Positions 1 to 64,000 of a stretch of DNA of 64,000 nucleotides are shown piece after piece. This stretch comes from Phycisphaerae bacterium (GTDB lineage Bacteria; Planctomycetota; Phycisphaerae; UBA1845; Fen-1342). The DNA is taken from positions 1 to 64,000 of the forward strand of contig JAJVHV010000022.1 of assembly GCA_022072445.1 (NCBI GenBank), in the 5' to 3' direction. The notes below the pieces were generated by a model that was not told the DNA's origin, made no database searches, and saw only the letters and a list, made by a program, of their open reading frames with translations. A program made the position numbers and the translations under genes. Positions within the stretch are counted from its first letter, which is position 1, and each line of letters starts with the position of its first letter.

Positions 1-345
1 AGGGGGCTGGGGGCGCGATGTGCCGAGTTCGGGGGCACACTCAGGTCGAACCCCTCGCTGACGCTCGGGGCTCGGCTGGGGGCGCGGCTCGGCTGGGGGC
101 GCGATGTGCCGAGTTCGGGGGCACACGCAGGTCGAACCCCTCGCTGACGCTCGGGGCTCGGATGGGGGCGCAATGCGCCGAGTTCGAGGGCACACTCAGG
201 TCGAACCCCTCCCTTACGGTCGGGGCTCGGATGGGGGTGCGGTTCAGCTGGGGGTGCGATGTGCCGAGGTCGATGACGCACGCAGGTCGAACCCCTCGCT
301 GACGCTCGGGGCTCGGCTGGGGGCGCGGTTCGGCTGGGGGCGCGA
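1..345. repeat. Imperfect tandem repeat array with four units
   Basis: Four units begin with a GCGATGTGCCGAG-like motif at 15, 101, 170 and 256, so the spacing alternates 86, 69, 86. Each unit contains GGTCGAACCCCTC followed by CTCGGGGCTCGG or a close variant. A variant block at 201-230 differs at one base from a 30-bp stretch inside the inverted repeat near 24.3 kb, so this is a dispersed genomic repeat. The frames that stay open through it are low complexity and follow the repeat, so I do not call a gene here. The left boundary is cut by the window edge. Confidence 0.85.
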
Positions 346-385
346 TGCGGGGCTCGAGCCGAGTCGAATTGAACCAGGGCGCGGC

Positions 386-391
386 TACAAT
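386..391 (+). promoter_or_regulatory. -10-like TACAAT hexamer, probable near-leaderless start
   Basis: TACAAT ends 5 bases before the ATG at 397. No ribosome binding site and no convincing -35 hexamer is visible. The predicted transcription start falls on or next to the start codon, as at several other genes in this window. Confidence 0.45.
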
Positions 392-396
392 CCGGC

Positions 397-1443
397 ATGC
401 GCGAGACAGCTCGATCGGTTCTGATGGTCGTATTGACGGCGGCGGCGGCGTGGGCCGCGGACGAGAAGACGGTCATCGTCCGCGCGCCAGAGTGGGACTA
501 TCGCAAGTTCGAGCGCGTCGCCGTCGCGCCGTTCGGCTGCTCCGATCCGCGCGGGGTTGCGGCGGCCGAGGCGCTGCACGACCGGATCGTCGCCGGCCTG
601 ACGGCCTGCCGGGCGTTCACGATCCTGAGCCGCGCCGATCTGAAGCAGGTGATGCAGGAGCAGGACCTGGCGAATCTTGCGGACGCGGTCGATCCGGCGA
701 CGAAGATCACGCCGGGCAAGATTCAAGCGGCGCAGGTTCTGCTGGTGGGCAAGGTGACGGCGTACGAGGCGGCCCGCGAGCGGTTCGAGAAGACGGTGCC
801 GCGGCTGTCGCTGGAGCGGGCCGGCCGCCGCGGAGTCGTCCCGGCGCTGCGCGAGGAGCGCGTCGCGGGGTATCGGCATCGCGTGCGGCTGGGTGCGTCG
901 CTGCGGCTGCTGGACACGGCGACGGGCGAGACGGTGTACAGTTGCACGGCGGGGCCGATCGAGAAGGACGACGAGAGTACGGGCGGCACTCCGGATGAGG
1001 ACATACCCGAGTTGCGGGCCGCGGCGATCGGCGAGCTGTCGGCGGCGTTGCTGGGGAAGATCGCGCCGGTGCGGATCGAAGTCGAGCTGGACAGCGACAT
1101 GCTGATCGTGGCAACCGAGTACTTTGACGGAAAGTATGAAGAGACGCGCAAGATTTCGGCGGATCGGCGGACATTTCTGGTTGCGGTGACGGAGCTGCCG
1201 GCGGAGTGCGCGGGGAATGCGTTCCGGCTGGCGATCGCGCTGCGCGAGGGGCGCGAGGCGCTGATCGAGCGCGAGTTTGTCTGGCCGGCCGACGCCGGGG
1301 CGCGGGGCGTGCCATTTGAAATCGAGAGCGCCACGTTGCTGGGCAAGACCAGCGAGCGGAAGCCGGAGTTCGTCGCGAAGCTGTATGCCGGGGTGGATGC
1401 ACCGCCGCTGCTGGAGCGTAAGTTCCGCATTGAACGAGAGTAA
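397..1443 (+). CDS. Exported CsgG/LpoB-like protein
   Basis: A 348-residue protein with a cleavable signal peptide (residues 1-21, ending AAAAWA before ADEK). The region at about residues 35-115 resembles the CsgG/curli-assembly and LpoB/TolB-N type fold: VAVAPFGCSDP, then AAEALHDRIVAGL, FTILSRADLKQVMQEQDL and AAQVLLVGKVTAYEA. Such proteins are usually periplasmic or outer-membrane factors that probe or assemble envelope structures. The C-terminal half (about residues 190-348) is beta-rich and not recognised. There is no lipobox, so the protein is probably soluble in the periplasm. The start was chosen because it gives a signal peptide and lies 5 bases after a TACAAT hexamer. The specific function is unknown. 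Confidence 0.75.
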   Translation: MRETARSVLMVVLTAAAAWAADEKTVIVRAPEWDYRKFERVAVAPFGCSDPRGVAAAEALHDRIVAGLTACRAFTILSRADLKQVMQEQDLANLADAVDPATKITPGKIQAAQVLLVGKVTAYEAARERFEKTVPRLSLERAGRRGVVPALREERVAGYRHRVRLGASLRLLDTATGETVYSCTAGPIEKDDESTGGTPDEDIPELRAAAIGELSAALLGKIAPVRIEVELDSDMLIVATEYFDGKYEETRKISADRRTFLVAVTELPAECAGNAFRLAIALREGREALIEREFVWPADAGARGVPFEIESATLLGKTSERKPEFVAKLYAGVDAPPLLERKFRIERE

Positions 1444-1643
1444 CGACCGTGGTCGTGCCGCGCCGCGGCCGAATGCCGCGGGACAGCCGATGCGCGGGTC
1501 GCGGCGGCGGGTTGCGCGGCGTACAATTCGCGCCCGGTGGCCGCGTGTTCGAACGCGGGCTTCGCGGCGTTGGCTGAACCGGCCCGAGTTCCGGGCATCG
1601 GCGGCGACGACGGATCACGCATGTCAACTTTGTGAGAGATTGA

Positions 1644-2591
<948 letters not shown>

Positions 2592-2662
2592 CGCGGGCCG
2601 AGTGGCGGCCCGGCCGCGCGGCGGGGCACGGGCCGGTCGCCCATTCTGAGGAGAAAAAGACG

Positions 2663-3289
2663 ATGCGGATTCGACGGAGCTGGTTGGCGGCGTACGGGAT
2701 GGTGCTGGTGGCGGCGATGGCGTTCGGGCTGCCGGCGTCGGCACAGGACAAAGCCGCGTCGGGGGCGAAATGCCCGATCAGCGGCGAGCCGATCGACAAG
2801 TCGGTTTCGGTCAAGCACAAGGGCAAGGACGTGTACTTCTGCTGCCCGAAGTGCAAGGGCGCGTTCGAGAAAGAGCCGGGCAAGTATGCCGACGCCGTGA
2901 AGGCGCAGTGGGAGGCATTGCGGCCGCTGGCCGTGCAGGTGACGTGCCCCGTGACGGGCAAGACGATCAACAAGAAAATCTCGGTCGACAGCCCGCATGG
3001 ACCGCTCTGTTTCGCCGACGAGGACGCGAAGGCGAAGTATCAGAAGGAGCCGAAGGCGTTCGAGTCGCGGCTGGCCGACTGTTACTCGTATCAAACGCAA
3101 TGCGCGGTGATGGCCGAGGACGAGATCGACCCGACGGTGTACGTGGAGCATGAGGGTCGCAAGGTCTATTTCTGCTGCCGCAACTGCATCAAGAAGTTCA
3201 ACGCCGAGCCGGCGAAGTATGTCGCCGCAGTCGACGCGCAGGTGAAGGCGAACAAGGCGGCGATGGAAAAGGCGCACGCCAAGCCGTGA
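2663..3289 (+). CDS. Exported protein with three YHS-type metal-binding domains
   Basis: A 208-residue protein with a signal peptide (MRIRRSWLAAYGMVLVAAMA through ASAQ). Three YHS-like modules follow. The first is CPISGEPIDKSVSVKHKGKD with VYFCCPKCKGAFEKEP. The second, CPVTGKTINKKISVDSPHG with LCFADEDAKAKYQKEP, lacks the CC pair. The third is QCAVMAEDEIDPTVYVEHEG with VYFCCRNCIKKFNAEP. YHS domains are short metal-associated modules also found at the ends of copper ATPases. Here they suggest periplasmic binding of a soft metal such as copper, which is an inference. GAGGAG at 2648-2653 with suitable spacing fixes the ATG. A strong intrinsic terminator lies 80 bases downstream. Confidence 0.85.
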   Translation: MRIRRSWLAAYGMVLVAAMAFGLPASAQDKAASGAKCPISGEPIDKSVSVKHKGKDVYFCCPKCKGAFEKEPGKYADAVKAQWEALRPLAVQVTCPVTGKTINKKISVDSPHGPLCFADEDAKAKYQKEPKAFESRLADCYSYQTQCAVMAEDEIDPTVYVEHEGRKVYFCCRNCIKKFNAEPAKYVAAVDAQVKANKAAMEKAHAKP

Positions 3290-3368
3290 GCGTGCGTGCG
3301 CTCCGTGCGCTCCGTGCGCACGGTTAAGTCTGACGCGAAGCTCGGTTGTTATCAGCGCGGGCGTGTAC

Positions 3369-3409
3369 CGCGAGCGTCATCGAAGGCGATGGCGCTCGCG
3401 ATTTTTTTT
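3369..3409 (+). terminator. Intrinsic terminator after the YHS gene
   Basis: Stem CGCGAGCG (3369-3376) pairs with CGCTCGCG (3393-3400). A T-G wobble pair and the inner stem CATCG/CGATG continue it to a 4-base loop AAGG. Eight T residues follow at 3402-3409. This is the only textbook hairpin-plus-T-tract I found in the window. Confidence 0.88.
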
Positions 3410-3921
3410 GCGCGCCTGCCCGCGTGGCGCGGTGTTGAGAGGGGTTGCGCGCCGCGCGCGGCTCGATGTTTTTGCCTTTCGCCGAATCGTGTGTTAGACT
3501 TTGTCTAGTACGTTTTGCCGAGGAGCGCTCGAGTGCCCGAGCGGTCGGAGGCACGAAAGCGCGAGGGTCGTGGGTCGCCGTAACCAATTCGCGCTTCCCG
3601 GCAACCACGTCCCCGACGCGACCGCCCGCGATACTACAACCAGGCTGCGCAGCAGTTCGGGGCTGTGCCGCCGTATCAGATCGGAGGAGTATCGACCGAG
3701 GACAAGAAGGTCGACAGTTGCTGTGCGCGCCCTTCGAGCCGGATACGGCCGGATACGGCCGGATCGGCCAGTCGGCCAATGACGGGGGGACGTGAAATCA
3801 GATCACGGCGCGGAATGCCCGCGGTGCTCGAGAAACGTGCGACACCGGGGCACAACGCGTCTCCAACGGCCACCGGCGCACCCGCACGGCGGAAGCACTT
3901 CCGAGACACTTTTCGAGGAGC
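3410..3921. other. Intergenic region without a recognised gene
   Basis: About 510 bases between the terminator and the next gene. It contains a small inverted repeat (TTAGAC, TTT, GTCTAG near 3494) and a short direct repeat of GGATACGGCC at 3739-3758. Open frames here show no signal peptide, no homology and no ribosome binding site. Promoter elements for the next gene probably lie here but none is convincing. Confidence 0.5.
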
Positions 3922-3927
3922 ATGATC

Positions 3928-4371
3928 ATGGTTTCCATGCGTCGCGCATGGACGGGGTTGCTGTGCGCGCGAGTGACGGCGCTGTGCGCCGGTCTGCTGC
4001 TCGTTCCGGCCGCATCGGCTCAGTACCAGATCTACTGGTACACGTTTGACGGCGGCGGAGGCACGAGCACCGGGGGCGCCTATTCGCTCTCCGGGACGAT
4101 CGGACAGCCGGATGCCGGCTATCTCGCGGGCGGACAATTTGAAGTACTGGGCGGCTATTGGGTCATCGCAGCGGCACCGTGCGACTATTCGCCGTGCGAC
4201 GCCAACTGCGATGGTTCGATCAACGGCTTTGACATCGATCCATTCGTCGGACTCCTGACCGGTTCGGGCACACCTTGCTCGAGCTGCGCGGGCGACGTGA
4301 ACGGGGACGGTTCGGTCGACGGGTTTGACATCGATCCATTCGTGGATGCGTTGTCGGGTGGAAGCTGCTGA
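3928..4371 (+). CDS. Small exported protein with dockerin-like C-terminal tail
   Basis: A 147-residue protein: signal peptide ending AASAQ, a glycine-rich module (TFDGGGGTSTGGAYSLSGTI to FEVLGGYW), then two calcium-loop motifs, CDANCDGSINGFDIDPFV and GDVNGDGSVDGFDIDPFV, separated by a CSSC-containing linker. The loops match the dockerin/EF-hand pattern DxNxDGxxNxxD with an added cysteine. The same tail ends the subtilase at 54.9 kb, so it probably acts in surface attachment or sorting. GAGGAG at 3915-3920 is 1 base from the ATG at 3922 but 7 bases from the ATG at 3928, which decides the start at 3928. Confidence 0.75.
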   Translation: MVSMRRAWTGLLCARVTALCAGLLLVPAASAQYQIYWYTFDGGGGTSTGGAYSLSGTIGQPDAGYLAGGQFEVLGGYWVIAAAPCDYSPCDANCDGSINGFDIDPFVGLLTGSGTPCSSCAGDVNGDGSVDGFDIDPFVDALSGGSC

Positions 4372-4534
4372 GCGGGCGGTCCGCGGGCGCGTCGCTGGCG
4401 CCCGGGAATAGTCTGTACGGCTCCATGAACCAGATGCATTTCAGCACAGGGGCGGCGCGCCGCCCGGAGCGAGAGCGGGGGCGGCGGCAGATGCCGTCCG
4501 CGCGGAGCGCGAACCGGGTCTCGAGCGCGGCGCC

Positions 4535-4544
4535 GAGAGGAGGT
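4535..4544 (+). promoter_or_regulatory. Very strong ribosome binding site
   Basis: GAGAGGAGGT, containing the full anti-Shine-Dalgarno complement, lies 5 bases before the ATG at 4550. It suggests high translation of the surface protein that follows. Confidence 0.8.
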
Positions 4545-4549
4545 ATCTC

Positions 4550-7216
4550 ATGAGAGGCAGGTTCGCAGCGTGGCTGGCTGCGTTTTCCATCGTTCTGGGC
4601 GGGGTGGCGTTCGCGGATGTCCCGCCCGGGACGACATTCACGTATCAGGGGCAGTTGATCAAAGCCGGCGCGCTGGTGAATGACACCGCCGACTTTCAGT
4701 TCTCGCTCTGGGATGATGAGTTTGCCGGCGTGCAACTCGGCCCGACGCTGACACTGATCGGCGTGACCGTCACGGACGGCCTGTTCACGGCCGACCTCGA
4801 TTTTGGCCAGAACATTCACAAGGGACGCGCGACCTGGCTCAAGATCATGGTTCGGTCGCCGTCGGGCGTGGGGGGCTATACCACGCTCGACCCGCGGCAG
4901 GCGCTGATGCCGGCGCCGTGCGCGATGGCGCTGCCGGGTCTGTGGACGCAGCAAAACGCCACGAGCCCGAATCTGATCGGCGGCTACGATGATAACAGCG
5001 TCACGGCCGGCGTGGTCGGAGCGACCATCGGCGGCGGCGGCGGGGCCGGCAATCTCAACCGTGTGACCGCCAACTACGGCGCGGTGTCAGGCGGACTGAA
5101 TAACCGGGTTGGTAACGACGGGGCCGCGAACGATGGCGATTATGCGTTTGTCGGCGGCGGCATGAACAACATCGCCTCCGGCGACGACGCAATCGTCGGC
5201 GGCGGACTGAGCAATCTGGCCAGTGGCGATTGGGGTACCGTCGGCGGCGGCTATGGCAACCAGGTCACAGGCGACTACGCCGCCATCCCTGGCGGTGTCT
5301 CGAACTCCGCGGCCGGGTTTTACAGCCTTGCGGCCGGGCGGCAGGCAAAGGCACTCCATGACGGCTCGTTCGTGTGGGGCGATTCGAACGCGGCGAACTT
5401 TTCGTCCACCGCCGCCAATCAGTTCCTGGTGCGCGCCAACGGCGGCGTGGGAATCAACACTAACAGCCCGAGCTCGCCGCTGACCGTGGCGGGGATGATC
5501 CAATCCACGGCCGGTGGGTTCAAGTTTCCCGATCTGACGGTGCAAACCAGCGCCGGCCTGGCCGGAAGCGGCACGGCGGGCTACCTGCCGAAGTACGCCG
5601 GGGCCAGCACGCTGGGCAACTCGATTCTGTACGAGACGGGCGGGATGATCGGCGTGAACGACCCGACGCCGAGCGCCGCCATCGACGTCACCACGCCCTT
5701 CAATGACACGCTCTGGCTGCGCGGACCGGGCGGTTTCACGACCAACGGCCGCATTCGATTCCAAGACAGCGCGGGCAACGTGTTCATCCAGAACGACATG
5801 GACGGCGGCATGCTGATCAACGTGAACGGTTCGCTCGGCGGCCGGCTGGCGCTGACGGGCGGCGACGTGGGCATCGGCACGACGACGCCGGCGTATCCGC
5901 TCGACGTGAACGGCGCCGTGCGATTTTCGTCTCCGGGCATCGGCACGTCGGCCAATCTGATCATTGACGATTCGAACGGCAGCAATGATCGGCCCGGCAT
6001 CCAGTTCACCAACAACAACATCCACTTCATCGGCGGCGACGACCTGTCGGACGAGTGGTTCGGCTTCTACTCGGAGTACTCGAGCATCCGCACGTACGAC
6101 GCGGCGGTGCACGTTCATGGCAAGACCGCGGGAAGCTGGGGCACGTATCTGTCGCTGACGCACGACGGGACGGACGGCCGGATCGGCACTGACGTGGGCG
6201 ACCTGGTGCTCGAGCCGTTCGGCTCCGTGGGCATCCGCACCGCGGCGCCGGCCGCCGACCTGCACGTCGTCGGCAGCACCGCCACGCTTGGCTCGCTGAT
6301 CGTCGCGCCGGACGAGCCGCTCAACGGAGGCGATTCGAAGCTGCTCCTGGCTGAGGATGCGGCCGGCATTTACCACATGCGCTGGGACTACGACGGAGGG
6401 GCCAACCGGTTGAATCTGTACGGCAGCGCGGTGGGCACGGACTACGGTCCGCACCTGACGATCAACCGCGACAACGGCTACGTCGGCGTCAACACGCCCA
6501 CACCGTCTGGCCCGCTGCACGTCACCGACGCGACGCCGGGCAACACCTCGGTGATCCTGCCGAACGACTCGATTTCGGCGATCGAGATCATGGACGAGCC
6601 GGGCGTGGCAAACGACCATAATGCCAGCATTGCCATTGGCACGTCCCTCACCACGCTGGCTTCCCGCAGCATCACGGTGCCCGCGGCGGGCTACGTTCTG
6701 GCCCTGGCCGACGGCGACCTGCAAATCAGTCACACAAACGGTACGGATTCGACGTACATCTACGGCGTGTCGGATTCGGCGACGTCGCTTCCATCGGATC
6801 AGGACATGATGACGCGTCTCGCCGGTGCCCTGACCACGGGCACCTATAACTTCGCCGGGTCGTCGCACGGACTGTTCTCGGTCGCCGCGGCGGGAAGCTA
6901 CTCGTTTTACTATCTGGCCTACGAGTTCAGCGGCGGCTCGGCGACCATGTACGACATCCAGTTGACACTGCTTTATGTGCCGACGGCGTACGGCACGGTC
7001 GAATCGAACCTGCCGCCGCCAAACGGTGGAGGCGGTCCGGAAACGCAGGGCCGCGAGCCAGCGGCACCGGGCATCACTCCGGAGGAAATCGAGGCGGAGC
7101 AGCAGTTGGAGGTCGAGAACCATCGCCTGCGCGTGCTGGCCGAACTGGAGGCGGCCGAGGCGCAAATCGCGGAGCTTCGCGCGAAGCTCGAGGCGCTGGA
7201 GAAGCCTGACAAGTAG
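4550..7216 (+). CDS. Large exported YadA/tail-fibre-like protein
   Basis: An 888-residue protein with a signal peptide (MRGRFAAWLAAFSIVLGGVA, mature start near DVPPGTTF). An N-terminal domain (about residues 25-130, TFTYQGQLIKAG to DPRQALMPAP) is shared in diverged form with the two following genes. Residues about 140-290 carry YadA head-like repeats (GGGMNNIASGDDAIVGGGL, AAGRQAKALHDGSFVWGD). Repeats of the GIGT-P-LDV type found in tail fibres and trimeric adhesins follow. A predicted trimeric coiled coil of about 50 residues ends the protein (ENHRLRVLAELEAAEAQIAE). There is no visible C-terminal membrane anchor, so this is not a classical autotransporter. It is likely a surface or secreted trimeric fibre, function unknown. 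A 16-bp hairpin lies downstream. Confidence 0.8.
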   Translation: MRGRFAAWLAAFSIVLGGVAFADVPPGTTFTYQGQLIKAGALVNDTADFQFSLWDDEFAGVQLGPTLTLIGVTVTDGLFTADLDFGQNIHKGRATWLKIMVRSPSGVGGYTTLDPRQALMPAPCAMALPGLWTQQNATSPNLIGGYDDNSVTAGVVGATIGGGGGAGNLNRVTANYGAVSGGLNNRVGNDGAANDGDYAFVGGGMNNIASGDDAIVGGGLSNLASGDWGTVGGGYGNQVTGDYAAIPGGVSNSAAGFYSLAAGRQAKALHDGSFVWGDSNAANFSSTAANQFLVRANGGVGINTNSPSSPLTVAGMIQSTAGGFKFPDLTVQTSAGLAGSGTAGYLPKYAGASTLGNSILYETGGMIGVNDPTPSAAIDVTTPFNDTLWLRGPGGFTTNGRIRFQDSAGNVFIQNDMDGGMLINVNGSLGGRLALTGGDVGIGTTTPAYPLDVNGAVRFSSPGIGTSANLIIDDSNGSNDRPGIQFTNNNIHFIGGDDLSDEWFGFYSEYSSIRTYDAAVHVHGKTAGSWGTYLSLTHDGTDGRIGTDVGDLVLEPFGSVGIRTAAPAADLHVVGSTATLGSLIVAPDEPLNGGDSKLLLAEDAAGIYHMRWDYDGGANRLNLYGSAVGTDYGPHLTINRDNGYVGVNTPTPSGPLHVTDATPGNTSVILPNDSISAIEIMDEPGVANDHNASIAIGTSLTTLASRSITVPAAGYVLALADGDLQISHTNGTDSTYIYGVSDSATSLPSDQDMMTRLAGALTTGTYNFAGSSHGLFSVAAAGSYSFYYLAYEFSGGSATMYDIQLTLLYVPTAYGTVESNLPPPNGGGGPETQGREPAAPGITPEEIEAEQQLEVENHRLRVLAELEAAEAQIAELRAKLEALEKPDK

Positions 7217-7313
7217 GCGTGTCGGCGTAACCACCGTCGTCCACCGCGGTGAAGTGTCGTTCGGCCCGGCAGGGAGGGAGAACGGAGGCGCACCGTGGTG
7301 GGCGGGGGAAGTG

Positions 7314-7349
7314 CCGGTCTCTCCCGCGCGAGAGCGCGGGAGAGGCCGG
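7314..7349. terminator. Long GC-rich hairpin, terminator-like but without a T tract
   Basis: CCGGTCTCTCCCGCGC pairs with GCGCGGGAGAGGCCGG through one T-G wobble and a GAGA tetraloop, giving a 16-bp stem about 100 bases after the stop of the upstream gene. No T run follows. It may be a terminator, a transcript-stabilising element, or one more palindromic repeat. Confidence 0.55.
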
Positions 7350-7481
7350 TCGCACGCGCGCCGAGGTCGTGAATTCCAGATGTCCGGAAATGTGAGTCGT
7401 AGATGCAAGCGCACACTTCAACCGGCATCCCGAAAGTAAGCGGATGGGGAACGACGCTCGCAAGAAAGTGAGGTTGACCAC

Positions 7482-9728
7482 ATGACAACGACACAGACAC
7501 GTCGATTCGCCGCACTCGCAGCCGTGGTCGCCAGCCTGGCCAGCGCCGCCCTGGCACAGACGCCGATGAGCACGGCGTTCACCTATCAGGGCTATTTGAC
7601 GGACTCCGGCGCGGCGGCGGACGGGGCCTACGATTTCGAGTTCACGCTCTATGACGCCGTGGCCGCCGGCAATCTGATCGGCGGGCCGGTGTATGGCAAC
7701 GATCTCGTTGTGAGCGACGGGTTGTTCACCGCGACGATCGACTTCGGCGCCAACCCGTTCGACGGGAAGGACCTGTGGCTGGAGATCGGCGTCCGGCCGG
7801 GCGCCAGCGGCGGAGCCTACACGACGCTGTCGCCGCGGCAGCCGCTCACGCCGACCGCGTACGCCCTGTACGCGAGCAAAACGGGGGCCGCGGGTGACGC
7901 GGACACGGTGGACACATTCCACGCCAACGCCGTGCCGACCGCGAACATGCTTCTGCCGCTGGATGCCGCCGGGAAGTTCCCGAACGGCGTGCTGAACTGC
8001 GGTGGCGGCGGCGGGCTGGATGCGGACCTTCTGGACGGCCAGCACGGCGCCTTCTTCCAGAATGCGTCGAACTTGAATACCGGCACGCTGCCGGATGCGC
8101 GTCTCTCGGGCACGTACTCGAACGCACTGGCGTTGTCGAGCACCATGAACAGCTTCACGGGCAACGGGGCGGGGCTTTTCTTCCTGAATGCAAGTGCCCT
8201 GTCGAGCGGGACGGTCCCGGATGTGCGCCTGTCGTCCAACGTGGCTCTGCTGAATGCGGCGCAGACCTTTACCGCCAACAAGTACTTCACGGGTTGGGTC
8301 GGCATCGGAACGACCAGTCCGGGGATGCCGCTGCACGTCAAGGGCCCGAGCAACGCCCTGCGCGTTGAAAGCACAAGCGGCTCGGCCGGCGTTCAGATCA
8401 TCTCGGAGGGCACCGGCACCGTCGAAATCTGGTCACCCGGCGGCACCGACGAAATGCGCTTCCACGTCAACGCCGCCGATCGCATGACCATCGACACCAG
8501 CGGACACGTCGGGATCGGCATGGCGCCCGATCCCACGCCACAACTCGCCGTTAACGGCACCAACGAGGGCGTCTACGGTCGCGCGGCCGCAGCCGGCGGC
8601 ACGACCAGCGGCGGGTTCTTCACGGCGGCCAGCACCAGCGGCCGGGGCATTTACGCGGAGGCGACCGCCGCAAGCGGTTCGACGGTCGCCGGCCTTTTTG
8701 ACGCTGCCAGCTCGAGCAGTACGGGTGTTCGTGCCTATGGCGGCATGTTTGGCGTCGACGCCGTCGCAGAAGCGGCCTCCGGCACCGCCTACGGCGGGTA
8801 CTTCAGCGCGGCGAGCACGTCGGGCCGCGGGGTGTACGGGCAGGCGGTCGCCGCCGGCGGACAATGCTACGGCGGCTACTTCCTGGCCAACACGGGCTCG
8901 TCGCTGGGTGGCGCGTTGTATGCCGAGAACACGTATGACAACAGCTACACGACGGCGATTCGCGCCAAGGCAAAACCCTCGGCGAACCGGGGCATCGGCA
9001 TCGAGGCCCGTGGTGGCTGGTCCGGCATCCAGGCTTATGCCGAGGGCGCTGGCACCGGCGAGCGAATGGGTGTCTACGGTCTGGGCGCCGACACCAGCGG
9101 TACCTGCACGGGCGTGTCGGGTCAGGCGATCGGGACCGGCACGAACCGCGGAGTGTACGGAACCGCCAGCGGGGGCTCGACGAACTGGGCCGGCTACTTC
9201 AGCGGTAATGTCAACGTGACGGGCACGCTGTCCAAGGGCGGCGGCACATTCACCATCGACCACCCGCTCGATCCGGCGAACAAGCTGCTCCAGCACTCGT
9301 TCGTCGAATCACCTGACATGATGAACATCTACAACGGCAACGTCGTGACCGACGATGCCGGCTACGCGACGATCACGCTTCCCGAGTGGTTCCAGGCGCT
9401 CAATCGCGACTTCCGCTACCAGCTAACCGTGCTCGACGCCGCCGATTCCGACGCGTTCGTGCAGGTCAAGATCGTTCGAAAGATCGCCGAGAACCAGTTC
9501 ACGATCCGCAGCAGCGCGCCGCGGACGGAGGTCTCGTGGCAGGTGACCGGCATCCGGCAGGATGCGTTCGCCAACGCCAACCGCGTGCAGGTCGAGCTCG
9601 ACAAGCCGGCGGCTGAGCGCGGGTTGTATCTGCATCCGGAGGCTTGGGGGCTTTCCAGTGAGCTGGGCGTCGACTTCCAGGTTGAACGCGCGCCGCGCGA
9701 GCGGCAAGACGCCCCGCAGCGCGAGTAA
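7482..9728 (+). CDS. Exported tail-fibre-like surface protein
   Basis: A 748-residue protein. A signal peptide (ending ASAALAQ) is followed by the N-terminal module TPMSTAFTYQGYLTDSG to SPRQPLT. Collagen-like or fibre-like repeats come next, including LDADLLDGQHGAFF, VGIGTTSPGMPLHVKG and many AASTSGRGVYGQA-type repeats. The C-terminal domain is compact (about residues 580-748, starting SKGGGTFTIDHPLDPANKLL). That domain resembles those of other planctomycete fibre proteins and may be a chaperone or trimerisation cap, which is an inference. The 313 bases at 7540-7852 are identical to 9803-10115 in the next gene. The ribosome binding site GAGGTTG precedes the ATG. Confidence 0.8.
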   Translation: MTTTQTRRFAALAAVVASLASAALAQTPMSTAFTYQGYLTDSGAAADGAYDFEFTLYDAVAAGNLIGGPVYGNDLVVSDGLFTATIDFGANPFDGKDLWLEIGVRPGASGGAYTTLSPRQPLTPTAYALYASKTGAAGDADTVDTFHANAVPTANMLLPLDAAGKFPNGVLNCGGGGGLDADLLDGQHGAFFQNASNLNTGTLPDARLSGTYSNALALSSTMNSFTGNGAGLFFLNASALSSGTVPDVRLSSNVALLNAAQTFTANKYFTGWVGIGTTSPGMPLHVKGPSNALRVESTSGSAGVQIISEGTGTVEIWSPGGTDEMRFHVNAADRMTIDTSGHVGIGMAPDPTPQLAVNGTNEGVYGRAAAAGGTTSGGFFTAASTSGRGIYAEATAASGSTVAGLFDAASSSSTGVRAYGGMFGVDAVAEAASGTAYGGYFSAASTSGRGVYGQAVAAGGQCYGGYFLANTGSSLGGALYAENTYDNSYTTAIRAKAKPSANRGIGIEARGGWSGIQAYAEGAGTGERMGVYGLGADTSGTCTGVSGQAIGTGTNRGVYGTASGGSTNWAGYFSGNVNVTGTLSKGGGTFTIDHPLDPANKLLQHSFVESPDMMNIYNGNVVTDDAGYATITLPEWFQALNRDFRYQLTVLDAADSDAFVQVKIVRKIAENQFTIRSSAPRTEVSWQVTGIRQDAFANANRVQVELDKPAAERGLYLHPEAWGLSSELGVDFQVERAPRERQDAPQRE
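7540..7852 (+). repeat. 313-bp identical direct repeat, copy 1
   Basis: This segment encodes the end of the signal peptide and the N-terminal module. It is identical at all 313 positions, including synonymous sites, to 9803-10115 (offset 2263). The flanking coding sequence diverges abruptly on both sides. Confidence 0.95.
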
Positions 9729-9744
9729 GTGAGGTAGTACAGCC

Positions 9745-11409
9745 ATGATCAACATCAATTCACACCGAATTGCCGCTCTCGGCGCCGTCGTCGTCTGCGC
9801 CGCCAGCGCCGCCCTGGCACAGACGCCGATGAGCACGGCGTTCACCTATCAGGGCTATTTGACGGACTCCGGCGCGGCGGCGGACGGGGCCTACGATTTC
9901 GAGTTCACGCTCTATGACGCCGTGGCCGCCGGCAATCTGATCGGCGGGCCGGTGTATGGCAACGATCTCGTTGTGAGCGACGGGTTGTTCACCGCGACGA
10001 TCGACTTCGGCGCCAACCCGTTCGACGGGAAGGACCTGTGGCTGGAGATCGGCGTCCGGCCGGGCGCCAGCGGCGGAGCCTACACGACGCTGTCGCCGCG
10101 GCAGCCGCTCACGCCAGGGCCGTACTCGATTCTGGCGCGCGGCATTCAGTTGCCGTACGCCGGGACCGTCGCCAGCAACGTCGCCGCGTTCAAGGTGACG
10201 CAGGTCGGCTTGCGCGAGTCGGGCGTGTTCGAGATCAACAATCCTGCCAACGCCATGACCGCCCTGACGGGGTTTTCGAACGGCGTCGGTCTGGCGTTTC
10301 AGGCCTGGAACACGTCCGGTGCGGGCGGTGGCGGCGTGGCCATGATCGACATTCCCAACGCCGCCAACAACAGCGACGTGCTCCAGTCGCTGACCGTGGG
10401 CGGCGGACGGGCCGGGTTCTTCGAGATCAACAACCCGGCCAGCCCCAACAGCGCCCTGTACGCCAAGACCAACAGCCCCGCCGGGCGGGCCTTCACCGCC
10501 GACAACACCGCCGGTGGCCTTGCGATCCAGGCGAACGGCGGCATCAACACGACCGGCCGCATCGTCTCGACGCTGGCGCCGGGCACGTCGCCGTTCTCGG
10601 TTGCGTCGACCACGCTCAATACGAATCTGAACGCGGACCTTCTCGACGGTTATCACTGCGGGAATGGGGCCGGGCAGATCGCGTGCAATAATGGCACGCT
10701 CAACACGAGCCTGAACGCCGACATGCTGGAGGGCTATCACGCCGGCAACGCCGCCGGACAGATCGCGCTCAGCAACAGTACGAAGTGCACGAATCTCAAC
10801 GCCGACCTGCTGGACGGCTACACCGCCGGCGTGTCGTCCGGAATGATCCCGGTCAGCATGGGCGCCACGTGCATCAACCTGAACGCGGACATGCTCGACA
10901 ACGCGCACCTGGCCGATCTGGATGCGCGCTACGTCGGCGCCGGCGAGTTGAACAGCATCACGACCGCGATGCTCCAGGACGACGTCGTCACCGTCAACGA
11001 GCTCGGGCACAACATCAACGCCACCGGCATCGGCTTCAACGCGGCGCAGGTCAACAACGCCACCATCAGCATGGGCACCTGGTTTGCCACCAGCACGTCG
11101 GCGTTCATCACGCTGCACGGCTCGGTGACCGTGAGCGGGACAGGCTCCCACAACGAGCGGCTGCGATTCACAAACAACCAGACGGCCGGCAACGAAGTGC
11201 GCGTCACGCTCGTGGCCAGCGCCGACGCCTCGTCGTCCGTGACGACGGTCGCGGGTGGCGGAACGGTGGTGGACATCACGTACCCGCACTATCAGCCCTT
11301 CCAGGTGATCATCAGCGACGCCGGCAGTTGGTCGGCCTGGACGACGGTGCTGTGGATCTGCGAGAACGACGGCGGCGGGTCGTATCTGGCCATCAACCAC
11401 GCGCAGTGA
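9745..11409 (+). CDS. Exported tail-fibre-like protein, paralogue of the preceding gene
   Basis: A 554-residue protein beginning 16 bases after the previous stop, with GAGGT upstream. The signal peptide and N-terminal module are identical to the previous protein over about 104 residues. After DPRQ-like SPRQPLTPGPYS the body is unrelated. It holds two EINNPA repeats and four LNADLLDGYHCG-type repeats (about residues 290-385), and ends in a beta-rich domain (ISMGTWFATSTSAFITLHG and onward). Repeats of the LNADxLDGY kind occur in tail-fibre and adhesin shafts. The protein looks like a secreted trimeric shaft with an interchangeable tip. Its target is unknown. Confidence 0.8.
   Translation: MININSHRIAALGAVVVCAASAALAQTPMSTAFTYQGYLTDSGAAADGAYDFEFTLYDAVAAGNLIGGPVYGNDLVVSDGLFTATIDFGANPFDGKDLWLEIGVRPGASGGAYTTLSPRQPLTPGPYSILARGIQLPYAGTVASNVAAFKVTQVGLRESGVFEINNPANAMTALTGFSNGVGLAFQAWNTSGAGGGGVAMIDIPNAANNSDVLQSLTVGGGRAGFFEINNPASPNSALYAKTNSPAGRAFTADNTAGGLAIQANGGINTTGRIVSTLAPGTSPFSVASTTLNTNLNADLLDGYHCGNGAGQIACNNGTLNTSLNADMLEGYHAGNAAGQIALSNSTKCTNLNADLLDGYTAGVSSGMIPVSMGATCINLNADMLDNAHLADLDARYVGAGELNSITTAMLQDDVVTVNELGHNINATGIGFNAAQVNNATISMGTWFATSTSAFITLHGSVTVSGTGSHNERLRFTNNQTAGNEVRVTLVASADASSSVTTVAGGGTVVDITYPHYQPFQVIISDAGSWSAWTTVLWICENDGGGSYLAINHAQ
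9803..10115 (+). repeat. 313-bp identical direct repeat, copy 2
   Basis: Second copy of the segment at 7540-7852. Complete identity including third codon positions points to recent duplication or ongoing gene conversion. Confidence 0.95.
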
Positions 11410-11501
11410 CGCTGCGTGTGGGTGACGAGTGACAGCAGCCGGCTGAGCCCGCCTCCGGTCCGGCATGCCCAGGTTGGAGCAGGTCACGATCAGCCGCGCA
11501 T

Positions 11502-12173
11502 TCACGCCCGAGCGCGCGTCACAAGCTGGTGCGCCAGGCGCGTTGGCTCGGGCAGGCGAAAGCGCGTCAGGGACGCCAGCACCACGCGGCAGGCCGAGTC
11601 GACGTCGCAACGATGGCCGGGGCTGACGAAGAGCGGCTTGACGCCGGCGCGCGTCCGCAGCACGGTCCCGACGCGCTGTCCGTCAAGTAGCAGGTCGGCG
11701 CGGTCGCCGCGCACCGCGCCGGGCGGCCCGAATTCGCCGCACAAGCGCGACTTCGCGCAGCCGATCGTCGGACGGTCGAGCCACAGCCCGACGTGACACG
11801 CCAGGCCGAAACGCCGCGGGTGAGCGATGCCCTGCGCGTCGCACAGCAGCACGTCCACCGCGCCGCGCAGCCGCCGCCATGCCGCCAGGATTCCCGGCGT
11901 CTCGCGGAAACTGAGCAGTCCGGGCACGTATGGAAATCGGCAGCGCCGCCGGACGAGCACCTGCTCCACCACGCACCGCGCCCGCACGTCCCACACGACA
12001 ATGCCCGCAATGACGTCGCGGCTGTCGCGGCTCAGCGACAGATCAGAACCCGCGACCCAACGCACGCGCGCCGCGTCGAGCGGCTCAATCATCACACGCG
12101 GCGCCAGCCGCCGTTGAAGTGTCACGGCGGCTGCGGCCGTTCGCGGCCAGGCATGAAGCGCGGTGGCGGGCAT
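11502..12173 (-). CDS. nfi: Endonuclease V
   Basis: Deoxyinosine 3' endonuclease that nicks DNA near deaminated adenine (hypoxanthine). The 223 residues match the family length. Conserved blocks are the metal-binding Asp44 in GSDLSLSRD, the strand AGIVVWD, the wedge FPYVPGLLSFRE with Tyr82, the catalytic Asp112 in CDAQGIAHPRRFGLA, the block TIGCAKSRLCGE, and VKPLFVSPGHR. The family usually has DGHGIAHP, so DAQ is a mild variation. The gene converges on the fibre gene upstream in the window. A TATCAT hexamer lies 9 bases before the ATG and no ribosome binding site is visible. Confidence 0.95.
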   Translation of the reverse strand: MPATALHAWPRTAAAAVTLQRRLAPRVMIEPLDAARVRWVAGSDLSLSRDSRDVIAGIVVWDVRARCVVEQVLVRRRCRFPYVPGLLSFRETPGILAAWRRLRGAVDVLLCDAQGIAHPRRFGLACHVGLWLDRPTIGCAKSRLCGEFGPPGAVRGDRADLLLDGQRVGTVLRTRAGVKPLFVSPGHRCDVDSACRVVLASLTRFRLPEPTRLAHQLVTRARA

Positions 12174-12182
12174 CGTGGAGCG

Positions 12183-12188
12183 ATGATA
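12183..12188 (-). promoter_or_regulatory. -10-like TATCAT hexamer before nfi
   Basis: On the minus strand TATCAT is separated from the start codon at 12173 by 9 bases. This predicts a leader of about 3 bases. No -35 element is evident. Confidence 0.4.
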
Positions 12189-12427
12189 CCCGCGCCAGCC
12201 CGTCCGCGAGTTGCATCCTCATCCGAGCCGGCATGTCCGCAGCCCGGTTCCGGCGAGTGGCGTCGCCAGCCGAGCTCGGCGCTGGGGACGTGTTCGCCGC
12301 GGTGGTCGGCGCACTCGCGCGCCTTATAGGTCGCGCGTTGACATGAACCTCCCCGGACCTTGGCACGGGACGCCGCCGAGTCCTAGCCTGCGCTGCGTGC
12401 GTTGACTAGAATGAACGCAGGAGGACG

Positions 12428-13390
12428 ATGCCAGGTAATCGACTTCGCCCCGCGTCAGGTTGGTCCGTGCCCGCTGCTTCCAGGCGCATCGCCCGTAAGC
12501 CTCACAGCGCGACGCTTCGCTCGATGAGAGGCTCGGCCGCGGTGGCGCTGTTGGCCGGCATCGGCTGCGGCGCCCCGCTGCGCGCCTGGTGGCCCACCGC
12601 CGAGGAGCCGCCCAGCGTTCCCGCCCCGATCTCAAGCGCCGATAACCCGTTTCGCATTCCAGCCGAGTCGCAGGCGCCCGCGGCCGCGCCGCTCCGAGCG
12701 GCGCCCCGGACCGCCGAGCTGAGCGTCATTCACGTCAAGGCGCCGTCGCGCCGCGCGCCGCTGCTGGAGGCCGTGTGGAGTCACCTGCGCGAGGACCTGC
12801 TGGGCTCGGACGCGTATCGCCATCTCATGTCGAACGGCATTCGCGTCGGGAAGGGGCACGCCGACGAGTGGGACGCGATCCGCGCGATCATCGACGGCAT
12901 TCCCGACTGTCGCGTCAACATGGGGGAGCCGGTCAACCTGCCGGCCATGTTCCCGCTTGATCTCGAACTCGACCTGGAGCCGCGCGACCAGACCATTTTC
13001 TTTCTTGATCGCTTTGGCGTTCTGAGCGGCGCGACCTGGCCCGCCAGCCGCAACGTGCTGCGCGTCGCCTACGGCTTCGACCCGCAGGATCATCAGGCCG
13101 TCCAGCTCGTCGTCACGCCGCAGGTCCGCCAGCAGGCCACCGGGCGGCGCTGGGTGCGCACCGACGTTGGGCTGTCGCAGGTGACGACGCACCAGGGCCG
13201 CGGGTATGGCGAACTGGCCGTCGCGGTCACGCTGCGGCCGGGGGAGTTCCTCGTTCTGGCGCCCAACGAGCGGGCCGTGTTGAGCGGTCTGATCGGCCGC
13301 GCGTTCCTGCGCGAGGTGCTCGCGGACGAGGCGTTCGATTCAATGCTCTTCATCCGCCCGGCGATCGCCGATGCCACGTCCGGTCAATAG
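12428..13390 (+). CDS. Hypothetical exported protein
   Basis: A 320-residue protein of unknown function. AGGAGG at 12419-12424 supports the ATG at 12428. An internal ATG at 12524 would start directly at a hydrophobic segment (MRGSAAVALLAGIGC) and is the alternative. A proline/alanine-rich linker (about residues 55-95) is followed by a folded alpha/beta region with ELSVIHVKAPSRRAPLLEAVW, a segment on hydrolysed or ligand-bound surfaces (DQTIFFLDRFGVLSG), and a beta-rich end (LRPGEFLVLAPNERA). I recognise no family. The last 20 bases overlap the histidine kinase gene, which suggests translational coupling and perhaps a role as its sensor partner. Confidence 0.65.
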   Translation: MPGNRLRPASGWSVPAASRRIARKPHSATLRSMRGSAAVALLAGIGCGAPLRAWWPTAEEPPSVPAPISSADNPFRIPAESQAPAAAPLRAAPRTAELSVIHVKAPSRRAPLLEAVWSHLREDLLGSDAYRHLMSNGIRVGKGHADEWDAIRAIIDGIPDCRVNMGEPVNLPAMFPLDLELDLEPRDQTIFFLDRFGVLSGATWPASRNVLRVAYGFDPQDHQAVQLVVTPQVRQQATGRRWVRTDVGLSQVTTHQGRGYGELAVAVTLRPGEFLVLAPNERAVLSGLIGRAFLREVLADEAFDSMLFIRPAIADATSGQ

Positions 13391-14486
13391 CCTCAGCCCC
13401 GCGCCGCGGCCGCCTGCCATCGACGCGGAGTATTTCCAGAAACTCTTCGAGTCGTTTGGCTTTCCGATGATTACGTGTTCGCCGGCCGGCGAGATCGTGG
13501 CGTGGAACACGGCCGCGGCCCGCCTGTTCTGCGAGCAGGATGCGCCGATCGCGGGACGGACGCTGGCCGACGTTCTGCCGGAGGCGTGTCGCGAGAGCGT
13601 CCGTGAGCAGTTCCAGCGCGCCATCCGCACGCGCAGCCACGTCGAAGTGCACGTCTCATTTGCCGCCGCCTCCGCCGACCCGATCGAATTCGCCATGCTC
13701 CTCACGCCGGTCTTCGACCGCGAATCGGGCTTTGTGGGGGTGGCGGCGGTGTTCCGCGACGTGACGGTGCGGATGCGGCTGCAGCGCAAGCTGGAGAAGG
13801 CCGAGCGGCTCTCGCTGCTGGGGCAGCTCTCGGGCGCCGTAGCGCACCACTACAACAACCTGCTGTGTTCGATCGCCACGAGCCTCGAGTACGCGATGAA
13901 CATGAACACGATGGGCGCGATGCGCCGCGCGCTGACGCGCACCAGCGACGCCGTCACGCGCGGTGCCGCCATCACCCACCAACTGCTCGCCTTCGCCCAG
14001 GCCGATCATCGCTCCGAGGACCTGGCCGACCTGACCGAAACCGTGCTGATCTTCTTCGACGAGATCGAGCCGCGTCTGGCGACCCGCGGCGTGCGCCTGC
14101 TGGTCGATTGGCAGCCGATCCCGTTTTCCGCGGTGCTGCGCGAGCCGCTCCGCATCATCCTCGGCAACGTCGCGCAGAACGCCCTCGACGCCATGCCCAC
14201 GGGTGGGACGCTGACCGCCACCCTCGCGCGACGCGACGACGAGAGCGCCTGCATCTCGCTGAGCGACTCGGGCGGCGGCATCGACCCGGAGCACATGGAG
14301 CACCTGTTCGAGCCGTTCTTCACGACCAAGGGCGAGCTCGGCCGCGGCTCGGCCCACAACCCCGGACTCGGGCTGGCCGTGGCGCACGGCCTGGTGCACG
14401 AGTTGGGTGGATCGATCAGCGCGTCGAATCTGCCCGGCAGCGGGGCGCGCTTCGACATCGTGCTGCCCATCACACCGCCGGCGTGA
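13371..14486 (+). CDS. PAS-domain sensor histidine kinase
   Basis: A 371-residue soluble kinase. A PAS domain (about residues 18-132, FPMITCSPAGEIVAWNTAAA to VAAVFRDVT) is followed by a dimerisation/H-box, LSGAVAHHYNNLL, with His159 as the likely phosphate acceptor. The ATPase domain has the N box (NVAQNALDAM), G1 (LSDSGGGID), F box (EPFFTTK) and G2 (GLGLAVAHGLV). Its class resembles the NtrB-like kinases with AHDFNN; here the sequence reads AHHYNN. There is no membrane segment and no response regulator nearby, so it is an orphan kinase. It overlaps the preceding gene by 20 bases. The PAS ligand is unknown. Confidence 0.93.
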   Translation: MPRPVNSLSPAPRPPAIDAEYFQKLFESFGFPMITCSPAGEIVAWNTAAARLFCEQDAPIAGRTLADVLPEACRESVREQFQRAIRTRSHVEVHVSFAAASADPIEFAMLLTPVFDRESGFVGVAAVFRDVTVRMRLQRKLEKAERLSLLGQLSGAVAHHYNNLLCSIATSLEYAMNMNTMGAMRRALTRTSDAVTRGAAITHQLLAFAQADHRSEDLADLTETVLIFFDEIEPRLATRGVRLLVDWQPIPFSAVLREPLRIILGNVAQNALDAMPTGGTLTATLARRDDESACISLSDSGGGIDPEHMEHLFEPFFTTKGELGRGSAHNPGLGLAVAHGLVHELGGSISASNLPGSGARFDIVLPITPPA

Positions 14487-14561
14487 ACACACCTATGAGC
14501 GCAGCGGGCACTCGACGATGAACGCCGAGCGCCGAACCCTGGACCCTGGACCCCGATCCCA

Positions 14562-15620
14562 CTACACGCTGAACTTGATGTTGATGATGTCCCCGTCCTG
14601 CACGACGTAGCCCTTCGGCTCCTGCCGCAGCTTGCCCTGCGCCTTTGCCTCGCGCATCGAGCCCGCCGCCCGGAATTCGTCGTAGCCCACCACTTCCGCA
14701 CGAATGAACCCGCGCGCCAGATCGGTGTGAATCTTCCCCGCCGCGTCCACCGCGATGCAGCCGCGCGGCACGGGCCAGGCCCGCACCTCGTCCTCGCCCA
14801 CCGTGTAGAACGCGATCATCCCCAACGCGTTGAGCGACGCCCGAATCACCCGGTCGCGGGCCAGCGCCGAAATGTGATAATCCGCCATGAACGCCGGCCG
14901 ATCCTCCGCCGGGAGTTGAATGATGTCCGACTCGACCGCGGCGCAGATGTTGAACACGCCGGCGACGCTCTCGATCGCCGGTGGATCGCCGCCGATCGCG
15001 TCCTCGCCGCTGTTTATCGCCACCAGGATCGACTTCTGGGTCAGAAACCCGAAGCTCCGCAGCAGGCGCTCCTCCTCACCCGGCTGGATCACGTCGCGCA
15101 GCGGCTTCTCCGACTCCAGCGCCGCCCGGCAACGCTCCAGCACGGCCAGCTCGTGCTTCTCCTGGTCGTGCGTCTTCGACGGTTTCTTCAGCGACTTGTC
15201 CAGCTTATCGATCCGGTTCGCGCAGATCATCAGATCGGCCAGCAGCATCTCCTCGCGCAGCGACTTCACGTCCGCCAGCGGATCGATCCGCCCCAAGTGC
15301 GGCGGCACCGCCGGATTCTGGAACGCCCGCACGACCAGCAACAGTGCGTCGGCCTGTCTGAGGGTCGGGAGGTGCTTTTCAAGACCGGCGTGCTCGGAAT
15401 CTCCCTCGGCGTGGCCCGGCAGATCGACGAAATCGATCGTGGCCTCGGTGTACTTGCGCGGTTTGTAGAGGTCGGCCAGCCACTGCAAGCGCGGCTCGGG
15501 CACTTTGACGCTCGCCAGGGACTCTTCGGAGGCCTTATGATGATCGGGCGGCAGGCCCGATATCGCGGTGAACAGGGCGGACTTGCCGGAATAAGGAAAG
15601 CCGACGATGACGACTCGCAT
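14562..15620 (-). CDS. YchF-like GTP-binding protein with C-terminal TGS domain
   Basis: A 352-residue P-loop protein of the Obg/YchF superfamily. The P-loop is GFPYSGKSALF (family norm GxPNVGKS), the G3 region is DFVDLPGH, and the G4-like motif is ANRIDK. A helical insertion follows, and the C-terminal TGS/DUF933 domain (FYTVGEDEVRAWPVPRG to YVVQDGDIINIKFSV) resembles YchF. YchF proteins bind ribosomes and hydrolyse ATP or GTP. Because G4 differs from canonical YchF, this may be a planctomycete subfamily. GGAG lies 8 bases before the ATG at 15620. A longer frame to 15692 has no added conserved residues. Confidence 0.85.
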   Translation of the reverse strand: MRVVIVGFPYSGKSALFTAISGLPPDHHKASEESLASVKVPEPRLQWLADLYKPRKYTEATIDFVDLPGHAEGDSEHAGLEKHLPTLRQADALLLVVRAFQNPAVPPHLGRIDPLADVKSLREEMLLADLMICANRIDKLDKSLKKPSKTHDQEKHELAVLERCRAALESEKPLRDVIQPGEEERLLRSFGFLTQKSILVAINSGEDAIGGDPPAIESVAGVFNICAAVESDIIQLPAEDRPAFMADYHISALARDRVIRASLNALGMIAFYTVGEDEVRAWPVPRGCIAVDAAGKIHTDLARGFIRAEVVGYDEFRAAGSMREAKAQGKLRQEPKGYVVQDGDIINIKFSV

Positions 15621-15816
15621 CAGATCTGCTCCCGAAGCGCGGTGTGCATGTCCGATAACGTCGAACTCACGCGCGACGCCCTCGCTCGGCAAGTCGCGGC
15701 TGTGCGCCGCTAAATCTTGTCCGCGCCGATCGCCGAAGGCATACTATCGCAACCCGAGCGGCGCGAACAGGCGCGCGGCAAGCGGCGCGCCACGGGTCGC
15801 GTTCTGTGGAAATCCA

Positions 15817-16362
15817 ATGCGAATTCGCTCAACGGTGATCGCGCTGACAGCCCTGCTCGCCACGCTCCCGGCCGGTTGCCCGTCCGACAGCCAGTTTGAG
15901 GACGCCGCCCCGGCGCACCTTTCCGGCGTGACCGCAATCGTCGACGACACGTCGCTGACCCCGCAGCAAAAGCGCGCCGCGCTGGCCGGCCTGGGGCTCG
16001 ATGAGAACGTCATCAACGCCGTCATGATCACGATACGGCTGGGCAACCAGTTCGGCGGCGATGCGCGGACGGCGTACGACAAGGTCACGGGTGGCCGGCT
16101 GGACGCGATGACGCCCGACGAGGTTCAGGTGTATTCGGACGAAGCGTCGCGCGTCGGCGATTTGAACAATTTCAGCCTGACCGACGCCGAGGGGCAGCGC
16201 GCGGTGCTCTTCTTCCAGGATTTCGGCATCACGACGCGTGACGAACTGGCCAACTACCTTTCCGGGACGTTGAACGTTCAGCCGAACGGGCTGCCGGACG
16301 AGTTTCTTTCGACGATCTTCGTTGATTTCGACCCGGCGCTGCTGGTGCCGGAACTGCCGTGA
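15817..16362 (+). CDS. Putative lipoprotein, paralogue of the next gene
   Basis: A 181-residue protein beginning MRIRSTVIALTALLATLPAG with a lipobox cysteine (LPAGC) near residue 21, so it is probably an envelope lipoprotein. The mature part is helical: TPQQKRAALAGLGLDENVIN, then VTGGRLDAMTPDEVQVYSDE and FFQDFGITTRDELANYLSG. This last part aligns with ISGGRMTTLTGDEIQILGD and DFLDANNLDSLNEIEDF in the next protein, so the two are paralogues. TACTAT at 15742-15747 may be the -10. The start is set by the signal sequence; no strong ribosome binding site is present. The function is unknown. Confidence 0.7.
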   Translation: MRIRSTVIALTALLATLPAGCPSDSQFEDAAPAHLSGVTAIVDDTSLTPQQKRAALAGLGLDENVINAVMITIRLGNQFGGDARTAYDKVTGGRLDAMTPDEVQVYSDEASRVGDLNNFSLTDAEGQRAVLFFQDFGITTRDELANYLSGTLNVQPNGLPDEFLSTIFVDFDPALLVPELP

Positions 16363-16427
16363 AACATGCGAGGGCGCCGCGCGCGGCGGGGCGCCGATCG
16401 ATCATGCGGATACTTCAAGGAGTGCAC

Positions 16428-16847
16428 ATGCAGCGCCACACACGATTCCTCGGGTTCACGATGCTCGTCTCCGCCGGCCTGTTGCTGGCCGGCTGCCCCT
16501 TCCAGGACGAACGCACCAGCAACCAGGGCGGCGGATCGATCATCTCGGCGGTGTCGAAGATCAGCGGCGGGCGGATGACGACGCTGACGGGCGATGAGAT
16601 TCAGATTCTGGGCGACACGGTGTCGGACCTGAGCCCCGAGATTGACATCAATATCAACGACGAACAGGCCGCCGCCGTCACCGACTTTCTCGACGCCAAC
16701 AACCTGGATAGTCTCAACGAGATCGAGGATTTCGTTCATCAGGCTGAGCAGGATCCGAGTTCGGTCGTCATCCCGCAGAGCCTGATCGACCTGATCGAGA
16801 GCGGCATCGATCTCTCGTCGATCGTCGAGGTACAGGGCGCGGCCTGA
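16428..16847 (+). CDS. Putative small lipoprotein
   Basis: A 139-residue protein with a typical lipoprotein signal (lipobox LLLAGC, cysteine near residue 24). AAGGAG at 16417-16422 fixes the ATG. The mature domain holds SKISGGRMTTLTGDEIQILGD and two further acidic helical segments. It is a shorter paralogue of the lipoprotein 65 bases upstream and probably shares its transcript. The family is not recognised. Confidence 0.72.
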   Translation: MQRHTRFLGFTMLVSAGLLLAGCPFQDERTSNQGGGSIISAVSKISGGRMTTLTGDEIQILGDTVSDLSPEIDININDEQAAAVTDFLDANNLDSLNEIEDFVHQAEQDPSSVVIPQSLIDLIESGIDLSSIVEVQGAA

Positions 16848-16923
16848 TCGGTCGACTTCCAGGCGGTGCTCCAGCCCTGATGCGCGGGTTGGAGTCCCGC
16901 CCCACCCAGTGAGAGCTGCAAGC

Positions 16924-16942
16924 GGCGGGTCGGAAACCCGCC
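16924..16942. terminator. Hairpin between convergent genes
   Basis: GGCGGGT pairs with ACCCGCC around a CGGAA loop in the 114-base gap between convergent genes. It lacks a T tract in either direction, so a terminator role is only a suggestion. Confidence 0.35.
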
Positions 16943-16961
16943 CCGCCCCGACGAGCCGGCC

Positions 16962-19646
16962 CTACTGCGGAATGTCGATGAGCTGATCCAGCGAACGTGG
17001 CCCGCTGATTTCGCGGATGCCGACGTGAACGCGCCGTCCGGCCAGGCCGCGGGCCCGCGGAATCTGAAGCGTCTGCGAGGCGTGATCGCCCGGGGCCACT
17101 TCGAGAAAGGCGCGCTCGACACGTGCACGCCCGGGGGCCTGGGCGAAGCCCCAGAAACTCACGGGCGCTGACGAGCCGTTTCTTAGTCTCTGCTCGATTA
17201 CCAGGGCGTCGTCGACCCAGTACGTGCCAACGTCGAAGGTGATGTCCTGAAGCCCGAGCGTGAGCGGGACTTCGAATCGCAACGTCGACTTGGCCGGCGA
17301 CTCGATCTGAATGGTGACGCGCATGTCGCGCCGCCCCGAGACCTGTCGCGGCGGGACGCCGACTTGCAGCTCCTGCGTGAGCGTCTCGCCCGCGGCAAGC
17401 GTGAAGTTCCGCGTCTGCGGGACGACCTGCCAGCCGCTCGGCGCCTCGAGCGACACGACGCCGACCATGTCCTGGTCGAAGTGATTGCGGAATCGCACGA
17501 CGGGGCGCGGCTCGTCGCGATGGGCCTCCAGTTCGGTCGGCGAAACTGTGAAGCTGGCCTGAGCCAGCGCGAGCGGCGCCTGGACGTTCTCGATGATCAC
17601 GGGCACGGGCGGAGCGACCAGCCGCACACGCCCCTCGTTCACCAGCAACTCGCGCGACACGCCCCACAGATCGCGCAGCCGCGGCGCGGAGCCCAGATAG
17701 AGGTCTGACGGACGCGAGTTCCCCTCCAGCCAGCTCCAGAGCACGGCGCAGCCCTTGCCATCCTGGCCGGAATAGAGAATCGCGACGGTGTCCGCGTCGG
17801 GCGTGAGAACGCCGACGGCGCGCTTGCCGGCCAGGGCGTGAAACAACGTCCGCAGGATGACGTACTCCTCGGACGGCTGCCAGCCCGCGCCGCCCTCGCC
17901 GGCTGTGAACGGCGCCCGCACGAACAGGCGCTGCGGATCGAGCGCCGCGGCGATGGCGGTTTTGCGGGCCAAGTCGGCCAGCCGCTGGTCGCGGCGCAAG
18001 AGGTCGTCGGGCGCCTCGATCGAAAGCCAGTGCGCCTGATCGCTCTCGGCCAGGAATTCGAGGTGGCTGGCCAGATGCCTTGCTGAGAGTATCGCCGGAA
18101 TCCCGACCGCCACAATGTCGGCGCGCGACGGCGCGTAGCGCGTCAGCGCGCCCGGCACGACGATCCGCGGGCTGGTCAAGAAACGCAGCAGCGGCGTGCG
18201 GGCGGCGGCGACGAGTGCGTCGTCCCAGCCGTCGACGTCGCGCGACTCGATCAGCTCGTCGCCGAGCTGCCAGGTCGTCAGCAATCCGCCGACGTGCATC
18301 ATCACGCCGTTGATCGCCATGCGCCACGTGGCTTCGTTGGCGGCGGCGGCGCGCGTGGTCTGGCCGACACGGGCGTCGTCCGCGGCCGTGCGGGTCACGA
18401 GTACACCGGCGGATTCGATCCGCTCGCGCGCCAGACGGCGTGCCAGCTCGCTGGTTGCGGCGATCTGGCGGGTCTGTTCGGCGCTGACCGCTCCATCGTC
18501 CACGGCGATCGCCAGGCGTACGAGCGACGCGTCGAGCTCGGCGACCAGCTCGGCCGCCGCCGCCACGTCGCCGCCAGTCCACACGGGGACGTCGACGCCG
18601 AACTGCGACGTAACCAGCGGCTGACGCTCCAGGTCGATGATCGAGGCGAACGCGATGCTGCGTTCCGCGATCTGCTGCCCGTTCGCCAGCAGGCGGATCG
18701 TCGCCGTATACGCGCCCGGCGGCAGCGGCGGCGTACGGATGGCGTGCGGCTCGCCGCCGGTCGACGGGATCGATTCTTCCTGGCGACGAACCTGCGCACC
18801 GGCGGCGTCGCTGATCGTCAGCTCGGAGTCGAAGCGTTTGGCGCGGTTGCTCTGCACTTCGAGAAGAAACACGGCCGGCTCGCTGGCGCGGACCAGGCCG
18901 GTCGGGGCCGCAAAGCGGAAGCGCAGCCGTGGCAGCCGGAAGACCTCGATGTCGTCGAACCAGACCTGGCCCTGCACGTCCTGCCGTACGATCGGGTCGA
19001 TCAGCTCCGTCGCCGTGTCGCGCCAGACGAACGACTGCGCCACCCACAGCTCGATGCGGATGCTGCGGGCCTCGGGGTGGTTGCCGCGCAGCACGACGCG
19101 CAGGGGCTGCCAGCCCGTCTCGGTCGCGGCCAGTTCGCTCACCGCGCTGCTGCCGTCAATTCGCTGGCCGAATCGATCGACGAACGCGGCCGAGATGAAG
19201 GCCCGCGCGTGTTGCAGACCCGAGGCCATCACCTGGCCGACGATCAGATAGTCCGAGTCGGCCTCGATTGTGAATTCCGGCCGTTGATACGCGTAGCACA
19301 CGCTCCCGCCGCGTAGGTCCATGCGGAACGATGGTGGTGCCAGGCACCCCACCTGGTCGTCGAAGCGGCCGCGCGAGTAGGCCGGCAGCCCGACGCCGTG
19401 CAGCTTCTCCCAGTTCATGGGCGTGTCGTTGAAATTCCCGAGCGGGCGCTCGTTGAAATCGAAAGTCCGCACGAGATCGACGGGTTCGTCGGCGAGGTCG
19501 CTGACGTTGCTGGTGGTCTGTGCCCCGCCGGCGGCGACGCTCAGCAGGACCGTGGTAACGGTCGCGGCGGATCGCGAAAGGCGAGCCCCGCAACCGCTCC
19601 CGGCGACACTGCGTCCGCCCGTACGGCGGCGTCCTCGATCGCTCAT
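16962..19646 (-). CDS. Very large exported protein of unknown function
   Basis: An 894-residue protein from the ATG at 19646; a GTG at 19658 would add four residues. An arginine-rich n-region and hydrophobic core (SAATVTTVLLSVAAGGAQT) form a signal peptide. The region at about residues 60-240 resembles a carbohydrate-binding, jelly-roll-like module (FDFNERPLGNFNDTPMNW, WFDDIEVFRLP). The middle region is an alpha/beta, possibly TIM-barrel-like domain (FGVDVPVWTGGDVAAAAELV, then a glycosidase-like HWLSIEAPDDLL). The C-terminal part has beta-sandwich repeats resembling NPCBM-associated NEW3 modules (WQVVPQTRNFTLAAGETLTQ). I suggest a polysaccharide-interacting surface protein and do not assign catalysis. 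It is convergent with the lipoprotein pair. Confidence 0.7.
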   Translation of the reverse strand: MSDRGRRRTGGRSVAGSGCGARLSRSAATVTTVLLSVAAGGAQTTSNVSDLADEPVDLVRTFDFNERPLGNFNDTPMNWEKLHGVGLPAYSRGRFDDQVGCLAPPSFRMDLRGGSVCYAYQRPEFTIEADSDYLIVGQVMASGLQHARAFISAAFVDRFGQRIDGSSAVSELAATETGWQPLRVVLRGNHPEARSIRIELWVAQSFVWRDTATELIDPIVRQDVQGQVWFDDIEVFRLPRLRFRFAAPTGLVRASEPAVFLLEVQSNRAKRFDSELTISDAAGAQVRRQEESIPSTGGEPHAIRTPPLPPGAYTATIRLLANGQQIAERSIAFASIIDLERQPLVTSQFGVDVPVWTGGDVAAAAELVAELDASLVRLAIAVDDGAVSAEQTRQIAATSELARRLARERIESAGVLVTRTAADDARVGQTTRAAAANEATWRMAINGVMMHVGGLLTTWQLGDELIESRDVDGWDDALVAAARTPLLRFLTSPRIVVPGALTRYAPSRADIVAVGIPAILSARHLASHLEFLAESDQAHWLSIEAPDDLLRRDQRLADLARKTAIAAALDPQRLFVRAPFTAGEGGAGWQPSEEYVILRTLFHALAGKRAVGVLTPDADTVAILYSGQDGKGCAVLWSWLEGNSRPSDLYLGSAPRLRDLWGVSRELLVNEGRVRLVAPPVPVIIENVQAPLALAQASFTVSPTELEAHRDEPRPVVRFRNHFDQDMVGVVSLEAPSGWQVVPQTRNFTLAAGETLTQELQVGVPPRQVSGRRDMRVTIQIESPAKSTLRFEVPLTLGLQDITFDVGTYWVDDALVIEQRLRNGSSAPVSFWGFAQAPGRARVERAFLEVAPGDHASQTLQIPRARGLAGRRVHVGIREISGPRSLDQLIDIPQ

Positions 19647-19773
19647 GCAAAGTCTCACGCCGGACTTATCGGCATTCCACCGTTCGCGGCCGATTCGCGG
19701 CGACCGGCTTGATGCAATTCGTTCCCGCGGTTATCGTTACGAATCTTTGAATCCCGATGGAGCCTTCGACGCC

Positions 19774-20082
19774 ATGAACATCCAGCCCGGCACGACCGTC
19801 TCGGTCGAGATCACGAAGCTGCCCACCAACGAAGCGGCCCGCAAGACGCTGGTCCGCGTCTGCTGCAAGGACCCCGCGGTCATCGTCCAGCGTCGCCGCC
19901 TGCAGGATCGCCGGCCGTCGTACGAGTTCTGGCGTCGGGGCGGGAACCGGTGGAACCACCGGATGAAGACGACGCCGCCGGTCAGCGTCCGCGTCGGGCA
20001 GCGTTACTCGCTGCGCGCGACGCTCGACGTGCTCCGCGACCTCGACAGCGTGAAGCGCTTCGTCAAGGTGTCGGCGGCCTGA
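19774..20082 (+). CDS. Small basic protein of unknown function
   Basis: A 102-residue protein, MNIQPGTTVSVEITKLP and onward, with no signal peptide. It is rich in arginine and lysine and contains KTLVRVCCKDPAVI and RGGNRWNHRM. The middle part could bind nucleic acid, but that is speculation. It runs divergently from the giant exported protein. Its TGA (20080-20082) directly abuts the convergent stop codon of the PfaD-like gene (20083-20085). The open frame continues upstream to 19417, but that part looks like an antisense shadow of the exported protein. Confidence 0.6.
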   Translation: MNIQPGTTVSVEITKLPTNEAARKTLVRVCCKDPAVIVQRRRLQDRRPSYEFWRRGGNRWNHRMKTTPPVSVRVGQRYSLRATLDVLRDLDSVKRFVKVSAA

Positions 20083-21747
20083 TTACGGCGCCAGCATTTC
20101 GTCCAGGGTGGCGGGATCGCACGGCGCGAAGTGCTCGATTTTGTCGCTCAGCTCGACGCCGGCCTGGCGCAGCGCGCTGACGCGCGTCAGATACGCCCCC
20201 CCCACCATCAGGTTCGACGCCACCAGCGCGGCCCGGCGGTTCTCGACGTGTTCGAGAAACGAGCCGCGTGCCCACTCGTTGAATGCACCCATCGCGGGTC
20301 CGCACCAGATCTGGAAGTCGATCTTCCGAGACGCGTCGCCGCTGTTGGCCCAACGCGAGGCCTGCCCGAGATAGGATCGGAAGACCAGTGCCATGCGATG
20401 CTTCGGGTCGCGCGCGGCGCGCTCGAGCTGCCGCGGGTCGCGCTGCGCGAAGTACTGCTCGGTCGCGGCCCAGGCCTGCTCCAGAGACGTACGGAAGTAG
20501 TCGCGCTCCAACATGCCGCGCTGCGCGTCCGGAAGCTCGTCGAGCGACCCGTGGGTTCGATAGAGCTCATAGAGCTTGCGGGCGCGCATCGCGAACATCG
20601 TCCCGCGCTTGAGCACCTGCACTTGGACCCCCAGCTCGAACATGTCCGCGGCCGGGGCCATCGTCACGTCGGCCTGCTCGGCCTGCGCGAGCATCTCGCG
20701 CACCAGTGACGACGTCCCGGCTTCGACGCACGCCTGGTTGACAGAGCCGGTCATCACGAACGCCGCACCCATCGCAAAGGCGGCGGCGACGGAAGCGGGC
20801 GTCGCGATCCCGCCGGCAAGTCCGACGCGCAGCCGCAGCCCGTCGCCCGCGTAGCGCTTCTGCATCTGATCGCGCAACGCGAGCATCGTCGGGAACAGCG
20901 TGATCGCCGGGCGGTTGTCGGTGTGGCCGCCCGAATCGGCCTCCACCGTCATGTCCTGCGCCACCGGCACGTTCGCCGCCAACTGAGCTTCAAGCGCGTT
21001 GATCTCGCCACGCCGCTGCAACTCCGCAAGCATGGCCTCGGGCGGTGGCGAAAAGAACCGCCGCGCCACCTCGATCCGCGAGACTTTCGCGATGACGGCG
21101 TTCGGCACGATGACGCGCCCGTCCGCGTCGGCGTGAATGCCCGTGACGCGATAGCGGACCAACGGAAGCGTCAGGTCCAGGTACGCCGACGCATCGACCA
21201 GCCGCACGCCGCGCCGCAGATACAACTCGACCACGGCGGCCTCGTGCTGCGGTTCGCTGGGACTGTGAATGAGGTTGAAGCCGAACGGCCGTCCTTCCAA
21301 TGCGGCGCTCACGCGGCTGATGGCGGCATCGATGCGCGTGATGGAACATCCCGCCGCCCCGAAGAACCCGAGCATCCCCGCGCGGCCCATGGCGATGACC
21401 AGATCTTCCGACGCGATCGCGTTGGCCATCGCACCGGCGGCATACGCATAGCGCAGACCGTGCGCCTTGCGGAATCCGGCGTCGCCGAGCTGCTCTGGCA
21501 ACAGCGCCGGACAGAACGCGACGAGCGGATAGCTGGGAGTAGCGCGGGGCGCGGCTGCGGCGTCGCCGAACGTGATGCTGCCATCCAGCCCCGCCGCGAC
21601 CGCTCCATCGGCCTCGACCAGGGCCACCGGCCGCGCCAGTCGCCGCAGCGCCGAACGCACCACCGACGCGTCCGGTATTGGCGCCGACGTGCCGGGCGTC
21701 CACGATCCGGGAGCCGGGATCGCTGCTCGATGCGGCTGAGGCATCAA
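20083..21747 (-). CDS. pfaD: PfaD-family trans-acting enoyl reductase
   Basis: A 554-residue flavoprotein of the PfaD family, a 2-nitropropane-dioxygenase-like barrel. In known systems it supplies enoyl reduction in trans to polyunsaturated fatty acid or polyketide synthases. Typical stretches are GLRYAYAAGAMANAIASEDL, MGRAGMLGFFGAAGC, FGFNLIHSPSEPQHEAAVVE, EADSGGHTDNRPAITLFPTM, VGLAGGIATPASVAAAFAMG and FVMTGSVNQACVEAGTS, and the C-terminal FQIWCGPAMGAFNEWARGS. Full length. No synthase (PfaA-C) lies in the window, so its partner must be elsewhere. The start overlaps the ispH stop by four bases (ATGA), so the two are translationally coupled. Confidence 0.93.
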   Translation of the reverse strand: MMPQPHRAAIPAPGSWTPGTSAPIPDASVVRSALRRLARPVALVEADGAVAAGLDGSITFGDAAAAPRATPSYPLVAFCPALLPEQLGDAGFRKAHGLRYAYAAGAMANAIASEDLVIAMGRAGMLGFFGAAGCSITRIDAAISRVSAALEGRPFGFNLIHSPSEPQHEAAVVELYLRRGVRLVDASAYLDLTLPLVRYRVTGIHADADGRVIVPNAVIAKVSRIEVARRFFSPPPEAMLAELQRRGEINALEAQLAANVPVAQDMTVEADSGGHTDNRPAITLFPTMLALRDQMQKRYAGDGLRLRVGLAGGIATPASVAAAFAMGAAFVMTGSVNQACVEAGTSSLVREMLAQAEQADVTMAPAADMFELGVQVQVLKRGTMFAMRARKLYELYRTHGSLDELPDAQRGMLERDYFRTSLEQAWAATEQYFAQRDPRQLERAARDPKHRMALVFRSYLGQASRWANSGDASRKIDFQIWCGPAMGAFNEWARGSFLEHVENRRAALVASNLMVGGAYLTRVSALRQAGVELSDKIEHFAPCDPATLDEMLAP

Positions 21748-22745
21748 CGGTTCCAGACCGGCAGGTTGAGATGCACGCCACGCTCGGCGGCCGCCTCGCG
21801 CAATCCGGGCGGAAGCTGAAAGACGGTGCTCTCCTCGGCGGTGGTCACGAGGTCCACCGTGGCGCCGCTGGCCGCCGCCAGACGTTCGAGCACACCCTGA
21901 ATGATCGGCTCGGGCGTGCTGGCTCCTGCCGTGACACCGACGCGCCGGACGCCCGTCAGCCAGGCGTCGCGGATGTCGGCGGCGCTGTCGATGAGATACC
22001 CGGGCACGCGGCGCGCCCGCCCGACCTCGACCAGCCGGGCCGCGTTACTTGAATTCGGCGAACCGACGACCAGCAGCAGGTCGATACCCTGCTCTGACAT
22101 CGCCTTGACCGCATCCTGCCGATTCTGCGTCGCGTAGCAGATGTCTTCGGTCGGCGGCAGCTCCAGTTCGGGAAAACGCTCGCGCAGCGCCCGCACCACG
22201 CCGGCCGTGTCGTCGATACCCAGCGTCGTCTGCGTCAGCACCATGAGCTTGCGGTGCGGCGGCACGGGCTTTTCGCGCGCCTGCTGCTCGTTTTCGATGA
22301 GCGTGATGTGCTCGGGGGCGTGGCCGGTCGTGCCGACGACCTCGTCGTGGCCCGCGTGTCCGATCAGGATGATGTGATAGCCCTGCTTCACAAAGCGCAG
22401 GACTTCCAGATGCACCTTGGTCACCAGCGGGCAGGTCGCGTCGATCACACGCAACCCGCGCGCGCGGGCCTCGGAATGAACCTGCGGCGAGACGCCGTGA
22501 GCACTGAGAATCGCAAGCGCCCCGCCGGGCACCTCGGCGAGTTCCTCGACGAAGATGACGCCCTTGGCCTCGAAGCCGCGAACGACGTGGCTGTTGTGGA
22601 CGATCTGCTTGCGGACGTAGATCGGCGGGCCGTAGACCTCGAGTGCCAGATCGACGATCCGGATGGCCCGGTCGACACCGGCACAGAAACCCCTCGGATT
22701 GGCGAGAAACACCTGCAATGTGTGGTCCGATATCGCGCGTTGCAT
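21744..22745 (-). CDS. ispH: 4-hydroxy-3-methylbut-2-enyl diphosphate reductase
   Basis: Last enzyme of the MEP pathway. It is an iron-sulfur reductase converting HMBPP to IPP and DMAPP in the cytoplasm. The 333 residues are close to family length. The three cluster cysteines are visible in NPRGFCAGVDRAI (Cys21), IDATCPLVTKVH and EDICYATQNRQDAV. Substrate-contacting residues are seen in SAHGVS, IGHAGHDEV, TQTTLGIDDT and VVGSPNSSNAARL. The gene is first of a two-gene unit with the PfaD gene. No clear ribosome binding site precedes the ATG. Confidence 0.97.
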   Translation of the reverse strand: MQRAISDHTLQVFLANPRGFCAGVDRAIRIVDLALEVYGPPIYVRKQIVHNSHVVRGFEAKGVIFVEELAEVPGGALAILSAHGVSPQVHSEARARGLRVIDATCPLVTKVHLEVLRFVKQGYHIILIGHAGHDEVVGTTGHAPEHITLIENEQQAREKPVPPHRKLMVLTQTTLGIDDTAGVVRALRERFPELELPPTEDICYATQNRQDAVKAMSEQGIDLLLVVGSPNSSNAARLVEVGRARRVPGYLIDSAADIRDAWLTGVRRVGVTAGASTPEPIIQGVLERLAAASGATVDLVTTAEESTVFQLPPGLREAAAERGVHLNLPVWNR

Positions 22746-22830
22746 TCGGCAACAGGAACGGCCGGCATTGTGGACGCTGCCGGGCGCGTGTCAAGCTTGT
22801 GCCACCGTTGCTCTGTGCGATGATATCCGC

Positions 22831-23637
22831 ATGTGGAGCAATCGGCTTGGTGCGGCGTTCCGGCGGGCCTGGGGCCCGTGCCGTCGGATCGTATCACTCG
22901 GCGCTCTGGTGACGGCGGCGCTTCAGCTCGGCGGATGTGCCGCGCCGCGCGACTCGGGCGCCGATGCCGGGATCGCGGCGCACGAGGCGACGACGTCCCA
23001 ACCCGCGCCGCGCACGCTGAACGAGGCACAACTGGCGTGGCTGGAGTATCGCGAGCGCTCGCGGCGCATGCCGGTGACGCAGGTGGATGGTCCGTTCATG
23101 ACGTTCTCGCGGGCCGTGCCGCGCGAACAGGTGGGCCGATACTCGAGCTATCTTGAACAGACGCGCTCGGCCGACGCCGACACGCGCGCCAACGGCATCA
23201 TCGGCCTGGTCGCGGCCAACCCGCGGGCCGCGGTCAGCCGGCTGGCACGCCTGCTCGACTCCGAGCCCGACCCCTACAACCGCACCATCATCGTCTGGTG
23301 TTTGCGGTACTGCGGCGACGCGCCCGCCCAGGACGTGCTGTGGAAGTTCCTCGCGGCCGCCCGCGACGCCGACTATGGCCTGTGTCTTTCCGCCGACGGC
23401 CGGGTGGCGACGTTTCGGGCCGTCTTTCCGCTCGCGGCGGTCGAGGCGTATCGGGCGCTGGTGGCGCTGCGTGGCGGCGAGGAGATGTATGACGGCAAGG
23501 GCTGGGAGCAGGTCATGCGGCGGCTGGAGAAGAACGTCGATCTGGCGCCGCTGGACCTGGACCTGGAGCGCCTGCGGCCGGCGCCGGCGCCCGAGCCGCC
23601 GCGTCAAGAGCCGACGTCGCAGCCGCGCGGCGGATGA
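22831..23637 (+). CDS. Putative lipoprotein of unknown function
   Basis: A 268-residue protein with an arginine-rich signal sequence and lipobox LQLGGC (cysteine near residue 36). Residues 85-160 resemble HEAT-like helices (TRSADADTRANGIIGLVAAN, ARLLDSEPDPYNRTIIVWCL). The C-terminus is a proline/arginine-rich tail. It runs divergently from ispH with 85 bases between the starts. GATGAT ends 6 bases before the ATG and could be a weak -10. No ribosome binding site is present. The function is unknown. Confidence 0.68.
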   Translation: MWSNRLGAAFRRAWGPCRRIVSLGALVTAALQLGGCAAPRDSGADAGIAAHEATTSQPAPRTLNEAQLAWLEYRERSRRMPVTQVDGPFMTFSRAVPREQVGRYSSYLEQTRSADADTRANGIIGLVAANPRAAVSRLARLLDSEPDPYNRTIIVWCLRYCGDAPAQDVLWKFLAAARDADYGLCLSADGRVATFRAVFPLAAVEAYRALVALRGGEEMYDGKGWEQVMRRLEKNVDLAPLDLDLERLRPAPAPEPPRQEPTSQPRGG

Positions 23638-23737
23638 ACGCGGCGGCTACGATCTGCTTTCACGGTTCAGGGTTGGCGCGGCCGCCGTGGCGAGGCTGCT
23701 CTGGGCGGACGGGCCGCACCACCGCGGAGTATTTCGC

Positions 23738-24232
23738 ATGATGGAATCGGCTTGGGGGTCGGTGTCTTCTGGCTCCGCGTCGGCGTCTTCGGGGTCGGGC
23801 GCGGTGGCGAGCGGCGCCTTTGTTGCGATGCTGGCCGTGGCGGCGGGTGCGTTTGGAGCGCACGCGTTGAAGGGGCGCCTGAGTCCCGACGACCTGGCGA
23901 TTTTCGAGACGGCGGCGCGCTATCAGATGTATCACGCGCTGGCGCTGATCGTGACCGGCCTGGTGCCGCGCTGCCGCGGCACGGCGTGCGGGCGAGCGGC
24001 CTTCTGGTCGTTCGTCGCGGGCATCGTGCTGTTCTCAGGGTCGCTCTATGCGCTGGTGCTCAGCGGCGAGCGGCGATGGGGCGCTGTGACGCCTCTCGGC
24101 GGCGCAGCGTTCATGCTGGGATGGCTGCTGCTGGGGATCAGCGCGATCCGGCGATGCCGCGCGAGCGATGTGCGGCTTCCGCCACGGGCTGCACGTCGCG
24201 CGGACGCGCACCCAGCCGAGCCCCGACCGTGA
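23738..24232 (+). CDS. DUF423 (YgdD-like) small membrane protein
   Basis: A 164-residue protein, somewhat longer than the roughly 125-residue family norm. A Ser/Gly-rich N-terminus of about 25 residues precedes four membrane helices with the family signature FGAHALKGRLSPDDLAIFET and AARYQMYHALALIVTG, and the later block FWSFVAGIVLFSGSLYALVL. The role of DUF423 is not established. The last residues (AEPRP) and the stop codon are encoded inside the left arm of the inverted repeat at 24215-24245, so the repeat appears to have replaced the original gene end. Confidence 0.88.
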   Translation: MMESAWGSVSSGSASASSGSGAVASGAFVAMLAVAAGAFGAHALKGRLSPDDLAIFETAARYQMYHALALIVTGLVPRCRGTACGRAAFWSFVAGIVLFSGSLYALVLSGERRWGAVTPLGGAAFMLGWLLLGISAIRRCRASDVRLPPRAARRADAHPAEPRP

Positions 24233-24334
24233 GGGAGGGGTTCGACCGGCAATCGCCGCCGGACTCGGCACAGGCCATCTTCAAGTCCGCGCGCAACTCT
24301 ACATCGAACCCCTCCCTCACGGTCGGGGCTCGGC
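24215..24334. repeat. 31-bp perfect inverted repeat pair with 58-bp spacer
   Basis: The left arm 24215-24245 begins GCCGAGCCCCGACCGTGAGG. The right arm 24304-24334 is its exact reverse complement. The right arm differs by one base from 201-230 in the first array. The spacer contains no gene. The element resembles a miniature inverted-repeat element or a REP-type doublet. Confidence 0.9.
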
Positions 24335-24415
24335 TGGGAGCGCGTCTTGTCGCAGCTGGGAGCGCGTCTTGGAGCTCGGCTGGGAGCTCGGTTGGGAGCG
24401 CGTCTTGGGGTCCGG
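24335..24415. repeat. Short imperfect repeats GCTGGGAGCGCGTCTTG
   Basis: Several copies of CTGGGAGCGCGTCTT or CTGGGAGCTCGG follow the right arm of the inverted repeat. They mirror the CTGGGGGCGCG blocks of the array at 1-345, so the same composite repeat recurs. Confidence 0.7.
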
Positions 24416-24421
24416 CGGAGG

Positions 24422-27400
24422 CTACCGCGCGCCGGCCGGGTAGTTGAATCGTTTGACCGGATACGCGGGTTGAGACGCCGGCGGCACGGGCCGTTCGGCG
24501 ATCAGCTTCTGCAAGTGGGCGATCGCCGCCTTGAGCTGCGCGTCTTCGCCCTTGAAGGTCGCGTGCGGCAGGTTGTCGACCACCACGTGCGGCTCGACGC
24601 CGTGCCCTTCGATCAGCCATTCGCCCGCCGGGCCGTAGACGCCAGACTCGGCGGCGGTGGCGATTCCGTGGTCGACGAGGAAGTTGCTGGCGGAGAGCCA
24701 GATTTCGCCGCCCCAGGTGCGCGTGCCGATGACGGTGCCGATGCCCAGCCGCTTGATTCCCTCGCAGAAGGCCTCGCCGTCGGACGCGGTGCGCTCGTCG
24801 CAAAGAACGACGACGTGTCCGCGAAACGCGTACTGCATGTTCCACGCCGGCGACGCGCCGACGCGCTGGCTCCAGTAGAACCAGGCCTTGCGCAGCAAGC
24901 GGCCGATGATCCAACTGTCGATGTTGCCGCCGCGGTTGTGCCGCACGTCGACGATCAGCCCCTGGCGCGTGAAGACCGGATAGAAGCTCCGGGCCCACTC
25001 GCTGAAGTTTCCGCCGCCCATCGCCCGCAGGTGAACGTAACCGATCTGGCCGCGGCCGAGTTCTTCCACCATCTGGCGGCGCGTGTATTCCCATTCGTGG
25101 TAGCGCAGGTCGGCTTCGTCGTCAGGGCCGATGGGCGTGACGACGACGTCGCGCGGCGCGGCGCCGCCGGCCGGTCGTACGCGGAGCAGCACCTGTCGTC
25201 CGGCCTTCTGCCGCAGGAGCAGCGCCGGGTGCGCCACCGACAGCGCCGGCACGCCGTTGATCGCCTCGATCACGTCGCCGGCGTGCACGTCGACGCCGGG
25301 GCGCGCCAGCGGGCTGGTGCGCTGCGGCTCGTCCGGATCGGACAGGTAAATGTGCTCGACGCGGTAGCCGGCGGCGACTTCGTCGCGCAGCAACCGCGCG
25401 CCGAGCGCCGCGACGGCAACGTGATCCGGTCCTTCGCGCTGCGCGCCGCCGCGGACGAAAATGTGCAGCGCGGCCAGCTCGGCGACCATTTGTGCGACCA
25501 GATCGGAGAGCTCGGCGCGGGTGCTGACGCGGTCGACCAGCGGCAGGTACTTGTCGCGCATCTCCGGCCAGTCGACGCCGTGCATCGCCGGGTCGTAGAA
25601 ATAGTCGCGTTCCAGCCGCCAGGCTTCGATGAACATCTGCCGCCATTCCTCGCGGGGCGTGACGGACATGGTCCAGCCGGCCAGGTTCACGTCTTTGCGG
25701 TCGAGTGCCGCGGCGTCGGCATTGGCATCGACGATGTAGAGCGCCTCGCCCTTTCGAAGCAACAGTTTCTTGCCGTCCGGCGTCAGCTCGAAGCTGGCGA
25801 CGTCGGCCAGGACGGTTTTCACCTCGATATTCTCATTGCTGATCGCGACGGCCTGGAGCGTGTTCTTCGACTCGCCCGCCGGGCTCGACAGCCAGAAGAG
25901 CGCCTTGTCGTTGACGGCCAGATTGCCGTAGTTACCCGCCGGCACCGCGACTTCGATGATCCGAGTCGCGACGCCGTCGCGCTCGATCGCGACGCGCACG
26001 CCGCTTGTGCTGGCGGGCTGCGAAGTGTCGCTTTGCGGCTGTGCCGCGCTGCTCTGCGGTTGGGACGCGGCGCTCTCGGCCGCAGCGGGCCGGTCGGCGA
26101 GCTCATCGCGCGGCGCGAACGGCGAACGCAGGTCGCGCGTCAGCGCGATCTGGTAGATACGCGTCTTGCGGTCGAGAAACGGCTCGGGCTGATAGTTTCC
26201 CCACGGGCTGGCGACCACCGAGGCGAGATTGCGGTCGGACAGGACGTAGAGCCACTTGCCGTCAGGGCTCCAGGCGGGGCTGTAGGTGTCGTAGCGGTCG
26301 GTCGATGCGTCGAAGTGCGTCCGGTCTTCGACGCTGTAGATTCGCACGACGCGAAACAGGTTGTCCATCGTCACGACGTACGCCAAGAAGCGGCTGTCGG
26401 GCGACCAGGCCAGATCGGCGAAGTTGTCCACCGGCGACTCGTCGATGACGCGGTTCTCGCGCGATTCGACCTCGAGCAGGTGCAGGCGCTGGTTCTTGTC
26501 ATGATGGGCGATGAGACGCCCGTCGGGCGACGGCAGCAGGTCCCAGCGCAGCACGTCCGCCCCGTGCGTCAGTTGCTCGGCCGCGCCGACGCCGTTGGCC
26601 GGCAGCCGCCACAGCTCCACCTCGCCCGATTCGTCCGAGAGCGCAACGAGCGACTTGCCGTCGGGCATGAAGCGCGCCTGGCGATAGCGCACGCCCGGCC
26701 TGCGCGTGGCCTCGACCAGCCGGCCCTGGCGATGCGGCGCGACGAAGACCTGTCCGCGGGCGGTGAGCACGACACGGTCGCCGGTGGCCGACGCGTGTAC
26801 CGCCGTCACGTATTCCCAGGGCGATTTGACCCAGCTTTCGCGCGTCTGGTCGAAATCGGAATCGAGCGTGATCGGAATTGACCGGCTGGCACCCGTCGCG
26901 AGATCGAGCACGTACAGATCGGCGCCGAGCTGGTAGGCGACGCGGCCGTTGTGCAGCGACGGCCCGAGCACGTCGAAACCCGAGTGATGCGTGTGTTGGC
27001 GCGGGTCGCCGCCGTCGGGCGTCATCGACCAGACGTTCATCGTCCCGTCGCGGTCGGACGCGAAGTACACTCTCCCGCGCCACCACATCGGATCGCGGCT
27101 CGTGCCGGCGTAGTCGCCCGTCAGCGGCGTGGCCTCCGCATCGCCCTCGGCGAAGCGCCACAGATTCTGCGCCGTGCCGCCCTTGTAACGCTTCGTGTGC
27201 GAACCCTGAAACGCGAAGCGCGTGAAGAACAGCGCTCGCGCGTCGTCGTCGTACGCACCCTGAGCCGCCTGAGCCAGCGGCAGCAGCCGCGCGCTGCCGC
27301 GCTGCCCCTCCAGCGTCAGCGCGACCAACTGCGCGTTCGGCAGGGTCGAATGCTCGCGCGTCGCGTAGAGCACCTCGCCGCGCGGCGTCCAGCCGACGTA

Positions 27401-27820
27401 CTCCGGGTCGCTGCCCTGAAAGGTGCGCCGCGTGGGAAGTCCGCCGCTCAGCGGCATCGTGTAAAGCTCGTCGACGCCCTCATAGGCGGCGACGAACGCG
27501 ACCGTCTGCCCGTCGGGCGAGATCGCCGGATGGGACTCGTCGCCCGGATGGCTCGTCAGGCGCGTCGCGACGCCACCGTCGACGTGCGACTTCCACAGGT
27601 CGCCTTCGGCCACAAAGACCATCGTGTCGCCGTGCAGCTCGGGCTGCCGGTAGTAGCCGCGGACGCCGTCGGCATGCGCGAGGCCAAGAGCGCCCATCAG
27701 GACCCCGCACGCCAGTGCCGGGCGGCTGAACCCGCCACTCGCGTGGTGGGTTCTGTTCGCGGTTCCAAGCGTTGCGATGGCGGCTGCCCATGTGACGAGT
27801 GTGTGGAATGCGGTGCGCAT
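24422..27820 (-). CDS. Tricorn protease homologue, exported
   Basis: An 1132-residue serine protease of the S41B tricorn family, which degrades peptides into short products. The ATG at 27820, preceded by AGGAAA, gives a signal-like N-terminus ending ALGLAHA. A beta-propeller spans about residues 55-350 (SHPGDESHPAISPDGQTVAF, VGWTPRGEVLYATREH) and a second about 360-640. Next come the core helical region (WRQMFIEAWRLERDYFYDP) and a PDZ domain (LSDPDEPQRTSPLARPGVDV to GRQVLLRVRPAGG). The S41 catalytic domain has the nucleophile in DERTASDGEAF and the block GIGTVIGTRTWGGEIWLS. A Ser/Gln-rich linker (SAASQPQSSAAQPQ) joins propeller and core. Length matches the family. The cell location is probably periplasmic. 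Confidence 0.94.
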   Translation of the reverse strand: MRTAFHTLVTWAAAIATLGTANRTHHASGGFSRPALACGVLMGALGLAHADGVRGYYRQPELHGDTMVFVAEGDLWKSHVDGGVATRLTSHPGDESHPAISPDGQTVAFVAAYEGVDELYTMPLSGGLPTRRTFQGSDPEYVGWTPRGEVLYATREHSTLPNAQLVALTLEGQRGSARLLPLAQAAQGAYDDDARALFFTRFAFQGSHTKRYKGGTAQNLWRFAEGDAEATPLTGDYAGTSRDPMWWRGRVYFASDRDGTMNVWSMTPDGGDPRQHTHHSGFDVLGPSLHNGRVAYQLGADLYVLDLATGASRSIPITLDSDFDQTRESWVKSPWEYVTAVHASATGDRVVLTARGQVFVAPHRQGRLVEATRRPGVRYRQARFMPDGKSLVALSDESGEVELWRLPANGVGAAEQLTHGADVLRWDLLPSPDGRLIAHHDKNQRLHLLEVESRENRVIDESPVDNFADLAWSPDSRFLAYVVTMDNLFRVVRIYSVEDRTHFDASTDRYDTYSPAWSPDGKWLYVLSDRNLASVVASPWGNYQPEPFLDRKTRIYQIALTRDLRSPFAPRDELADRPAAAESAASQPQSSAAQPQSDTSQPASTSGVRVAIERDGVATRIIEVAVPAGNYGNLAVNDKALFWLSSPAGESKNTLQAVAISNENIEVKTVLADVASFELTPDGKKLLLRKGEALYIVDANADAAALDRKDVNLAGWTMSVTPREEWRQMFIEAWRLERDYFYDPAMHGVDWPEMRDKYLPLVDRVSTRAELSDLVAQMVAELAALHIFVRGGAQREGPDHVAVAALGARLLRDEVAAGYRVEHIYLSDPDEPQRTSPLARPGVDVHAGDVIEAINGVPALSVAHPALLLRQKAGRQVLLRVRPAGGAAPRDVVVTPIGPDDEADLRYHEWEYTRRQMVEELGRGQIGYVHLRAMGGGNFSEWARSFYPVFTRQGLIVDVRHNRGGNIDSWIIGRLLRKAWFYWSQRVGASPAWNMQYAFRGHVVVLCDERTASDGEAFCEGIKRLGIGTVIGTRTWGGEIWLSASNFLVDHGIATAAESGVYGPAGEWLIEGHGVEPHVVVDNLPHATFKGEDAQLKAAIAHLQKLIAERPVPPASQPAYPVKRFNYPAGAR

Positions 27821-27865
27821 GTACGTTTCCTGGTTTCGATTGCTCGCGTGCCGGGACGACGCGGC

Positions 27866-27871
27866 ATGGTA
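27866..27871 (-). promoter_or_regulatory. -10-like TACCAT hexamer before the tricorn gene
   Basis: The minus-strand TACCAT predicts transcription from about 27859 and a 39-base leader that carries the AGGAAA ribosome binding site. It contrasts with the SD-less genes, where the same hexamer abuts the start. Confidence 0.4.
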
Positions 27872-27956
27872 CCCGCTGGGCGCAACGTGGGAATGGGGGC
27901 CGCAGGACAAGGCGGGTGCGCCACCGGCGCGCTCGGCGTGGAGCGAACGGCTCGGT

Positions 27957-27962
27957 TATAAT
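27957..27962 (+). promoter_or_regulatory. -10 hexamer TATAAT
   Basis: A consensus TATAAT lies 46 bases before the ATG at 28009, leaving room for the AGGA ribosome binding site at 27997-28000. No good -35 is seen at 17-base spacing. It runs divergently from the tricorn promoter. Confidence 0.5.
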
Positions 27963-28008
27963 CCGGTGGGCCGCTCGTTCCGTCACTGTCCCAACCAGGA
28001 GCACGTTG

Positions 28009-30312
28009 ATGTCTGCTGGAACCGTCACGCGTATGCGTCTCGTACCTCAGGTTGTGCTCGCCGTTGCCGCCGTGGCCGCCTCAGCGGCCGCCGGAGACTC
28101 GGTGCTGCTTAAGGCGAAGCCGGACACGGCCGGGTCGTACGCGGAGTACGCGATGGACGCCGTGCAGGACATGCCCGGTCCGGACGGCAAGCCGATGCAG
28201 GTCCATAACCGCTCGACGTTCGGCGTGCTGGTTCGGACGGCCGTGGGCGCGACGGACGGAGCGTTCGAGCTGAGCGCCACGCTCGATCGTCTCTCCGGCT
28301 TTCTCTCGTTCACCGAGGCGATCAAGAGCGCCTACGACAGCGACGATCCCGACGCCGAGGATGCTTCGCCGGACCACAAGGCCGCCTACACGCCGATTCT
28401 GAACGCGGCGCTCAAGATCACGCTCGATGCCAACGGCGCCGCAACCGCGGTCGACGGCGGCGAGGCGATCCGCAAGCGGCTGCTGGAACTGGGCCCGCAG
28501 AATTTCATCGCCAGCTCGCTGGCCAGCGACGAGCTGTCCGACCCGCAGATCATGTCCACGCTGGGCGAAACGCCCTTCATCCTGCTGCCGAACCGCGAGG
28601 TGAAGGTCGGCGAGACCTGGACGAAGACGCAGCATGACACGTACTGGAGCATCGGCAAGGTCATTCTGACGTACGAATGCACGTTGGAGCGCGTCGAAAA
28701 ATCGGCCGATGGCGAGACCGCGATCATCGCCTTCAAGGGCACGATCGCCAAAGACGCTGCCGAGCAGCCCGCCGAAGGAAAACGGCTCGGCAAGATCGAC
28801 GGTTCGTTCACCGGCACGGGCCGCTTTTCGCTTCCGCAAGCCCGCTTCGTCGGCATCCGCCGCGAGACGAAATCGCACGTCGAGATCGCCGCACCCTGGG
28901 TCAATGATCCCGCGGCGCCGCTCATGAAGGTCGAAATCGCGGCCAAGCACACCTACACGGTCTCCCCCGCGGCCGAGCGTGTGCGGCGCAAGGAAGAGAT
29001 CGCCCGCCGCGTCGCCGACGCCCGCGCGGCGCGCGAGGCGGAAGAGGCCGCGGCGATGGCCGGCCCGGTCGATCCGCCGACCGCACCCAATGAGCCGGTC
29101 GCGTGGCTGCAATGGGGCGGCCCCGCGCGCGACTTCCGCAGCAACGCCACCGGCCTGGCCAACCGCTGGCCGAAAGGCGGTCCGCCACGTCTCTGGGAGC
29201 GTCCGCTCGGCGACGGCTTTTCGTCGATCCTCTGCGACGGAGCGGCGATCTACACCATGTACTCGCTGCGCGACAAGGACGACGCGTTCAGGGGCGACGA
29301 GGTCGTCGTCGCGCTCGATGCCCGGACCGGCCAGACGCTCTGGGAATACAAATACGACGCTCCGTGGCCCAAGGATTTGCAGATGGAGTTCGGGCCCGGG
29401 CCGCACAGCACGCCGCTCATCGTCGGCGATCGCATCTTCACGGTCGGCACGACCGCGAAACTCCACTGTCTGGAAAAGGGCAGCGGCAAGCTGATCTGGT
29501 CAATGGACCTGCTGACCGAATACAAGGCGGCGATGAACATGCGCGGCTTCGGGTCCAGCCCGCTGGCGTACCAGGGCAACGTGCTGCTGCCGGTCAGTGC
29601 CGAGAAGGGCCACAGCGTCATGGCCTTCGCGCAATCCGATGGCGCGGTCGCCTGGAAGGGCGGCGATTTCGCGCCCGGTTACGCGTCGCTGCTGGCCATC
29701 AGCGTCGCCGGCAAGGACCAGCTTGTCGCCTTCACCGGCACGGCTCTCTGCGGCCTCGACCCGGCCGACGCACACACTCTCTGGAGCGTCGAGCACTCCA
29801 CGCAGTTCGGCGCCAACATCTCGACGCCGGTCTGGAATGCCGCCGACCAGCACCTCTTCATTTCGTCGGCTTACGGGATGGGTTCGCGCGGCGTGAAGCT
29901 CGAATCGTCGGGCGGAGACGTGACCGCCAGCGAGGCCTGGGCCAATACCAAGGTCAAAGTGCAGCACGGCAATGCCGTCCGCGCGGGCGACTGGGTGTAC
30001 GCCAGCAGTGGCGATTTCGGCCCGGCCTTCCTGGCGTGTCTGAACGCCCGGACCGGCGCGCTGGGCTGGCGGCAGCGCGGCATCGCGAAGGCGACGCTGG
30101 TGTCCGCCGACGGAAAGCTGATCGTTCTGGACGAGGACGGGACGCTGTTTCTGGTGAAAGCTGATCCCGAAAAATATCGGCTGCTGGCCAAGGCGGCGGG
30201 CGTCTGCGCCAAGACCGCCTGGACCGTCCCGACGCTCCACGGGCGAACTTTGTTTGTGCGCGATCGAGCGAAGATCATGGCGCTCGATCTCGGCGGCGGG
30301 GCGGTGCAGTAG
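28009..30312 (+). CDS. Exported PQQ-type beta-propeller protein
   Basis: A 767-residue protein with a signal peptide ending ASAAAGDS. Residues about 30-325 form a beta-rich N-terminal domain of unknown type (FELSATLDRLSGFLSFTEAI, LPNREVKVGETWTKT). A charged helix (ERVRRKEEIARRVADARAAR) follows. Residues about 375-767 are PQQ/quinoprotein-like blades: VVALDARTGQTLWEYKYDAP, FTVGTTAKLHCLEKGSGKLI, LACLNARTGALGWRQRG. The propeller resembles BamB-like and outer-membrane PQQ-repeat proteins; no PQQ-binding catalytic residues are evident. Planctomycete genomes hold many such proteins. The enzymatic role, if any, is unknown. AGGA supports the start. Confidence 0.85.
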   Translation: MSAGTVTRMRLVPQVVLAVAAVAASAAAGDSVLLKAKPDTAGSYAEYAMDAVQDMPGPDGKPMQVHNRSTFGVLVRTAVGATDGAFELSATLDRLSGFLSFTEAIKSAYDSDDPDAEDASPDHKAAYTPILNAALKITLDANGAATAVDGGEAIRKRLLELGPQNFIASSLASDELSDPQIMSTLGETPFILLPNREVKVGETWTKTQHDTYWSIGKVILTYECTLERVEKSADGETAIIAFKGTIAKDAAEQPAEGKRLGKIDGSFTGTGRFSLPQARFVGIRRETKSHVEIAAPWVNDPAAPLMKVEIAAKHTYTVSPAAERVRRKEEIARRVADARAAREAEEAAAMAGPVDPPTAPNEPVAWLQWGGPARDFRSNATGLANRWPKGGPPRLWERPLGDGFSSILCDGAAIYTMYSLRDKDDAFRGDEVVVALDARTGQTLWEYKYDAPWPKDLQMEFGPGPHSTPLIVGDRIFTVGTTAKLHCLEKGSGKLIWSMDLLTEYKAAMNMRGFGSSPLAYQGNVLLPVSAEKGHSVMAFAQSDGAVAWKGGDFAPGYASLLAISVAGKDQLVAFTGTALCGLDPADAHTLWSVEHSTQFGANISTPVWNAADQHLFISSAYGMGSRGVKLESSGGDVTASEAWANTKVKVQHGNAVRAGDWVYASSGDFGPAFLACLNARTGALGWRQRGIAKATLVSADGKLIVLDEDGTLFLVKADPEKYRLLAKAAGVCAKTAWTVPTLHGRTLFVRDRAKIMALDLGGGAVQ

Positions 30313-30540
30313 AGGGTTCGGGGTTCAGGGTTCAGGGTTCAGGATTCAGGGTTCAGCAAATGTGGCACAGCCGCCCCCGGCTGTGCCCGGCTGCCACCGG
30401 GATAGAGGGTCTAGCAGGAGATCAGCACAGTGGGGCAGGCGTCTCTGCCTGCCCGAACCGGCTGCCACCGGGATACGGGGTCCTGGGTTGAGGGTTTAGC
30501 AGGAGATCAGCACAGTGGGGCAGGCGTCTCTGCCTGCCGA
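30313..30540. repeat. Cluster of intergenic repeats
   Basis: Directly after the stop codon come six GGGTTCA-like heptamers (30313-30356). The perfect hairpin GGCACAGCCG/CGGCTGTGCC with a CCCC loop follows (30364-30387). A 42-base direct repeat containing the hairpin GGGCAGGCGTCTCTGCCTGCC is present twice, at 30412-30453 and 30497-30538. CCGGCTGCCACCGGGATA occurs twice, near 30388 and 30458. The segment 30541-30658 holds nothing recognisable. Confidence 0.85.
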
Positions 30541-30658
30541 AGCCGCGGCCGTAGCCAGCGCCGCCGCCGCGCCGTAGCATCCACTTCCATTCTGCCGGAT
30601 CATCGCATGGCAGATTGGTGCTGGACTTGGTTCGTCGCCCGACCGGTGTGAGGACTGC

Positions 30659-31789
30659 ATGGAACATCGCCCGCCCGCCACGCTCCACGGCGCCGCGGCG
30701 AGTACAGCGCCGCCCGTGTCGGCGCTCCCGCGTGTCACACGAGCCGGGCGGAGTTGCGCCTGGATTGCGTGGCTGGTGCCGATCGCCGGTCTATCGCTGG
30801 CTGCCGCGCAGCACGCACTGTTCGCTCCTTTGACCGTTGAGCGGCAGTCGGCTCAACTCATCACCTTGGCCATCGTGGTCGCTGCGCTTCCCGCGATCGC
30901 GGGAAGCGCCGCCGTCATTCTGGGTCTCGTGTCACGCTGCCGGCATGGCCGCGGCTCGGGTGCGATCGTGGCCGGTTTGCCACCAGCGCTACTGCTCGGC
31001 TGGGCTTCCCTCACGGCTGTGCACTTCGAGGAGGAGTATTTGGGTGAGCTGGCGCCAGCGCGCTCCTCTCGACACGCCGAACGCCGGCTTGCCACAGCCA
31101 GGCGCACTTGGAAGCTCTGGGTGGTACCCGTCGCTACTGGTGAGGGGTTCACCGACGCAGACGGGCGCTGGGTGATTCGTCCTCGCTTCGATGGTGTGTG
31201 GTCGTACCGTGATGGACTCGCCGTCGTACAGCTTGGATCGAGGTTCGGGGTTATCGACGGCGACGGCGAGTTCGTCGTTAAGCCGACACTCGAGGACACG
31301 CTATTCTGGTATCATGCCGGGTTGCTGCCTGCTCGGTTCGACGGGAAGTGGGGATTTCTCGACGTGCACGGGCGCTGGGCGATTCCGCCCCGGTTCGCCG
31401 CCGCGCGACACTTCGAAGCCGATCCCGCGCTGGCCGCGGTCGACATCGGCGACAGCCGCTGGGGATTTGTCGATCGCGCCGGAGAGTTCGCCATCGAGCC
31501 GCGCTTCACAGTGGCCAAGTCGTTTTCCGGTGACCTTGCGCCTGTCTACATTGGTGGCGAATTGCGCGAGACGTCGACACGCACGCGCAGCGGCGCGTTT
31601 GTGGAGTGGAGGCGCGAGCTTGTCGGCGGAGCCTGGGGGTTCGTCGACGCAACAGATTCGATTCGAATCCCACCGCTATTCGACGACGTGACCGGCCGGA
31701 CTGACAGAGGATGGAGAGTGACTCTCAAAGGAGAATCCGTCATCATCGACTCGGATGGCAGGGTCATTGCCGACGATGCGTCGCCGTAG
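30659..31789 (+). CDS. Membrane protein with WG repeats
   Basis: A 376-residue protein. Two or three membrane helices lie in the first 125 residues (IAWLVPIAGLSLAAAQHALF, LITLAIVVAALPAIAGSAAV, IVAGLPPALLLGWASL). An extracytoplasmic region then holds WG-type beta-hairpin repeats: GFTDADGRWVIRPRFDGVW, KWGFLDVHGRWAIPPRFAAA, RWGFVDRAGEFAIEPRFT and AWGFVDATDSIRIPPLFDDV. WG repeats are common in bacterial surface and effector-like proteins and have no single function. GAGGA is present upstream of the ATG. The gene is isolated. Confidence 0.85.
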   Translation: MEHRPPATLHGAAASTAPPVSALPRVTRAGRSCAWIAWLVPIAGLSLAAAQHALFAPLTVERQSAQLITLAIVVAALPAIAGSAAVILGLVSRCRHGRGSGAIVAGLPPALLLGWASLTAVHFEEEYLGELAPARSSRHAERRLATARRTWKLWVVPVATGEGFTDADGRWVIRPRFDGVWSYRDGLAVVQLGSRFGVIDGDGEFVVKPTLEDTLFWYHAGLLPARFDGKWGFLDVHGRWAIPPRFAAARHFEADPALAAVDIGDSRWGFVDRAGEFAIEPRFTVAKSFSGDLAPVYIGGELRETSTRTRSGAFVEWRRELVGGAWGFVDATDSIRIPPLFDDVTGRTDRGWRVTLKGESVIIDSDGRVIADDASP

Positions 31790-31885
31790 CCGGCGATGCG
31801 CGAATGCCGTCGAACTTGCATGATTTCGCCCGATTCCGCCGGTCGAGAAGTTGCCGCCCGAGTCGTGAATCCAGTCTCCGGCTGT

Positions 31886-31891
31886 TACCAT
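31886..31891 (+). promoter_or_regulatory. -10-like TACCAT hexamer
   Basis: TACCAT lies 9 bases before the ATG at 31901, predicting a leader of about three bases. The context GGCTGTTACCATA resembles GGCCGTTACCATT at 38641-38652. Confidence 0.4.
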
Positions 31892-31900
31892 AGCTTCATC

Positions 31901-33097
31901 ATGTTCAGCAAACTTACGATCGGAACCGTGCTGGCATTCCAGGCCGCCTGCGCCACCCCAGCGCTCGCCTGCACCGTCTTCAAGGTCACCATCGACGGCC
32001 GCACCTACGGCGGCAACAACGAGGCCTGGACCGATCCGAACACCAAGGTCTGGTTCCTGGCCGCGGAACCGGGCAAGTACGGCCGCGTCTACTTCGGCTA
32101 TCGCAACGGATTCGCCCAGGGCGGCATGAACGAGCGCGGCCTGTTCTACGATTGGGTGGCGGGTTATCAGACCGGCTGGAAGCGCGATCCGAACAAGCTC
32201 GACTACCCCGGCAATTTCAGCGAGAAGGTGCTCGAAGAGGCGGCGACCGTCGACGAAGCCATCGCCCTCTATGAGCGTTACTTCGAGACCACCAACGACG
32301 CGTCCTTCGCCGCCGCCCGTGCCCTCCTGGCCGACCGCTCCGGGGCCTCGGCCGTCGTCGGCTGCGAGGACGGCCGCCTCAAGATCACGCGCGGCGACGG
32401 CCCGTGCCAAACCCTCGGCTGGGATCAGGACGCCACGCAGCGCCGCCTGCTCGAGCTCGTCGAGCGCCATGCCGGCGCCGCGGCGTCGCGGCCGGCCGCT
32501 TCCAGCGACACTGCCGCGTCCAGCGCGGCCGACGACGTGATCGACGCCGTCAGCGGCGTGCTCTCGGCCTGTCAGCAGAGCGGGAAGTACACCACCTTCT
32601 ATTCCAACGTTTACGATCTGTCGGCCGGAGAAGTCCACATTTACCAGTTCCACGGCAAGGTCCCCGCCGTGACCATCCACCTGCGGCGTGAACTGGCCAA
32701 GGGGAGTCACTGCTATGACCTGCCGAAGATCGTCGAGCAGATGAAGCTGCCGCCCGCCGTCGACGGCCGAATGCTGCCGCGCGTCGCGGTTGATCCCGCC
32801 CGCTACGCGGCGCTGGCCGGCACGTTCGAGCTGGCGCCGGGCTTGCGGCTCGACGTCATCGAGCGCGACCGCAAGCTCTTCGTGCAGTTTCCCGGCGAGC
32901 CGGCCTACGAGTTGTTCGCCGCGTCCGACACGAAGTTCTTCCTCGGCTTCGTTGACGTGCAGCTCAGCTTCACGCTCGATGCCGCCGGCGCGGCGTCGTC
33001 GGTCGCCTTTCACAGTTGGGACAAGGACCTGACCGGCGTCCGCGTCGCGCCGGGGGCGACACAGCCGTCTTCTGCTCCACAACGCGAAACGCCCTGA
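31901..33097 (+). CDS. Exported Ntn-type linear amide hydrolase with extra C-terminal domain
   Basis: A 398-residue protein. The signal peptide ends at PALA so that Cys24 becomes the N-terminal residue (CTVFKVTIDGRTYGGNNEAW). This is the hallmark of the choloylglycine/penicillin-acylase-like (linear amide C-N hydrolase) Ntn family, where the exposed cysteine is the nucleophile. Further family-like stretches are GGMNERGLFYDWVAGYQ and TTFYSNVYDLSAGEVHIYQF. Residues about 310-385 resemble a DUF3471-type beta domain (LAGTFELAPGLRLDVIERD). The substrate is unknown. The start is set by the signal peptide and by the TACCAT hexamer 9 bases upstream; no ribosome binding site is visible. Confidence 0.8.
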   Translation: MFSKLTIGTVLAFQAACATPALACTVFKVTIDGRTYGGNNEAWTDPNTKVWFLAAEPGKYGRVYFGYRNGFAQGGMNERGLFYDWVAGYQTGWKRDPNKLDYPGNFSEKVLEEAATVDEAIALYERYFETTNDASFAAARALLADRSGASAVVGCEDGRLKITRGDGPCQTLGWDQDATQRRLLELVERHAGAAASRPAASSDTAASSAADDVIDAVSGVLSACQQSGKYTTFYSNVYDLSAGEVHIYQFHGKVPAVTIHLRRELAKGSHCYDLPKIVEQMKLPPAVDGRMLPRVAVDPARYAALAGTFELAPGLRLDVIERDRKLFVQFPGEPAYELFAASDTKFFLGFVDVQLSFTLDAAGAASSVAFHSWDKDLTGVRVAPGATQPSSAPQRETP

Positions 33098-33135
33098 GCC
33101 GGCCTGCGAGATTCCCTTCAAGCGAAGGCAGCACG

Positions 33136-34272
33136 ATGCGAGAATTCATCTACTCCGGTATCGACGCAAAAGGGCGGCGCGTCACCGACTGGGTTGTCGC
33201 CCGCGACGCTCAGAGCGCGCTGGAGAAGCTCAAGACCGACGGTTACGTGAATGTCGAGTTGCACACGGACGACCTTTCGTCGCCGGATGCCGGGCCGCGC
33301 AAGTATAGAATGCGGCCTGAGATCGCGCTGCAGTTCCGCACGGCCGGCCCTCTGCGTGCCTTCGTCATCCACACGCGCGAGCATTATCTCCGGCTCTGGC
33401 GGCTCATGGTGATCACCATCCTCGTGCTCGCCGTGCGCCGGAATCTCGGGGCCGCGTGGGGCGCTTGGGATGTGTTCCTGCTCGCGCTACTGGCACTGCC
33501 GATCCTGATGACGCTGCTCGCCCCCAAGCACGCTGCGCGATACGTTCAGCTGCAAAAGGCGCTCGTGGGAGCCGATTGGGCCGCGGTGCTTCGGTGGGCG
33601 CAGGCGTTGGAGCCCGTGTTGGACAAGCTTGGCGGGGCGGCCGCCGTCGAGGCTGCATACTACCGTGCCCGCGCCCTGCTGGGCTTGGGGAATCGCGGCG
33701 AGGCTTACGATGAACTCAACGCACTGCGAGCGCGCTCCGACATTTCGATGGCACGACTCTACTGGCGCAACGCGTCTCTCCACATGGCGGAACAGGACTA
33801 TTCCGCGGCACGAACGGCCCTGGAGGAGGCCGTCGCACTTGAGCCGGACGACTCAATGCTCTGGATCTCCCTCGCCGAACTCCACGCCACCGCGTTCCAG
33901 GACCCGCAAGCCGCGCGGTCGGCGCTGAATCGGGCCCGCGCGCTGCCGCTCGCTGCGCCCACCCACGATGCAGTGGCTGGGATTGATGCCCACATCGCGT
34001 TGTGCGAGGGCCGGTTTGACGAGGCATGCCGGGGGCTCGAGGCGGCTCGTTCCCGAGCGCGCCGCCAGGAGGCGATAACGCCCTTCGCGCGCGGGCTACG
34101 CCATGTCCTCGAAGCCGCGCTCGTCGTCGCCTATGCGCGGGCTGGGCAACTTCAGGCGGCACAGCGCTGCTACGCAGCTTGTTCCGATTTCTTGCGGCGT
34201 CAAGGCTTGCGCGTCTATCAGGAGCGCGCCGAGGTAGCACTGCGGGAAGCCCGTGTCGTTGCTGCGAAATGA
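33136..34272 (+). CDS. Membrane TPR protein with an N-terminal GspF-like segment
   Basis: A 378-residue protein. Residues 1-42 (MREFIYSGIDAKGRRVTDWV, SALEKLKTDGYVNVEL) resemble the start of GspF/PilC type II secretion platform proteins, but the rest does not. Two membrane helices follow at about residues 92-135. A TPR-like helical solenoid then fills the C-terminus (AAYYRARALLGLGNRGEAYD, YSAARTALEEAVALEPDDS, FDEACRGLEAARSRARRQ). The domain mix suggests a scaffold, function unknown. The GAAGG ribosome binding site fits the ATG, and the gene starts 38 bases after the Ntn hydrolase stop. Confidence 0.7.
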   Translation: MREFIYSGIDAKGRRVTDWVVARDAQSALEKLKTDGYVNVELHTDDLSSPDAGPRKYRMRPEIALQFRTAGPLRAFVIHTREHYLRLWRLMVITILVLAVRRNLGAAWGAWDVFLLALLALPILMTLLAPKHAARYVQLQKALVGADWAAVLRWAQALEPVLDKLGGAAAVEAAYYRARALLGLGNRGEAYDELNALRARSDISMARLYWRNASLHMAEQDYSAARTALEEAVALEPDDSMLWISLAELHATAFQDPQAARSALNRARALPLAAPTHDAVAGIDAHIALCEGRFDEACRGLEAARSRARRQEAITPFARGLRHVLEAALVVAYARAGQLQAAQRCYAACSDFLRRQGLRVYQERAEVALREARVVAAK

Positions 34273-34391
34273 GCCGCGGCGAAATGGACGACGGACCGAC
34301 TTCTCCCGTTTGCGGTACCGGGACCATCCGCCAATGTCGATCACAACACGCGCCGCCGCGCCATAGAACGAAAGACACGCAGGAGACCTGA

Positions 34392-34901
34392 ATGCAACCG
34401 CTGAAGACCTACGACTACCTTGTCCTCGCGCGCCGCCGCATCTTCGAGTGGACCCGCCCGCTCAGCCCCGAGCAGTATGCCCGCCAATTCGCGATCGGCC
34501 GCGGCTCACTGGCCCACACGCTGACGCACATCATGATCAGCGAGTGGTACTACGTGCAGCGCCTGCAGCGGCGCGACGTTCCGCCGTATCAGCAGTGGCC
34601 GATCCAGGAGGAGAACCCGCCGCCCTTCGCCGCCCTCGAAGCCGCCTGGACCGAGCAGGCCGGCCAGACCCGCGCCGCCCTCGAGACCGTCCGCGACTGG
34701 AGCGCGCCGTTCGAATACCGCGTCACCACCGACGACGGCCGCCCCGAAATCGTCACGGCCTGCGCCGCGGACCTGTTCACCCAGCTCGCCTTCCACGAGG
34801 TGCACCACCGCGCGCAGGCCATGAACATGCTCCGCCAGCTCGGAATCGCCGCCGAAGACCTCGATTTCAACGCGCTGATGTACCAGCGCCGGCCGGCGTA
34901 G
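34392..34901 (+). CDS. DinB-family protein
   Basis: A 169-residue four-helix bundle of the DinB/YfiT superfamily, often metal-dependent thiol transferases or dehalogenase-like enzymes. The metal ligands expected for the family are visible as histidines in LAHTLTHIMISEWYY and in FHEVHHRAQAMNMLRQLGI. Length is typical. AGGAG is present 8 bases before the ATG. It is monocistronic and the substrate is unknown. Confidence 0.9.
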   Translation: MQPLKTYDYLVLARRRIFEWTRPLSPEQYARQFAIGRGSLAHTLTHIMISEWYYVQRLQRRDVPPYQQWPIQEENPPPFAALEAAWTEQAGQTRAALETVRDWSAPFEYRVTTDDGRPEIVTACAADLFTQLAFHEVHHRAQAMNMLRQLGIAAEDLDFNALMYQRRPA

Positions 34902-35076
34902 AAGCGCGTTCCGGCTCATTCCCGCCTCGACGGCCCTCGCCGCGGCCGAAATTCTCGCGGAAATTCGCCCGCGCCGCGTGAATCCACCCCGCGCCCGCTC
35001 GCTCCTGAGATTGAGCGCTACCCGCCGGCCGCCGAGCGTTCGGCCGCCCGCTTACTCAGCCTCGAAGGAGCTACCC

Positions 35077-35694
35077 ATGCTTGGCAGAACACTCGCCCTC
35101 TCGTGCCTGCTGTTGACCGCGTCGTCGGCGTTCGCCGCCCACGTGCTTGTCAGCAACATGGACGAAGCCGTCCGCGCCTCGACCGCGATCGGCGGTGAAT
35201 CCAACGCCGTCGCCCCCGACCACGAAAACGACAACTGGTACTGGGCCGCGCAGTCATTCTTCACGGGCGACAGCGGCGCGCGCCTGATCTCCATCGAAGC
35301 GATGGCCGGCGACGCCGTCGGTGCGCCGCTCGTCTTCGCCGAACTCCACGCCTACAACGACGGCGAGATCGGCGAACTCGTCGCGACGCTCAGCGTGCCC
35401 GACCTCACCGGCGACATCGGCCCGCGCGTCTTCGTCCCGACCACGCCGGTCATGCTCACCGCCAACACCACCTACTGGCTCGTGCTGGGGGCCGAAGCGC
35501 CGGGCGACGGCGGCTTCTACTGGTCCTATGCCGCCAGCAATGATTTCGCCGGACCCGGCGCACTCGGGCCGTGGGCCTATTCCACCGATTCCGGCGCATC
35601 CTGGACCATTGGTTCCGATTTCCCCTGGATGGTCCGCGTCAACGCCCGCCGGCTCCAGCCGATCGGCGCGCCGGCGTTCGTCGACATGCCCTGA
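35077..35694 (+). CDS. Exported choice-of-anchor-type surface protein
   Basis: A 205-residue protein with a signal peptide ending SSAFA. The mature part is one beta-sandwich-like domain with DNWYWAAQSFFTGDSGARLI, LTANTTYWLVLGAEAPGDGG and FYWSYAASNDFAGPG. It resembles the choice-of-anchor R module of exported proteins in planctomycetes and other bacteria. The usual C-terminal sorting tail is absent. GAAGGAG at 35064-35070 fixes the start. Confidence 0.78.
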   Translation: MLGRTLALSCLLLTASSAFAAHVLVSNMDEAVRASTAIGGESNAVAPDHENDNWYWAAQSFFTGDSGARLISIEAMAGDAVGAPLVFAELHAYNDGEIGELVATLSVPDLTGDIGPRVFVPTTPVMLTANTTYWLVLGAEAPGDGGFYWSYAASNDFAGPGALGPWAYSTDSGASWTIGSDFPWMVRVNARRLQPIGAPAFVDMP

Positions 35695-35821
35695 CGCTCA
35701 GAATGCGAGCGCCCGTGGCGCGTTGCGTCCACCGTCGCCCCTGCGGCGACGGTGGACGTACGCGCTTCTTTCGGCATCCGCGCGGCCGCGGCGCTCCGGC
35801 TCCCCCGCCCAGCGGCGGCGC

Positions 35822-36208
35822 CTAGCTTCCCGCGCCACGTGTCGGCTCAATCGCCATCGTGTGCCGCGGCTCGTAGAGCATCACCTCGACGCCGCCCGGC
35901 AGCCCGAGCATCGCCGTAATGCCGAAGCCGTCGTCGCGCGGTTCGCGCCGGATGTCGATGCCTTTGGCCCGTAGCTCGCGGAGCGTCGCGTGAATGTCGT
36001 CGCACATGAACGAGAGCTGGTGCAGGCCCGCCGCTTCGTCCGCCGGCCCATCGGTAGGATGGACGCCCAACTCCGCCGGCGGCAGCGCGAAGATCAGCCA
36101 ACCCTCGCCGGCGTCAACGTGCTTCCAGCCGAACACGTCCCGCAGCGTCGCCCGCAGCTTCTCGGGCTCGGTCGAATACAACAGCGCGTGTGCACCAATG
36201 ATCGCCAT
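35822..36208 (-). CDS. VOC-family (glyoxalase-like) protein
   Basis: A 128-residue single-chain protein with two beta-alpha-beta-beta-beta modules. Metal-site candidates are His8 in IIGAHALLYS, His63-like in GLHQLSFMCDDI and the glutamate in GGVEVMLYEP. The family includes glyoxalase I, dioxygenases and resistance proteins. The exact reaction cannot be read from sequence. A minus-strand TACTAT at 36234-36239 and a GAGGGAG ribosome binding site precede the ATG. Confidence 0.88.
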   Translation of the reverse strand: MAIIGAHALLYSTEPEKLRATLRDVFGWKHVDAGEGWLIFALPPAELGVHPTDGPADEAAGLHQLSFMCDDIHATLRELRAKGIDIRREPRDDGFGITAMLGLPGGVEVMLYEPRHTMAIEPTRGAGS

Positions 36209-36326
36209 ATCCGGTCTCCCTCACGGCCACACAATAGTACCATCCGTACGCCGCGCGTACCGCGACCCACCGCAACAGTCTCGGACTCCCTCCCGCGTCG
36301 TGGCCCCGGATGGCATCACCTTCGCT

Positions 36327-36332
36327 TACCAT
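36327..36332 (+). promoter_or_regulatory. -10-like TACCAT exactly 6 bases before the ABC ATPase start
   Basis: The predicted +1 coincides with the A of the ATG at 36339. There is no ribosome binding site. This suggests a leaderless transcript. Confidence 0.5.
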
Positions 36333-36338
36333 GCCCAC

Positions 36339-37316
36339 ATGCCGGTCGTCACCACCGCCAATCTCTGCAAATCCTTCCGCGTGCCGCAGCGCGAGCCGGG
36401 CCTCGCCGCCGCCCTGCGCAGCGTCTTTCGCCGCAAGTACACCGTCACGCCGGCGGTTGTCGACGTGTGCTTCTCGATCGAGCCGGGCGAGATCGTCGGC
36501 TTTCTCGGCCCGAACGGCGCCGGCAAAACCACCACGCTGAAAATGCTCACCGGCTTGCTGCACCCCACGTCTGGAACGGCGTCGGTGCTCGGCCACACGC
36601 CCTGGAAACGCGAGCCGGCCTATCTGCGACGCATCAGCCTCGTCATGGGGCAGCGCAGCCAGCTCAACTGGGACCTGCCCGCGATGGACTCGTTCCTCGT
36701 GCAGCTCGCCGTTTACGGCGTTGACGACTCCCAGGGAAGACAGACGATCGACGAGCTGGCCGAACTGCTCGAACTAAAGGAACTGCTGAAGAAGCCCGTT
36801 CGCAATCTCTCGCTCGGCGAACGCATGAAGTGCGAGCTGTGCCTGTCGCTGCTGCACCGGCCGGAGGTTCTTTTCCTCGACGAGCCGACCATCGGCGTGG
36901 ACATCACGATGCAGACGCGCATCCGCCAGTTCATCGCCGACTATAACCGCCGCTACGGCGCGACCGTGATTCTCACTTCGCATTACATGGCCGACGTGAC
37001 CGCCCTCTGCAAACGCATCATCGTCATCAACCACGGCGCGATCCTCTTTGACGGCCCGCTGGCGGCGCTGGTGGACCGCATCGCGCCGTTCAAGCTGATC
37101 GCCATCGACCTGGAGCGCGAGCTGCCGAACGGCCTGCCGCCGCACCTGGGCGAGGTGATCACCGCCGAGGCGCGCAAGTTGACGTTGCGCGTGCCGAAAG
37201 ACGCGATCGCCGCCGCAACCAGCCGCATCCTGGCCGAGCTGCCCGTCTTGGACCTGACGGTGCAGGACCCGCCGATCGAGGATGTCATTACGAGCGTTTT
37301 TCACGTGAAAAAGTAG
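36339..37316 (+). CDS. ABC-2 exporter ATP-binding subunit
   Basis: A 325-residue ATPase. Walker A is GPNGAGKTT, the signature is LSLGERMKCELCLSLL, and Walker B is VLFLDEPTIGVD with the switch region TSHYMADV. The N-terminal insertion (VPQREPGLAAALRSVFRRKY) and the C-terminal extension are typical of ATPases that pair with PF06182-type ABC-2 permeases. Two such permease genes follow at 38.7 and 39.6 kb, with a methyltransferase gene between. The ATG was chosen because it opens the conserved MPVVTTANLCKSF and lies 6 bases after TACCAT. The longer upstream frame is not conserved. The substrate is unknown. Confidence 0.93.
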   Translation: MPVVTTANLCKSFRVPQREPGLAAALRSVFRRKYTVTPAVVDVCFSIEPGEIVGFLGPNGAGKTTTLKMLTGLLHPTSGTASVLGHTPWKREPAYLRRISLVMGQRSQLNWDLPAMDSFLVQLAVYGVDDSQGRQTIDELAELLELKELLKKPVRNLSLGERMKCELCLSLLHRPEVLFLDEPTIGVDITMQTRIRQFIADYNRRYGATVILTSHYMADVTALCKRIIVINHGAILFDGPLAALVDRIAPFKLIAIDLERELPNGLPPHLGEVITAEARKLTLRVPKDAIAAATSRILAELPVLDLTVQDPPIEDVITSVFHVKK

Positions 37317-37344
37317 GGCAGGTTCCGGCTGTATCGAACCTGCC
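37317..37344. repeat. Hairpin GGCAGGTTC/GAACCTGCC after the ATPase gene
   Basis: A perfect 9-bp stem with a 10-base loop begins right after the TAG. It lacks a T tract. Related hairpins (GGCAGGT/ACCTGCC) lie at 38603-38630 and 54807-54834, so it is a repeat family that may also end transcripts. Confidence 0.7.
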
Positions 37345-37620
37345 GCCGGTGCATGAATCCCTTCTCGCACCCATTCGCGTGGGAGTGCACTCCGGCGATT
37401 GCCGCCGCGAAGTGAGTACTCCGGTGGCGCATCCAAGGCCAAGGGACAACCTGCCAGCAGTGACGATGGGATTGTGGATTGCGAGGCCCATTCGCACGTA
37501 TCATTCCGGCCGGCGGCGATGTTCGGTATTGCGCCGGCGTGACCGACTGTGAGTAAGGGCACGCGATTATTGTTGCATCGATATGTGAAGGGCAGCCCCT
37601 TTGACGAGAAAGCAATCCCG
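37345..37620. other. Intergenic region before the methyltransferase gene
   Basis: No gene is supported. A GTG at 37549 opens the methyltransferase frame 24 codons earlier than the preferred ATG. The segment contains GAATCCCTTCTCGC, which resembles GAATCCCTTCCCGCG near 38560 on the other side of the methyltransferase gene. Confidence 0.4.
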
Positions 37621-38343
37621 ATGACCCAGCGAGTTTCTCCTCGCCGGTGCGGTTCCTATGGCATTGACGCCCCCTTTGGCCCGGCATTCATGGCCGCCGT
37701 GGCGGCATTCGAAATCTACTTCGCGATCACCTCCCACAAAGTGTGGCCGTGGTTCGCCGCGTTGTTCATCCTGACATTTCTCGGCCTCTATCTCCACGCC
37801 ACGCTGCGGGGCAAGTTCGTGGTTTGGGCCGAAGTGCTCGAAAAACTGAAGCTTCGTGGGGACGAACGAATCCTCGACATGGGTTGCGGCCGCGGAGCGG
37901 TCCTGCTGCTGGCCGCGCAGCACCTGACGACGGGCCTTGCGGTGGGTGTGGACCTGTGGCGCAGCGTCGATCAGTCGGGCAATTCCGCCGAGGCCACCCG
38001 CCGCAACGCCGCGCTCGAGGGCGTGGCGGATCGGGTCGAATTGCACACGGGGGACATGACGGCCCTGCCCTTCGCAGACAGCAGCTTCGACGTGGTGCTC
38101 TCCAGCCTGGCGATCCACAACATCCGGGGAAATGCCGGTCGTGCGAAAGCGGTCAGCGAAGCGGTGCGCGTGCTGCGGCCCGGCGGTCGGCTGTTGATCG
38201 CCGACGTTCGCGGCACGCGCCGACACGAGCTGCACCTTCGCGAGATCGGGATGAACGAAGTCGCACGCCGCCGTCTCGGGCAATTCGGCTGGGGCGGAGC
38301 CGCGGCTCTAACCCCGCTCGTGACGGCTACCAAACCGGTCTAG
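37621..38343 (+). CDS. Class I SAM-dependent methyltransferase with membrane anchor
   Basis: A 240-residue protein from the ATG at 37621; the GTG at 37549 is a possible earlier start. Two membrane helices occupy about residues 20-65 (GPAFMAAVAAFEIYFAI, WPWFAALFILTFLGLYL). A class I methyltransferase fold follows: motif I is ILDMGCGRGAVLLLA, acidic motif II is VGVDLWR, motif III is VELHTGDMTALPFADSSFDV, and a post-motif strand is VLRPGGRLLIADV. It sits between the subunit genes of an ABC-2 exporter and is bracketed by related GGCAGGT hairpins, which suggests later insertion. The substrate is unknown. Confidence 0.88.
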   Translation: MTQRVSPRRCGSYGIDAPFGPAFMAAVAAFEIYFAITSHKVWPWFAALFILTFLGLYLHATLRGKFVVWAEVLEKLKLRGDERILDMGCGRGAVLLLAAQHLTTGLAVGVDLWRSVDQSGNSAEATRRNAALEGVADRVELHTGDMTALPFADSSFDVVLSSLAIHNIRGNAGRAKAVSEAVRVLRPGGRLLIADVRGTRRHELHLREIGMNEVARRRLGQFGWGGAAALTPLVTATKPV

Positions 38344-38657
38344 GGCCGTGGGAAAGTCAGAATGTGAGAACGAAGCGTGACGGACGGCTGTCCCGCGATT
38401 GCTCACGCGGGATCCCCGCCTGAGTGCCTGCGAGATGGGAATCACGCACGAGCGATTTTCAAGGAGTTACGCATGGGTGCCTATCCCACCTCGCCGTGGG
38501 CCGCGTTTCTTAGATCGTCGCTGGTGCGAGAGTCCTTTCTCGTACCCCGTCCGCGGGAATCCCTTCCCGCGAGTGCGACCCGTCTGCCAATTTGAACGCA
38601 ACGGCAGGTCGCTTACAGCCGCAACCTGCCCTACCTGCAGGCCGTTACCATTTCGAT
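38344..38657. other. Intergenic region with hairpins
   Basis: About 310 bases without a supported gene. It holds the hairpin GCGGGAATCCCTTCCCGC near 38553 and GGCAGGT/ACCTGCC at 38603-38630, and ends in the TACCAT hexamer before the permease. Confidence 0.5.
38646..38651 (+). promoter_or_regulatory. -10-like TACCAT exactly 6 bases before the permease start
   Basis: The predicted +1 coincides with the ATG at 38658. No ribosome binding site is present. Same geometry as at 36339. Confidence 0.5.
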
Positions 38658-39467
38658 ATGAAACCGCTCCTCCGCGCCCTGGCCGCCTTCTTCCGCGCCG
38701 ACATGGCCACCATGCTGCAATACCGCGGCGAGAGCGTCCTGTGGGCCGTCTGGGGTATCGTCTACCCCGCGGTCGCCATGGCCATGTGGCAGGCCGCCGC
38801 GAACGACCCGGCCGACGGCAGCCGCGTCGGCGCGTTCGGCCGCGGGGGTTTCGCCGCTTATTTCCTGCTGTCGATGATCGTCGGACATCTGACGACCGCC
38901 TGGAGCGCCTACGAAATGGGCTATTTCGTCCGGCATGGCACCTACTCCACCTGGCTGCTCCAGCCGCTGCTGCCGATCTGGCGGTCCGCCGCCGGAAACG
39001 TCGCCTGGAAGCTCTTCACGACTGTGATCCTGGCCCCGCTCTGGCTCTTCGTCGCCCTGTGGGCGCGGCCGCACTTCGACCTCGACGCGCTGCACGTCGT
39101 CGCCGGGGTCGCCTCCGTGCTGCTGGCGATGGCCATCGCGTTTGTCTGGGATTACATCGTCGCGCTGGCCGCCTTCTGGACAACGCGCACCGACGCGATC
39201 GGCGAGCTCTGGTTCGGCGGCATGCTGCTCTTCGGCGGCCGATTGGCGCCCGTTGAGCTGTTGCCGGGGCCGCTCTACTACCTTTCCTACGCGCTGCCGC
39301 ACCAGTGGTCGCTTGGCTTTCCGACCGAAGTGCTGATCGGACATGCCTCGCCGGAGCGGATCACGAGCGGGCTGCTCTGGCAGGCGCTATGGCTGGTGGG
39401 CGGGCTGGCTCTTTTCCGTTTCGGCTGGAGGGTGTCGATCAAACGCTACAGCGCCGTCGGAGCGTGA
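38658..39467 (+). CDS. ABC-2 permease (PF06182-like), subunit 1
   Basis: A 269-residue membrane protein with about six helices, for example VLWAVWGIVYPAVAMAMW, FAAYFLLSMIVGHLTTAW, LFTTVILAPLWLFVALW and YIVALAAFWTTRTDAIGEL. It resembles the ABC-2 family members that occur as adjacent permease pairs with one ATPase. The block FWTTRTDAIGELWFGGMLLF is shared in form with the second permease (FWFTRIANIEMVFWNVF). It likely forms a heterodimer with the product at 39621 and uses the ATPase at 36339. The start is supported by the exact TACCAT spacing. Confidence 0.88.
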   Translation: MKPLLRALAAFFRADMATMLQYRGESVLWAVWGIVYPAVAMAMWQAAANDPADGSRVGAFGRGGFAAYFLLSMIVGHLTTAWSAYEMGYFVRHGTYSTWLLQPLLPIWRSAAGNVAWKLFTTVILAPLWLFVALWARPHFDLDALHVVAGVASVLLAMAIAFVWDYIVALAAFWTTRTDAIGELWFGGMLLFGGRLAPVELLPGPLYYLSYALPHQWSLGFPTEVLIGHASPERITSGLLWQALWLVGGLALFRFGWRVSIKRYSAVGA

Positions 39468-39620
39468 GATGTCAGAGCCCGATGCGAATAGGGTGCGCCC
39501 CTTGACGGCCCTTGACGCACCGCACCGTTTCCGGCCGATGACCGTGTGGTGCATCAGGGATGTACCCTGCGCGGCTGCCCCGCGCACCTTCGCACGTTCC
39601 CGCCGCGTGAGCCGACGAAT

Positions 39621-40427
39621 ATGCTGAACGCAACCACGATGACACGCTACCTGCGCCTGATCCGCATCCTCCTCGGCGTCAGCCTCCAGAACGAGACCGC
39701 CTACCGCTTCGACTTCCTCACCAAGGTCGCCGGCTCGCTGCTGAACGTCTGCGGCGAACTGTTCACCCTCTGGGCCATCTTCGCCAACGCGCGCTCGCTG
39801 GCCGGCTGGGGACCCTACGAAGTCGTCGTGCTGCTGGGCGTGTTCCGCGTCATGGTCGGACTGGTGGGCATGGTCATCGCGCCCAACATGCGGGCGGTGA
39901 TGGAGGACGTCCGCAGCGGCGGACTCGATCACGTGCTGGTCAAACCCGTCAGCGCGCAGTTCTACGCCAGCTTTCGCAACTGGGTCCTCTTCCGCGGACT
40001 CGACGGCCTGATGGGTGCCGTGATGATCATCGTCGGTTGCACGCTGCTCTCGGCCCGCGTCTCGCTCGCGACGCTCGCGCTGTTTGCGATCACCATCGCC
40101 GCCGGGGCCGTGATCATCTATTCCTTCTGGCTCATCCTCGCAACCACCACCTTCTGGTTCACGCGCATCGCGAACATCGAGATGGTCTTCTGGAACGTCT
40201 TTCACGCCGGCCGCTACCCGCTGGAGGTTTATCAGCCCTGGGTCCGCTGGCTGCTGACGTTCATCCTGCCGCTCGCGTTCCTGACGACGTTTCCAGCCCA
40301 GGCACTCGTCGGCCGCGCCGGCCTCGCCACGCTCCTCACGAGCCTCACCGTCGCCCCGGCGATGTTCCTGCTCGCGACGGCGTTCTGGCATTTCGGCCTC
40401 CGCCGCTACAGCGGCGCCTCCGCCTAG
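39621..40427 (+). CDS. ABC-2 permease (PF06182-like), subunit 2
   Basis: A 268-residue membrane protein with about six helices: VVVLLGVFRVMVGLVGMVIA, GLMGAVMIIVGCTLLSARV, FAITIAAGAVIIYSFWLILA and WLLTFILPLAFLTTFPAQAL. The motif VRSGGLDHVLVKPVSAQFYA is typical of this permease family. It lies 153 bases after subunit 1 in the same direction. The alternative ATG at 39639 would start at MTRYLRLIRI. Known relatives are poorly characterised exporters. Confidence 0.88.
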   Translation: MLNATTMTRYLRLIRILLGVSLQNETAYRFDFLTKVAGSLLNVCGELFTLWAIFANARSLAGWGPYEVVVLLGVFRVMVGLVGMVIAPNMRAVMEDVRSGGLDHVLVKPVSAQFYASFRNWVLFRGLDGLMGAVMIIVGCTLLSARVSLATLALFAITIAAGAVIIYSFWLILATTTFWFTRIANIEMVFWNVFHAGRYPLEVYQPWVRWLLTFILPLAFLTTFPAQALVGRAGLATLLTSLTVAPAMFLLATAFWHFGLRRYSGASA

Positions 40428-40621
40428 CCCGGCCCTGCGCACCAATCGCGAAACCAGGCCCCGCCCCGCCGCCTCCGCATAGCCCGCCCCGCGCCTCCGT
40501 GCCAGCCCGCTGGAGTCGGGTGGAGCGGGCATCCTGCCCGTCCGGGCCGGTTGAAAATCCGCCCGCCTGTAACCGGTTGTGAAGCCGCCCCACCGAAAAA
40601 CCGCCCCACACGGCTTGACCA

Positions 40622-41911
40622 CTACTTCACGCGCTGGCCGTCGGTCACGTTTGCCGCGGCGTCGGCCACGATCGTATCGCCGTCGCGCAGGCCGTCGAGA
40701 ACCTCGACGAGCGTGCCGCTCTGCCGCCCAGTGCGGATCAACGTCAGCCGCGCGCGGCCGTCGACCAGCGCGAAGACCGCGCTGCCACTCGACGACTTGC
40801 GGATCGCGCTCTCCGGAATCCAGATCGAGCTGCGCGCCGGCTGGCTGGCGGCCGCGCCGTGTGAGTCGCCGGCGGCTGCGTCCGAATCGCCGGCGGCGGC
40901 GCCGCGTGGATCATTGAAGAACGCCACCTGAGCGGCGCCTTCGACGCGCAGCCGCGCATCGGGGTTGTCGATGCGGACCTTCACCTGCACGGTCGCCTTG
41001 GCATAATTCGCGCCGGGATCGATCCACATGACGCGGCCGGTATAGCGCTGCTCCTTGTACGCGTCGGGTGTGATGACGCAGCGCATGCCCTTCTCCACGC
41101 GGATGATGTCCAGCTCGCTCACGTCCACCTCGACGCGCAGCTTGCTCATGTCGGCGATCGACGCGAACTGCGCGTTGGCGTTCGCGCCGCGCCCGCCCTC
41201 CGCTGCCACAAAGTCGCCCACCTCGACGTTGCGCTCCAGCACGACGCCGGCGATCGGCGCGATCACCTCCGTGTCCGTCAGGGCCTTCTGGGCGAACTCC
41301 AGCGCCGCGGTGTGGGCGGCGACCTGCGCCCGGGCGTCGTCGAGCCAGCGCCGCGCGTCGACGTGCTCCTGGTCGCTGGCGCGCGAATCGCGGAAGAGCG
41401 CGTCGACCCGCGCGAAGTTGAATTCCTGATACGCCAGGTTGGCACGCGATTTCTCCAGCTCAGCCTGCGCCTGGTCGCGCCGCGCGCGGTAATTCACGTC
41501 CTCGATCCGGGCCAGCACCTGCCCTCGCGTCACCTGGTCCCCCTGCTCAAAACGCAACTCGACGATCTGCCCCGAGACCTTCGTCACCACCTGCACGCGA
41601 TGGTCCGAGACGATCTTGCCCGCCGCCGTCAGCACGGGCGGCGCCTCGGCGTCGCCGCGGGCCGCGACGCGCAGCGTGCGAATCTCGGCTGGCGCGGCAC
41701 CTGGCGCCATCGTCAGCGCCGCCGCACCCCAGCGCATCCACGCAAAGTAGCCCCCCGCTCCCAGCGCCGCGACGAATGCCAGCCGCAGCAACACGGCTCC
41801 GGCGCGCCCCGCGGCGCGCCCGGTACCCGCGCGCGGCGCACCACGCGGCCGCTGCGCTTTTTCGATCGAAAGCGCCTCGAGCCGCTGCTTCAGCTCGCTG
41901 GTGGCATTCAT
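40622..41911 (-). CDS. HlyD/RND-type periplasmic adaptor
   Basis: A 429-residue membrane-fusion protein. One N-terminal membrane helix (LLRLAFVAALGAGGYFAWM) anchors a periplasmic part. The lipoyl half is VQVVTKVSGQIVELRFEQGD, then comes a coiled hairpin (RRDQAQAELEKSRANLAYQE) and the second lipoyl half VIAPIAGVVLERNVEVGDFV. Beta-barrel strands follow (VDVSELDIIRVEKGMRCVIT). A DAAAGDSHGAAASQ insertion interrupts the C-terminal domain. It is the last gene of a six-gene operon with four MacB-like permeases and links them to an outer-membrane exit or an extracytoplasmic substrate. A TACAAT lies exactly 6 bases before the ATG, so it may also be transcribed alone. Confidence 0.92.
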   Translation of the reverse strand: MNATSELKQRLEALSIEKAQRPRGAPRAGTGRAAGRAGAVLLRLAFVAALGAGGYFAWMRWGAAALTMAPGAAPAEIRTLRVAARGDAEAPPVLTAAGKIVSDHRVQVVTKVSGQIVELRFEQGDQVTRGQVLARIEDVNYRARRDQAQAELEKSRANLAYQEFNFARVDALFRDSRASDQEHVDARRWLDDARAQVAAHTAALEFAQKALTDTEVIAPIAGVVLERNVEVGDFVAAEGGRGANANAQFASIADMSKLRVEVDVSELDIIRVEKGMRCVITPDAYKEQRYTGRVMWIDPGANYAKATVQVKVRIDNPDARLRVEGAAQVAFFNDPRGAAAGDSDAAAGDSHGAAASQPARSSIWIPESAIRKSSSGSAVFALVDGRARLTLIRTGRQSGTLVEVLDGLRDGDTIVADAAANVTDGQRVK

Positions 41912-41917
41912 CCGAGG

Positions 41918-41923
41918 ATTGTA
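41918..41923 (-). promoter_or_regulatory. -10-like TACAAT exactly 6 bases before the adaptor start
   Basis: The minus-strand TACAAT in the 20-base gap after the permease stop places the predicted +1 on the A of the ATG at 41911. No ribosome binding site is present. An internal operon promoter giving a leaderless message is possible. Confidence 0.48.
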
Positions 41924-41931
41924 CCCGACGC

Positions 41932-43104
41932 TTACGCCTTTCGCAGGGCGTCGATCACCCGCAGCCGCGCGGCCCGCAGCGCCGGCGCCGCCGCCCCCGC
42001 CACGCCGACGACCACGGAAAGCGCGAACGCCCACGCCACGATGCCCGGCGTCAGCCGCAGCTCATAGGCCAGCACCGTCCAGGTCGTGTCCGAGAGGAAG
42101 TCCTGCCGCATGCCGTTGAAGCCGACGCTGGCGGTGAGTCCGAAAACACACGCCAGCGTGCAGATCAGCACCGACTCGATCACGAAGCTCAGCACCACCG
42201 CGCCGCGCGAAAAGCCGATCGTCCGCAGCATCGCGATCTCGCGCCGCCGCCCGTCAACCGCCGCATACATCGTATTCGCGACGGCGAACGCCGCTCCGAC
42301 CGCCATGATGCCGATCAGCACGCTCGTCAGCATGACGATCTCGGTCGTCTTGGCGGTCAGCTCGCGGTAATACTCCGTCTCGGGTTTGGCATCGAGCTGG
42401 ACGGCGGCGCTGCGAATGTACGCCACGGCTGGCTCGACGTCCGCGGGGCCGCCCAGCCGGACGACGACCGACGAGACCACGTCGCGTTCGAACGAGTCCT
42501 GAATCTGCGGCCTCGGTCCCCACACTTCGCTCTCCAGCGCTCCGCCGTCCGCCTCGAAGACGCCGACAACGGTGTAATCGCGGTTGCCCAGCCGCCCCAG
42601 CGCGATGCTCTCGTTCAGCCGCAGGCCGGCGAAGCGCTTCTGTGCCGCCCGGCCGACCGCCACCTCCATCTTCCCCGCGTCGGGCCAGCGGCCCTCGACC
42701 AGCCGCACGTTGTCGTGAACGGCATAGGCCAGCACATCGACGCCCCGAATCGCCACGTTGGCCGGCCGGTCGCGCTGCCCCAGCCGCGGGATGGCGGATT
42801 GGACCGCGACTTCGCTGCTGATCATCAGCGCACCGTCGGCCTGCCGCGCCACCCCGGGCGTCTGCACGACGCGCGCGATCTCCTCAGGCTGCAGGATGCT
42901 CGTGCTCTCCGCGGTCGCGCCGGGCTTCAGGACGATCAGGTTGAGCGGCGAGCCGGTCGCCACCAGCGAAGCGCGGATGCCGGCGGCGAACGACAGCAGC
43001 ACCGCCAGCACCAGCACGATCACCGCCACCACGATGAACGTCAGCCCGGTACTCAGCTTGCGGACGAACAAGTTGCGCCAGTTGTAGCTCAACGGCAGGA
43101 TCAT
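41932..43104 (-). CDS. MacB/FtsX-type ABC permease B2
   Basis: A 390-residue permease with an N-terminal helix (MILPLSYNWRNLFVRKLSTG), a large periplasmic domain and three C-terminal helices with the FtsX signature (GRRREIAMLRTIGFSRGAVV). It is a clear paralogue of B1 at 44382-45566: both begin with LPLSYxWRNLFVRK and share VAVRGV-like and TREIAMLRTIGF-like blocks. The start lies five bases after the A2 stop, so the two are probably co-translated. It belongs to the LolCDE/MacB exporter class, which moves lipoproteins, peptides or other envelope substrates. Confidence 0.9.
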   Translation of the reverse strand: MILPLSYNWRNLFVRKLSTGLTFIVVAVIVLVLAVLLSFAAGIRASLVATGSPLNLIVLKPGATAESTSILQPEEIARVVQTPGVARQADGALMISSEVAVQSAIPRLGQRDRPANVAIRGVDVLAYAVHDNVRLVEGRWPDAGKMEVAVGRAAQKRFAGLRLNESIALGRLGNRDYTVVGVFEADGGALESEVWGPRPQIQDSFERDVVSSVVVRLGGPADVEPAVAYIRSAAVQLDAKPETEYYRELTAKTTEIVMLTSVLIGIMAVGAAFAVANTMYAAVDGRRREIAMLRTIGFSRGAVVLSFVIESVLICTLACVFGLTASVGFNGMRQDFLSDTTWTVLAYELRLTPGIVAWAFALSVVVGVAGAAAPALRAARLRVIDALRKA

Positions 43105-43109
43105 CGCCG

Positions 43110-44282
43110 CTACTCCAGGTTCCGCAGCGCCGCGACGACGCGCATCCGCATGGCCGCGACAGCCGGCCACAGCGCCGCCAGCAGACCGATCCCCAGGGCG
43201 ATCAGCAGCGCCTGCCCGCAGACCGCCGGGCGAATGTCGAGGTACTGAATCACCGGAATCGTGACGTTGGCCAGCGGCGTATGCGTGAAAGCCACGTAGG
43301 GCCCGCCCGCTCCCAACAACCCGCCCAGCAGGCACACGCCCAGGCTCTCGATCTGCATCAGCCGTGAGACGAAGCCGCCGCCAAAGCCCAGCGCCTTGAG
43401 CGTGGCAAATTCGTTGATGCGGTCGCGGAAATTCATGCTCATGGTGTTGGCCGCGGCCATGATCGCCACGAAGACGGTCACCGCCGCCAGGATCGTCAGG
43501 TTGCGCGGCAGGTCGAAATTCTGCGTGATGAACTGGTTCATGAAGGCTTTCTCGTCCTGGACGGAGACGGGATCGGCCGAGGTGTTCAGCAGGTCCGCGA
43601 TCTCGACGTGCAGCGCATCCAGGTCAGCCTTGGAGCCGCACTTGACGAAGTAGAAGCTGACCCGGTCGGCCGGATAGCGCACGCGCTTCAGCTCCTCCTC
43701 CAGATAGTCGCGCCGGCACCAGTTCGTGATCGGGTCGGCGCCGTTTTCGAGCGTCGTCACCACGTGAAATTCCATCGGCGTGTAGGGCGGCACGGACGGG
43801 CTGATCGTGATCCGGTCGCCGACCTTCCAGCCGAACTGCTTGGCGGTCCCGCGGCCCAGCGCGATCGCCTGCCGGTCGCGGGCCCAGGCCTCGTTCTCCT
43901 CCGGCGTCATCCCGGTGTCGGGAAATGCCACGTAAAACGCGTCCTCGTCGACCGCCAGCGTCGAGAGCGGCCGCGGATCGCGCTCCACCTTGCCGCCGAT
44001 CCAGCGCACGCCGCACACGCCGCGCAGCCGCGTCTTCTGCGGATCGAGCGATTCAATGCGCGTGCGATGCGCGGAGGGTAGCTGCGTGACGATCGAGACG
44101 CGGCTGGAGACGACCAGGCGGAGCTGGCGTGCCGAGTTGTCGAGGAAGCGCTCGATGCCGTCGATCACGGCGACCGACAGCACGAAGATCATGATCGGCA
44201 GCGCGACGGCGGCGCAGGTCAGACTCGTCCGCATCGGGTTGCGGATCGCGTTCTGGTACAGATAGATCAGCGTCAGCGGCAC
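43110..44282 (-). CDS. MacB/FtsX-type ABC permease A2
   Basis: A 390-residue permease with an N-terminal helix (LTCAAVALPIMIFVLSVAVI), a periplasmic domain containing LRGVCGVRWIGGKVERD, and three C-terminal helices (NFRDRINEFATLKALGFGGG). It is a paralogue of A1: both have YxxQNxxRNPMRTxLTC near the start and CGVRWxGG in the periplasmic domain. It follows B1 by 99 bases and precedes B2 by 5, forming the second permease pair of the operon. Confidence 0.9.
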   Translation of the reverse strand: MPLTLIYLYQNAIRNPMRTSLTCAAVALPIMIFVLSVAVIDGIERFLDNSARQLRLVVSSRVSIVTQLPSAHRTRIESLDPQKTRLRGVCGVRWIGGKVERDPRPLSTLAVDEDAFYVAFPDTGMTPEENEAWARDRQAIALGRGTAKQFGWKVGDRITISPSVPPYTPMEFHVVTTLENGADPITNWCRRDYLEEELKRVRYPADRVSFYFVKCGSKADLDALHVEIADLLNTSADPVSVQDEKAFMNQFITQNFDLPRNLTILAAVTVFVAIMAAANTMSMNFRDRINEFATLKALGFGGGFVSRLMQIESLGVCLLGGLLGAGGPYVAFTHTPLANVTIPVIQYLDIRPAVCGQALLIALGIGLLAALWPAVAAMRMRVVAALRNLE

Positions 44283-44381
44283 CGCGTTTCCCGCCGCCGG
44301 GGGGCCAGCGCCGCGCGGCGCGCTGCTCCGCCGCCCGCCGCCGCACTCACGCCCGCGCCGCGGCCGGCGCGCGGCTCGCGG

Positions 44382-45566
44382 CTATTCTTCGCGTAGCGCA
44401 CGGATCACCTGCGTCTGTGCGGCGCGCCGTGCCGGAAAGACCGCCCCCAGCACGCCCACCACCGCAACCATGGCCAGCGAAATGAGCACGATGACCGGCG
44501 TCATGCGGATGTCGAACGCCATGGCGGTAAACGTGCTGGTCCCAAACATGTCTTTGGTGTGGCCGACGAACTGCAGCCACGCCCAGCAGGCCGCACAGCC
44601 CAGGGCGCCGCCCAGCAACGCCAGCAGTGTCGACTCGAGCATGAAGCCGCGCAGCACCTGCCCGCCCGAAAAGCCGATCGTGCGCAGCATGGCAATCTCG
44701 CGCGTGCGGCCGGCGACGGTGGCGAACATGGTGTTGGCGATCGAGAACATCGCCGCGAGCGTCATCATGCCGATCAGCACGTAGCAGACCCCCTGGTAGA
44801 TTCGCACCATCGACGACTGGCTGCGCCAATAGTCACCCTCGGTCTGCCCGCTGAGCTGGATCGCCGCCCCGGCCATCTGCGCGATCGTCGCCGCCGGGTC
44901 GGCCCCTTCGCGCAGCCGCAGCGAGGCGGCGGAGTAACCGGTGCGGCCGTAGGCGCTCTGCAGCAGCGGCAGGTAGGCCCAGATCTCGCTCTCCATCGGG
45001 CCGCCGTCGGCACTGAAGTATCCGACCACCTTGAACTCGCGGTTCTCGGCGAATCCCAGCCGCAGCGTGTCGCCGATGTTCAGCCCGCTGAACTGCTTGG
45101 CCGCGCTCAGCCCGACGATCACCTCGGGCAAGCCAGTCGAGATGGTAGCTCCCTGCGGGCGCACGTTGCGATGCACGAGAAAGGCCATCTCGGTCACGCC
45201 GCGGACCGCGACGTTGGCCCGCGTCGCGCCGCCGTCGCGGACGCGCGGAAGCTGCGTCTGCCAGAACATCTCCGGGCTGATGAGCTCGCGGCCGGTATCC
45301 GGGTCGCGCTCGACGTCGGTGAGCTGCGTGAGGCGGTTGAACTCCTCGGGCGAAATGGCGCTGTTAGTCTCCGAGGTCCCGCCGCGCTGCAGCACGATGA
45401 TCTTGCGCGGGTCGCTGGCCACCGACAGCGCCCGGTTCAGCGCCGCGACGAATCCGATCACCCAGGCAAACGTGCCGACCACCGCGGCGATCACCAGCAC
45501 GGTCAGCGCCGTGGTCGCCTTTCGCACGAACAGGTTTCGCCAGTGATACGAGAGCGGTAGCGCCAT
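44382..45566 (-). CDS. MacB/FtsX-type ABC permease B1
   Basis: A 394-residue permease starting MALPLSYHWRNLFVRKATTA with AAAAGGA directly before the ATG. A periplasmic domain (IIVLQRGGTSETNSAISPEE, VAVRGVTEMAFLVHRNVRPQ) is followed by three membrane helices with GRTREIAMLRTIGFSGGQVL. The closest relative in the window is B2. Ten bases separate it from A1. Confidence 0.9.
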   Translation of the reverse strand: MALPLSYHWRNLFVRKATTALTVLVIAAVVGTFAWVIGFVAALNRALSVASDPRKIIVLQRGGTSETNSAISPEEFNRLTQLTDVERDPDTGRELISPEMFWQTQLPRVRDGGATRANVAVRGVTEMAFLVHRNVRPQGATISTGLPEVIVGLSAAKQFSGLNIGDTLRLGFAENREFKVVGYFSADGGPMESEIWAYLPLLQSAYGRTGYSAASLRLREGADPAATIAQMAGAAIQLSGQTEGDYWRSQSSMVRIYQGVCYVLIGMMTLAAMFSIANTMFATVAGRTREIAMLRTIGFSGGQVLRGFMLESTLLALLGGALGCAACWAWLQFVGHTKDMFGTSTFTAMAFDIRMTPVIVLISLAMVAVVGVLGAVFPARRAAQTQVIRALREE

Positions 45567-45576
45567 TCCTTTTGCC

Positions 45577-46746
45577 TCACGCGATCTTGCGCAGCGCCGC
45601 GACCGTGTTCAGACGATACGCCTGCATGGCCGGCAGCAGCCCCGCCACAACGCCCACCAGCAGCGCGATCGCAATCGACACGCCGATCGCGATCGGCGAG
45701 ACCTCCAGCGACGAGAGCGGCAGAAACCCAAGCCGCTTGAGCGGAAAGGCGAGCAGCGCGGCGGCCGTCGGGACGATGCCGAGCAGCGCTCCAACCAGCG
45801 CCAGGATGACGCTCTCGGCCAGCACGATGCGGAAGACGCGCCCGCCCTGAAAGCCGATCGCCTTGAAGACCGCCAGCTCGCGCGTCCGCTCGCGGAAACT
45901 CATCATCATCGTGTTGCCCGCCACCAGCGCCACGATGAACACCACCACCATCGCGATCGCCCGCATCAGCCCCGGCAGGTCGCCCGCCGCCTGCGCGAAG
46001 TTCGCCATGAACGCGTTCTCATCCATCGTCTTCGTCTCGTTCGGCGTGTTCGCGAAACGCGGATCGACCTCCGCCTGCAGCGCCCGCAGTGCCGCCAGAT
46101 CGCTGCACTTCAGCCAGAACAAGTTGCACCCCGGGGTCACAAACCCCGCCGTCCGCCGCGACTCCTCGAAGTAGTCGCGCCGCAGGTAAAGCGAATTCGT
46201 TCGCCCCTCCGTCGTCACGATCTTGATCACGTGAAATTCCAGCGCCAGGTTGGGCGGCACCGAACTCTCGAGCGTGATCCGGTCGCCGGCCTTCCAGCCA
46301 TACTGCTCGGCGACGTTGGTGCCGACCACGCACGCCTGCCGGTCCTTCGCCCAGCTCTCGCGCTCCGCATCGGTCCAGCCGATCTCGTCGAACACCAGCG
46401 GAAACGTGTCCACGTCCGCGCCCAGGCTCTGAATCACACTCGGCGTGTTCTGCACCCGGCCGCCGAACCAGCGCACGCCGCACACCGCCCGGATGCGCGT
46501 CTTGTCCGGATCGAGCGCCTCGATCTCGGCCCGCATCCGCTCCGGCAGCGCGTTGACCAGCGCGATCCGGCTCTGCACCGCCAGACGGAGCTGGGCGGCG
46601 TTGAGCGCGTTCAGCTTGACCATAGCGACAATCAGCGAAATGGCCGCCACGAAAACGCCCATCGGCAGCGCGAAGCTCAGGCAGGTGAGCAGCGTCCGCA
46701 TCGGGTTTCGCCGCAGGTTCTGCATCAGTACGTAGGTGATCGTCAC
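45577..46746 (-). CDS. MacB/FtsX-type ABC permease A1
   Basis: A 389-residue permease starting [20 protein letters not shown]. The periplasmic domain includes [19 protein letters not shown] and [20 protein letters not shown], matched by WARDRQAIALGRGTAKQFGW in A2. The C-terminal FtsX block is [20 protein letters not shown]. It is the first permease after the ATPase gene, 16 bases downstream of it. Confidence 0.9.
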
Positions 46747-46762
46747 GCCGCCACTCCGCCCG

Positions 46763-47476
46763 TCAGGCCCGCGCGCCGGCCCGCGCTGCGGTCAGCTCTT
46801 CGCGATGCAGCACGCCTTTGTCCAGGTGCACGATCCGCTCGCCGTGCTGCGCCGCCTTCGGATCGTGCGTCACCATCAGGATGGTCTTCTTGAACTCGCT
46901 GTTGAGCAGGTTCATCAGGTTGAGGATTTCCTCGGACGTGCGGGCGTCGAGATCGCCGGTCGGCTCGTCCGCCAGGATGACGTCCGGATCGGTGACGATC
47001 GCCCGCGCGATCGCGACGCGCTGCTCCTGCCCGCCCGAAAGCTGATTCGGACGATGGTGCATGCGGTCGCTCAGCCCAACCACGTCCAGCGCCGTCGTGA
47101 CCCGCTGACGCCGCTCCCCCGACGACATCCGATAAAGCAGCAGCGGCAACTCGACGTTCTGCGCCGCCGTCAGAACCGGCACCAGATGGTACATCTGAAA
47201 GATGAAGCCGACGTGCCGGCTGCGCCAGGCGGTCAGCTCGCGTTCATTCATGTTTTCGAGCCGAGCCTCGCCGACGCGAACACTGCCGCCGGTCGGCGAG
47301 TCGAGCCCGCCCACCAGGTGCAGCAGCGTCGATTTTCCCGAGCCGCTCGGCCCCATCAGCACGACGAACTCGCCGCTGCGGATGGCGAGGTCGAGCCCGT
47401 CGAGCACCGGAATCTCCAGTCGGTCCTTGTAGTACGCCTTTCGAACGTCCTTCAACTCGATATCCGCGCCGCTCAT
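46763..47476 (-). CDS. LolD/MacB-type ABC ATPase
   Basis: A 237-residue ATPase with Walker [20 protein letters not shown]-loop [10 protein letters not shown], signature [14 protein letters not shown], Walker [13 protein letters not shown] and switch [10 protein letters not shown]. The loop [16 protein letters not shown] is typical of LolD/MacB enzymes. It is the only ATPase in the operon and must energise both permease pairs, unless the pairs act in different complexes. GGGAG precedes the ATG, and a minus-strand TAACAT at 47501-47506 is a candidate -10. Confidence 0.95.
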
Positions 47477-47500
47477 GCCAGACTCCCAGGTCGAAAGGAG

Positions 47501-47506
47501 ATGTTA
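47501..47506 (-). promoter_or_regulatory. -10-like TAACAT for the exporter operon
   Basis: Predicts transcription from about 47494 and an 18-base leader with the GGGAG ribosome binding site of the ATPase gene. Confidence 0.35.
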
Positions 47507-47668
47507 GCGGATCTCGCCGCCCCCCGACATGCCGGCTTTGCGCGTGATTATCGGATGCGGCCCCACTCACGGCCCCCGCCGGCCACGCGACTCAATCGCG
47601 CCGCGCGTCCGGCCGAAAACCTATTCAGACTGCGCGGCCGGATTCCGCGCGCGTGAGGACCACCAAAC

Positions 47669-47929
47669 ATGGGTTCAGATCAGGCTCTCGACAGCACGCT
47701 GAAACGCGTCTTCTGCTCGGTCTTCGACGTCACGCCCGACGCCGTCACCGACCAGACGCGGCGCGGCGAGCTGGAGCGCTGGGATTCGCTCGGCCACATC
47801 GACCTGCTCGAAGCGCTCCGCAACGAGTTTCAATTCGAGATCCCCGTGGATCAGGCGCTGGAGATGGAAACCGTCGCCGACATCAAGCGCATTCTCCGCT
47901 CGCTCGGCTCTCCGCGCGGAAGACACTGA
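47669..47929 (+). CDS. Acyl carrier protein
   Basis: An 86-residue four-helix carrier. The phosphopantetheine attachment serine is in WDSLGHIDLLEAL, and helix III is FEIPVDQALEMETVADIKRIL. Length and acidity are normal for a free-standing ACP, but it is not the fatty-acid AcpP by neighbourhood. Its TGA is followed immediately by the ATG of the aldehyde dehydrogenase. As the first gene of a four-gene unit it presumably carries the acyl group handled by the downstream enzymes. GAGGA lies 10 bases upstream. Confidence 0.92.
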   Translation: MGSDQALDSTLKRVFCSVFDVTPDAVTDQTRRGELERWDSLGHIDLLEALRNEFQFEIPVDQALEMETVADIKRILRSLGSPRGRH

Positions 47930-49426
47930 ATGTCACGCTCTACCACGGCGCCGCGCTGCGATCCGGGCCATTCGGCCGGCATGGCCGGCGCGCCCCGGCT
48001 CTGGATCGCCGGCGCGCCAGCCGAGGCCCACGACGGCCGCACGTTTCCCGTGCACGACCCCTCAACCGCCGAACACCTCTGCGACGCGCCGCGCGGCGCG
48101 GCACCCGACGTCGATCGGGCCGTGCGGGCGGCCGCGGCGGCGCTGCCCGGCTGGGCCGCGCTGCGGACCACCCAGCGCGGCCGCGTTCTGTTCGACGTCG
48201 CCAACGCCCTCCGCGCTCACGCGGACGAACTCGCGCTGCTCGAGACACTCGACAATGGCAAGCCGCGGCGTGAAGCGCGCGACGACGTGGCGAAATCGGC
48301 CGAGGCGTTCGAATTCTACGCCGGCCTGGCCGACAAGATTTTCGGCACCACCATTCCGGTGGCGCCCGAGTTCTTCAATTACACGCTGCGCGAGCCCGTC
48401 GGCGTGACGGCCCACATCGCGCCGTGGAATTACCCACTGCGGCTGGCGCTGCGCAGCGTCGCGCCGGCGCTGGCCGCCGGAAACACCGTCGTATTGAAAC
48501 CCGCCGAAGAGACGCCGCTGACGGCTCTGCGCCTCGGCCCGATCTTCGCGCAGGCCGGCCTGCCACCGGGCGTCTTCAACGTCGTGTCCGGGTTCGGTCC
48601 GGAGGCCGGCGCGGCGCTCGCCGGGCATCCGCGCGTCAATCACATCGCGTTCACCGGCTCGGTCGAGACGGGCATTCGCGTGATGCAGGCCGCGGCGCGA
48701 AACGTCGTACCCGTCACGCTGGAGCTGGGCGGCAAGTCGCCCAACATCGTGTTTGCCGACGCGGCCATCGACCGGGCGGTGGCCGGCGCGGTCAAGGCGA
48801 TCTTCTCCAACGCCGGCCAGGTGTGCTGCGCGGGTTCGCGCCTCCTGCTGCAACGCTCGATCCACGACGAATTCGTCGCGCGACTCGCCGACGCCGCCCG
48901 CCGCCTGCGCGTCGGCCCGGGCATCGACGACCCCGACGTCGGACCACTCATCTCACGCCAGCAGCGCGACGCCGTCCTCGACTTCATCGACGCCGCTCGC
49001 AACAGCGGCGGAGTGCTGCGCTGCGGCGGAGGCGTTCCGGCGGCCCCGGAGTGCCAACGCGGCTGGTTCGTCGAGCCCACCATCATCGTCGGACTTCCGC
49101 CCGATCATCCTTGCGCGCGCGAGGAGATCTTCGGCCCTGTGCTGTGCGTCCTGCCATTCGACGACGACGCGCAGGCCGTCGCGCTGGCCAACGACAACCC
49201 CTACGGGCTGGTCGCCGGCGTCTGGACCCGCGACCTCGATCGCGCCCACCGCGTCGCCGCACAGCTCCACGCCGGACAGGTCTACGTCAACGACTTCTTC
49301 ATCGGCACCGTCGCCTGCCCGTTCGGCGGAACCAAGCGCAGCGGATTCGGCCGGGAGCGCGGCGTCGAAGCGCTTCAGCATTACACGCAGGTGAAAAGCG
49401 TCTGCATCCGCCTTGGGAGTGCCTGA
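47930..49426 (+). CDS. NAD(P)-dependent aldehyde dehydrogenase
   Basis: A 498-residue enzyme of the ALDH superfamily, oxidising an aldehyde to the acid in the cytoplasm. Visible are the nucleotide-site block IAPWNYPLRLALRSVAPALA, VVLKPAEETPLTAL, the glycine motif FTGSVETG, the general base in VTLELGGKSPNIVF, the catalytic cysteine in NAGQVCCAGSRLLLQ, and the C-terminal EEIFGPVL and PFGGTKRSGFGRE. It resembles the betaine-aldehyde or hydroxymuconic-semialdehyde type, but the substrate cannot be read. Zero spacing to the ACP gene and 2 bases to the SDR gene indicate one transcript. Confidence 0.95.
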   Translation: MSRSTTAPRCDPGHSAGMAGAPRLWIAGAPAEAHDGRTFPVHDPSTAEHLCDAPRGAAPDVDRAVRAAAAALPGWAALRTTQRGRVLFDVANALRAHADELALLETLDNGKPRREARDDVAKSAEAFEFYAGLADKIFGTTIPVAPEFFNYTLREPVGVTAHIAPWNYPLRLALRSVAPALAAGNTVVLKPAEETPLTALRLGPIFAQAGLPPGVFNVVSGFGPEAGAALAGHPRVNHIAFTGSVETGIRVMQAAARNVVPVTLELGGKSPNIVFADAAIDRAVAGAVKAIFSNAGQVCCAGSRLLLQRSIHDEFVARLADAARRLRVGPGIDDPDVGPLISRQQRDAVLDFIDAARNSGGVLRCGGGVPAAPECQRGWFVEPTIIVGLPPDHPCAREEIFGPVLCVLPFDDDAQAVALANDNPYGLVAGVWTRDLDRAHRVAAQLHAGQVYVNDFFIGTVACPFGGTKRSGFGRERGVEALQHYTQVKSVCIRLGSA

Positions 49427-49428
49427 GC

Positions 49429-50169
49429 ATGCAACTCTCCGATCGTGTCGTCGTCATCACAGGTGCCGCGGGCGGAATCGGCCGAGCCTACGCCCGCCGC
49501 ATGCTCCACGAGGGAGCCCGCGTCGTGCTGACCGACGTCTGCGGCGCGTCGGCCGTCGACAGCCTGCTGGCCGATGGCGAGGGGATCTTCGTCGAGGCCG
49601 ATTTGCGCTCCCCCGACGCAGCCGACGCCGTGATCGCCGCCGCCGAGGAGCGCTTCGGCTGCGTCGACGTGCTGATCAACAATGCGGCCCTCTTCACGAC
49701 GCTTCCGCGGCGCTCGTTCGAGCAACTGACCGTCGAGGAGTGGGAGCAGGTGCTGTCGGTCAACGTGGTGGGCGTGTTCAACATGACCCGCGCCGTCACG
49801 CCGCTGATGAAACGCCGCCAGTACGGCCGGATCGTCAACGTCGCGTCCAACGTCGTGCACAAGGGACTGCCGAACCTGCTGCACTACGTGGCGTCGAAAG
49901 GCGCGGTGATCGCCATGACGCGCTCGCTGGCCCGCGAGCTCGGCCCCTACGGCATCACGGTGAACGCGATCGCCCCAGGCTACGTGATGCACGACGGAAC
50001 GATCGCCAGCGACCACGGCCGCAACGAGCAGGTCGTCCGCCTGCGGGCCATGCCGCGGACGCAGACGCCCGAAGACCTGGTGGGCGTGGTCGCCTTCCTG
50101 GCGTCCGCCGAGAGCGAGTTCATCACCGGTCAGACGATCGTGGTCGACGGCGGCGAGGTGTTCGCGTGA
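49429..50169 (+). CDS. Short-chain dehydrogenase/reductase
   Basis: A 246-residue classical SDR. The cofactor loop is TGAAGGIGRAYARRM, the structural motif is LINNAALF, the catalytic serine is in IVNVASN, and the YxxxK pair is in YVASKGAVIAMTRSLA. The C-terminus is typical (FITGQTIVVDGGEVFA). The Asp after strand 2 (VLTDV) suggests NAD preference. It resembles FabG-like 3-oxoacyl reductases, which fits the neighbouring ACP. The GTGA overlap with the UbiD gene indicates translational coupling. Confidence 0.95.
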   Translation: MQLSDRVVVITGAAGGIGRAYARRMLHEGARVVLTDVCGASAVDSLLADGEGIFVEADLRSPDAADAVIAAAEERFGCVDVLINNAALFTTLPRRSFEQLTVEEWEQVLSVNVVGVFNMTRAVTPLMKRRQYGRIVNVASNVVHKGLPNLLHYVASKGAVIAMTRSLARELGPYGITVNAIAPGYVMHDGTIASDHGRNEQVVRLRAMPRTQTPEDLVGVVAFLASAESEFITGQTIVVDGGEVFA

Positions 50170-51695
50170 GCGAGCTCCGCCCGCGCTCGCACCGCGACCT
50201 GCGCAGCTATCTCGACTGTCTGAGCGCGTGCGGCCGGCTGCGGCGCGTCGCGGCGGCCGTCGACATCGAGCGCGAGCTGGCCTGTGTGGCCCGCTGGGCC
50301 GTCGAAACGACCGCCGAGCACGCACAATACGCGATCCGCTTCGAACAGCCGCGCGGCTTCGACCTGCCCGTCTGCGTCAATCTCTACACCACGCACGAAA
50401 TGGCCGCCCTGGCCCTGGGCGTCGCGCCAGCCCAGCTCTACGCACACTGGTCGGCGGCGCTGACCACGCCCATCCCGCCGCGCGTCGTCGACCGCGGCGC
50501 GGTGCACGAGCAAGTTCGCACCGCCGCCGACGCGCGCCTGACGCGCATCCCCGCGCCCGTCTGGACGCCCGGACGCGACACGGCTCGCTATTTCTCCGCC
50601 GCCGCGGTCATCACGGTCGATCCGGATACCGGGGTGCAGAACGTCGGCACCTATCGCGCCCAGCTTCACGACGACCAGCACGTCGGCATCTTCTTCGGCA
50701 GCCGGCACCAGCACGGCGCGATGCACTACGCCCGCTGGCAGGCTCGCGGCCGCGCCATGCCCGTCGCGCTGGTCATCGGCGCCGCACCGGCGGTCAATTT
50801 CGCCGCCGCCGCCAAGACCGCCTACGGCGTCGACGAACTGACGATCGCCGGCGGGCTGCTCGGCGAGCCGCTCGACGTGGTCCGCTGCCGTACGTCCGAC
50901 CTGCTCGTGCCGGCCGAGGCCGAGTGCGTCATCGAGGCGACGATCGCGCCCGAGGCGCTGCGCGAAGAAGGGCCGTTCGGCGAAGCGCTGGGCTACATGA
51001 ACCTCAGCGCCCCGGCACCGGCCGCCGAGGTGACCGCGATCTGCATGCGGCGCGACGCGCTCCACCACGGCTACATCCAGCAGCTTCCGCCCACCGACGG
51101 ACATCGCGTCATGGAGCTGGGCGTGCTCGGGCCGCTCTGGCACTATCTGACGAAGCGGCTGGGCGTCCGCGGCGTCCGCGATCTGGCGATCGCTCCCGGC
51201 AGCGCCGCGGTCGCGACGCTGGCCGTCCAGCTCGACGCGGAAGGCGCGCGCTCGGCGGCCTCGATCGGCCGCGCGCTGGCGAAGCTGAACTTCGGCCAGA
51301 AGTTCATCTATCTGCTCGACGCCGACGTGGACATCCGCGACCCGCAGACGCTCAACTGGGCCATCAGCACGCGCGTCGATCCGGCCCGCGACATCACGCT
51401 GATCGACGGCATCCAGACCTGGCAGCTCGACCCGTCGGTCATGCACCGCGCCCAGCGCGACGGCCTCGCCCTGGACGCGGCGCCGTATGCCTCCTCCATC
51501 GCCGTCGTCGACGCGACGCTCAAGTGCCGGGCCCCGGCCATTTCGCTGCCCGATGCAGCCTCCATGCGGCGGGTGCAATCCGACTGGCCGCGCTACGGCC
51601 TGCCCCCGCTCGCGCCGCGCGCGAGACTCGAAACGCTGCTCGCCTCCCATCCGGAGGGGGGACTTGAAATGCCGCCTCCCCGTGGCAGCCCGTAG
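50166..51695 (+). CDS. UbiD-family prenylated-FMN decarboxylase
   Basis: A 509-residue enzyme of the UbiD family, which uses prenylated FMN made by UbiX for reversible decarboxylation of aromatic or unsaturated acids. The catalytic region EALREEGPFGEALGYM carries the conserved Arg-Glu-Glu elements. Other family blocks are NVGTYRAQLHDDQHVGIFF, IGAAPAVNFAAAAKTAYGVD and IYLLDADVDIRDPQTLNWAI. The GTG start overlaps the SDR stop by four bases. No ubiX gene lies in the window. Alone it could be an aromatic-acid decarboxylase; with ACP, SDR and ALDH it suggests a short biosynthetic or catabolic route. Family assignment is firm, substrate unknown. Confidence 0.93.
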   Translation: MSELRPRSHRDLRSYLDCLSACGRLRRVAAAVDIERELACVARWAVETTAEHAQYAIRFEQPRGFDLPVCVNLYTTHEMAALALGVAPAQLYAHWSAALTTPIPPRVVDRGAVHEQVRTAADARLTRIPAPVWTPGRDTARYFSAAAVITVDPDTGVQNVGTYRAQLHDDQHVGIFFGSRHQHGAMHYARWQARGRAMPVALVIGAAPAVNFAAAAKTAYGVDELTIAGGLLGEPLDVVRCRTSDLLVPAEAECVIEATIAPEALREEGPFGEALGYMNLSAPAPAAEVTAICMRRDALHHGYIQQLPPTDGHRVMELGVLGPLWHYLTKRLGVRGVRDLAIAPGSAAVATLAVQLDAEGARSAASIGRALAKLNFGQKFIYLLDADVDIRDPQTLNWAISTRVDPARDITLIDGIQTWQLDPSVMHRAQRDGLALDAAPYASSIAVVDATLKCRAPAISLPDAASMRRVQSDWPRYGLPPLAPRARLETLLASHPEGGLEMPPPRGSP

Positions 51696-51702
51696 AGCAG
51701 TT

Positions 51703-51815
51703 GGCACAGCCGCCCTCGGCTGTGTGCACACGAGGCAGCTGTAGGCCGGGCTGGGTTCACGAAGCCCAGCCCTTGCCCAGGATGACCGCTTCGAAACTCA
51801 GCCCAGCCTACGAGA
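51703..51815. repeat. Intergenic palindromes
   Basis: CACAGCCG pairs with CGGCTGTG around CCCT at 51705-51724, the same stem as at 30364-30387. An imperfect inverted repeat then spans about 51741-51812: TAGGCCGGGCTGGGTT against AACTCAGCCCAGCCTA, with an inner stem GGGCTGGGTTC and GAAGCCCAGCCC. These lie between convergent genes. Confidence 0.75.
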
Positions 51816-51818
51816 TCG

Positions 51819-53336
51819 CTACGGCCGCGCGTCGCCGGCACCTCGCGCCGGCTGCGACGCCGCAGTCTTGTCGGCGGCCTGGCGCTGCTCGCGCGTCGGA
51901 AGCTTGTCGAGCCGCGGCTTGAGCTGTTTTTCGAAGATGTCGTCGATCGGCCGGCGAAGCTCGCTGGGGCGCGCGTTGTGCCGGCGGAGGTCGTCGGTGT
52001 TGCCGGTCTTCCGCGCCTGTGTGAAATCCGCCTGAACCTTGTAGAAATCGGACTTGTGCCGGTTCAGATACTGCCCGCCGTCGGCCTGGCAAGCGCGCAG
52101 AATCTGCCACGCTTTCTGCTGCTGCTCGTCGTTGAGCGCGAATCGCCGGCAGAAATCCACGACGTAGCGCTCCCACTCGGTGAGCGGCTTGTTCTGAGCC
52201 GACGTGAACGCCATCTCGCGGTCGTGTCGTTCCCAGCGCTCGATCTGCTCCGGCGTCATGTACGGGCTGTGCTCGCCACGCTTCTTCGCCTCGAGCGTCG
52301 GGCCCAGCGGCGCGCCCGTGCGGCGCGCTTCCTTGCACTCGGCGAAGGTGATGATGCGACCGTCGTGCCAGAAGAGTGTGCCGTGCCCCGATGGATCGCG
52401 AAAATTCTGCGGCACAATGTTGAACCCCGACTCCAGTCCGAGGTCGGCACCGCTGGATTCCACTGCATCGTCCGCGCGATTCAGCGCCGCCTCAGTGACG
52501 CGGTATGATTCAACCAGCGTGCCGCCGCTGTAATAGTCGACGGCGGCGGGGAACCAGACCTCGCCGCATTGTGCGAGCTCGCATCGGCACTCGGCTTTGA
52601 CGCTGCCGGCCGCGTCGACCCATTCCACGCGTTCGGCGTTCCAGCCGCGATCGGCATTGATGATCCAGCGGACGGCGTTTCCGTCCGCCAGGCGGCCGAC
52701 GACTTCATAGCGCGAGCCTGACTGGGATTGCGACCACTCGACGAGTGGCGCTTCCATTCCGTCGGCGACGCGCGCGCCGAGCGTACTCAGGCAGGTGATG
52801 CCGTCACGGAACGAAACAGTGTTGCCCGGAAATATGCCGAGCGTCCGAACATCGCGAAAGTCCCCGGGGTCGGGAGGCTCGTTCGCGTCCTCGGCTGGGA
52901 GATCGCCGACGGCGCGCCACAGCAGCGCGCGGACGTCCGTGCGGGCGTGATGCCACACGCCGTCACGATTTCGCATATAGAGCTCGGGAAAGCGGCTCCG
53001 CGGTTTGCCCGACGACTCGTCGTAGCGGACCCATCCGTCCTGATCGCCGACCTGCTCCAGAATCATGTCGCCATTGAGCGCATAACGGCTGTGGAATGTG
53101 AACGTGCGGCCGGGTAACCGGCGATGATCCGTCCACGTCCAGCTCATCCGACCGCTGACGACCGAGTTGCGGGCCTCCTCGAGCGCACGCAGCGCGGCGG
53201 GCTTGTCGGCGCAGAAAGCGGTGAACCAGATGGGGGCATACAGAATCGTCGAGCAGTGCATGATCAACTCAGCCCGAACGCGCGCAGCAGCCAATCGCGA
53301 CTGTACGGGCAGAATCGGAAGCTCCGGGTAGCTCAT
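51819..53336 (-). CDS. Hypothetical protein with lipoprotein-sorting-like beta domain
   Basis: A 505-residue protein, family not recognised. The first half is beta-rich (SGRMSWTWTDHRRLPGRTFT, RYDESSGKPRSRFPELYMRN, VDAAGSVKAECRCELAQCG) and resembles the LolA/DUF-type half-barrels of planctomycete outer-membrane sorting proteins, which is a weak inference. The C-terminal part is helical and charged (EQIERWERHDREMAFTSAQN, LNDEQQQKAWQILRACQADG). TATGAT lies exactly 6 bases before the ATG at 53336. A second ATG at 53261 would begin with a signal-like segment (MHCSTILYAPIWFTAFCA). The gene starts 12 bases after the glycosylase stop. Confidence 0.6.
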   Translation of the reverse strand: MSYPELPILPVQSRLAAARVRAELIMHCSTILYAPIWFTAFCADKPAALRALEEARNSVVSGRMSWTWTDHRRLPGRTFTFHSRYALNGDMILEQVGDQDGWVRYDESSGKPRSRFPELYMRNRDGVWHHARTDVRALLWRAVGDLPAEDANEPPDPGDFRDVRTLGIFPGNTVSFRDGITCLSTLGARVADGMEAPLVEWSQSQSGSRYEVVGRLADGNAVRWIINADRGWNAERVEWVDAAGSVKAECRCELAQCGEVWFPAAVDYYSGGTLVESYRVTEAALNRADDAVESSGADLGLESGFNIVPQNFRDPSGHGTLFWHDGRIITFAECKEARRTGAPLGPTLEAKKRGEHSPYMTPEQIERWERHDREMAFTSAQNKPLTEWERYVVDFCRRFALNDEQQQKAWQILRACQADGGQYLNRHKSDFYKVQADFTQARKTGNTDDLRRHNARPSELRRPIDDIFEKQLKPRLDKLPTREQRQAADKTAASQPARGAGDARP

Positions 53337-53342
53337 GACGAC

Positions 53343-53348
53343 ATCATA
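53343..53348 (-). promoter_or_regulatory. -10-like TATGAT exactly 6 bases before the start
   Basis: The minus-strand TATGAT, adjoining the stop codon of the upstream glycosylase gene, puts the predicted +1 at the A of the ATG at 53336. No close ribosome binding site is present. Confidence 0.45.
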
Positions 53349-54236
53349 TCAAAGCTCCTCCACCGTCCTCGGCCAATCGTCTTTCAGCAGCCGCGAGAGC
53401 GAGCGGTCCGCCAGCACGCGCCCGCCCGTCTGGCACGTCGGGCAATAATTCGTCTCGTTCTCGGCGTAGCGAATCCGCTGCACCGCAGTCCCACACGCCG
53501 GGCAGGGCTGGCCGAACTTCCCGTGCACGGCGAACTCCGGGCGGAACGCCGTGATGTCGCCGGGGCCGGGGAAGCGCTGCGCGAAGCGCGCCACCAGCCG
53601 GTCGCGCCAATCCGACAGCACCGCCACGCACGCCGCCCGCAGCCGCTCGACCTCGGCCGGCGTGAGGCGCTGCGTCAGCGCCACCGGCGAGAGCCGGGCC
53701 GCGTGCAGGATCTCGTCGGAGTAGGCGTTGCCGATGCCGTCGAACAGGCGCGGGTCGGTCAGGGCACGCTTCAGCGTGCGATTCTCGCGCCTCAGCCGCC
53801 CGGCGAATTCGGCGGCGCCGGCGAAAACGCAGTCGAGCCCGCCCGGATCGTGCGCAGTGAGCGCGGCCCGCCCGCGCACGACGGACAGCGCCGCGCGCTT
53901 GGTCTTTCCCGCTTCGGTCATGGCGAGCGCGCCGTGCTCGAACGTCAGCACCGCCAGCGTGATCCGCGCCGGAGGCCGGCGCTGCGGCGCGAGCCATTGC
54001 AGGCGCCCGGCGATCATCAGGTGCAGCACGGCGAACAACTCGTCGGAAAGCTCGAAGACGATCCGTTTGCCCAGCCGTCGCACGCCGCGCATCTCGCGCC
54101 CGATGAGGGCCTCGATCGGCGGCTCGACGCTGCGCAGCAGGAAGGGGCTGCGGATCTGCACATCGAGGATGGTGCGACCCGCAACGCACCGCCGCAGACA
54201 CGACAGGTATGCCTCGATGTCGGGTAATTCGGGCAT
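53349..54236 (-). CDS. Fpg/Nei-family DNA glycosylase
   Basis: A 295-residue DNA glycosylase/AP lyase for oxidised bases. After start-Met removal Pro2 is the nucleophile, followed by Glu3 in MPELPDIEAYLSCL. The beta-hairpin lysine is in RRLGKRIVFEL, the helix-two-turn-helix is in DPRLFDGIGNAYSDEIL, and a CxxC-16-CxxC zinc finger (CPACG to CPTCQ) lies near the C-terminus. About 27 residues follow the zinc finger, more than in Escherichia coli MutM. Whether it prefers oxidised purines (MutM) or pyrimidines (Nei) cannot be told. TACACT lies 11 bases upstream of the ATG. Confidence 0.93.
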   Translation of the reverse strand: MPELPDIEAYLSCLRRCVAGRTILDVQIRSPFLLRSVEPPIEALIGREMRGVRRLGKRIVFELSDELFAVLHLMIAGRLQWLAPQRRPPARITLAVLTFEHGALAMTEAGKTKRAALSVVRGRAALTAHDPGGLDCVFAGAAEFAGRLRRENRTLKRALTDPRLFDGIGNAYSDEILHAARLSPVALTQRLTPAEVERLRAACVAVLSDWRDRLVARFAQRFPGPGDITAFRPEFAVHGKFGQPCPACGTAVQRIRYAENETNYCPTCQTGGRVLADRSLSRLLKDDWPRTVEEL

Positions 54237-54300
54237 GTCAACTGGGCAGTGTACCCCCGACCGGCGTCAGGGCTTCGGATGCCCGGACTGGCGTCGGCGC

Positions 54301-54660
54301 GGTCCGGATGGGCCGTCCGACCAGCGCCGACCATCCGAACCCCTCACGCGAGTGAGGGGTCGGAGGCGGGTGGCGCGCGCGGCGTCAAGAAACGCCGCCA
54401 AGGCGCGGAGGTGTCGGCGCGGTTCGGATGGGCCGTCCGACCAGCGCCGACCATCCGAACCCCTCACGCGAGTGAGGGGTCGGAGGCGGGTGGCGCGCGC
54501 GGCGTCAAGAAACGCCGCCAAGGCGCGGAAGCGTCGGGGCGGTCCGGATGGGCCGTCCGACGAGCGCCGACCATCCGAACCCCTCACGCGAGTGAGGGGT
54601 CGGAGGCGGGTGGCGCGCGCGGCGTCAAGAAACGCCGCCAAGGCGCGGAGGCGTCGGGGC
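54301..54660. repeat. Three tandem 120-bp repeats
   Basis: Units at 54301-54420, 54421-54540 and 54541-54660 are nearly identical. Each contains the hairpin ACCCCTCAC/GTGAGGGGT with a GCGA tetraloop (first copy 54339-54360) and a second small stem GGCGT/ACGCC. Because 120 is a multiple of three and stop codons are rare, long frames cross it, but they carry no protein signature. The GAACCCCTC and GAGGGGTCGG core resembles the repeats at 1-345 and 24.2-24.4 kb. Confidence 0.95.
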
Positions 54661-54722
54661 GCGGAGGCATTGCGCCGCGGAGGCGTCCCGGCGCGGAGGC
54701 ATCGCGCCGCGGAGGCGTCCCG
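54659..54722. repeat. Two tandem 32-bp repeats next to the 120-bp array
   Basis: Units at 54659-54690 and 54691-54722 read GCGCGGAGGCAT(T/C)GCGCC then GCGGAGGCGTCCCG, differing at one base. They appear to extend the GCGCGGAGGCGTC end of the 120-bp unit. Confidence 0.88.
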
Positions 54723-54806
54723 GCCCAGGTGCGTCCTCGCCGTGCGGCCCCCGACTGGCGTCGGGGGTTCGGATTGGTCCGACTCGTGGCACCTGGGCAG
54801 TGCGAA

Positions 54807-54834
54807 GGCAGGTCGCCGACAGCGGCGACCTGCC
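54807..54834. repeat. Hairpin GGCAGGTCGCC/GGCGACCTGCC
   Basis: An 11-bp perfect stem with a 6-base loop, downstream of the subtilase gene. It belongs to the same family as the hairpins flanking the methyltransferase gene. No T tract follows on either strand. Confidence 0.75.
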
Positions 54835-54877
54835 CGACTTCGTGGCTCCGTGGCTTCGTGGCTTCGTGGCTTGCCGT

Positions 54878-57316
54878 TTACGGCCCCGTCAGACACGCGA
54901 CAAAGTCGTCCACGTCAAACCCGTTGACGCTGCCGTCGCCGTTCGTGTCGCCGACGCATTCGGCGCAGGGCGTGCCAGTGCCCGCGAGCAGACCGACGAA
55001 GGGCTCGACGTCGAAGCCGTTCACGCTGCCGTCGCAGTTCGCGTCGCACGGATTCCCCGCCCCGACCGTCAGATCGGCCGAGAACGTCACGTCCACCGTG
55101 CACAGGTCGGTGATGACGCAGTCGTATGACCCGGCGTCGCTGAGACTGACCGGGCTGATGACCAGCGTCGGGTTCGTCTCGCCCGGCAGGTCGGCGAAGT
55201 CCTTGCGCCACTGGAATGTCACCGGGTCGGTGCCGGTCGCGGCCGTGGTAAACGTGGCGGTGCCGCCCTCGCACGCCTGCTGATCGCTGGGCTGTTCCGT
55301 GATCTGCAGCTCGTTGCACGTCACGTCGAGCACGTCACCGGTGATCACCAGTGCGTAGCCCTGGCTGCCGGTGCTGACCGACGCGGCGCTGATCGTCGCG
55401 CTCCACACGCCCGTCTCCGGGTTGCTCAGGTGCACCTGCTCGACGTTGTTCTTGGTGTCGGCGGTCCCGCCGGTGATGCTCACGCCCGTGGACGTGTTGA
55501 AGACGTTTCCGCGGTACGTCGCGCTGGGCGAGTCGACCACCAGGTCGATGTTGTTGATCACCGGGTTGCTGGCGTTGGCCGCGCCCGGCGCGTCGTGGAA
55601 CGCCAGCGTGACGCGCAGTTGCTGGGAACCGCCCTGCACCGTGAAGTTCACCGTGACGCTCTCGCCGGTGGTCAACGCGTCGCCGGTGTTGTTTCGCACG
55701 TCGCGAACGATCAGCTTGCGTGCGTCGCCGGTGAAGAAGAGCGCGTTATCGGCCAGCACGCGGCCCCAGCCCTCGCGGTTCGACGGATAGCCCGTGACGC
55801 CGGTCATGTCGACCGACGAGTTGATCAGGGCCGCCTTGATCAGCGCGCCCGACGGCGTGAACCCGTCGCCGCCGACCGCGGCCCCGCTCGGATAGTAACC
55901 GGCGGCGAAATACTGCCGCACGAGCAGGCCGGTACCGGCGATGGCCGGGCTGGCCATCGACGTCCCCGTCAGGCTCGCCGTGCTGCAACCGCTGCTGCCG
56001 CTGGACGAATTCGTCCCGCAGCCCGGGGCGTAGATTTCGGGCTTCCGGCGGCCGTCGGCAGTCGGACCCTGTCCGCCCGAGCAGTGGTTGCCCTGGCTGG
56101 GCGAATCCTGCGATGCGCCGACCGCCATGCAGTTCTTGGCGTTCTCGGGGTTCTTGAGCGTGCTCAGGTTGGTGACGGCGAAGCAGACGAGCTGGTCGTC
56201 GAATTGCCAGGAGAAGTTGTCGATTCCGCGGCACATGCCGTCGTACACGGTGGTGCCGTCGTTGCCCCAACTGTTGGTGTGCACCGTCGCGCCCTGCCCG
56301 CGATGCGTGTTCAGGCGATTGAACATCGCCGTCTCGCCGAAGCCGGGAATGCTGTTGTGACACAGGCGCCCGAGGTAGGCCACGCCGCGCGCGTTGTCGT
56401 TCGCGCCGCTGTCGCCGACCGCCGTGCCGGCCGTGTGCGTGCCGTGCTGGTCGTAGCCCTGGGTGGTGTTATAGGCCTGGATCTTGCGGTGATTCGAGCC
56501 GATCGGATCGGTGTCCACAAACGAACAGTGGTTGACGGCGAGCTGGCCGTCGATGTGACCGAGAATCTGCCCCTCGCCGTGAATGCCGTTGTTGTACAGC
56601 GGCGTGACGTTGTTCTGGTTGCTCTGCACAATCCAGCGGTTGCTGTTGTTGCGGAGCGTGAGTTCCGGGAATTCCTCGACCCACTGCACGCGGCTCAGCA
56701 GCGCCAGCGACCCTTCCGTACCCTGCGGCGCGCGGACGTGCACCAGTTGGTCGCCGCCGGCGTTCTCGTGAAACGCGATCTCGACGCCCGCGATTGCCGC
56801 GACATCGGTCAGGGCGGCGTCCATGTCGGCGCCCGCGAAAAGCTGCACGAGCAGGAGCACTTCGCCGGCGTCGGCGATGGCCTGCCGCCCCGGCGTCTGA
56901 TAAACGCGCTGGCCGATTTCCGGATCGAGTTTCCAAGTCGCGTCGAAATAGCCAACCCAGCCGACGAATCCGGTGCCACGCAGCGCCGCGGGCGACACGC
57001 CGGCAAGCTGCGCGATGTACGCGTTCTGCGGCAGATGGTCATAGAGCACGACGCCGAGCGCGGTGAGCACCTCGCGGCGGGCGCGGGTGATCGGTCCATC
57101 GAGCTGGATCAGATAATGCTCGTCGGCGGCGAAGGGCGCGTCGGCCGCAAGGAGATTCGGCAGATCGGCCGTCGAGATGTCGCCCGCACGCAAGTTGAGT
57201 GTGTCGGGCGCATCCGGCGACACGAATCGCCGAGACTCGGCGGCCCAAGCGACGGTGCCCAGCACAGCGACAATTGCCCCCAACGCGGCTCTCCGCCGCA
57301 GGTGATCGAAAGACAT
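54878..57316 (-). CDS. Exported subtilisin-like protease with Ig and dockerin-like C-terminal domains
   Basis: An 812-residue S8 serine protease. Signal peptide 1-25, a propeptide-like region to about 225, then the catalytic triad: Asp256 in LGHIDGQLA, His291 in DQHGTHTAGTAVG and Ser453 in TGTSMASPAIAGTG. A beta-sandwich (about 520-660, as in kumamolisin/Kp43-like subtilases) and an Ig-like domain (about 670-745, ITEQPSDQQACEGG, WRKDFADLPGETNP) follow. Two dockerin-like loops, CDANCDGSVNGFDVEPFV and GDTNGDGSVNGFDVDDFV, end the protein. The tail matches that of the small protein at 3928. AAGGAGGAG and a TACAAT 22 bases upstream support the start. It is probably surface-displayed. Confidence 0.93.
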   Translation of the reverse strand: MSFDHLRRRAALGAIVAVLGTVAWAAESRRFVSPDAPDTLNLRAGDISTADLPNLLAADAPFAADEHYLIQLDGPITRARREVLTALGVVLYDHLPQNAYIAQLAGVSPAALRGTGFVGWVGYFDATWKLDPEIGQRVYQTPGRQAIADAGEVLLLVQLFAGADMDAALTDVAAIAGVEIAFHENAGGDQLVHVRAPQGTEGSLALLSRVQWVEEFPELTLRNNSNRWIVQSNQNNVTPLYNNGIHGEGQILGHIDGQLAVNHCSFVDTDPIGSNHRKIQAYNTTQGYDQHGTHTAGTAVGDSGANDNARGVAYLGRLCHNSIPGFGETAMFNRLNTHRGQGATVHTNSWGNDGTTVYDGMCRGIDNFSWQFDDQLVCFAVTNLSTLKNPENAKNCMAVGASQDSPSQGNHCSGGQGPTADGRRKPEIYAPGCGTNSSSGSSGCSTASLTGTSMASPAIAGTGLLVRQYFAAGYYPSGAAVGGDGFTPSGALIKAALINSSVDMTGVTGYPSNREGWGRVLADNALFFTGDARKLIVRDVRNNTGDALTTGESVTVNFTVQGGSQQLRVTLAFHDAPGAANASNPVINNIDLVVDSPSATYRGNVFNTSTGVSITGGTADTKNNVEQVHLSNPETGVWSATISAASVSTGSQGYALVITGDVLDVTCNELQITEQPSDQQACEGGTATFTTAATGTDPVTFQWRKDFADLPGETNPTLVISPVSLSDAGSYDCVITDLCTVDVTFSADLTVGAGNPCDANCDGSVNGFDVEPFVGLLAGTGTPCAECVGDTNGDGSVNGFDVDDFVACLTGP

Positions 57317-57611
57317 TCGCTCCTCCTTCGTGTGTCGAATTGTAGGACCGCCGACCCAGCGCGAGCCGGATGGTTGCGAGCCGCCATTCTAATGTCGCGC
57401 GGGGCTGGATCGGAAGCAGATTTTCCGGACGGGAGCGTGGCTGCCGGCGTTATGGGTCCCGGGCAGCCGGCATGCTCTCGAAGGTGGCACGCTCGCTCTG
57501 GTGCCATGCGCTCGCTCGTGGCGTCTTTGCTCCGGGTCGCATGCTCTCGCCGCCAGGCGTGAGCATGCCGTCATCGAACGCGCATGGCCCGCACCAGCGC
57601 GCCACGCGCGC
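57317..57611. other. Intergenic region between two minus-strand genes
   Basis: About 295 bases. Apart from the subtilase promoter region at its left end, it holds only small inverted repeats such as GCCGGC pairs near 57440 and 57470. No gene is supported. Confidence 0.45.
57339..57344 (-). promoter_or_regulatory. -10-like TACAAT for the subtilase gene
   Basis: Minus-strand TACAAT predicts a 16-base leader that carries the AAGGAGGAG ribosome binding site. No -35 is evident. Confidence 0.45.
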
Positions 57612-58838
57612 TCATGTCCGCCGCCCCTCGCCGCTCCGCTTCGCGCTTCGACCCACATGCGACGTCAGCACGTCGATCGCCGCGGCCGGCGGCTTGACGC
57701 GCCCCGAATCCGGATCGCAGCAAAGACCGATACGCACCAGCGTCGCCAGCGCGTCAGCCGCGTCGAACACCGCCGCAACGCCGAATTCTTCGCGCAAATA
57801 CGCGTCCGCGACCAAGCGGATTCGACGGGCGACGGCGTCGCGATCCGCCGCGCCGCCGCCGTGCGCGCCGGCTTCGACCGGCCCAGCCGAATCACACCAG
57901 CAGATCGCGTACGCGAGCAGAGCCTCCTTCAGCTCCTCCTGCGCGACCATGAACGCCAGCGAGTGAACCACACCGGCGTTGTTGGCCAGATTCTGGTAAT
58001 AAAGATTGCGCGTGCGTTGAGAATCGCGCTCGATCCGCGCCACGCGATAGCCCAGCAGCGTCCGCACGGTCAGCACGACGAAGCCGATCAGCAGCACCCA
58101 CATCAGCTTGGTCCACGCAATCAGCCCGGTCAGCAGGTTCAGCACTTTGCTGCTGCTCGACCACACGATCCCGGCGCCACCGCCGAACACCTTCAGGCGA
58201 TCGAACCAGCCCATCCGGACTTCGGCGTGCGGCAGGAGCGCCTCGACGTCGCCGACCGGGATGTCCTTGAACAGTTTCAGCAGCAGGTGCGACTCGCCGC
58301 GCATCCGCGCCACCACCGCCAGCCGCCGATAAACCTGGAATTCGCCCTCGACGCCGCGCAGCGGGTGTCTCAGCGTGCGGCGGCGGCGGCGCGCCGCCCC
58401 CCTGCCGCGCACCCAGATGCTGAGCTGCTCGATCCGCTCGGCACGCAACCGGACGCGCAGCCCATGCGAGTTCGCGATCCGGATCGCGTCGTCAATGCCG
58501 GCTTCCGACAGCCGCTGGAAGTTGCACTTGGTCAGCAGATGTCCCAATCGCCGTTCGACCTCGCCGAGCAGACCGTCGCCGCCGGCGCCGTCGCCGTCCA
58601 ACGTCCGCGGCGCGATGGTGTCGCGGTCGGGATTGAACGGCCCGTAGCAGCGGCACAGCTCGCGCTCCAGTTCGAGCGCTTCCTGCTCGACCACATCCCG
58701 AATCAGCTCGGCGATGCGCTCGATCTCGGAACCAAGAGACGCGAAACGCGTGCGGTCCGCGGTGATCGCCGCCGCCAGATCGTGCGCATCGAGCGGAATG
58801 AAGCGGTCGGCGGCTTGCGGACGTTCGGGAGTGTGTAT
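57612..58838 (-). CDS. DUF3754 (TMEM143-like) membrane protein lacking a canonical start
   Basis: Two membrane helices (VLNLLTGLIAWTKLM, WVLLIGFVVLTVRTLLGY) and the family blocks YGPFNPDRDT, LKLFKDIPVGDVEALLPHAE and the helical C-terminus identify DUF3754. The first usual start codon is a GTG at 58694, but the same frame upstream still encodes family-like sequence (DRFIPLDAHDLAAAI, FASLGSEIERIAELI). In that stretch there is no ATG, GTG or TTG before an in-frame stop near 58862. An ATA at 58838 is the best-placed candidate start. The ATG at 58863 is in another frame. A start-codon mutation, an indel or a rare start are all possible. The function of the family is unknown. Confidence 0.7.
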   Translation of the reverse strand: MHTPERPQAADRFIPLDAHDLAAAITADRTRFASLGSEIERIAELIRDVVEQEALELERELCRCYGPFNPDRDTIAPRTLDGDGAGGDGLLGEVERRLGHLLTKCNFQRLSEAGIDDAIRIANSHGLRVRLRAERIEQLSIWVRGRGAARRRRRTLRHPLRGVEGEFQVYRRLAVVARMRGESHLLLKLFKDIPVGDVEALLPHAEVRMGWFDRLKVFGGGAGIVWSSSSKVLNLLTGLIAWTKLMWVLLIGFVVLTVRTLLGYRVARIERDSQRTRNLYYQNLANNAGVVHSLAFMVAQEELKEALLAYAICWCDSAGPVEAGAHGGGAADRDAVARRIRLVADAYLREEFGVAAVFDAADALATLVRIGLCCDPDSGRVKPPAAAIDVLTSHVGRSAKRSGEGRRT

Positions 58839-58897
58839 TTCCGGACCGATCGACGAACCTCATTTCGGTCAACCGTTGTCGCGCGACTTTCCGACCG

Positions 58898-58926
58898 ATT
58901 GAACACAAAGATCGACGGCCGATCAA
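58898..58926 (-). promoter_or_regulatory. Sigma70-like promoter for the DUF3754 gene
   Basis: On the minus strand TTGATC and TTCAAT are separated by exactly 17 bases, predicting transcription from about 58891. It is the best two-box promoter I found and indicates that the region upstream of 58694 is transcribed. Confidence 0.55.
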
Positions 58927-59021
58927 GCCGACTTTCCGTGTCCGGCTTGCCCGGCAAGACCATTGTTTCGAATGGTTTGAGGTAACGGCGACGTCGGGCA
59001 TGCACCGCCGGACCGATCAGC

Positions 59022-59027
59022 TACAAT
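59022..59027 (+). promoter_or_regulatory. -10-like TACAAT
   Basis: Lies 40 bases before the ATG at 59068, leaving a leader of about 34 bases with a weak GGTGGGG ribosome binding site. It runs divergently from the DUF3754 promoter. Confidence 0.4.
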
Positions 59028-59067
59028 TGCCGATACGGCGTGGCGCTTTCAGGGTGGGGTTGAGACG

Positions 59068-61482
59068 ATGCGGCGTAGCAAGCGAGTGGTCAGCGTCGTC
59101 CTGTCCGCGCTGTTGGCGGTGTTCTCGATCGGCGGCGGCTGTCAGACCGAGACGCCCGGCGGCGGCATCGACGACCTCGGCGGCATCACTGTCACGCAGA
59201 CCGATAACGGTTCACGCAACGGGCTGAGCGTCCAATACGATGTTCTCGATTTTGGGGCCTCGATCGAAGAACTGACATTCGAGATCGAGAATTCGACCGG
59301 TTCGTCGGTCGCATTCGAATTGCTGCCCGAGGCCGAGTGGGTCACCGTCGACCCGCCGAACGCCACGGTCGCAGCGCAGCCCGTCCGCGTCACGGTGCGC
59401 GTGGATCGCCTGCTGATGGAAGATGGCGAGCACAGCAGCGCGATCGCGATCAACGTCGGAGGCGCGGAGGCGTTTCGCATCACCGTGCACGCGCAGCGCG
59501 TCTCATCGCCCGACGGCAGCATTCTGATCGTTTCGGCGGCGGCGCTCGATTTTGGCACCGCGTCGCACGCGATCAGCATCGGCGTGCGGAACGGCGGCAC
59601 GGGCACTCTGGCCTACACGGTGAGCGCGTCGGCGCCGTGGCTGAGCGTGAGCGGCGGCGACGGCACGAGCACGGGCGAGATCGACCTGATTTCGGTCGCG
59701 GTGGATCGCACCGGGCTGTCGGCGGGGAGCTACGAGGGCGACGTGCAAGTGCTCTCGAGCACGCAGGCCGCCGTCATCCGCGTCCGCATGGAGGTCTCGG
59801 AACCCGCGCCGAATGACGGCGATCAGGCGGCGGTGCTGTTCGTCAGCGTCGGCGAGCTGGATTTCGGCGCCGCACAAACGCGGCTGGGCTTTGCCGTCCG
59901 GAATTCCGGCGCCGGCACGCTGAACTACACGGTGCGCTCGACGGCGGCGTGGGCGACGCCCTCGTCGGCGGGCGGGGCGAATACGGGCGATTTCGACGTC
60001 ATTCAGATTTCCGTGACGCGCGACGGATTAACCGCCGGCGACTACGTCGGCGGCGTGGACATCGAAGGCGACAACGGCGACACGTTCAGCGTGGTGCTGC
60101 GCATGAACGTGCCGCAGGGCGAGCTGCCGCCGGCGCTGACCGTCAGCACGAACCTGATCGACCTGGGCATGGCGCGCTCCGAGACGTTCTCGGTCGGCAA
60201 CGCGGGCGGCGGAACGGTGAACTTCACGGTCGCGACCGACGCGACTTGGGTGACGCTTGGCGCGGCGAACGGCAGCGTCGGCAGCGAAGGCCAAGTCGCG
60301 ATCGACTTCACCGTCAGCGCCGAGACGCTGCCGGTCGGCGATTATGAGGCGACCATCACGGTCAGCGGCGACGAAGGCACGACCCGCACGATCGGGCTGA
60401 TGGTGCACGTGAAGTACAGCTTCGACGGCACGCCCTTCGACTCCGAATCGGTCCCCTACTTCGGGTATCCGTGGACGCCGCAGGAAGAAGATTTGTACCT
60501 GACCGAGTCGAACTACCAGATTTTCATGCGGCCGTTCCAGTCGAATTTCTGGGTCTTCTGGGACGAGCAGGCCGACGAGTATCTGCCGGCGTATCGGCTG
60601 GCGGTGCCCGGATCGGTGCTGACGCGCTACTTCTCGTCGTGCCTGGCGACGCCGGTAGACCCGCCAGGGACGATCGGGATGAAGCTGCCGAACGTTCCAG
60701 ACGCGTGGCTGCTGCGGAACAACGTGGGCGGGTATTTCGAGATTTACTATCCGCAGAGCGGATCGAGCCGCGTGATCGACCTGACGATCCCCGCGGCGCG
60801 GCAGGCGCTGATCGAATTCTGGCGCGAGCGCTCGGCCGGCTGGGACGCGATCTTTCTGGACAACGTGATCTACAAGTACTCGACCGTCTATGACTCGAAC
60901 ATCCACGGGCGCGACGCGTGGTTCGCGGCGGTGTACGACCTGCTGTACGAAGCCCGCGCGGCGCTGGACAAGCCAATCATCCCGAACATCTCCTGCCGGC
61001 CGGAAGAGGTGTGGGACGAGCTGATGCCGGCGACCGACGGATTCATCTTCGAGTTCGCGCTGGGCGGCATGTACATGCAGTGGACGCCGTTCCGCGAGTT
61101 CTTCCTGCGCGAGGAGCTGGCGGTCTATCGCCGAGCGCTGGACAACGGCAAGATCGTGCTGCTGATGAACAATGACACGTGGTCGCAGGTGGCGGATCAG
61201 CACGCGGCCTCGATGCCGCCGGTGGCCGGGCCGCTCTTCTCGGCGGCGATCTGCCTGGTGAAGGAGCCAGGCGACCAGATTTTCTTCAACTGCAACGCGA
61301 ACCTGAACCGCGACTACGCGCTGTATCCGTTCCACGAGTGGTGGCGCAAGCTGGGCCGGCCGCTGGGCGCGTATCGCTGGGAAGGCCTGGTCGTGCGGCG
61401 CGACTTCTCGCGCGGCTCGGTCGAGATCGACATCACCACGCCGGAGCCGCAGGTGCGCGTGTTGATTACCAAGGACGAGTAG
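59068..61482 (+). CDS. Lipoprotein with four BACON-like domains and a glycoside-hydrolase-like domain
   Basis: An 804-residue protein. A signal sequence with lipobox SIGGGC (cysteine near residue 25) is followed by four similar beta-sandwich repeats at about residues 50-145, 150-245, 255-350 and 355-450. Each has the pattern LDFG, VRNGGTGTLAYTV, APWLSVSGGDG, VTVDRTGLSAGSY-like, typical of BACON/carbohydrate-adhesion modules. Residues about 455-804 form a TIM-barrel-like domain with YFSSCLATPVDPPG, WDAIFLDNVIYKYS and TDGFIFEFALGGMYMQW. These resemble GHL15-type putative glycosidases, with acidic residues at strand ends. Likely surface polysaccharide binding and hydrolysis; the substrate is unknown. 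Confidence 0.82.
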   Translation: MRRSKRVVSVVLSALLAVFSIGGGCQTETPGGGIDDLGGITVTQTDNGSRNGLSVQYDVLDFGASIEELTFEIENSTGSSVAFELLPEAEWVTVDPPNATVAAQPVRVTVRVDRLLMEDGEHSSAIAINVGGAEAFRITVHAQRVSSPDGSILIVSAAALDFGTASHAISIGVRNGGTGTLAYTVSASAPWLSVSGGDGTSTGEIDLISVAVDRTGLSAGSYEGDVQVLSSTQAAVIRVRMEVSEPAPNDGDQAAVLFVSVGELDFGAAQTRLGFAVRNSGAGTLNYTVRSTAAWATPSSAGGANTGDFDVIQISVTRDGLTAGDYVGGVDIEGDNGDTFSVVLRMNVPQGELPPALTVSTNLIDLGMARSETFSVGNAGGGTVNFTVATDATWVTLGAANGSVGSEGQVAIDFTVSAETLPVGDYEATITVSGDEGTTRTIGLMVHVKYSFDGTPFDSESVPYFGYPWTPQEEDLYLTESNYQIFMRPFQSNFWVFWDEQADEYLPAYRLAVPGSVLTRYFSSCLATPVDPPGTIGMKLPNVPDAWLLRNNVGGYFEIYYPQSGSSRVIDLTIPAARQALIEFWRERSAGWDAIFLDNVIYKYSTVYDSNIHGRDAWFAAVYDLLYEARAALDKPIIPNISCRPEEVWDELMPATDGFIFEFALGGMYMQWTPFREFFLREELAVYRRALDNGKIVLLMNNDTWSQVADQHAASMPPVAGPLFSAAICLVKEPGDQIFFNCNANLNRDYALYPFHEWWRKLGRPLGAYRWEGLVVRRDFSRGSVEIDITTPEPQVRVLITKDE

Positions 61483-61488
61483 CCGGTC

Positions 61489-61599
61489 GGGTGGCATGGC
61501 TGTCGCGAAGCCTAGCCATGCCGGACACACGCGACGAGTCTGAGTCGGGGGCCGTCCCGCGGACCAGCATGGCTACGCTTCGCGGTAGCCATGCCACCC
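61489..61599. repeat. Inverted repeat pair GGGTGGCATGGCT/AGCCATGCCACCC
   Basis: Arms 61489-61520 and 61568-61599 are imperfect reverse complements and each is itself a small palindrome (CATGGCTACGCTTCGCGGT, then AGCCATG). The spacer sequence 61517-61557 recurs at 62941-62981 with two mismatches, so this is a mobile-looking or gene-converting intergenic element. Confidence 0.82.
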
Positions 61600-61671
61600 A
61601 ACTGATTGTACTGCACCACCCAACCTCTCGAGCGGGCGGTATCATCCGCGAGAACCCGCTTGGAGCCCGCC

Positions 61672-62499
61672 GTGCGAATCCCGCCAATGAGTCAGTATCG
61701 TCGGCTTTTACCTGCCTCTCGAATCGTCGCCACCGCCGCAGCCGCCGCTACGTTCACTCTGGCAACAGCCTTCTCGCCGCAACACACCTCGGCCCAACCC
61801 GCGCTGGCACGGTCCGCCCTGGCGCACCCGACTCCGGCGCGACCGGCCTTGTCGCGTCCCGCCTCGGCCCAATCCGCCGCGGCGCAACAGGCCGAGCCCG
61901 ACCCGAAGCGCTGGTCGAGCGCGATCCAGTCCTTCGAAGAGTGGGACCGCAAGAACTCTCACCCCAAAGACGCCCTGCTCTTCGTCGGCAGCTCGACCAT
62001 CGTCAACTGGCACACCGCCCAGAGCTTCCGCGAGTGGCCGGTGATCAACCGCGGCTTCGGCGGCTCGCACCTGGCGGAGGTGACGCACTACGCTGACCAG
62101 GTCGTGCTGCCCTACGCGCCGCGGGCGATCGTGCTGTACGCCGGCGACAATGACATTGCGGCGGGAAGGTCCGCCGAGCAGGTGAGCAACGACTTCGCCG
62201 CGTTTGTCGCGCGCGTGCGGGCGAAGCTGCCGCAGACGCCGATCGTCTTTCTGTCGATCAAGCCGAGCGGCGCGCGCTGGGCACACTGGCCGACAATGCA
62301 GGACGCCAACCGCCGAATCGCCGAGCAATGCCGCCGCGGCGAGAAGCTGACGTTTGTCGACGTCGGGGCGGCGCTGCTGAACGATCGCGGCGTGCCGCGC
62401 GACGAACTGTTCCTTTCGGACCGCCTGCACTTGAACGCCGACGGCTACGCGGCGTGCGAGCGTGTGCTGCGGCCGGTGCTGGGGGAGGTGATGAAGTAG
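61672..62499 (+). CDS. Exported SGNH/GDSL hydrolase
   Basis: A 275-residue esterase or lipase-like enzyme. The GTG at 61672 with GGAG 6 bases upstream gives a signal-bearing start; the ATG at 61687 is the alternative. After a low-complexity linker (ARSALAHPTPARPALSRPAS) the catalytic domain shows block I FVGSSTIVNW with the nucleophile serine, block II NRGFGGSHLAEV, block III LYAGDNDIAAG and block V with Asp and His in SDRLHLNADGY. Many relatives are carbohydrate or acyl esterases, but the substrate is not evident. A TATCAT at 61640-61645 may be the -10. Confidence 0.9.
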   Translation: MRIPPMSQYRRLLPASRIVATAAAAATFTLATAFSPQHTSAQPALARSALAHPTPARPALSRPASAQSAAAQQAEPDPKRWSSAIQSFEEWDRKNSHPKDALLFVGSSTIVNWHTAQSFREWPVINRGFGGSHLAEVTHYADQVVLPYAPRAIVLYAGDNDIAAGRSAEQVSNDFAAFVARVRAKLPQTPIVFLSIKPSGARWAHWPTMQDANRRIAEQCRRGEKLTFVDVGAALLNDRGVPRDELFLSDRLHLNADGYAACERVLRPVLGEVMK

Positions 62500-62501
62500 C
62501 A

Positions 62502-62603
62502 GCGCGGGTGCCCTGCCGACGGCCGTTGCGTCGGCAGGGCCGTCGGGGCACACGCATGCCACGTCACCGGCCGGCGACATGGCTGTCGCGAAGCGTAGCC
62601 ATG
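62502..62603. repeat. 102-bp direct repeat, copy 1
   Basis: Contains GCCCTGCCGACGGCC paired with GGCAGGGCCGTCGGGGC, and the palindrome CATGGCTGTCGCGAAGCGT then AGCCATG. One mismatch separates it from 62843-62944. Confidence 0.92.
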
Positions 62604-62842
62604 AAACTATGAAGCCGGCCTCCTGCCCGGTATTCGTACCCGGCGTTGATGTCCTAACACAGGAGGCTTCGCGATGTTCGACACAGCCGAGGGCGGCTGG
62701 GTTGTGTGGCACAGCCTCTTAGGCTGTGTCTCGACTTTGGCCCTTTCTAGATTTCGCGAAGTGATTTCGCTTCGGCTGGTGGAGATTGCGCGGATCGGTT
62801 ATCTAGTTATATAACTAGATAGCCGCCGCCGGGCGACGGTCG
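62604..62842. other. Segment between the direct repeats, with palindromes
   Basis: No gene is supported. It holds two stems of the ACAGCC/GGCTGT family (62682-62707 and 62711-62727) and, at 62800-62821, a perfect 22-bp AT-rich palindrome made of TATCTAGTTAT and its reverse complement. The last 90 bases are markedly AT-richer than the surroundings. Confidence 0.75.
62800..62821. promoter_or_regulatory. Perfect 22-bp AT-rich palindrome, possible protein-binding site
   Basis: TATCTAGTTAT joined to its exact reverse complement. Perfect two-fold symmetry suggests an operator, a recombination site or an element end. No regulator gene is adjacent. Confidence 0.45.
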
Positions 62843-62944
62843 GCGCGGGTGCCCTGCCGACGGCCGTTGCGTCGGCAGGGCCGTCGGGGCACACGCATGC
62901 CACGTCACCGGCCGGCGGCATGGCTGTCGCGAAGCGTAGCCATG
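62843..62944. repeat. 102-bp direct repeat, copy 2
   Basis: Second copy of 62502-62603 (offset 341). It continues directly into the 41-base segment at 62941-62981 shared with the element at 61.5 kb. Confidence 0.92.
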
Positions 62945-63109
62945 CCGGACACGCGCGACGAGTTTGAGTCGGGGGCCGTCCGGCGCTGCGCCGCACTCGG
63001 GACATCGCGGTGAAGCCAGTGCTCTCAAATTGCATTTGCACACCGGACAGAGAGCATCTCGTTCGGAAGAACTCCCGCAAGCGCTCCGCGTCCTCCATAC
63101 GTCGCCAGG

Positions 63110-64000
63110 TCACTGCGCGGGCGTGTGAGTGCGCAGGTAGTTCTGCTGCACTTCCATCGCATGCTGAGCGTCCGCCACGTTGTCGCTGTGGCAAGCGTGT
63201 TTCACCGGCGGGACGCCGATCCTACCCTTGCCGCGCTGCGCGAGTAGGGCGGCCTGCTCGGGCGTCAGGCCGGGCGACTGAGCCGAGACCTTGAGCGGGA
63301 CGTAGCCCTCGGCCTTGCCGCTGGCCCAGTCGGTGATTTCCTTGCTGATGCGCATGCTGCACCAATCATGCCCGCACATGGCGCAGAAGTCGGTGTCGAC
63401 GTCGAGGTCTTCATCGTGCAGGGCACGGGCGGTTTCGCCGTCGAAGGCGAGCTCGAAGTGCTTCGGCCAGTTCAGCGCGGCGCGGGCCTTCGACAGATCA
63501 TCGTCCCACTGCCGCGCGGCGCGGACGCCGCGGGCGATGTCGCCTGCGTGGGCCGCGATTTTGTAGGCGATGCAGCCGGCCTTCACGTCTTCGGCCTTCG
63601 GCAAACCCACGTGCTCCTTGGGCGTGACGTAGCAGAGCATCGCCGCGCCGGCGCGGGCGGCCTCGGTCGCGCCGATGGCACTGGTGATGTGGTCGTAGCC
63701 GGGGAAGACGTCGGTGACGAGCGGGCCGAGCACGTAGAACGGGGCGTCGTCGCAGATCGTGCGCTGGTGCTCCATGTTCCAGGCGATTTCGTTGAGCGGG
63801 ACGTGGCCGGGGCCTTCGACCATGACCTGCACGCCGGCGTCGCGGGCGCGGTGGACCAGCTCGCCCAGGACGTGCAATTCCGCGATTTGAGCGGGGTCGC
63901 TCGCATCCGCCAGGCAGCCGGGGCGGACGCCGTCGCCGAGGGAGTAGGTGACGTCGTACTGGCGCATGATGGCGCTGATCTCGTCGAACATTTCGTACAT
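63110..64000 (-). CDS. thiC: Phosphomethylpyrimidine synthase ThiC, 3' part (gene runs off the window)
   Basis: The last 296 residues of ThiC, the radical-SAM enzyme that converts aminoimidazole ribotide to the thiamine pyrimidine. Visible are [72 protein letters not shown] and [14 protein letters not shown], and the C-terminal CxxCxxxxC iron-sulfur motif in [14 protein letters not shown]. The ATG at the window edge is internal, since the family has a long N-terminal part before it. Any thiamine riboswitch would lie outside the window. Confidence 0.97.

Follow-up and report, generated by a model that had tools for sequence, protein, structure and literature searches.

A four-gene operon of acyl carrier protein, aldehyde dehydrogenase, SDR, and UbiD decarboxylase in a Phycisphaerae genome: possible second half of a furan-acid pathway

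The described systems closest to the locus reported here belong to the breakdown and to the building of furan rings. In the catabolism of HMF, oxidation is followed by decarboxylation (PMC6604932), and the UbiD-type decarboxylase of this route, HmfF, requires a second activating carboxylate (PMC8252502). Its residue H297, the equivalent of N318 in HudA, is reported to be key to furan specificity, and loss of the 2-carboxylate is the position favored by HmfF- and HudA-type chemistry (PMC7976604). Formation of the ring is the reaction of the MfnB family, which converts two glyceraldehyde-3-phosphates into 4-hydroxymethylfurfural phosphate (PMC6604932). In the literature that we searched, MfnB appeared only in methanofuran/methylofuran biosynthesis and HmfF in furan breakdown. 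Two other kinds of system are comparable in part, namely the aryl-AMP ligase/carrier pairs (EntE with its aryl carrier protein), where an AMP-ligase and a free-standing carrier activate a small aromatic acid, and the UbiDs of secondary metabolism, such as TtnD, which work in a biosynthetic, noncatabolic setting. No published description of a pathway joining these elements was found in the open-licence PMC literature (searched for MfnB clusters, UbiD with ACP, furoyl with ACP, and 4-HMF/3-furoate).

Here, we analyzed a locus in a 64,000-nucleotide stretch of DNA (called the window throughout), which is a portion of contig C25 of a 5.25-Mb genome (G000). The original prediction placed four closely spaced genes at positions 47669-51695, and all of its coordinates were confirmed:

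47669-47929, plus strand, acyl carrier protein (ACP), open reading frame of 86 aa
47930-49426, plus strand, aldehyde dehydrogenase (ALDH), open reading frame of 498 aa
49429-50169, plus strand, SDR, open reading frame of 246 aa
50166-51695, plus strand, UbiD decarboxylase, open reading frame of 509 aa, with a GTG start that overlaps the SDR stop by 4 bases

Every component falls into a known family; what is new, as far as we could check in the open-licence PMC literature, is their combination. Like the hmf route, the system would need UbiX and would combine alcohol and aldehyde oxidation with the subsequent loss of a carboxyl beside the ring oxygen, and HmfF is the nearest solved relative of its UbiD by sequence. 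Unlike the hmf route, it has an SDR and an ALDH where hmf has the flavin oxidase HmfH, and it is tied to a furan synthase and an ACP (see below) rather than to furoyl-CoA catabolism. The linked furan synthase gene matches the MfnB family of methanofuran synthesis (PF04476), with the catalytic Asp and Lys kept, but it is found in an order without the methanofuran formyltransferase, is paired with an AMP-ligase gene, and in relatives sits with the ACP, ALDH, SDR, and UbiD genes. As for the EntE-type pairs, the ligase paired with MfnB differs in having an HTH_17 domain and in its proposed substrate, a furan acid.

Operon layout and enzyme families

The intergenic spacing of 0, 2, and -4 bases agrees with the single transcript outlined in the original prediction, and scans for promoters, terminators, and Rfam elements gave results no better than chance. 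Divergent from the operon, 5' of the ACP gene, are an ABC-transporter ATPase (Pfam) and then FtsX-like permeases (judged from sequence), while a convergent gene that has no match in Pfam and an Fpg-type glycosylase lie 3' of UbiD. Neither ubiX nor a ketosynthase or phosphopantetheinyl transferase gene adjoins the operon, as had been noted, and the further expectation that other steps are encoded elsewhere was borne out by a ligase-MfnB pair on another contig (see below) and by a canonical UbiX (G000:C6:153800-154330; NF004685, 208.7 bits with a cut-off of 188; TIGR00421 also above its cut-off).

The family assignments that had been made from catalytic motifs proved sound, both by Pfam domains and by catalytic residues. 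The ACP matches PF00550 (29.9 bits, E value of 6.8e-7) and is a free-standing protein with the phosphopantetheine residue Ser40 in WDSLGH. It scores far under the threshold of the model for fatty-acid-synthesis ACPs, TIGR00517 (27 bits, cut-off of 70). The SDR (adh_short, 4e-55) has the TGxxxGxG motif together with N112, S140, Y153, and K157, and the ALDH (PF00171, 3.5e-176) has N167, K190, E265, C299, and E399. A general-base Glu marks hydrolytic aldehyde dehydrogenases and is wanting in the CoA-acylating, thioester-forming ones. Since this residue is retained here (E265, in ELGGK), free acids rather than thioesters should be released, and by its residues the enzyme should be of the hydrolytic, free-acid-forming NAD(P) type, which rules out a CoA/ACP-acylating ALDH acting as a thioester reductase. 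The pathway logic first proposed stands as regards the oxidation and decarboxylation of an ACP-linked acid or aldehyde.

The UbiD protein contains the N, central, and C domains (PF20695, PF01977, and PF20696; E values of 2.3e-10, 1e-58, and 3.2e-17, all over the cut-off) and the conserved residues N159, R164, E253, E268, and E273, which make up the E(D)-R-E network and the cofactor/metal ligands. It is only ca. 30% identical to any characterized enzyme, HmfF included, and does not group tightly with a known decarboxylase; such a grouping, with an enzyme that needs no ACP, would have spoken against the original prediction. A sequence-profile ranking of solved enzymes placed HmfF first (274 bits) and Escherichia coli UbiD second (205), followed by phenazine-1-carboxylate decarboxylase 7pda (196), AnInD (195), and TtnD and VdcC (171 each), with AroY, HudA, and Fdc1 last. 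TtnD, besides this lower score, differs in context, as there is no polyketide synthase near the operon. The predicted structure (pLDDT of 82.8) gave VIA-align Z values of 41.8 for HudA, 41.5 for HmfF, and 40.9 for VdcC; these three lie within 1 and are tied, so structure cannot separate the UbiD subfamilies. H313 is aligned with H297 of HmfF in the profile alignment and is shifted from it by one column in a larger MAFFT alignment. It is invariant in the three orthologues; in most of the other UbiDs that were compared, this loop has Ser, Asp, Tyr, or Phe.

Menaquinone decarboxylase was rejected as the identity of the operon UbiD (TIGR03701, 210 bits with a cut-off of 495.9); a separate menaquinone-type gene is found on contig C23 of the same genome (572 bits). 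The His is absent from the weaker relatives in the order (G003, G018, G028, G030, and G045; ca. 30 to 35% identity). Proteobacterial relatives (L022-L062) are often found in clusters with several UbiD genes, in some cases together with an SDR, and carry PSESS in the loop; no ACP match was found near them. In a plasmid collection, the closest UbiDs were at most 34% identical. UbiD substrates cannot be reliably deduced from sequence.

Gene order in relatives and the linked furan synthase

A UbiD of the window type was found in 3 of the 114 genomes of the order (G000, G001, and G452), and a sample of the phylum (392 genomes) contained no additional one. In these few relatives, the four genes stay together, which was the comparison suggested with the original prediction. 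G001 has SDR-UbiD at the end of contig C94 and ACP-ALDH-SDR at the start of contig C253, and the two contigs have an exact 127-base end in common, inside the SDR gene, indicating that ACP-ALDH-SDR-UbiD is contiguous in G001 and in the same order. Joined in this way, the run on one strand reads AMP-ligase, MfnB, ACP, ALDH, SDR, and UbiD. In G452, a member of a different family of the order, contig C207 carries ALDH-SDR-UbiD, with the ACP gene 0.9 kb downstream of UbiD, and the end of contig C493 carries ligase-MfnB followed by the N-terminal part of an ALDH; the ends of these two contigs have just 7 bases in common. Identities between operon members of the relatives and of the window range from 52 to 76% (ACP, 57% in G001 and 52% in G452; ALDH, 67% in G001; SDR, 57% in G452 and 76% across the 136 residues visible on C94; UbiD orthologues, 58%). 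At this divergence, an order retained as ACP-ALDH-SDR-UbiD in G001 and as ALDH-SDR-UbiD in G452 is more than chance, in a sample of three genomes that are all fragmented assemblies, with two of the three gene runs crossing contig ends.

Other genes surround the block in the relatives. A GNAT-type transferase is convergent to UbiD in G001 and G452; it has no homologue in G000 and was ruled out as a core part of the pathway. The G001 block adjoins glycosyltransferase, FkbM methyltransferase, and polysaccharide deacetylase genes, and the ACP gene of G452 adjoins an HldE-like gene; as pointers to an acyl acceptor, these neighbors are no more than hints. The divergent ABC/FtsX transporter of the window is not supported as a pathway component, an apparently aconitase-like gene (read from sequence) preceding the ligase in G001.

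In the window genome, the ligase-MfnB pair is located on a separate contig (G000:C9; L094:7359-9865), with the two genes overlapping by 4 bases. The three MfnBs are 68 to 77% identical and retain D25, K27, K85, D151, and K155 of MJ1099. That of G001 scores 258.6 bits against PF04476 (cut-off of 22.4; E value of 7e-77), and that of G000 falls just short of the NCBIfam equivalog cut-off (284 versus 304). Matches to PF04476 above 250 bits occur in exactly the three genomes of the order that have the window-type UbiD, six others having weaker relatives (at most 182 bits); in the phylum sample, the best further MfnB reached 229 bits (G412) and has a kinase partner. If the genomes were independent, this exact coincidence would arise by chance with a probability of ca. 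4e-6, a figure that is descriptive only, given shared descent or block transfer. The six genes thus have both occurrence and neighborhood in common. As formylmethanofuran:H4MPT formyltransferase (PF01913) was found in 0 of the 114 genomes of the order, with positive controls, the known role of MfnB in methanofuran/methylofuran synthesis is excluded in this order as far as this marker tells, and methylofuran synthesis was discarded as its function here. The AMP-ligase carries an N-terminal HTH_17 domain and matched no NCBIfam model above the cut-off, and for this reason, we make no substrate prediction for it. Its matches include 2,3-dihydroxybenzoate- and salicylate-AMP ligases.

On balance, it appears somewhat likely that the operon forms the second half of a pathway to a furan acid, the first half of which (AMP-ligase and MfnB) is located on the other contig. 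With MfnB and the AMP-ligase as the missing genes, a furan acid is the most likely compound. This specifies the aromatic product that was one of the options first suggested and makes the other, a terminally unsaturated compound, less likely. Co-occurrence and kinship to HmfF favor the furan route, while the sequences point only weakly to the substrates of the ALDH, SDR, UbiD, and AMP-ligase; the promiscuity of the ALDH and SDR families counts against the furan assignment. The best-surviving alternative is that ACP-ALDH-SDR-UbiD modifies some other (hetero)aromatic or unsaturated acid, whether free or bound to an ACP, from another pathway, the ligase-MfnB pair being independent and a chance neighbor in two genomes. 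The separation of the two gene groups onto different contigs in the window genome, one of the three, counts against a joint pathway, and the breadth of the ALDH, SDR, and UbiD families, with HmfF, HudA, and VdcC tied by structure, also fits this explanation. We nevertheless consider it unlikely, as window-type UbiD and MfnB are found in the same 3 of 114 genomes, the groups are directly adjacent in two genomes from different families, and the nearest solved UbiD acts on a furan acid.

A putative route to a furan acid

Under the furan-acid reading, a small furan acid is probably made in these bacteria, starting from sugar phosphates, and then loaded on a carrier protein. By the chemistry of its family, MfnB would convert two glyceraldehyde-3-phosphates into (5-formylfuran-3-yl)methyl phosphate, which is the phosphorylated 2,4-isomer of HMF. 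A phosphatase, none of which is linked to the gene blocks, would remove the phosphate; the SDR would oxidize CH2OH to CHO; and the ALDH would convert the aldehydes into acids, probably yielding furan-2,4-dicarboxylate. A dicarboxylate as UbiD substrate fits the requirement of HmfF for a second carboxylate. UbiD, with prFMN supplied by the UbiX of the genome, may then remove the carboxylate beside the ring oxygen (2-position), leaving 3-furoate, and the AMP-ligase and ACP would load the acid, probably as 3-furoyl-ACP, for passing to an acceptor. The data do not settle in which order oxidation, decarboxylation, and loading would take place. In essence, the scheme would be the oxidation-decarboxylation logic of HMF catabolism, moved to the 2,4-isomer of HMF and run for biosynthesis.

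The final steps could also be read differently. The furan might be made and not decarboxylated to 3-furoate, the ligase and ACP carrying another acid (e.g., an amino acid or a fatty acid) that becomes attached to the furan alcohol or phosphate, with UbiD acting before or after on one of the parts; the product would then be a furan-containing metabolite with a different structure. The ligase is akin to adenylation domains of NRPS, fatty-acyl ligases, and aryl-acid ligases alike, and the GNAT transferase and surface-sugar genes that adjoin the block in the relatives would suit such a conjugate, but no condensing enzyme is linked and the transferase lacks a homologue in the window genome, which leaves this possibility slightly less probable than that of independent neighbors. 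A catabolic operon, in which an imported furan or aromatic alcohol is oxidized by the SDR and ALDH and decarboxylated by UbiD with the ACP as an incidental neighbor, matches the alcohol-aldehyde-acid-decarboxylation sequence of HMF catabolism and the apparently catabolic clusters of proteobacterial UbiD relatives, often beside UbiX, ALDH, MFS, or SDR genes, but is very unlikely with an MfnB furan synthase and a carrier protein pointing to synthesis and the ACP conserved alongside the block in each of the three genomes.

Returning to the furan-acid pathway, a more specific version is possible but doubtful: a dedicated route from triose phosphate to 3-furoyl-ACP, supplying a furan acyl group for a surface glycan or another metabolite, perhaps via the GNAT-family transferase that is convergent to UbiD in two of the three genomes. 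If the proposed pathway is correct, bacteria would possess a short biosynthesis of a furan acid that bypasses polyketide, terpene, and fatty-acid chemistry. An orphan furan synthase would acquire a role, and the UbiD family would gain furan-2,4-dicarboxylate as a substrate. The genes would also represent an enzyme set for bio-based 2,4- and 3-substituted furans.

Domain architecture of the AMP-ligase that accompanies MfnB

An N-terminal HTH_17 DNA-binding domain (excisionase/MerR type) was conserved in the AMP-ligase paired with the furan synthase MfnB in all three genomes carrying both an operon-type UbiD and a high-scoring MfnB. Its fusion to an AMP-ligase is unusual.

AMP-ligases with HTH_17
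L094:7359-9131
L089:3172-4959
L105:1568-3379

Surroundings of the operon and UbiD-SDR loci elsewhere

The window also contains the following features. The tandem array is flanked by the Fpg-type gene on one side and by a protease-like gene on the other.

Other features of the window
20083-22745, - strand: nitronate-monooxygenase-type protein with FabD-insert domain (PF03060 + PF21607), its gene sharing 4 bases with a LytB/IspH gene
24422-27910, - strand: tricorn-protease-type protein (Tricorn_C1, PDZ_Tricorn, Peptidase_S41)
39387-47476, - strand: row of FtsX-like permease genes adjoining the ABC ATPase, divergent from the operon
54290-54661: GC-rich tandem array in which a 120-base unit recurs 3.1 times (96% matches)

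Two Defluviicoccus loci (L034:83-5794 and L029:5717-11626) hold, in tandem, three UbiD paralogues and an SDR sharing about 46% identity with that of the window.

MfnB relatives in other planctomycetes

Divergent MfnB-like genes of PF04476 (about 25% identical) were located in defence-like islands (listed below), with neighbors that included HmaC (1111 bits), HerA (610 bits), a ParB_N-DNA methylase, and DUF6119 with a DEAD helicase. The two divergent proteins scanned against the PADLOC models gave no match.

Islands with divergent PF04476 genes
L109:1808-7769
L108:6611-9224
L107:7474-9852
L110:1011-8106

At L129:9524-11085, in the planctomycete genome G412, an MfnB (43% identical) is followed directly by an amino-acid-kinase-family gene, which could be MfnE-like, a different furan partner.
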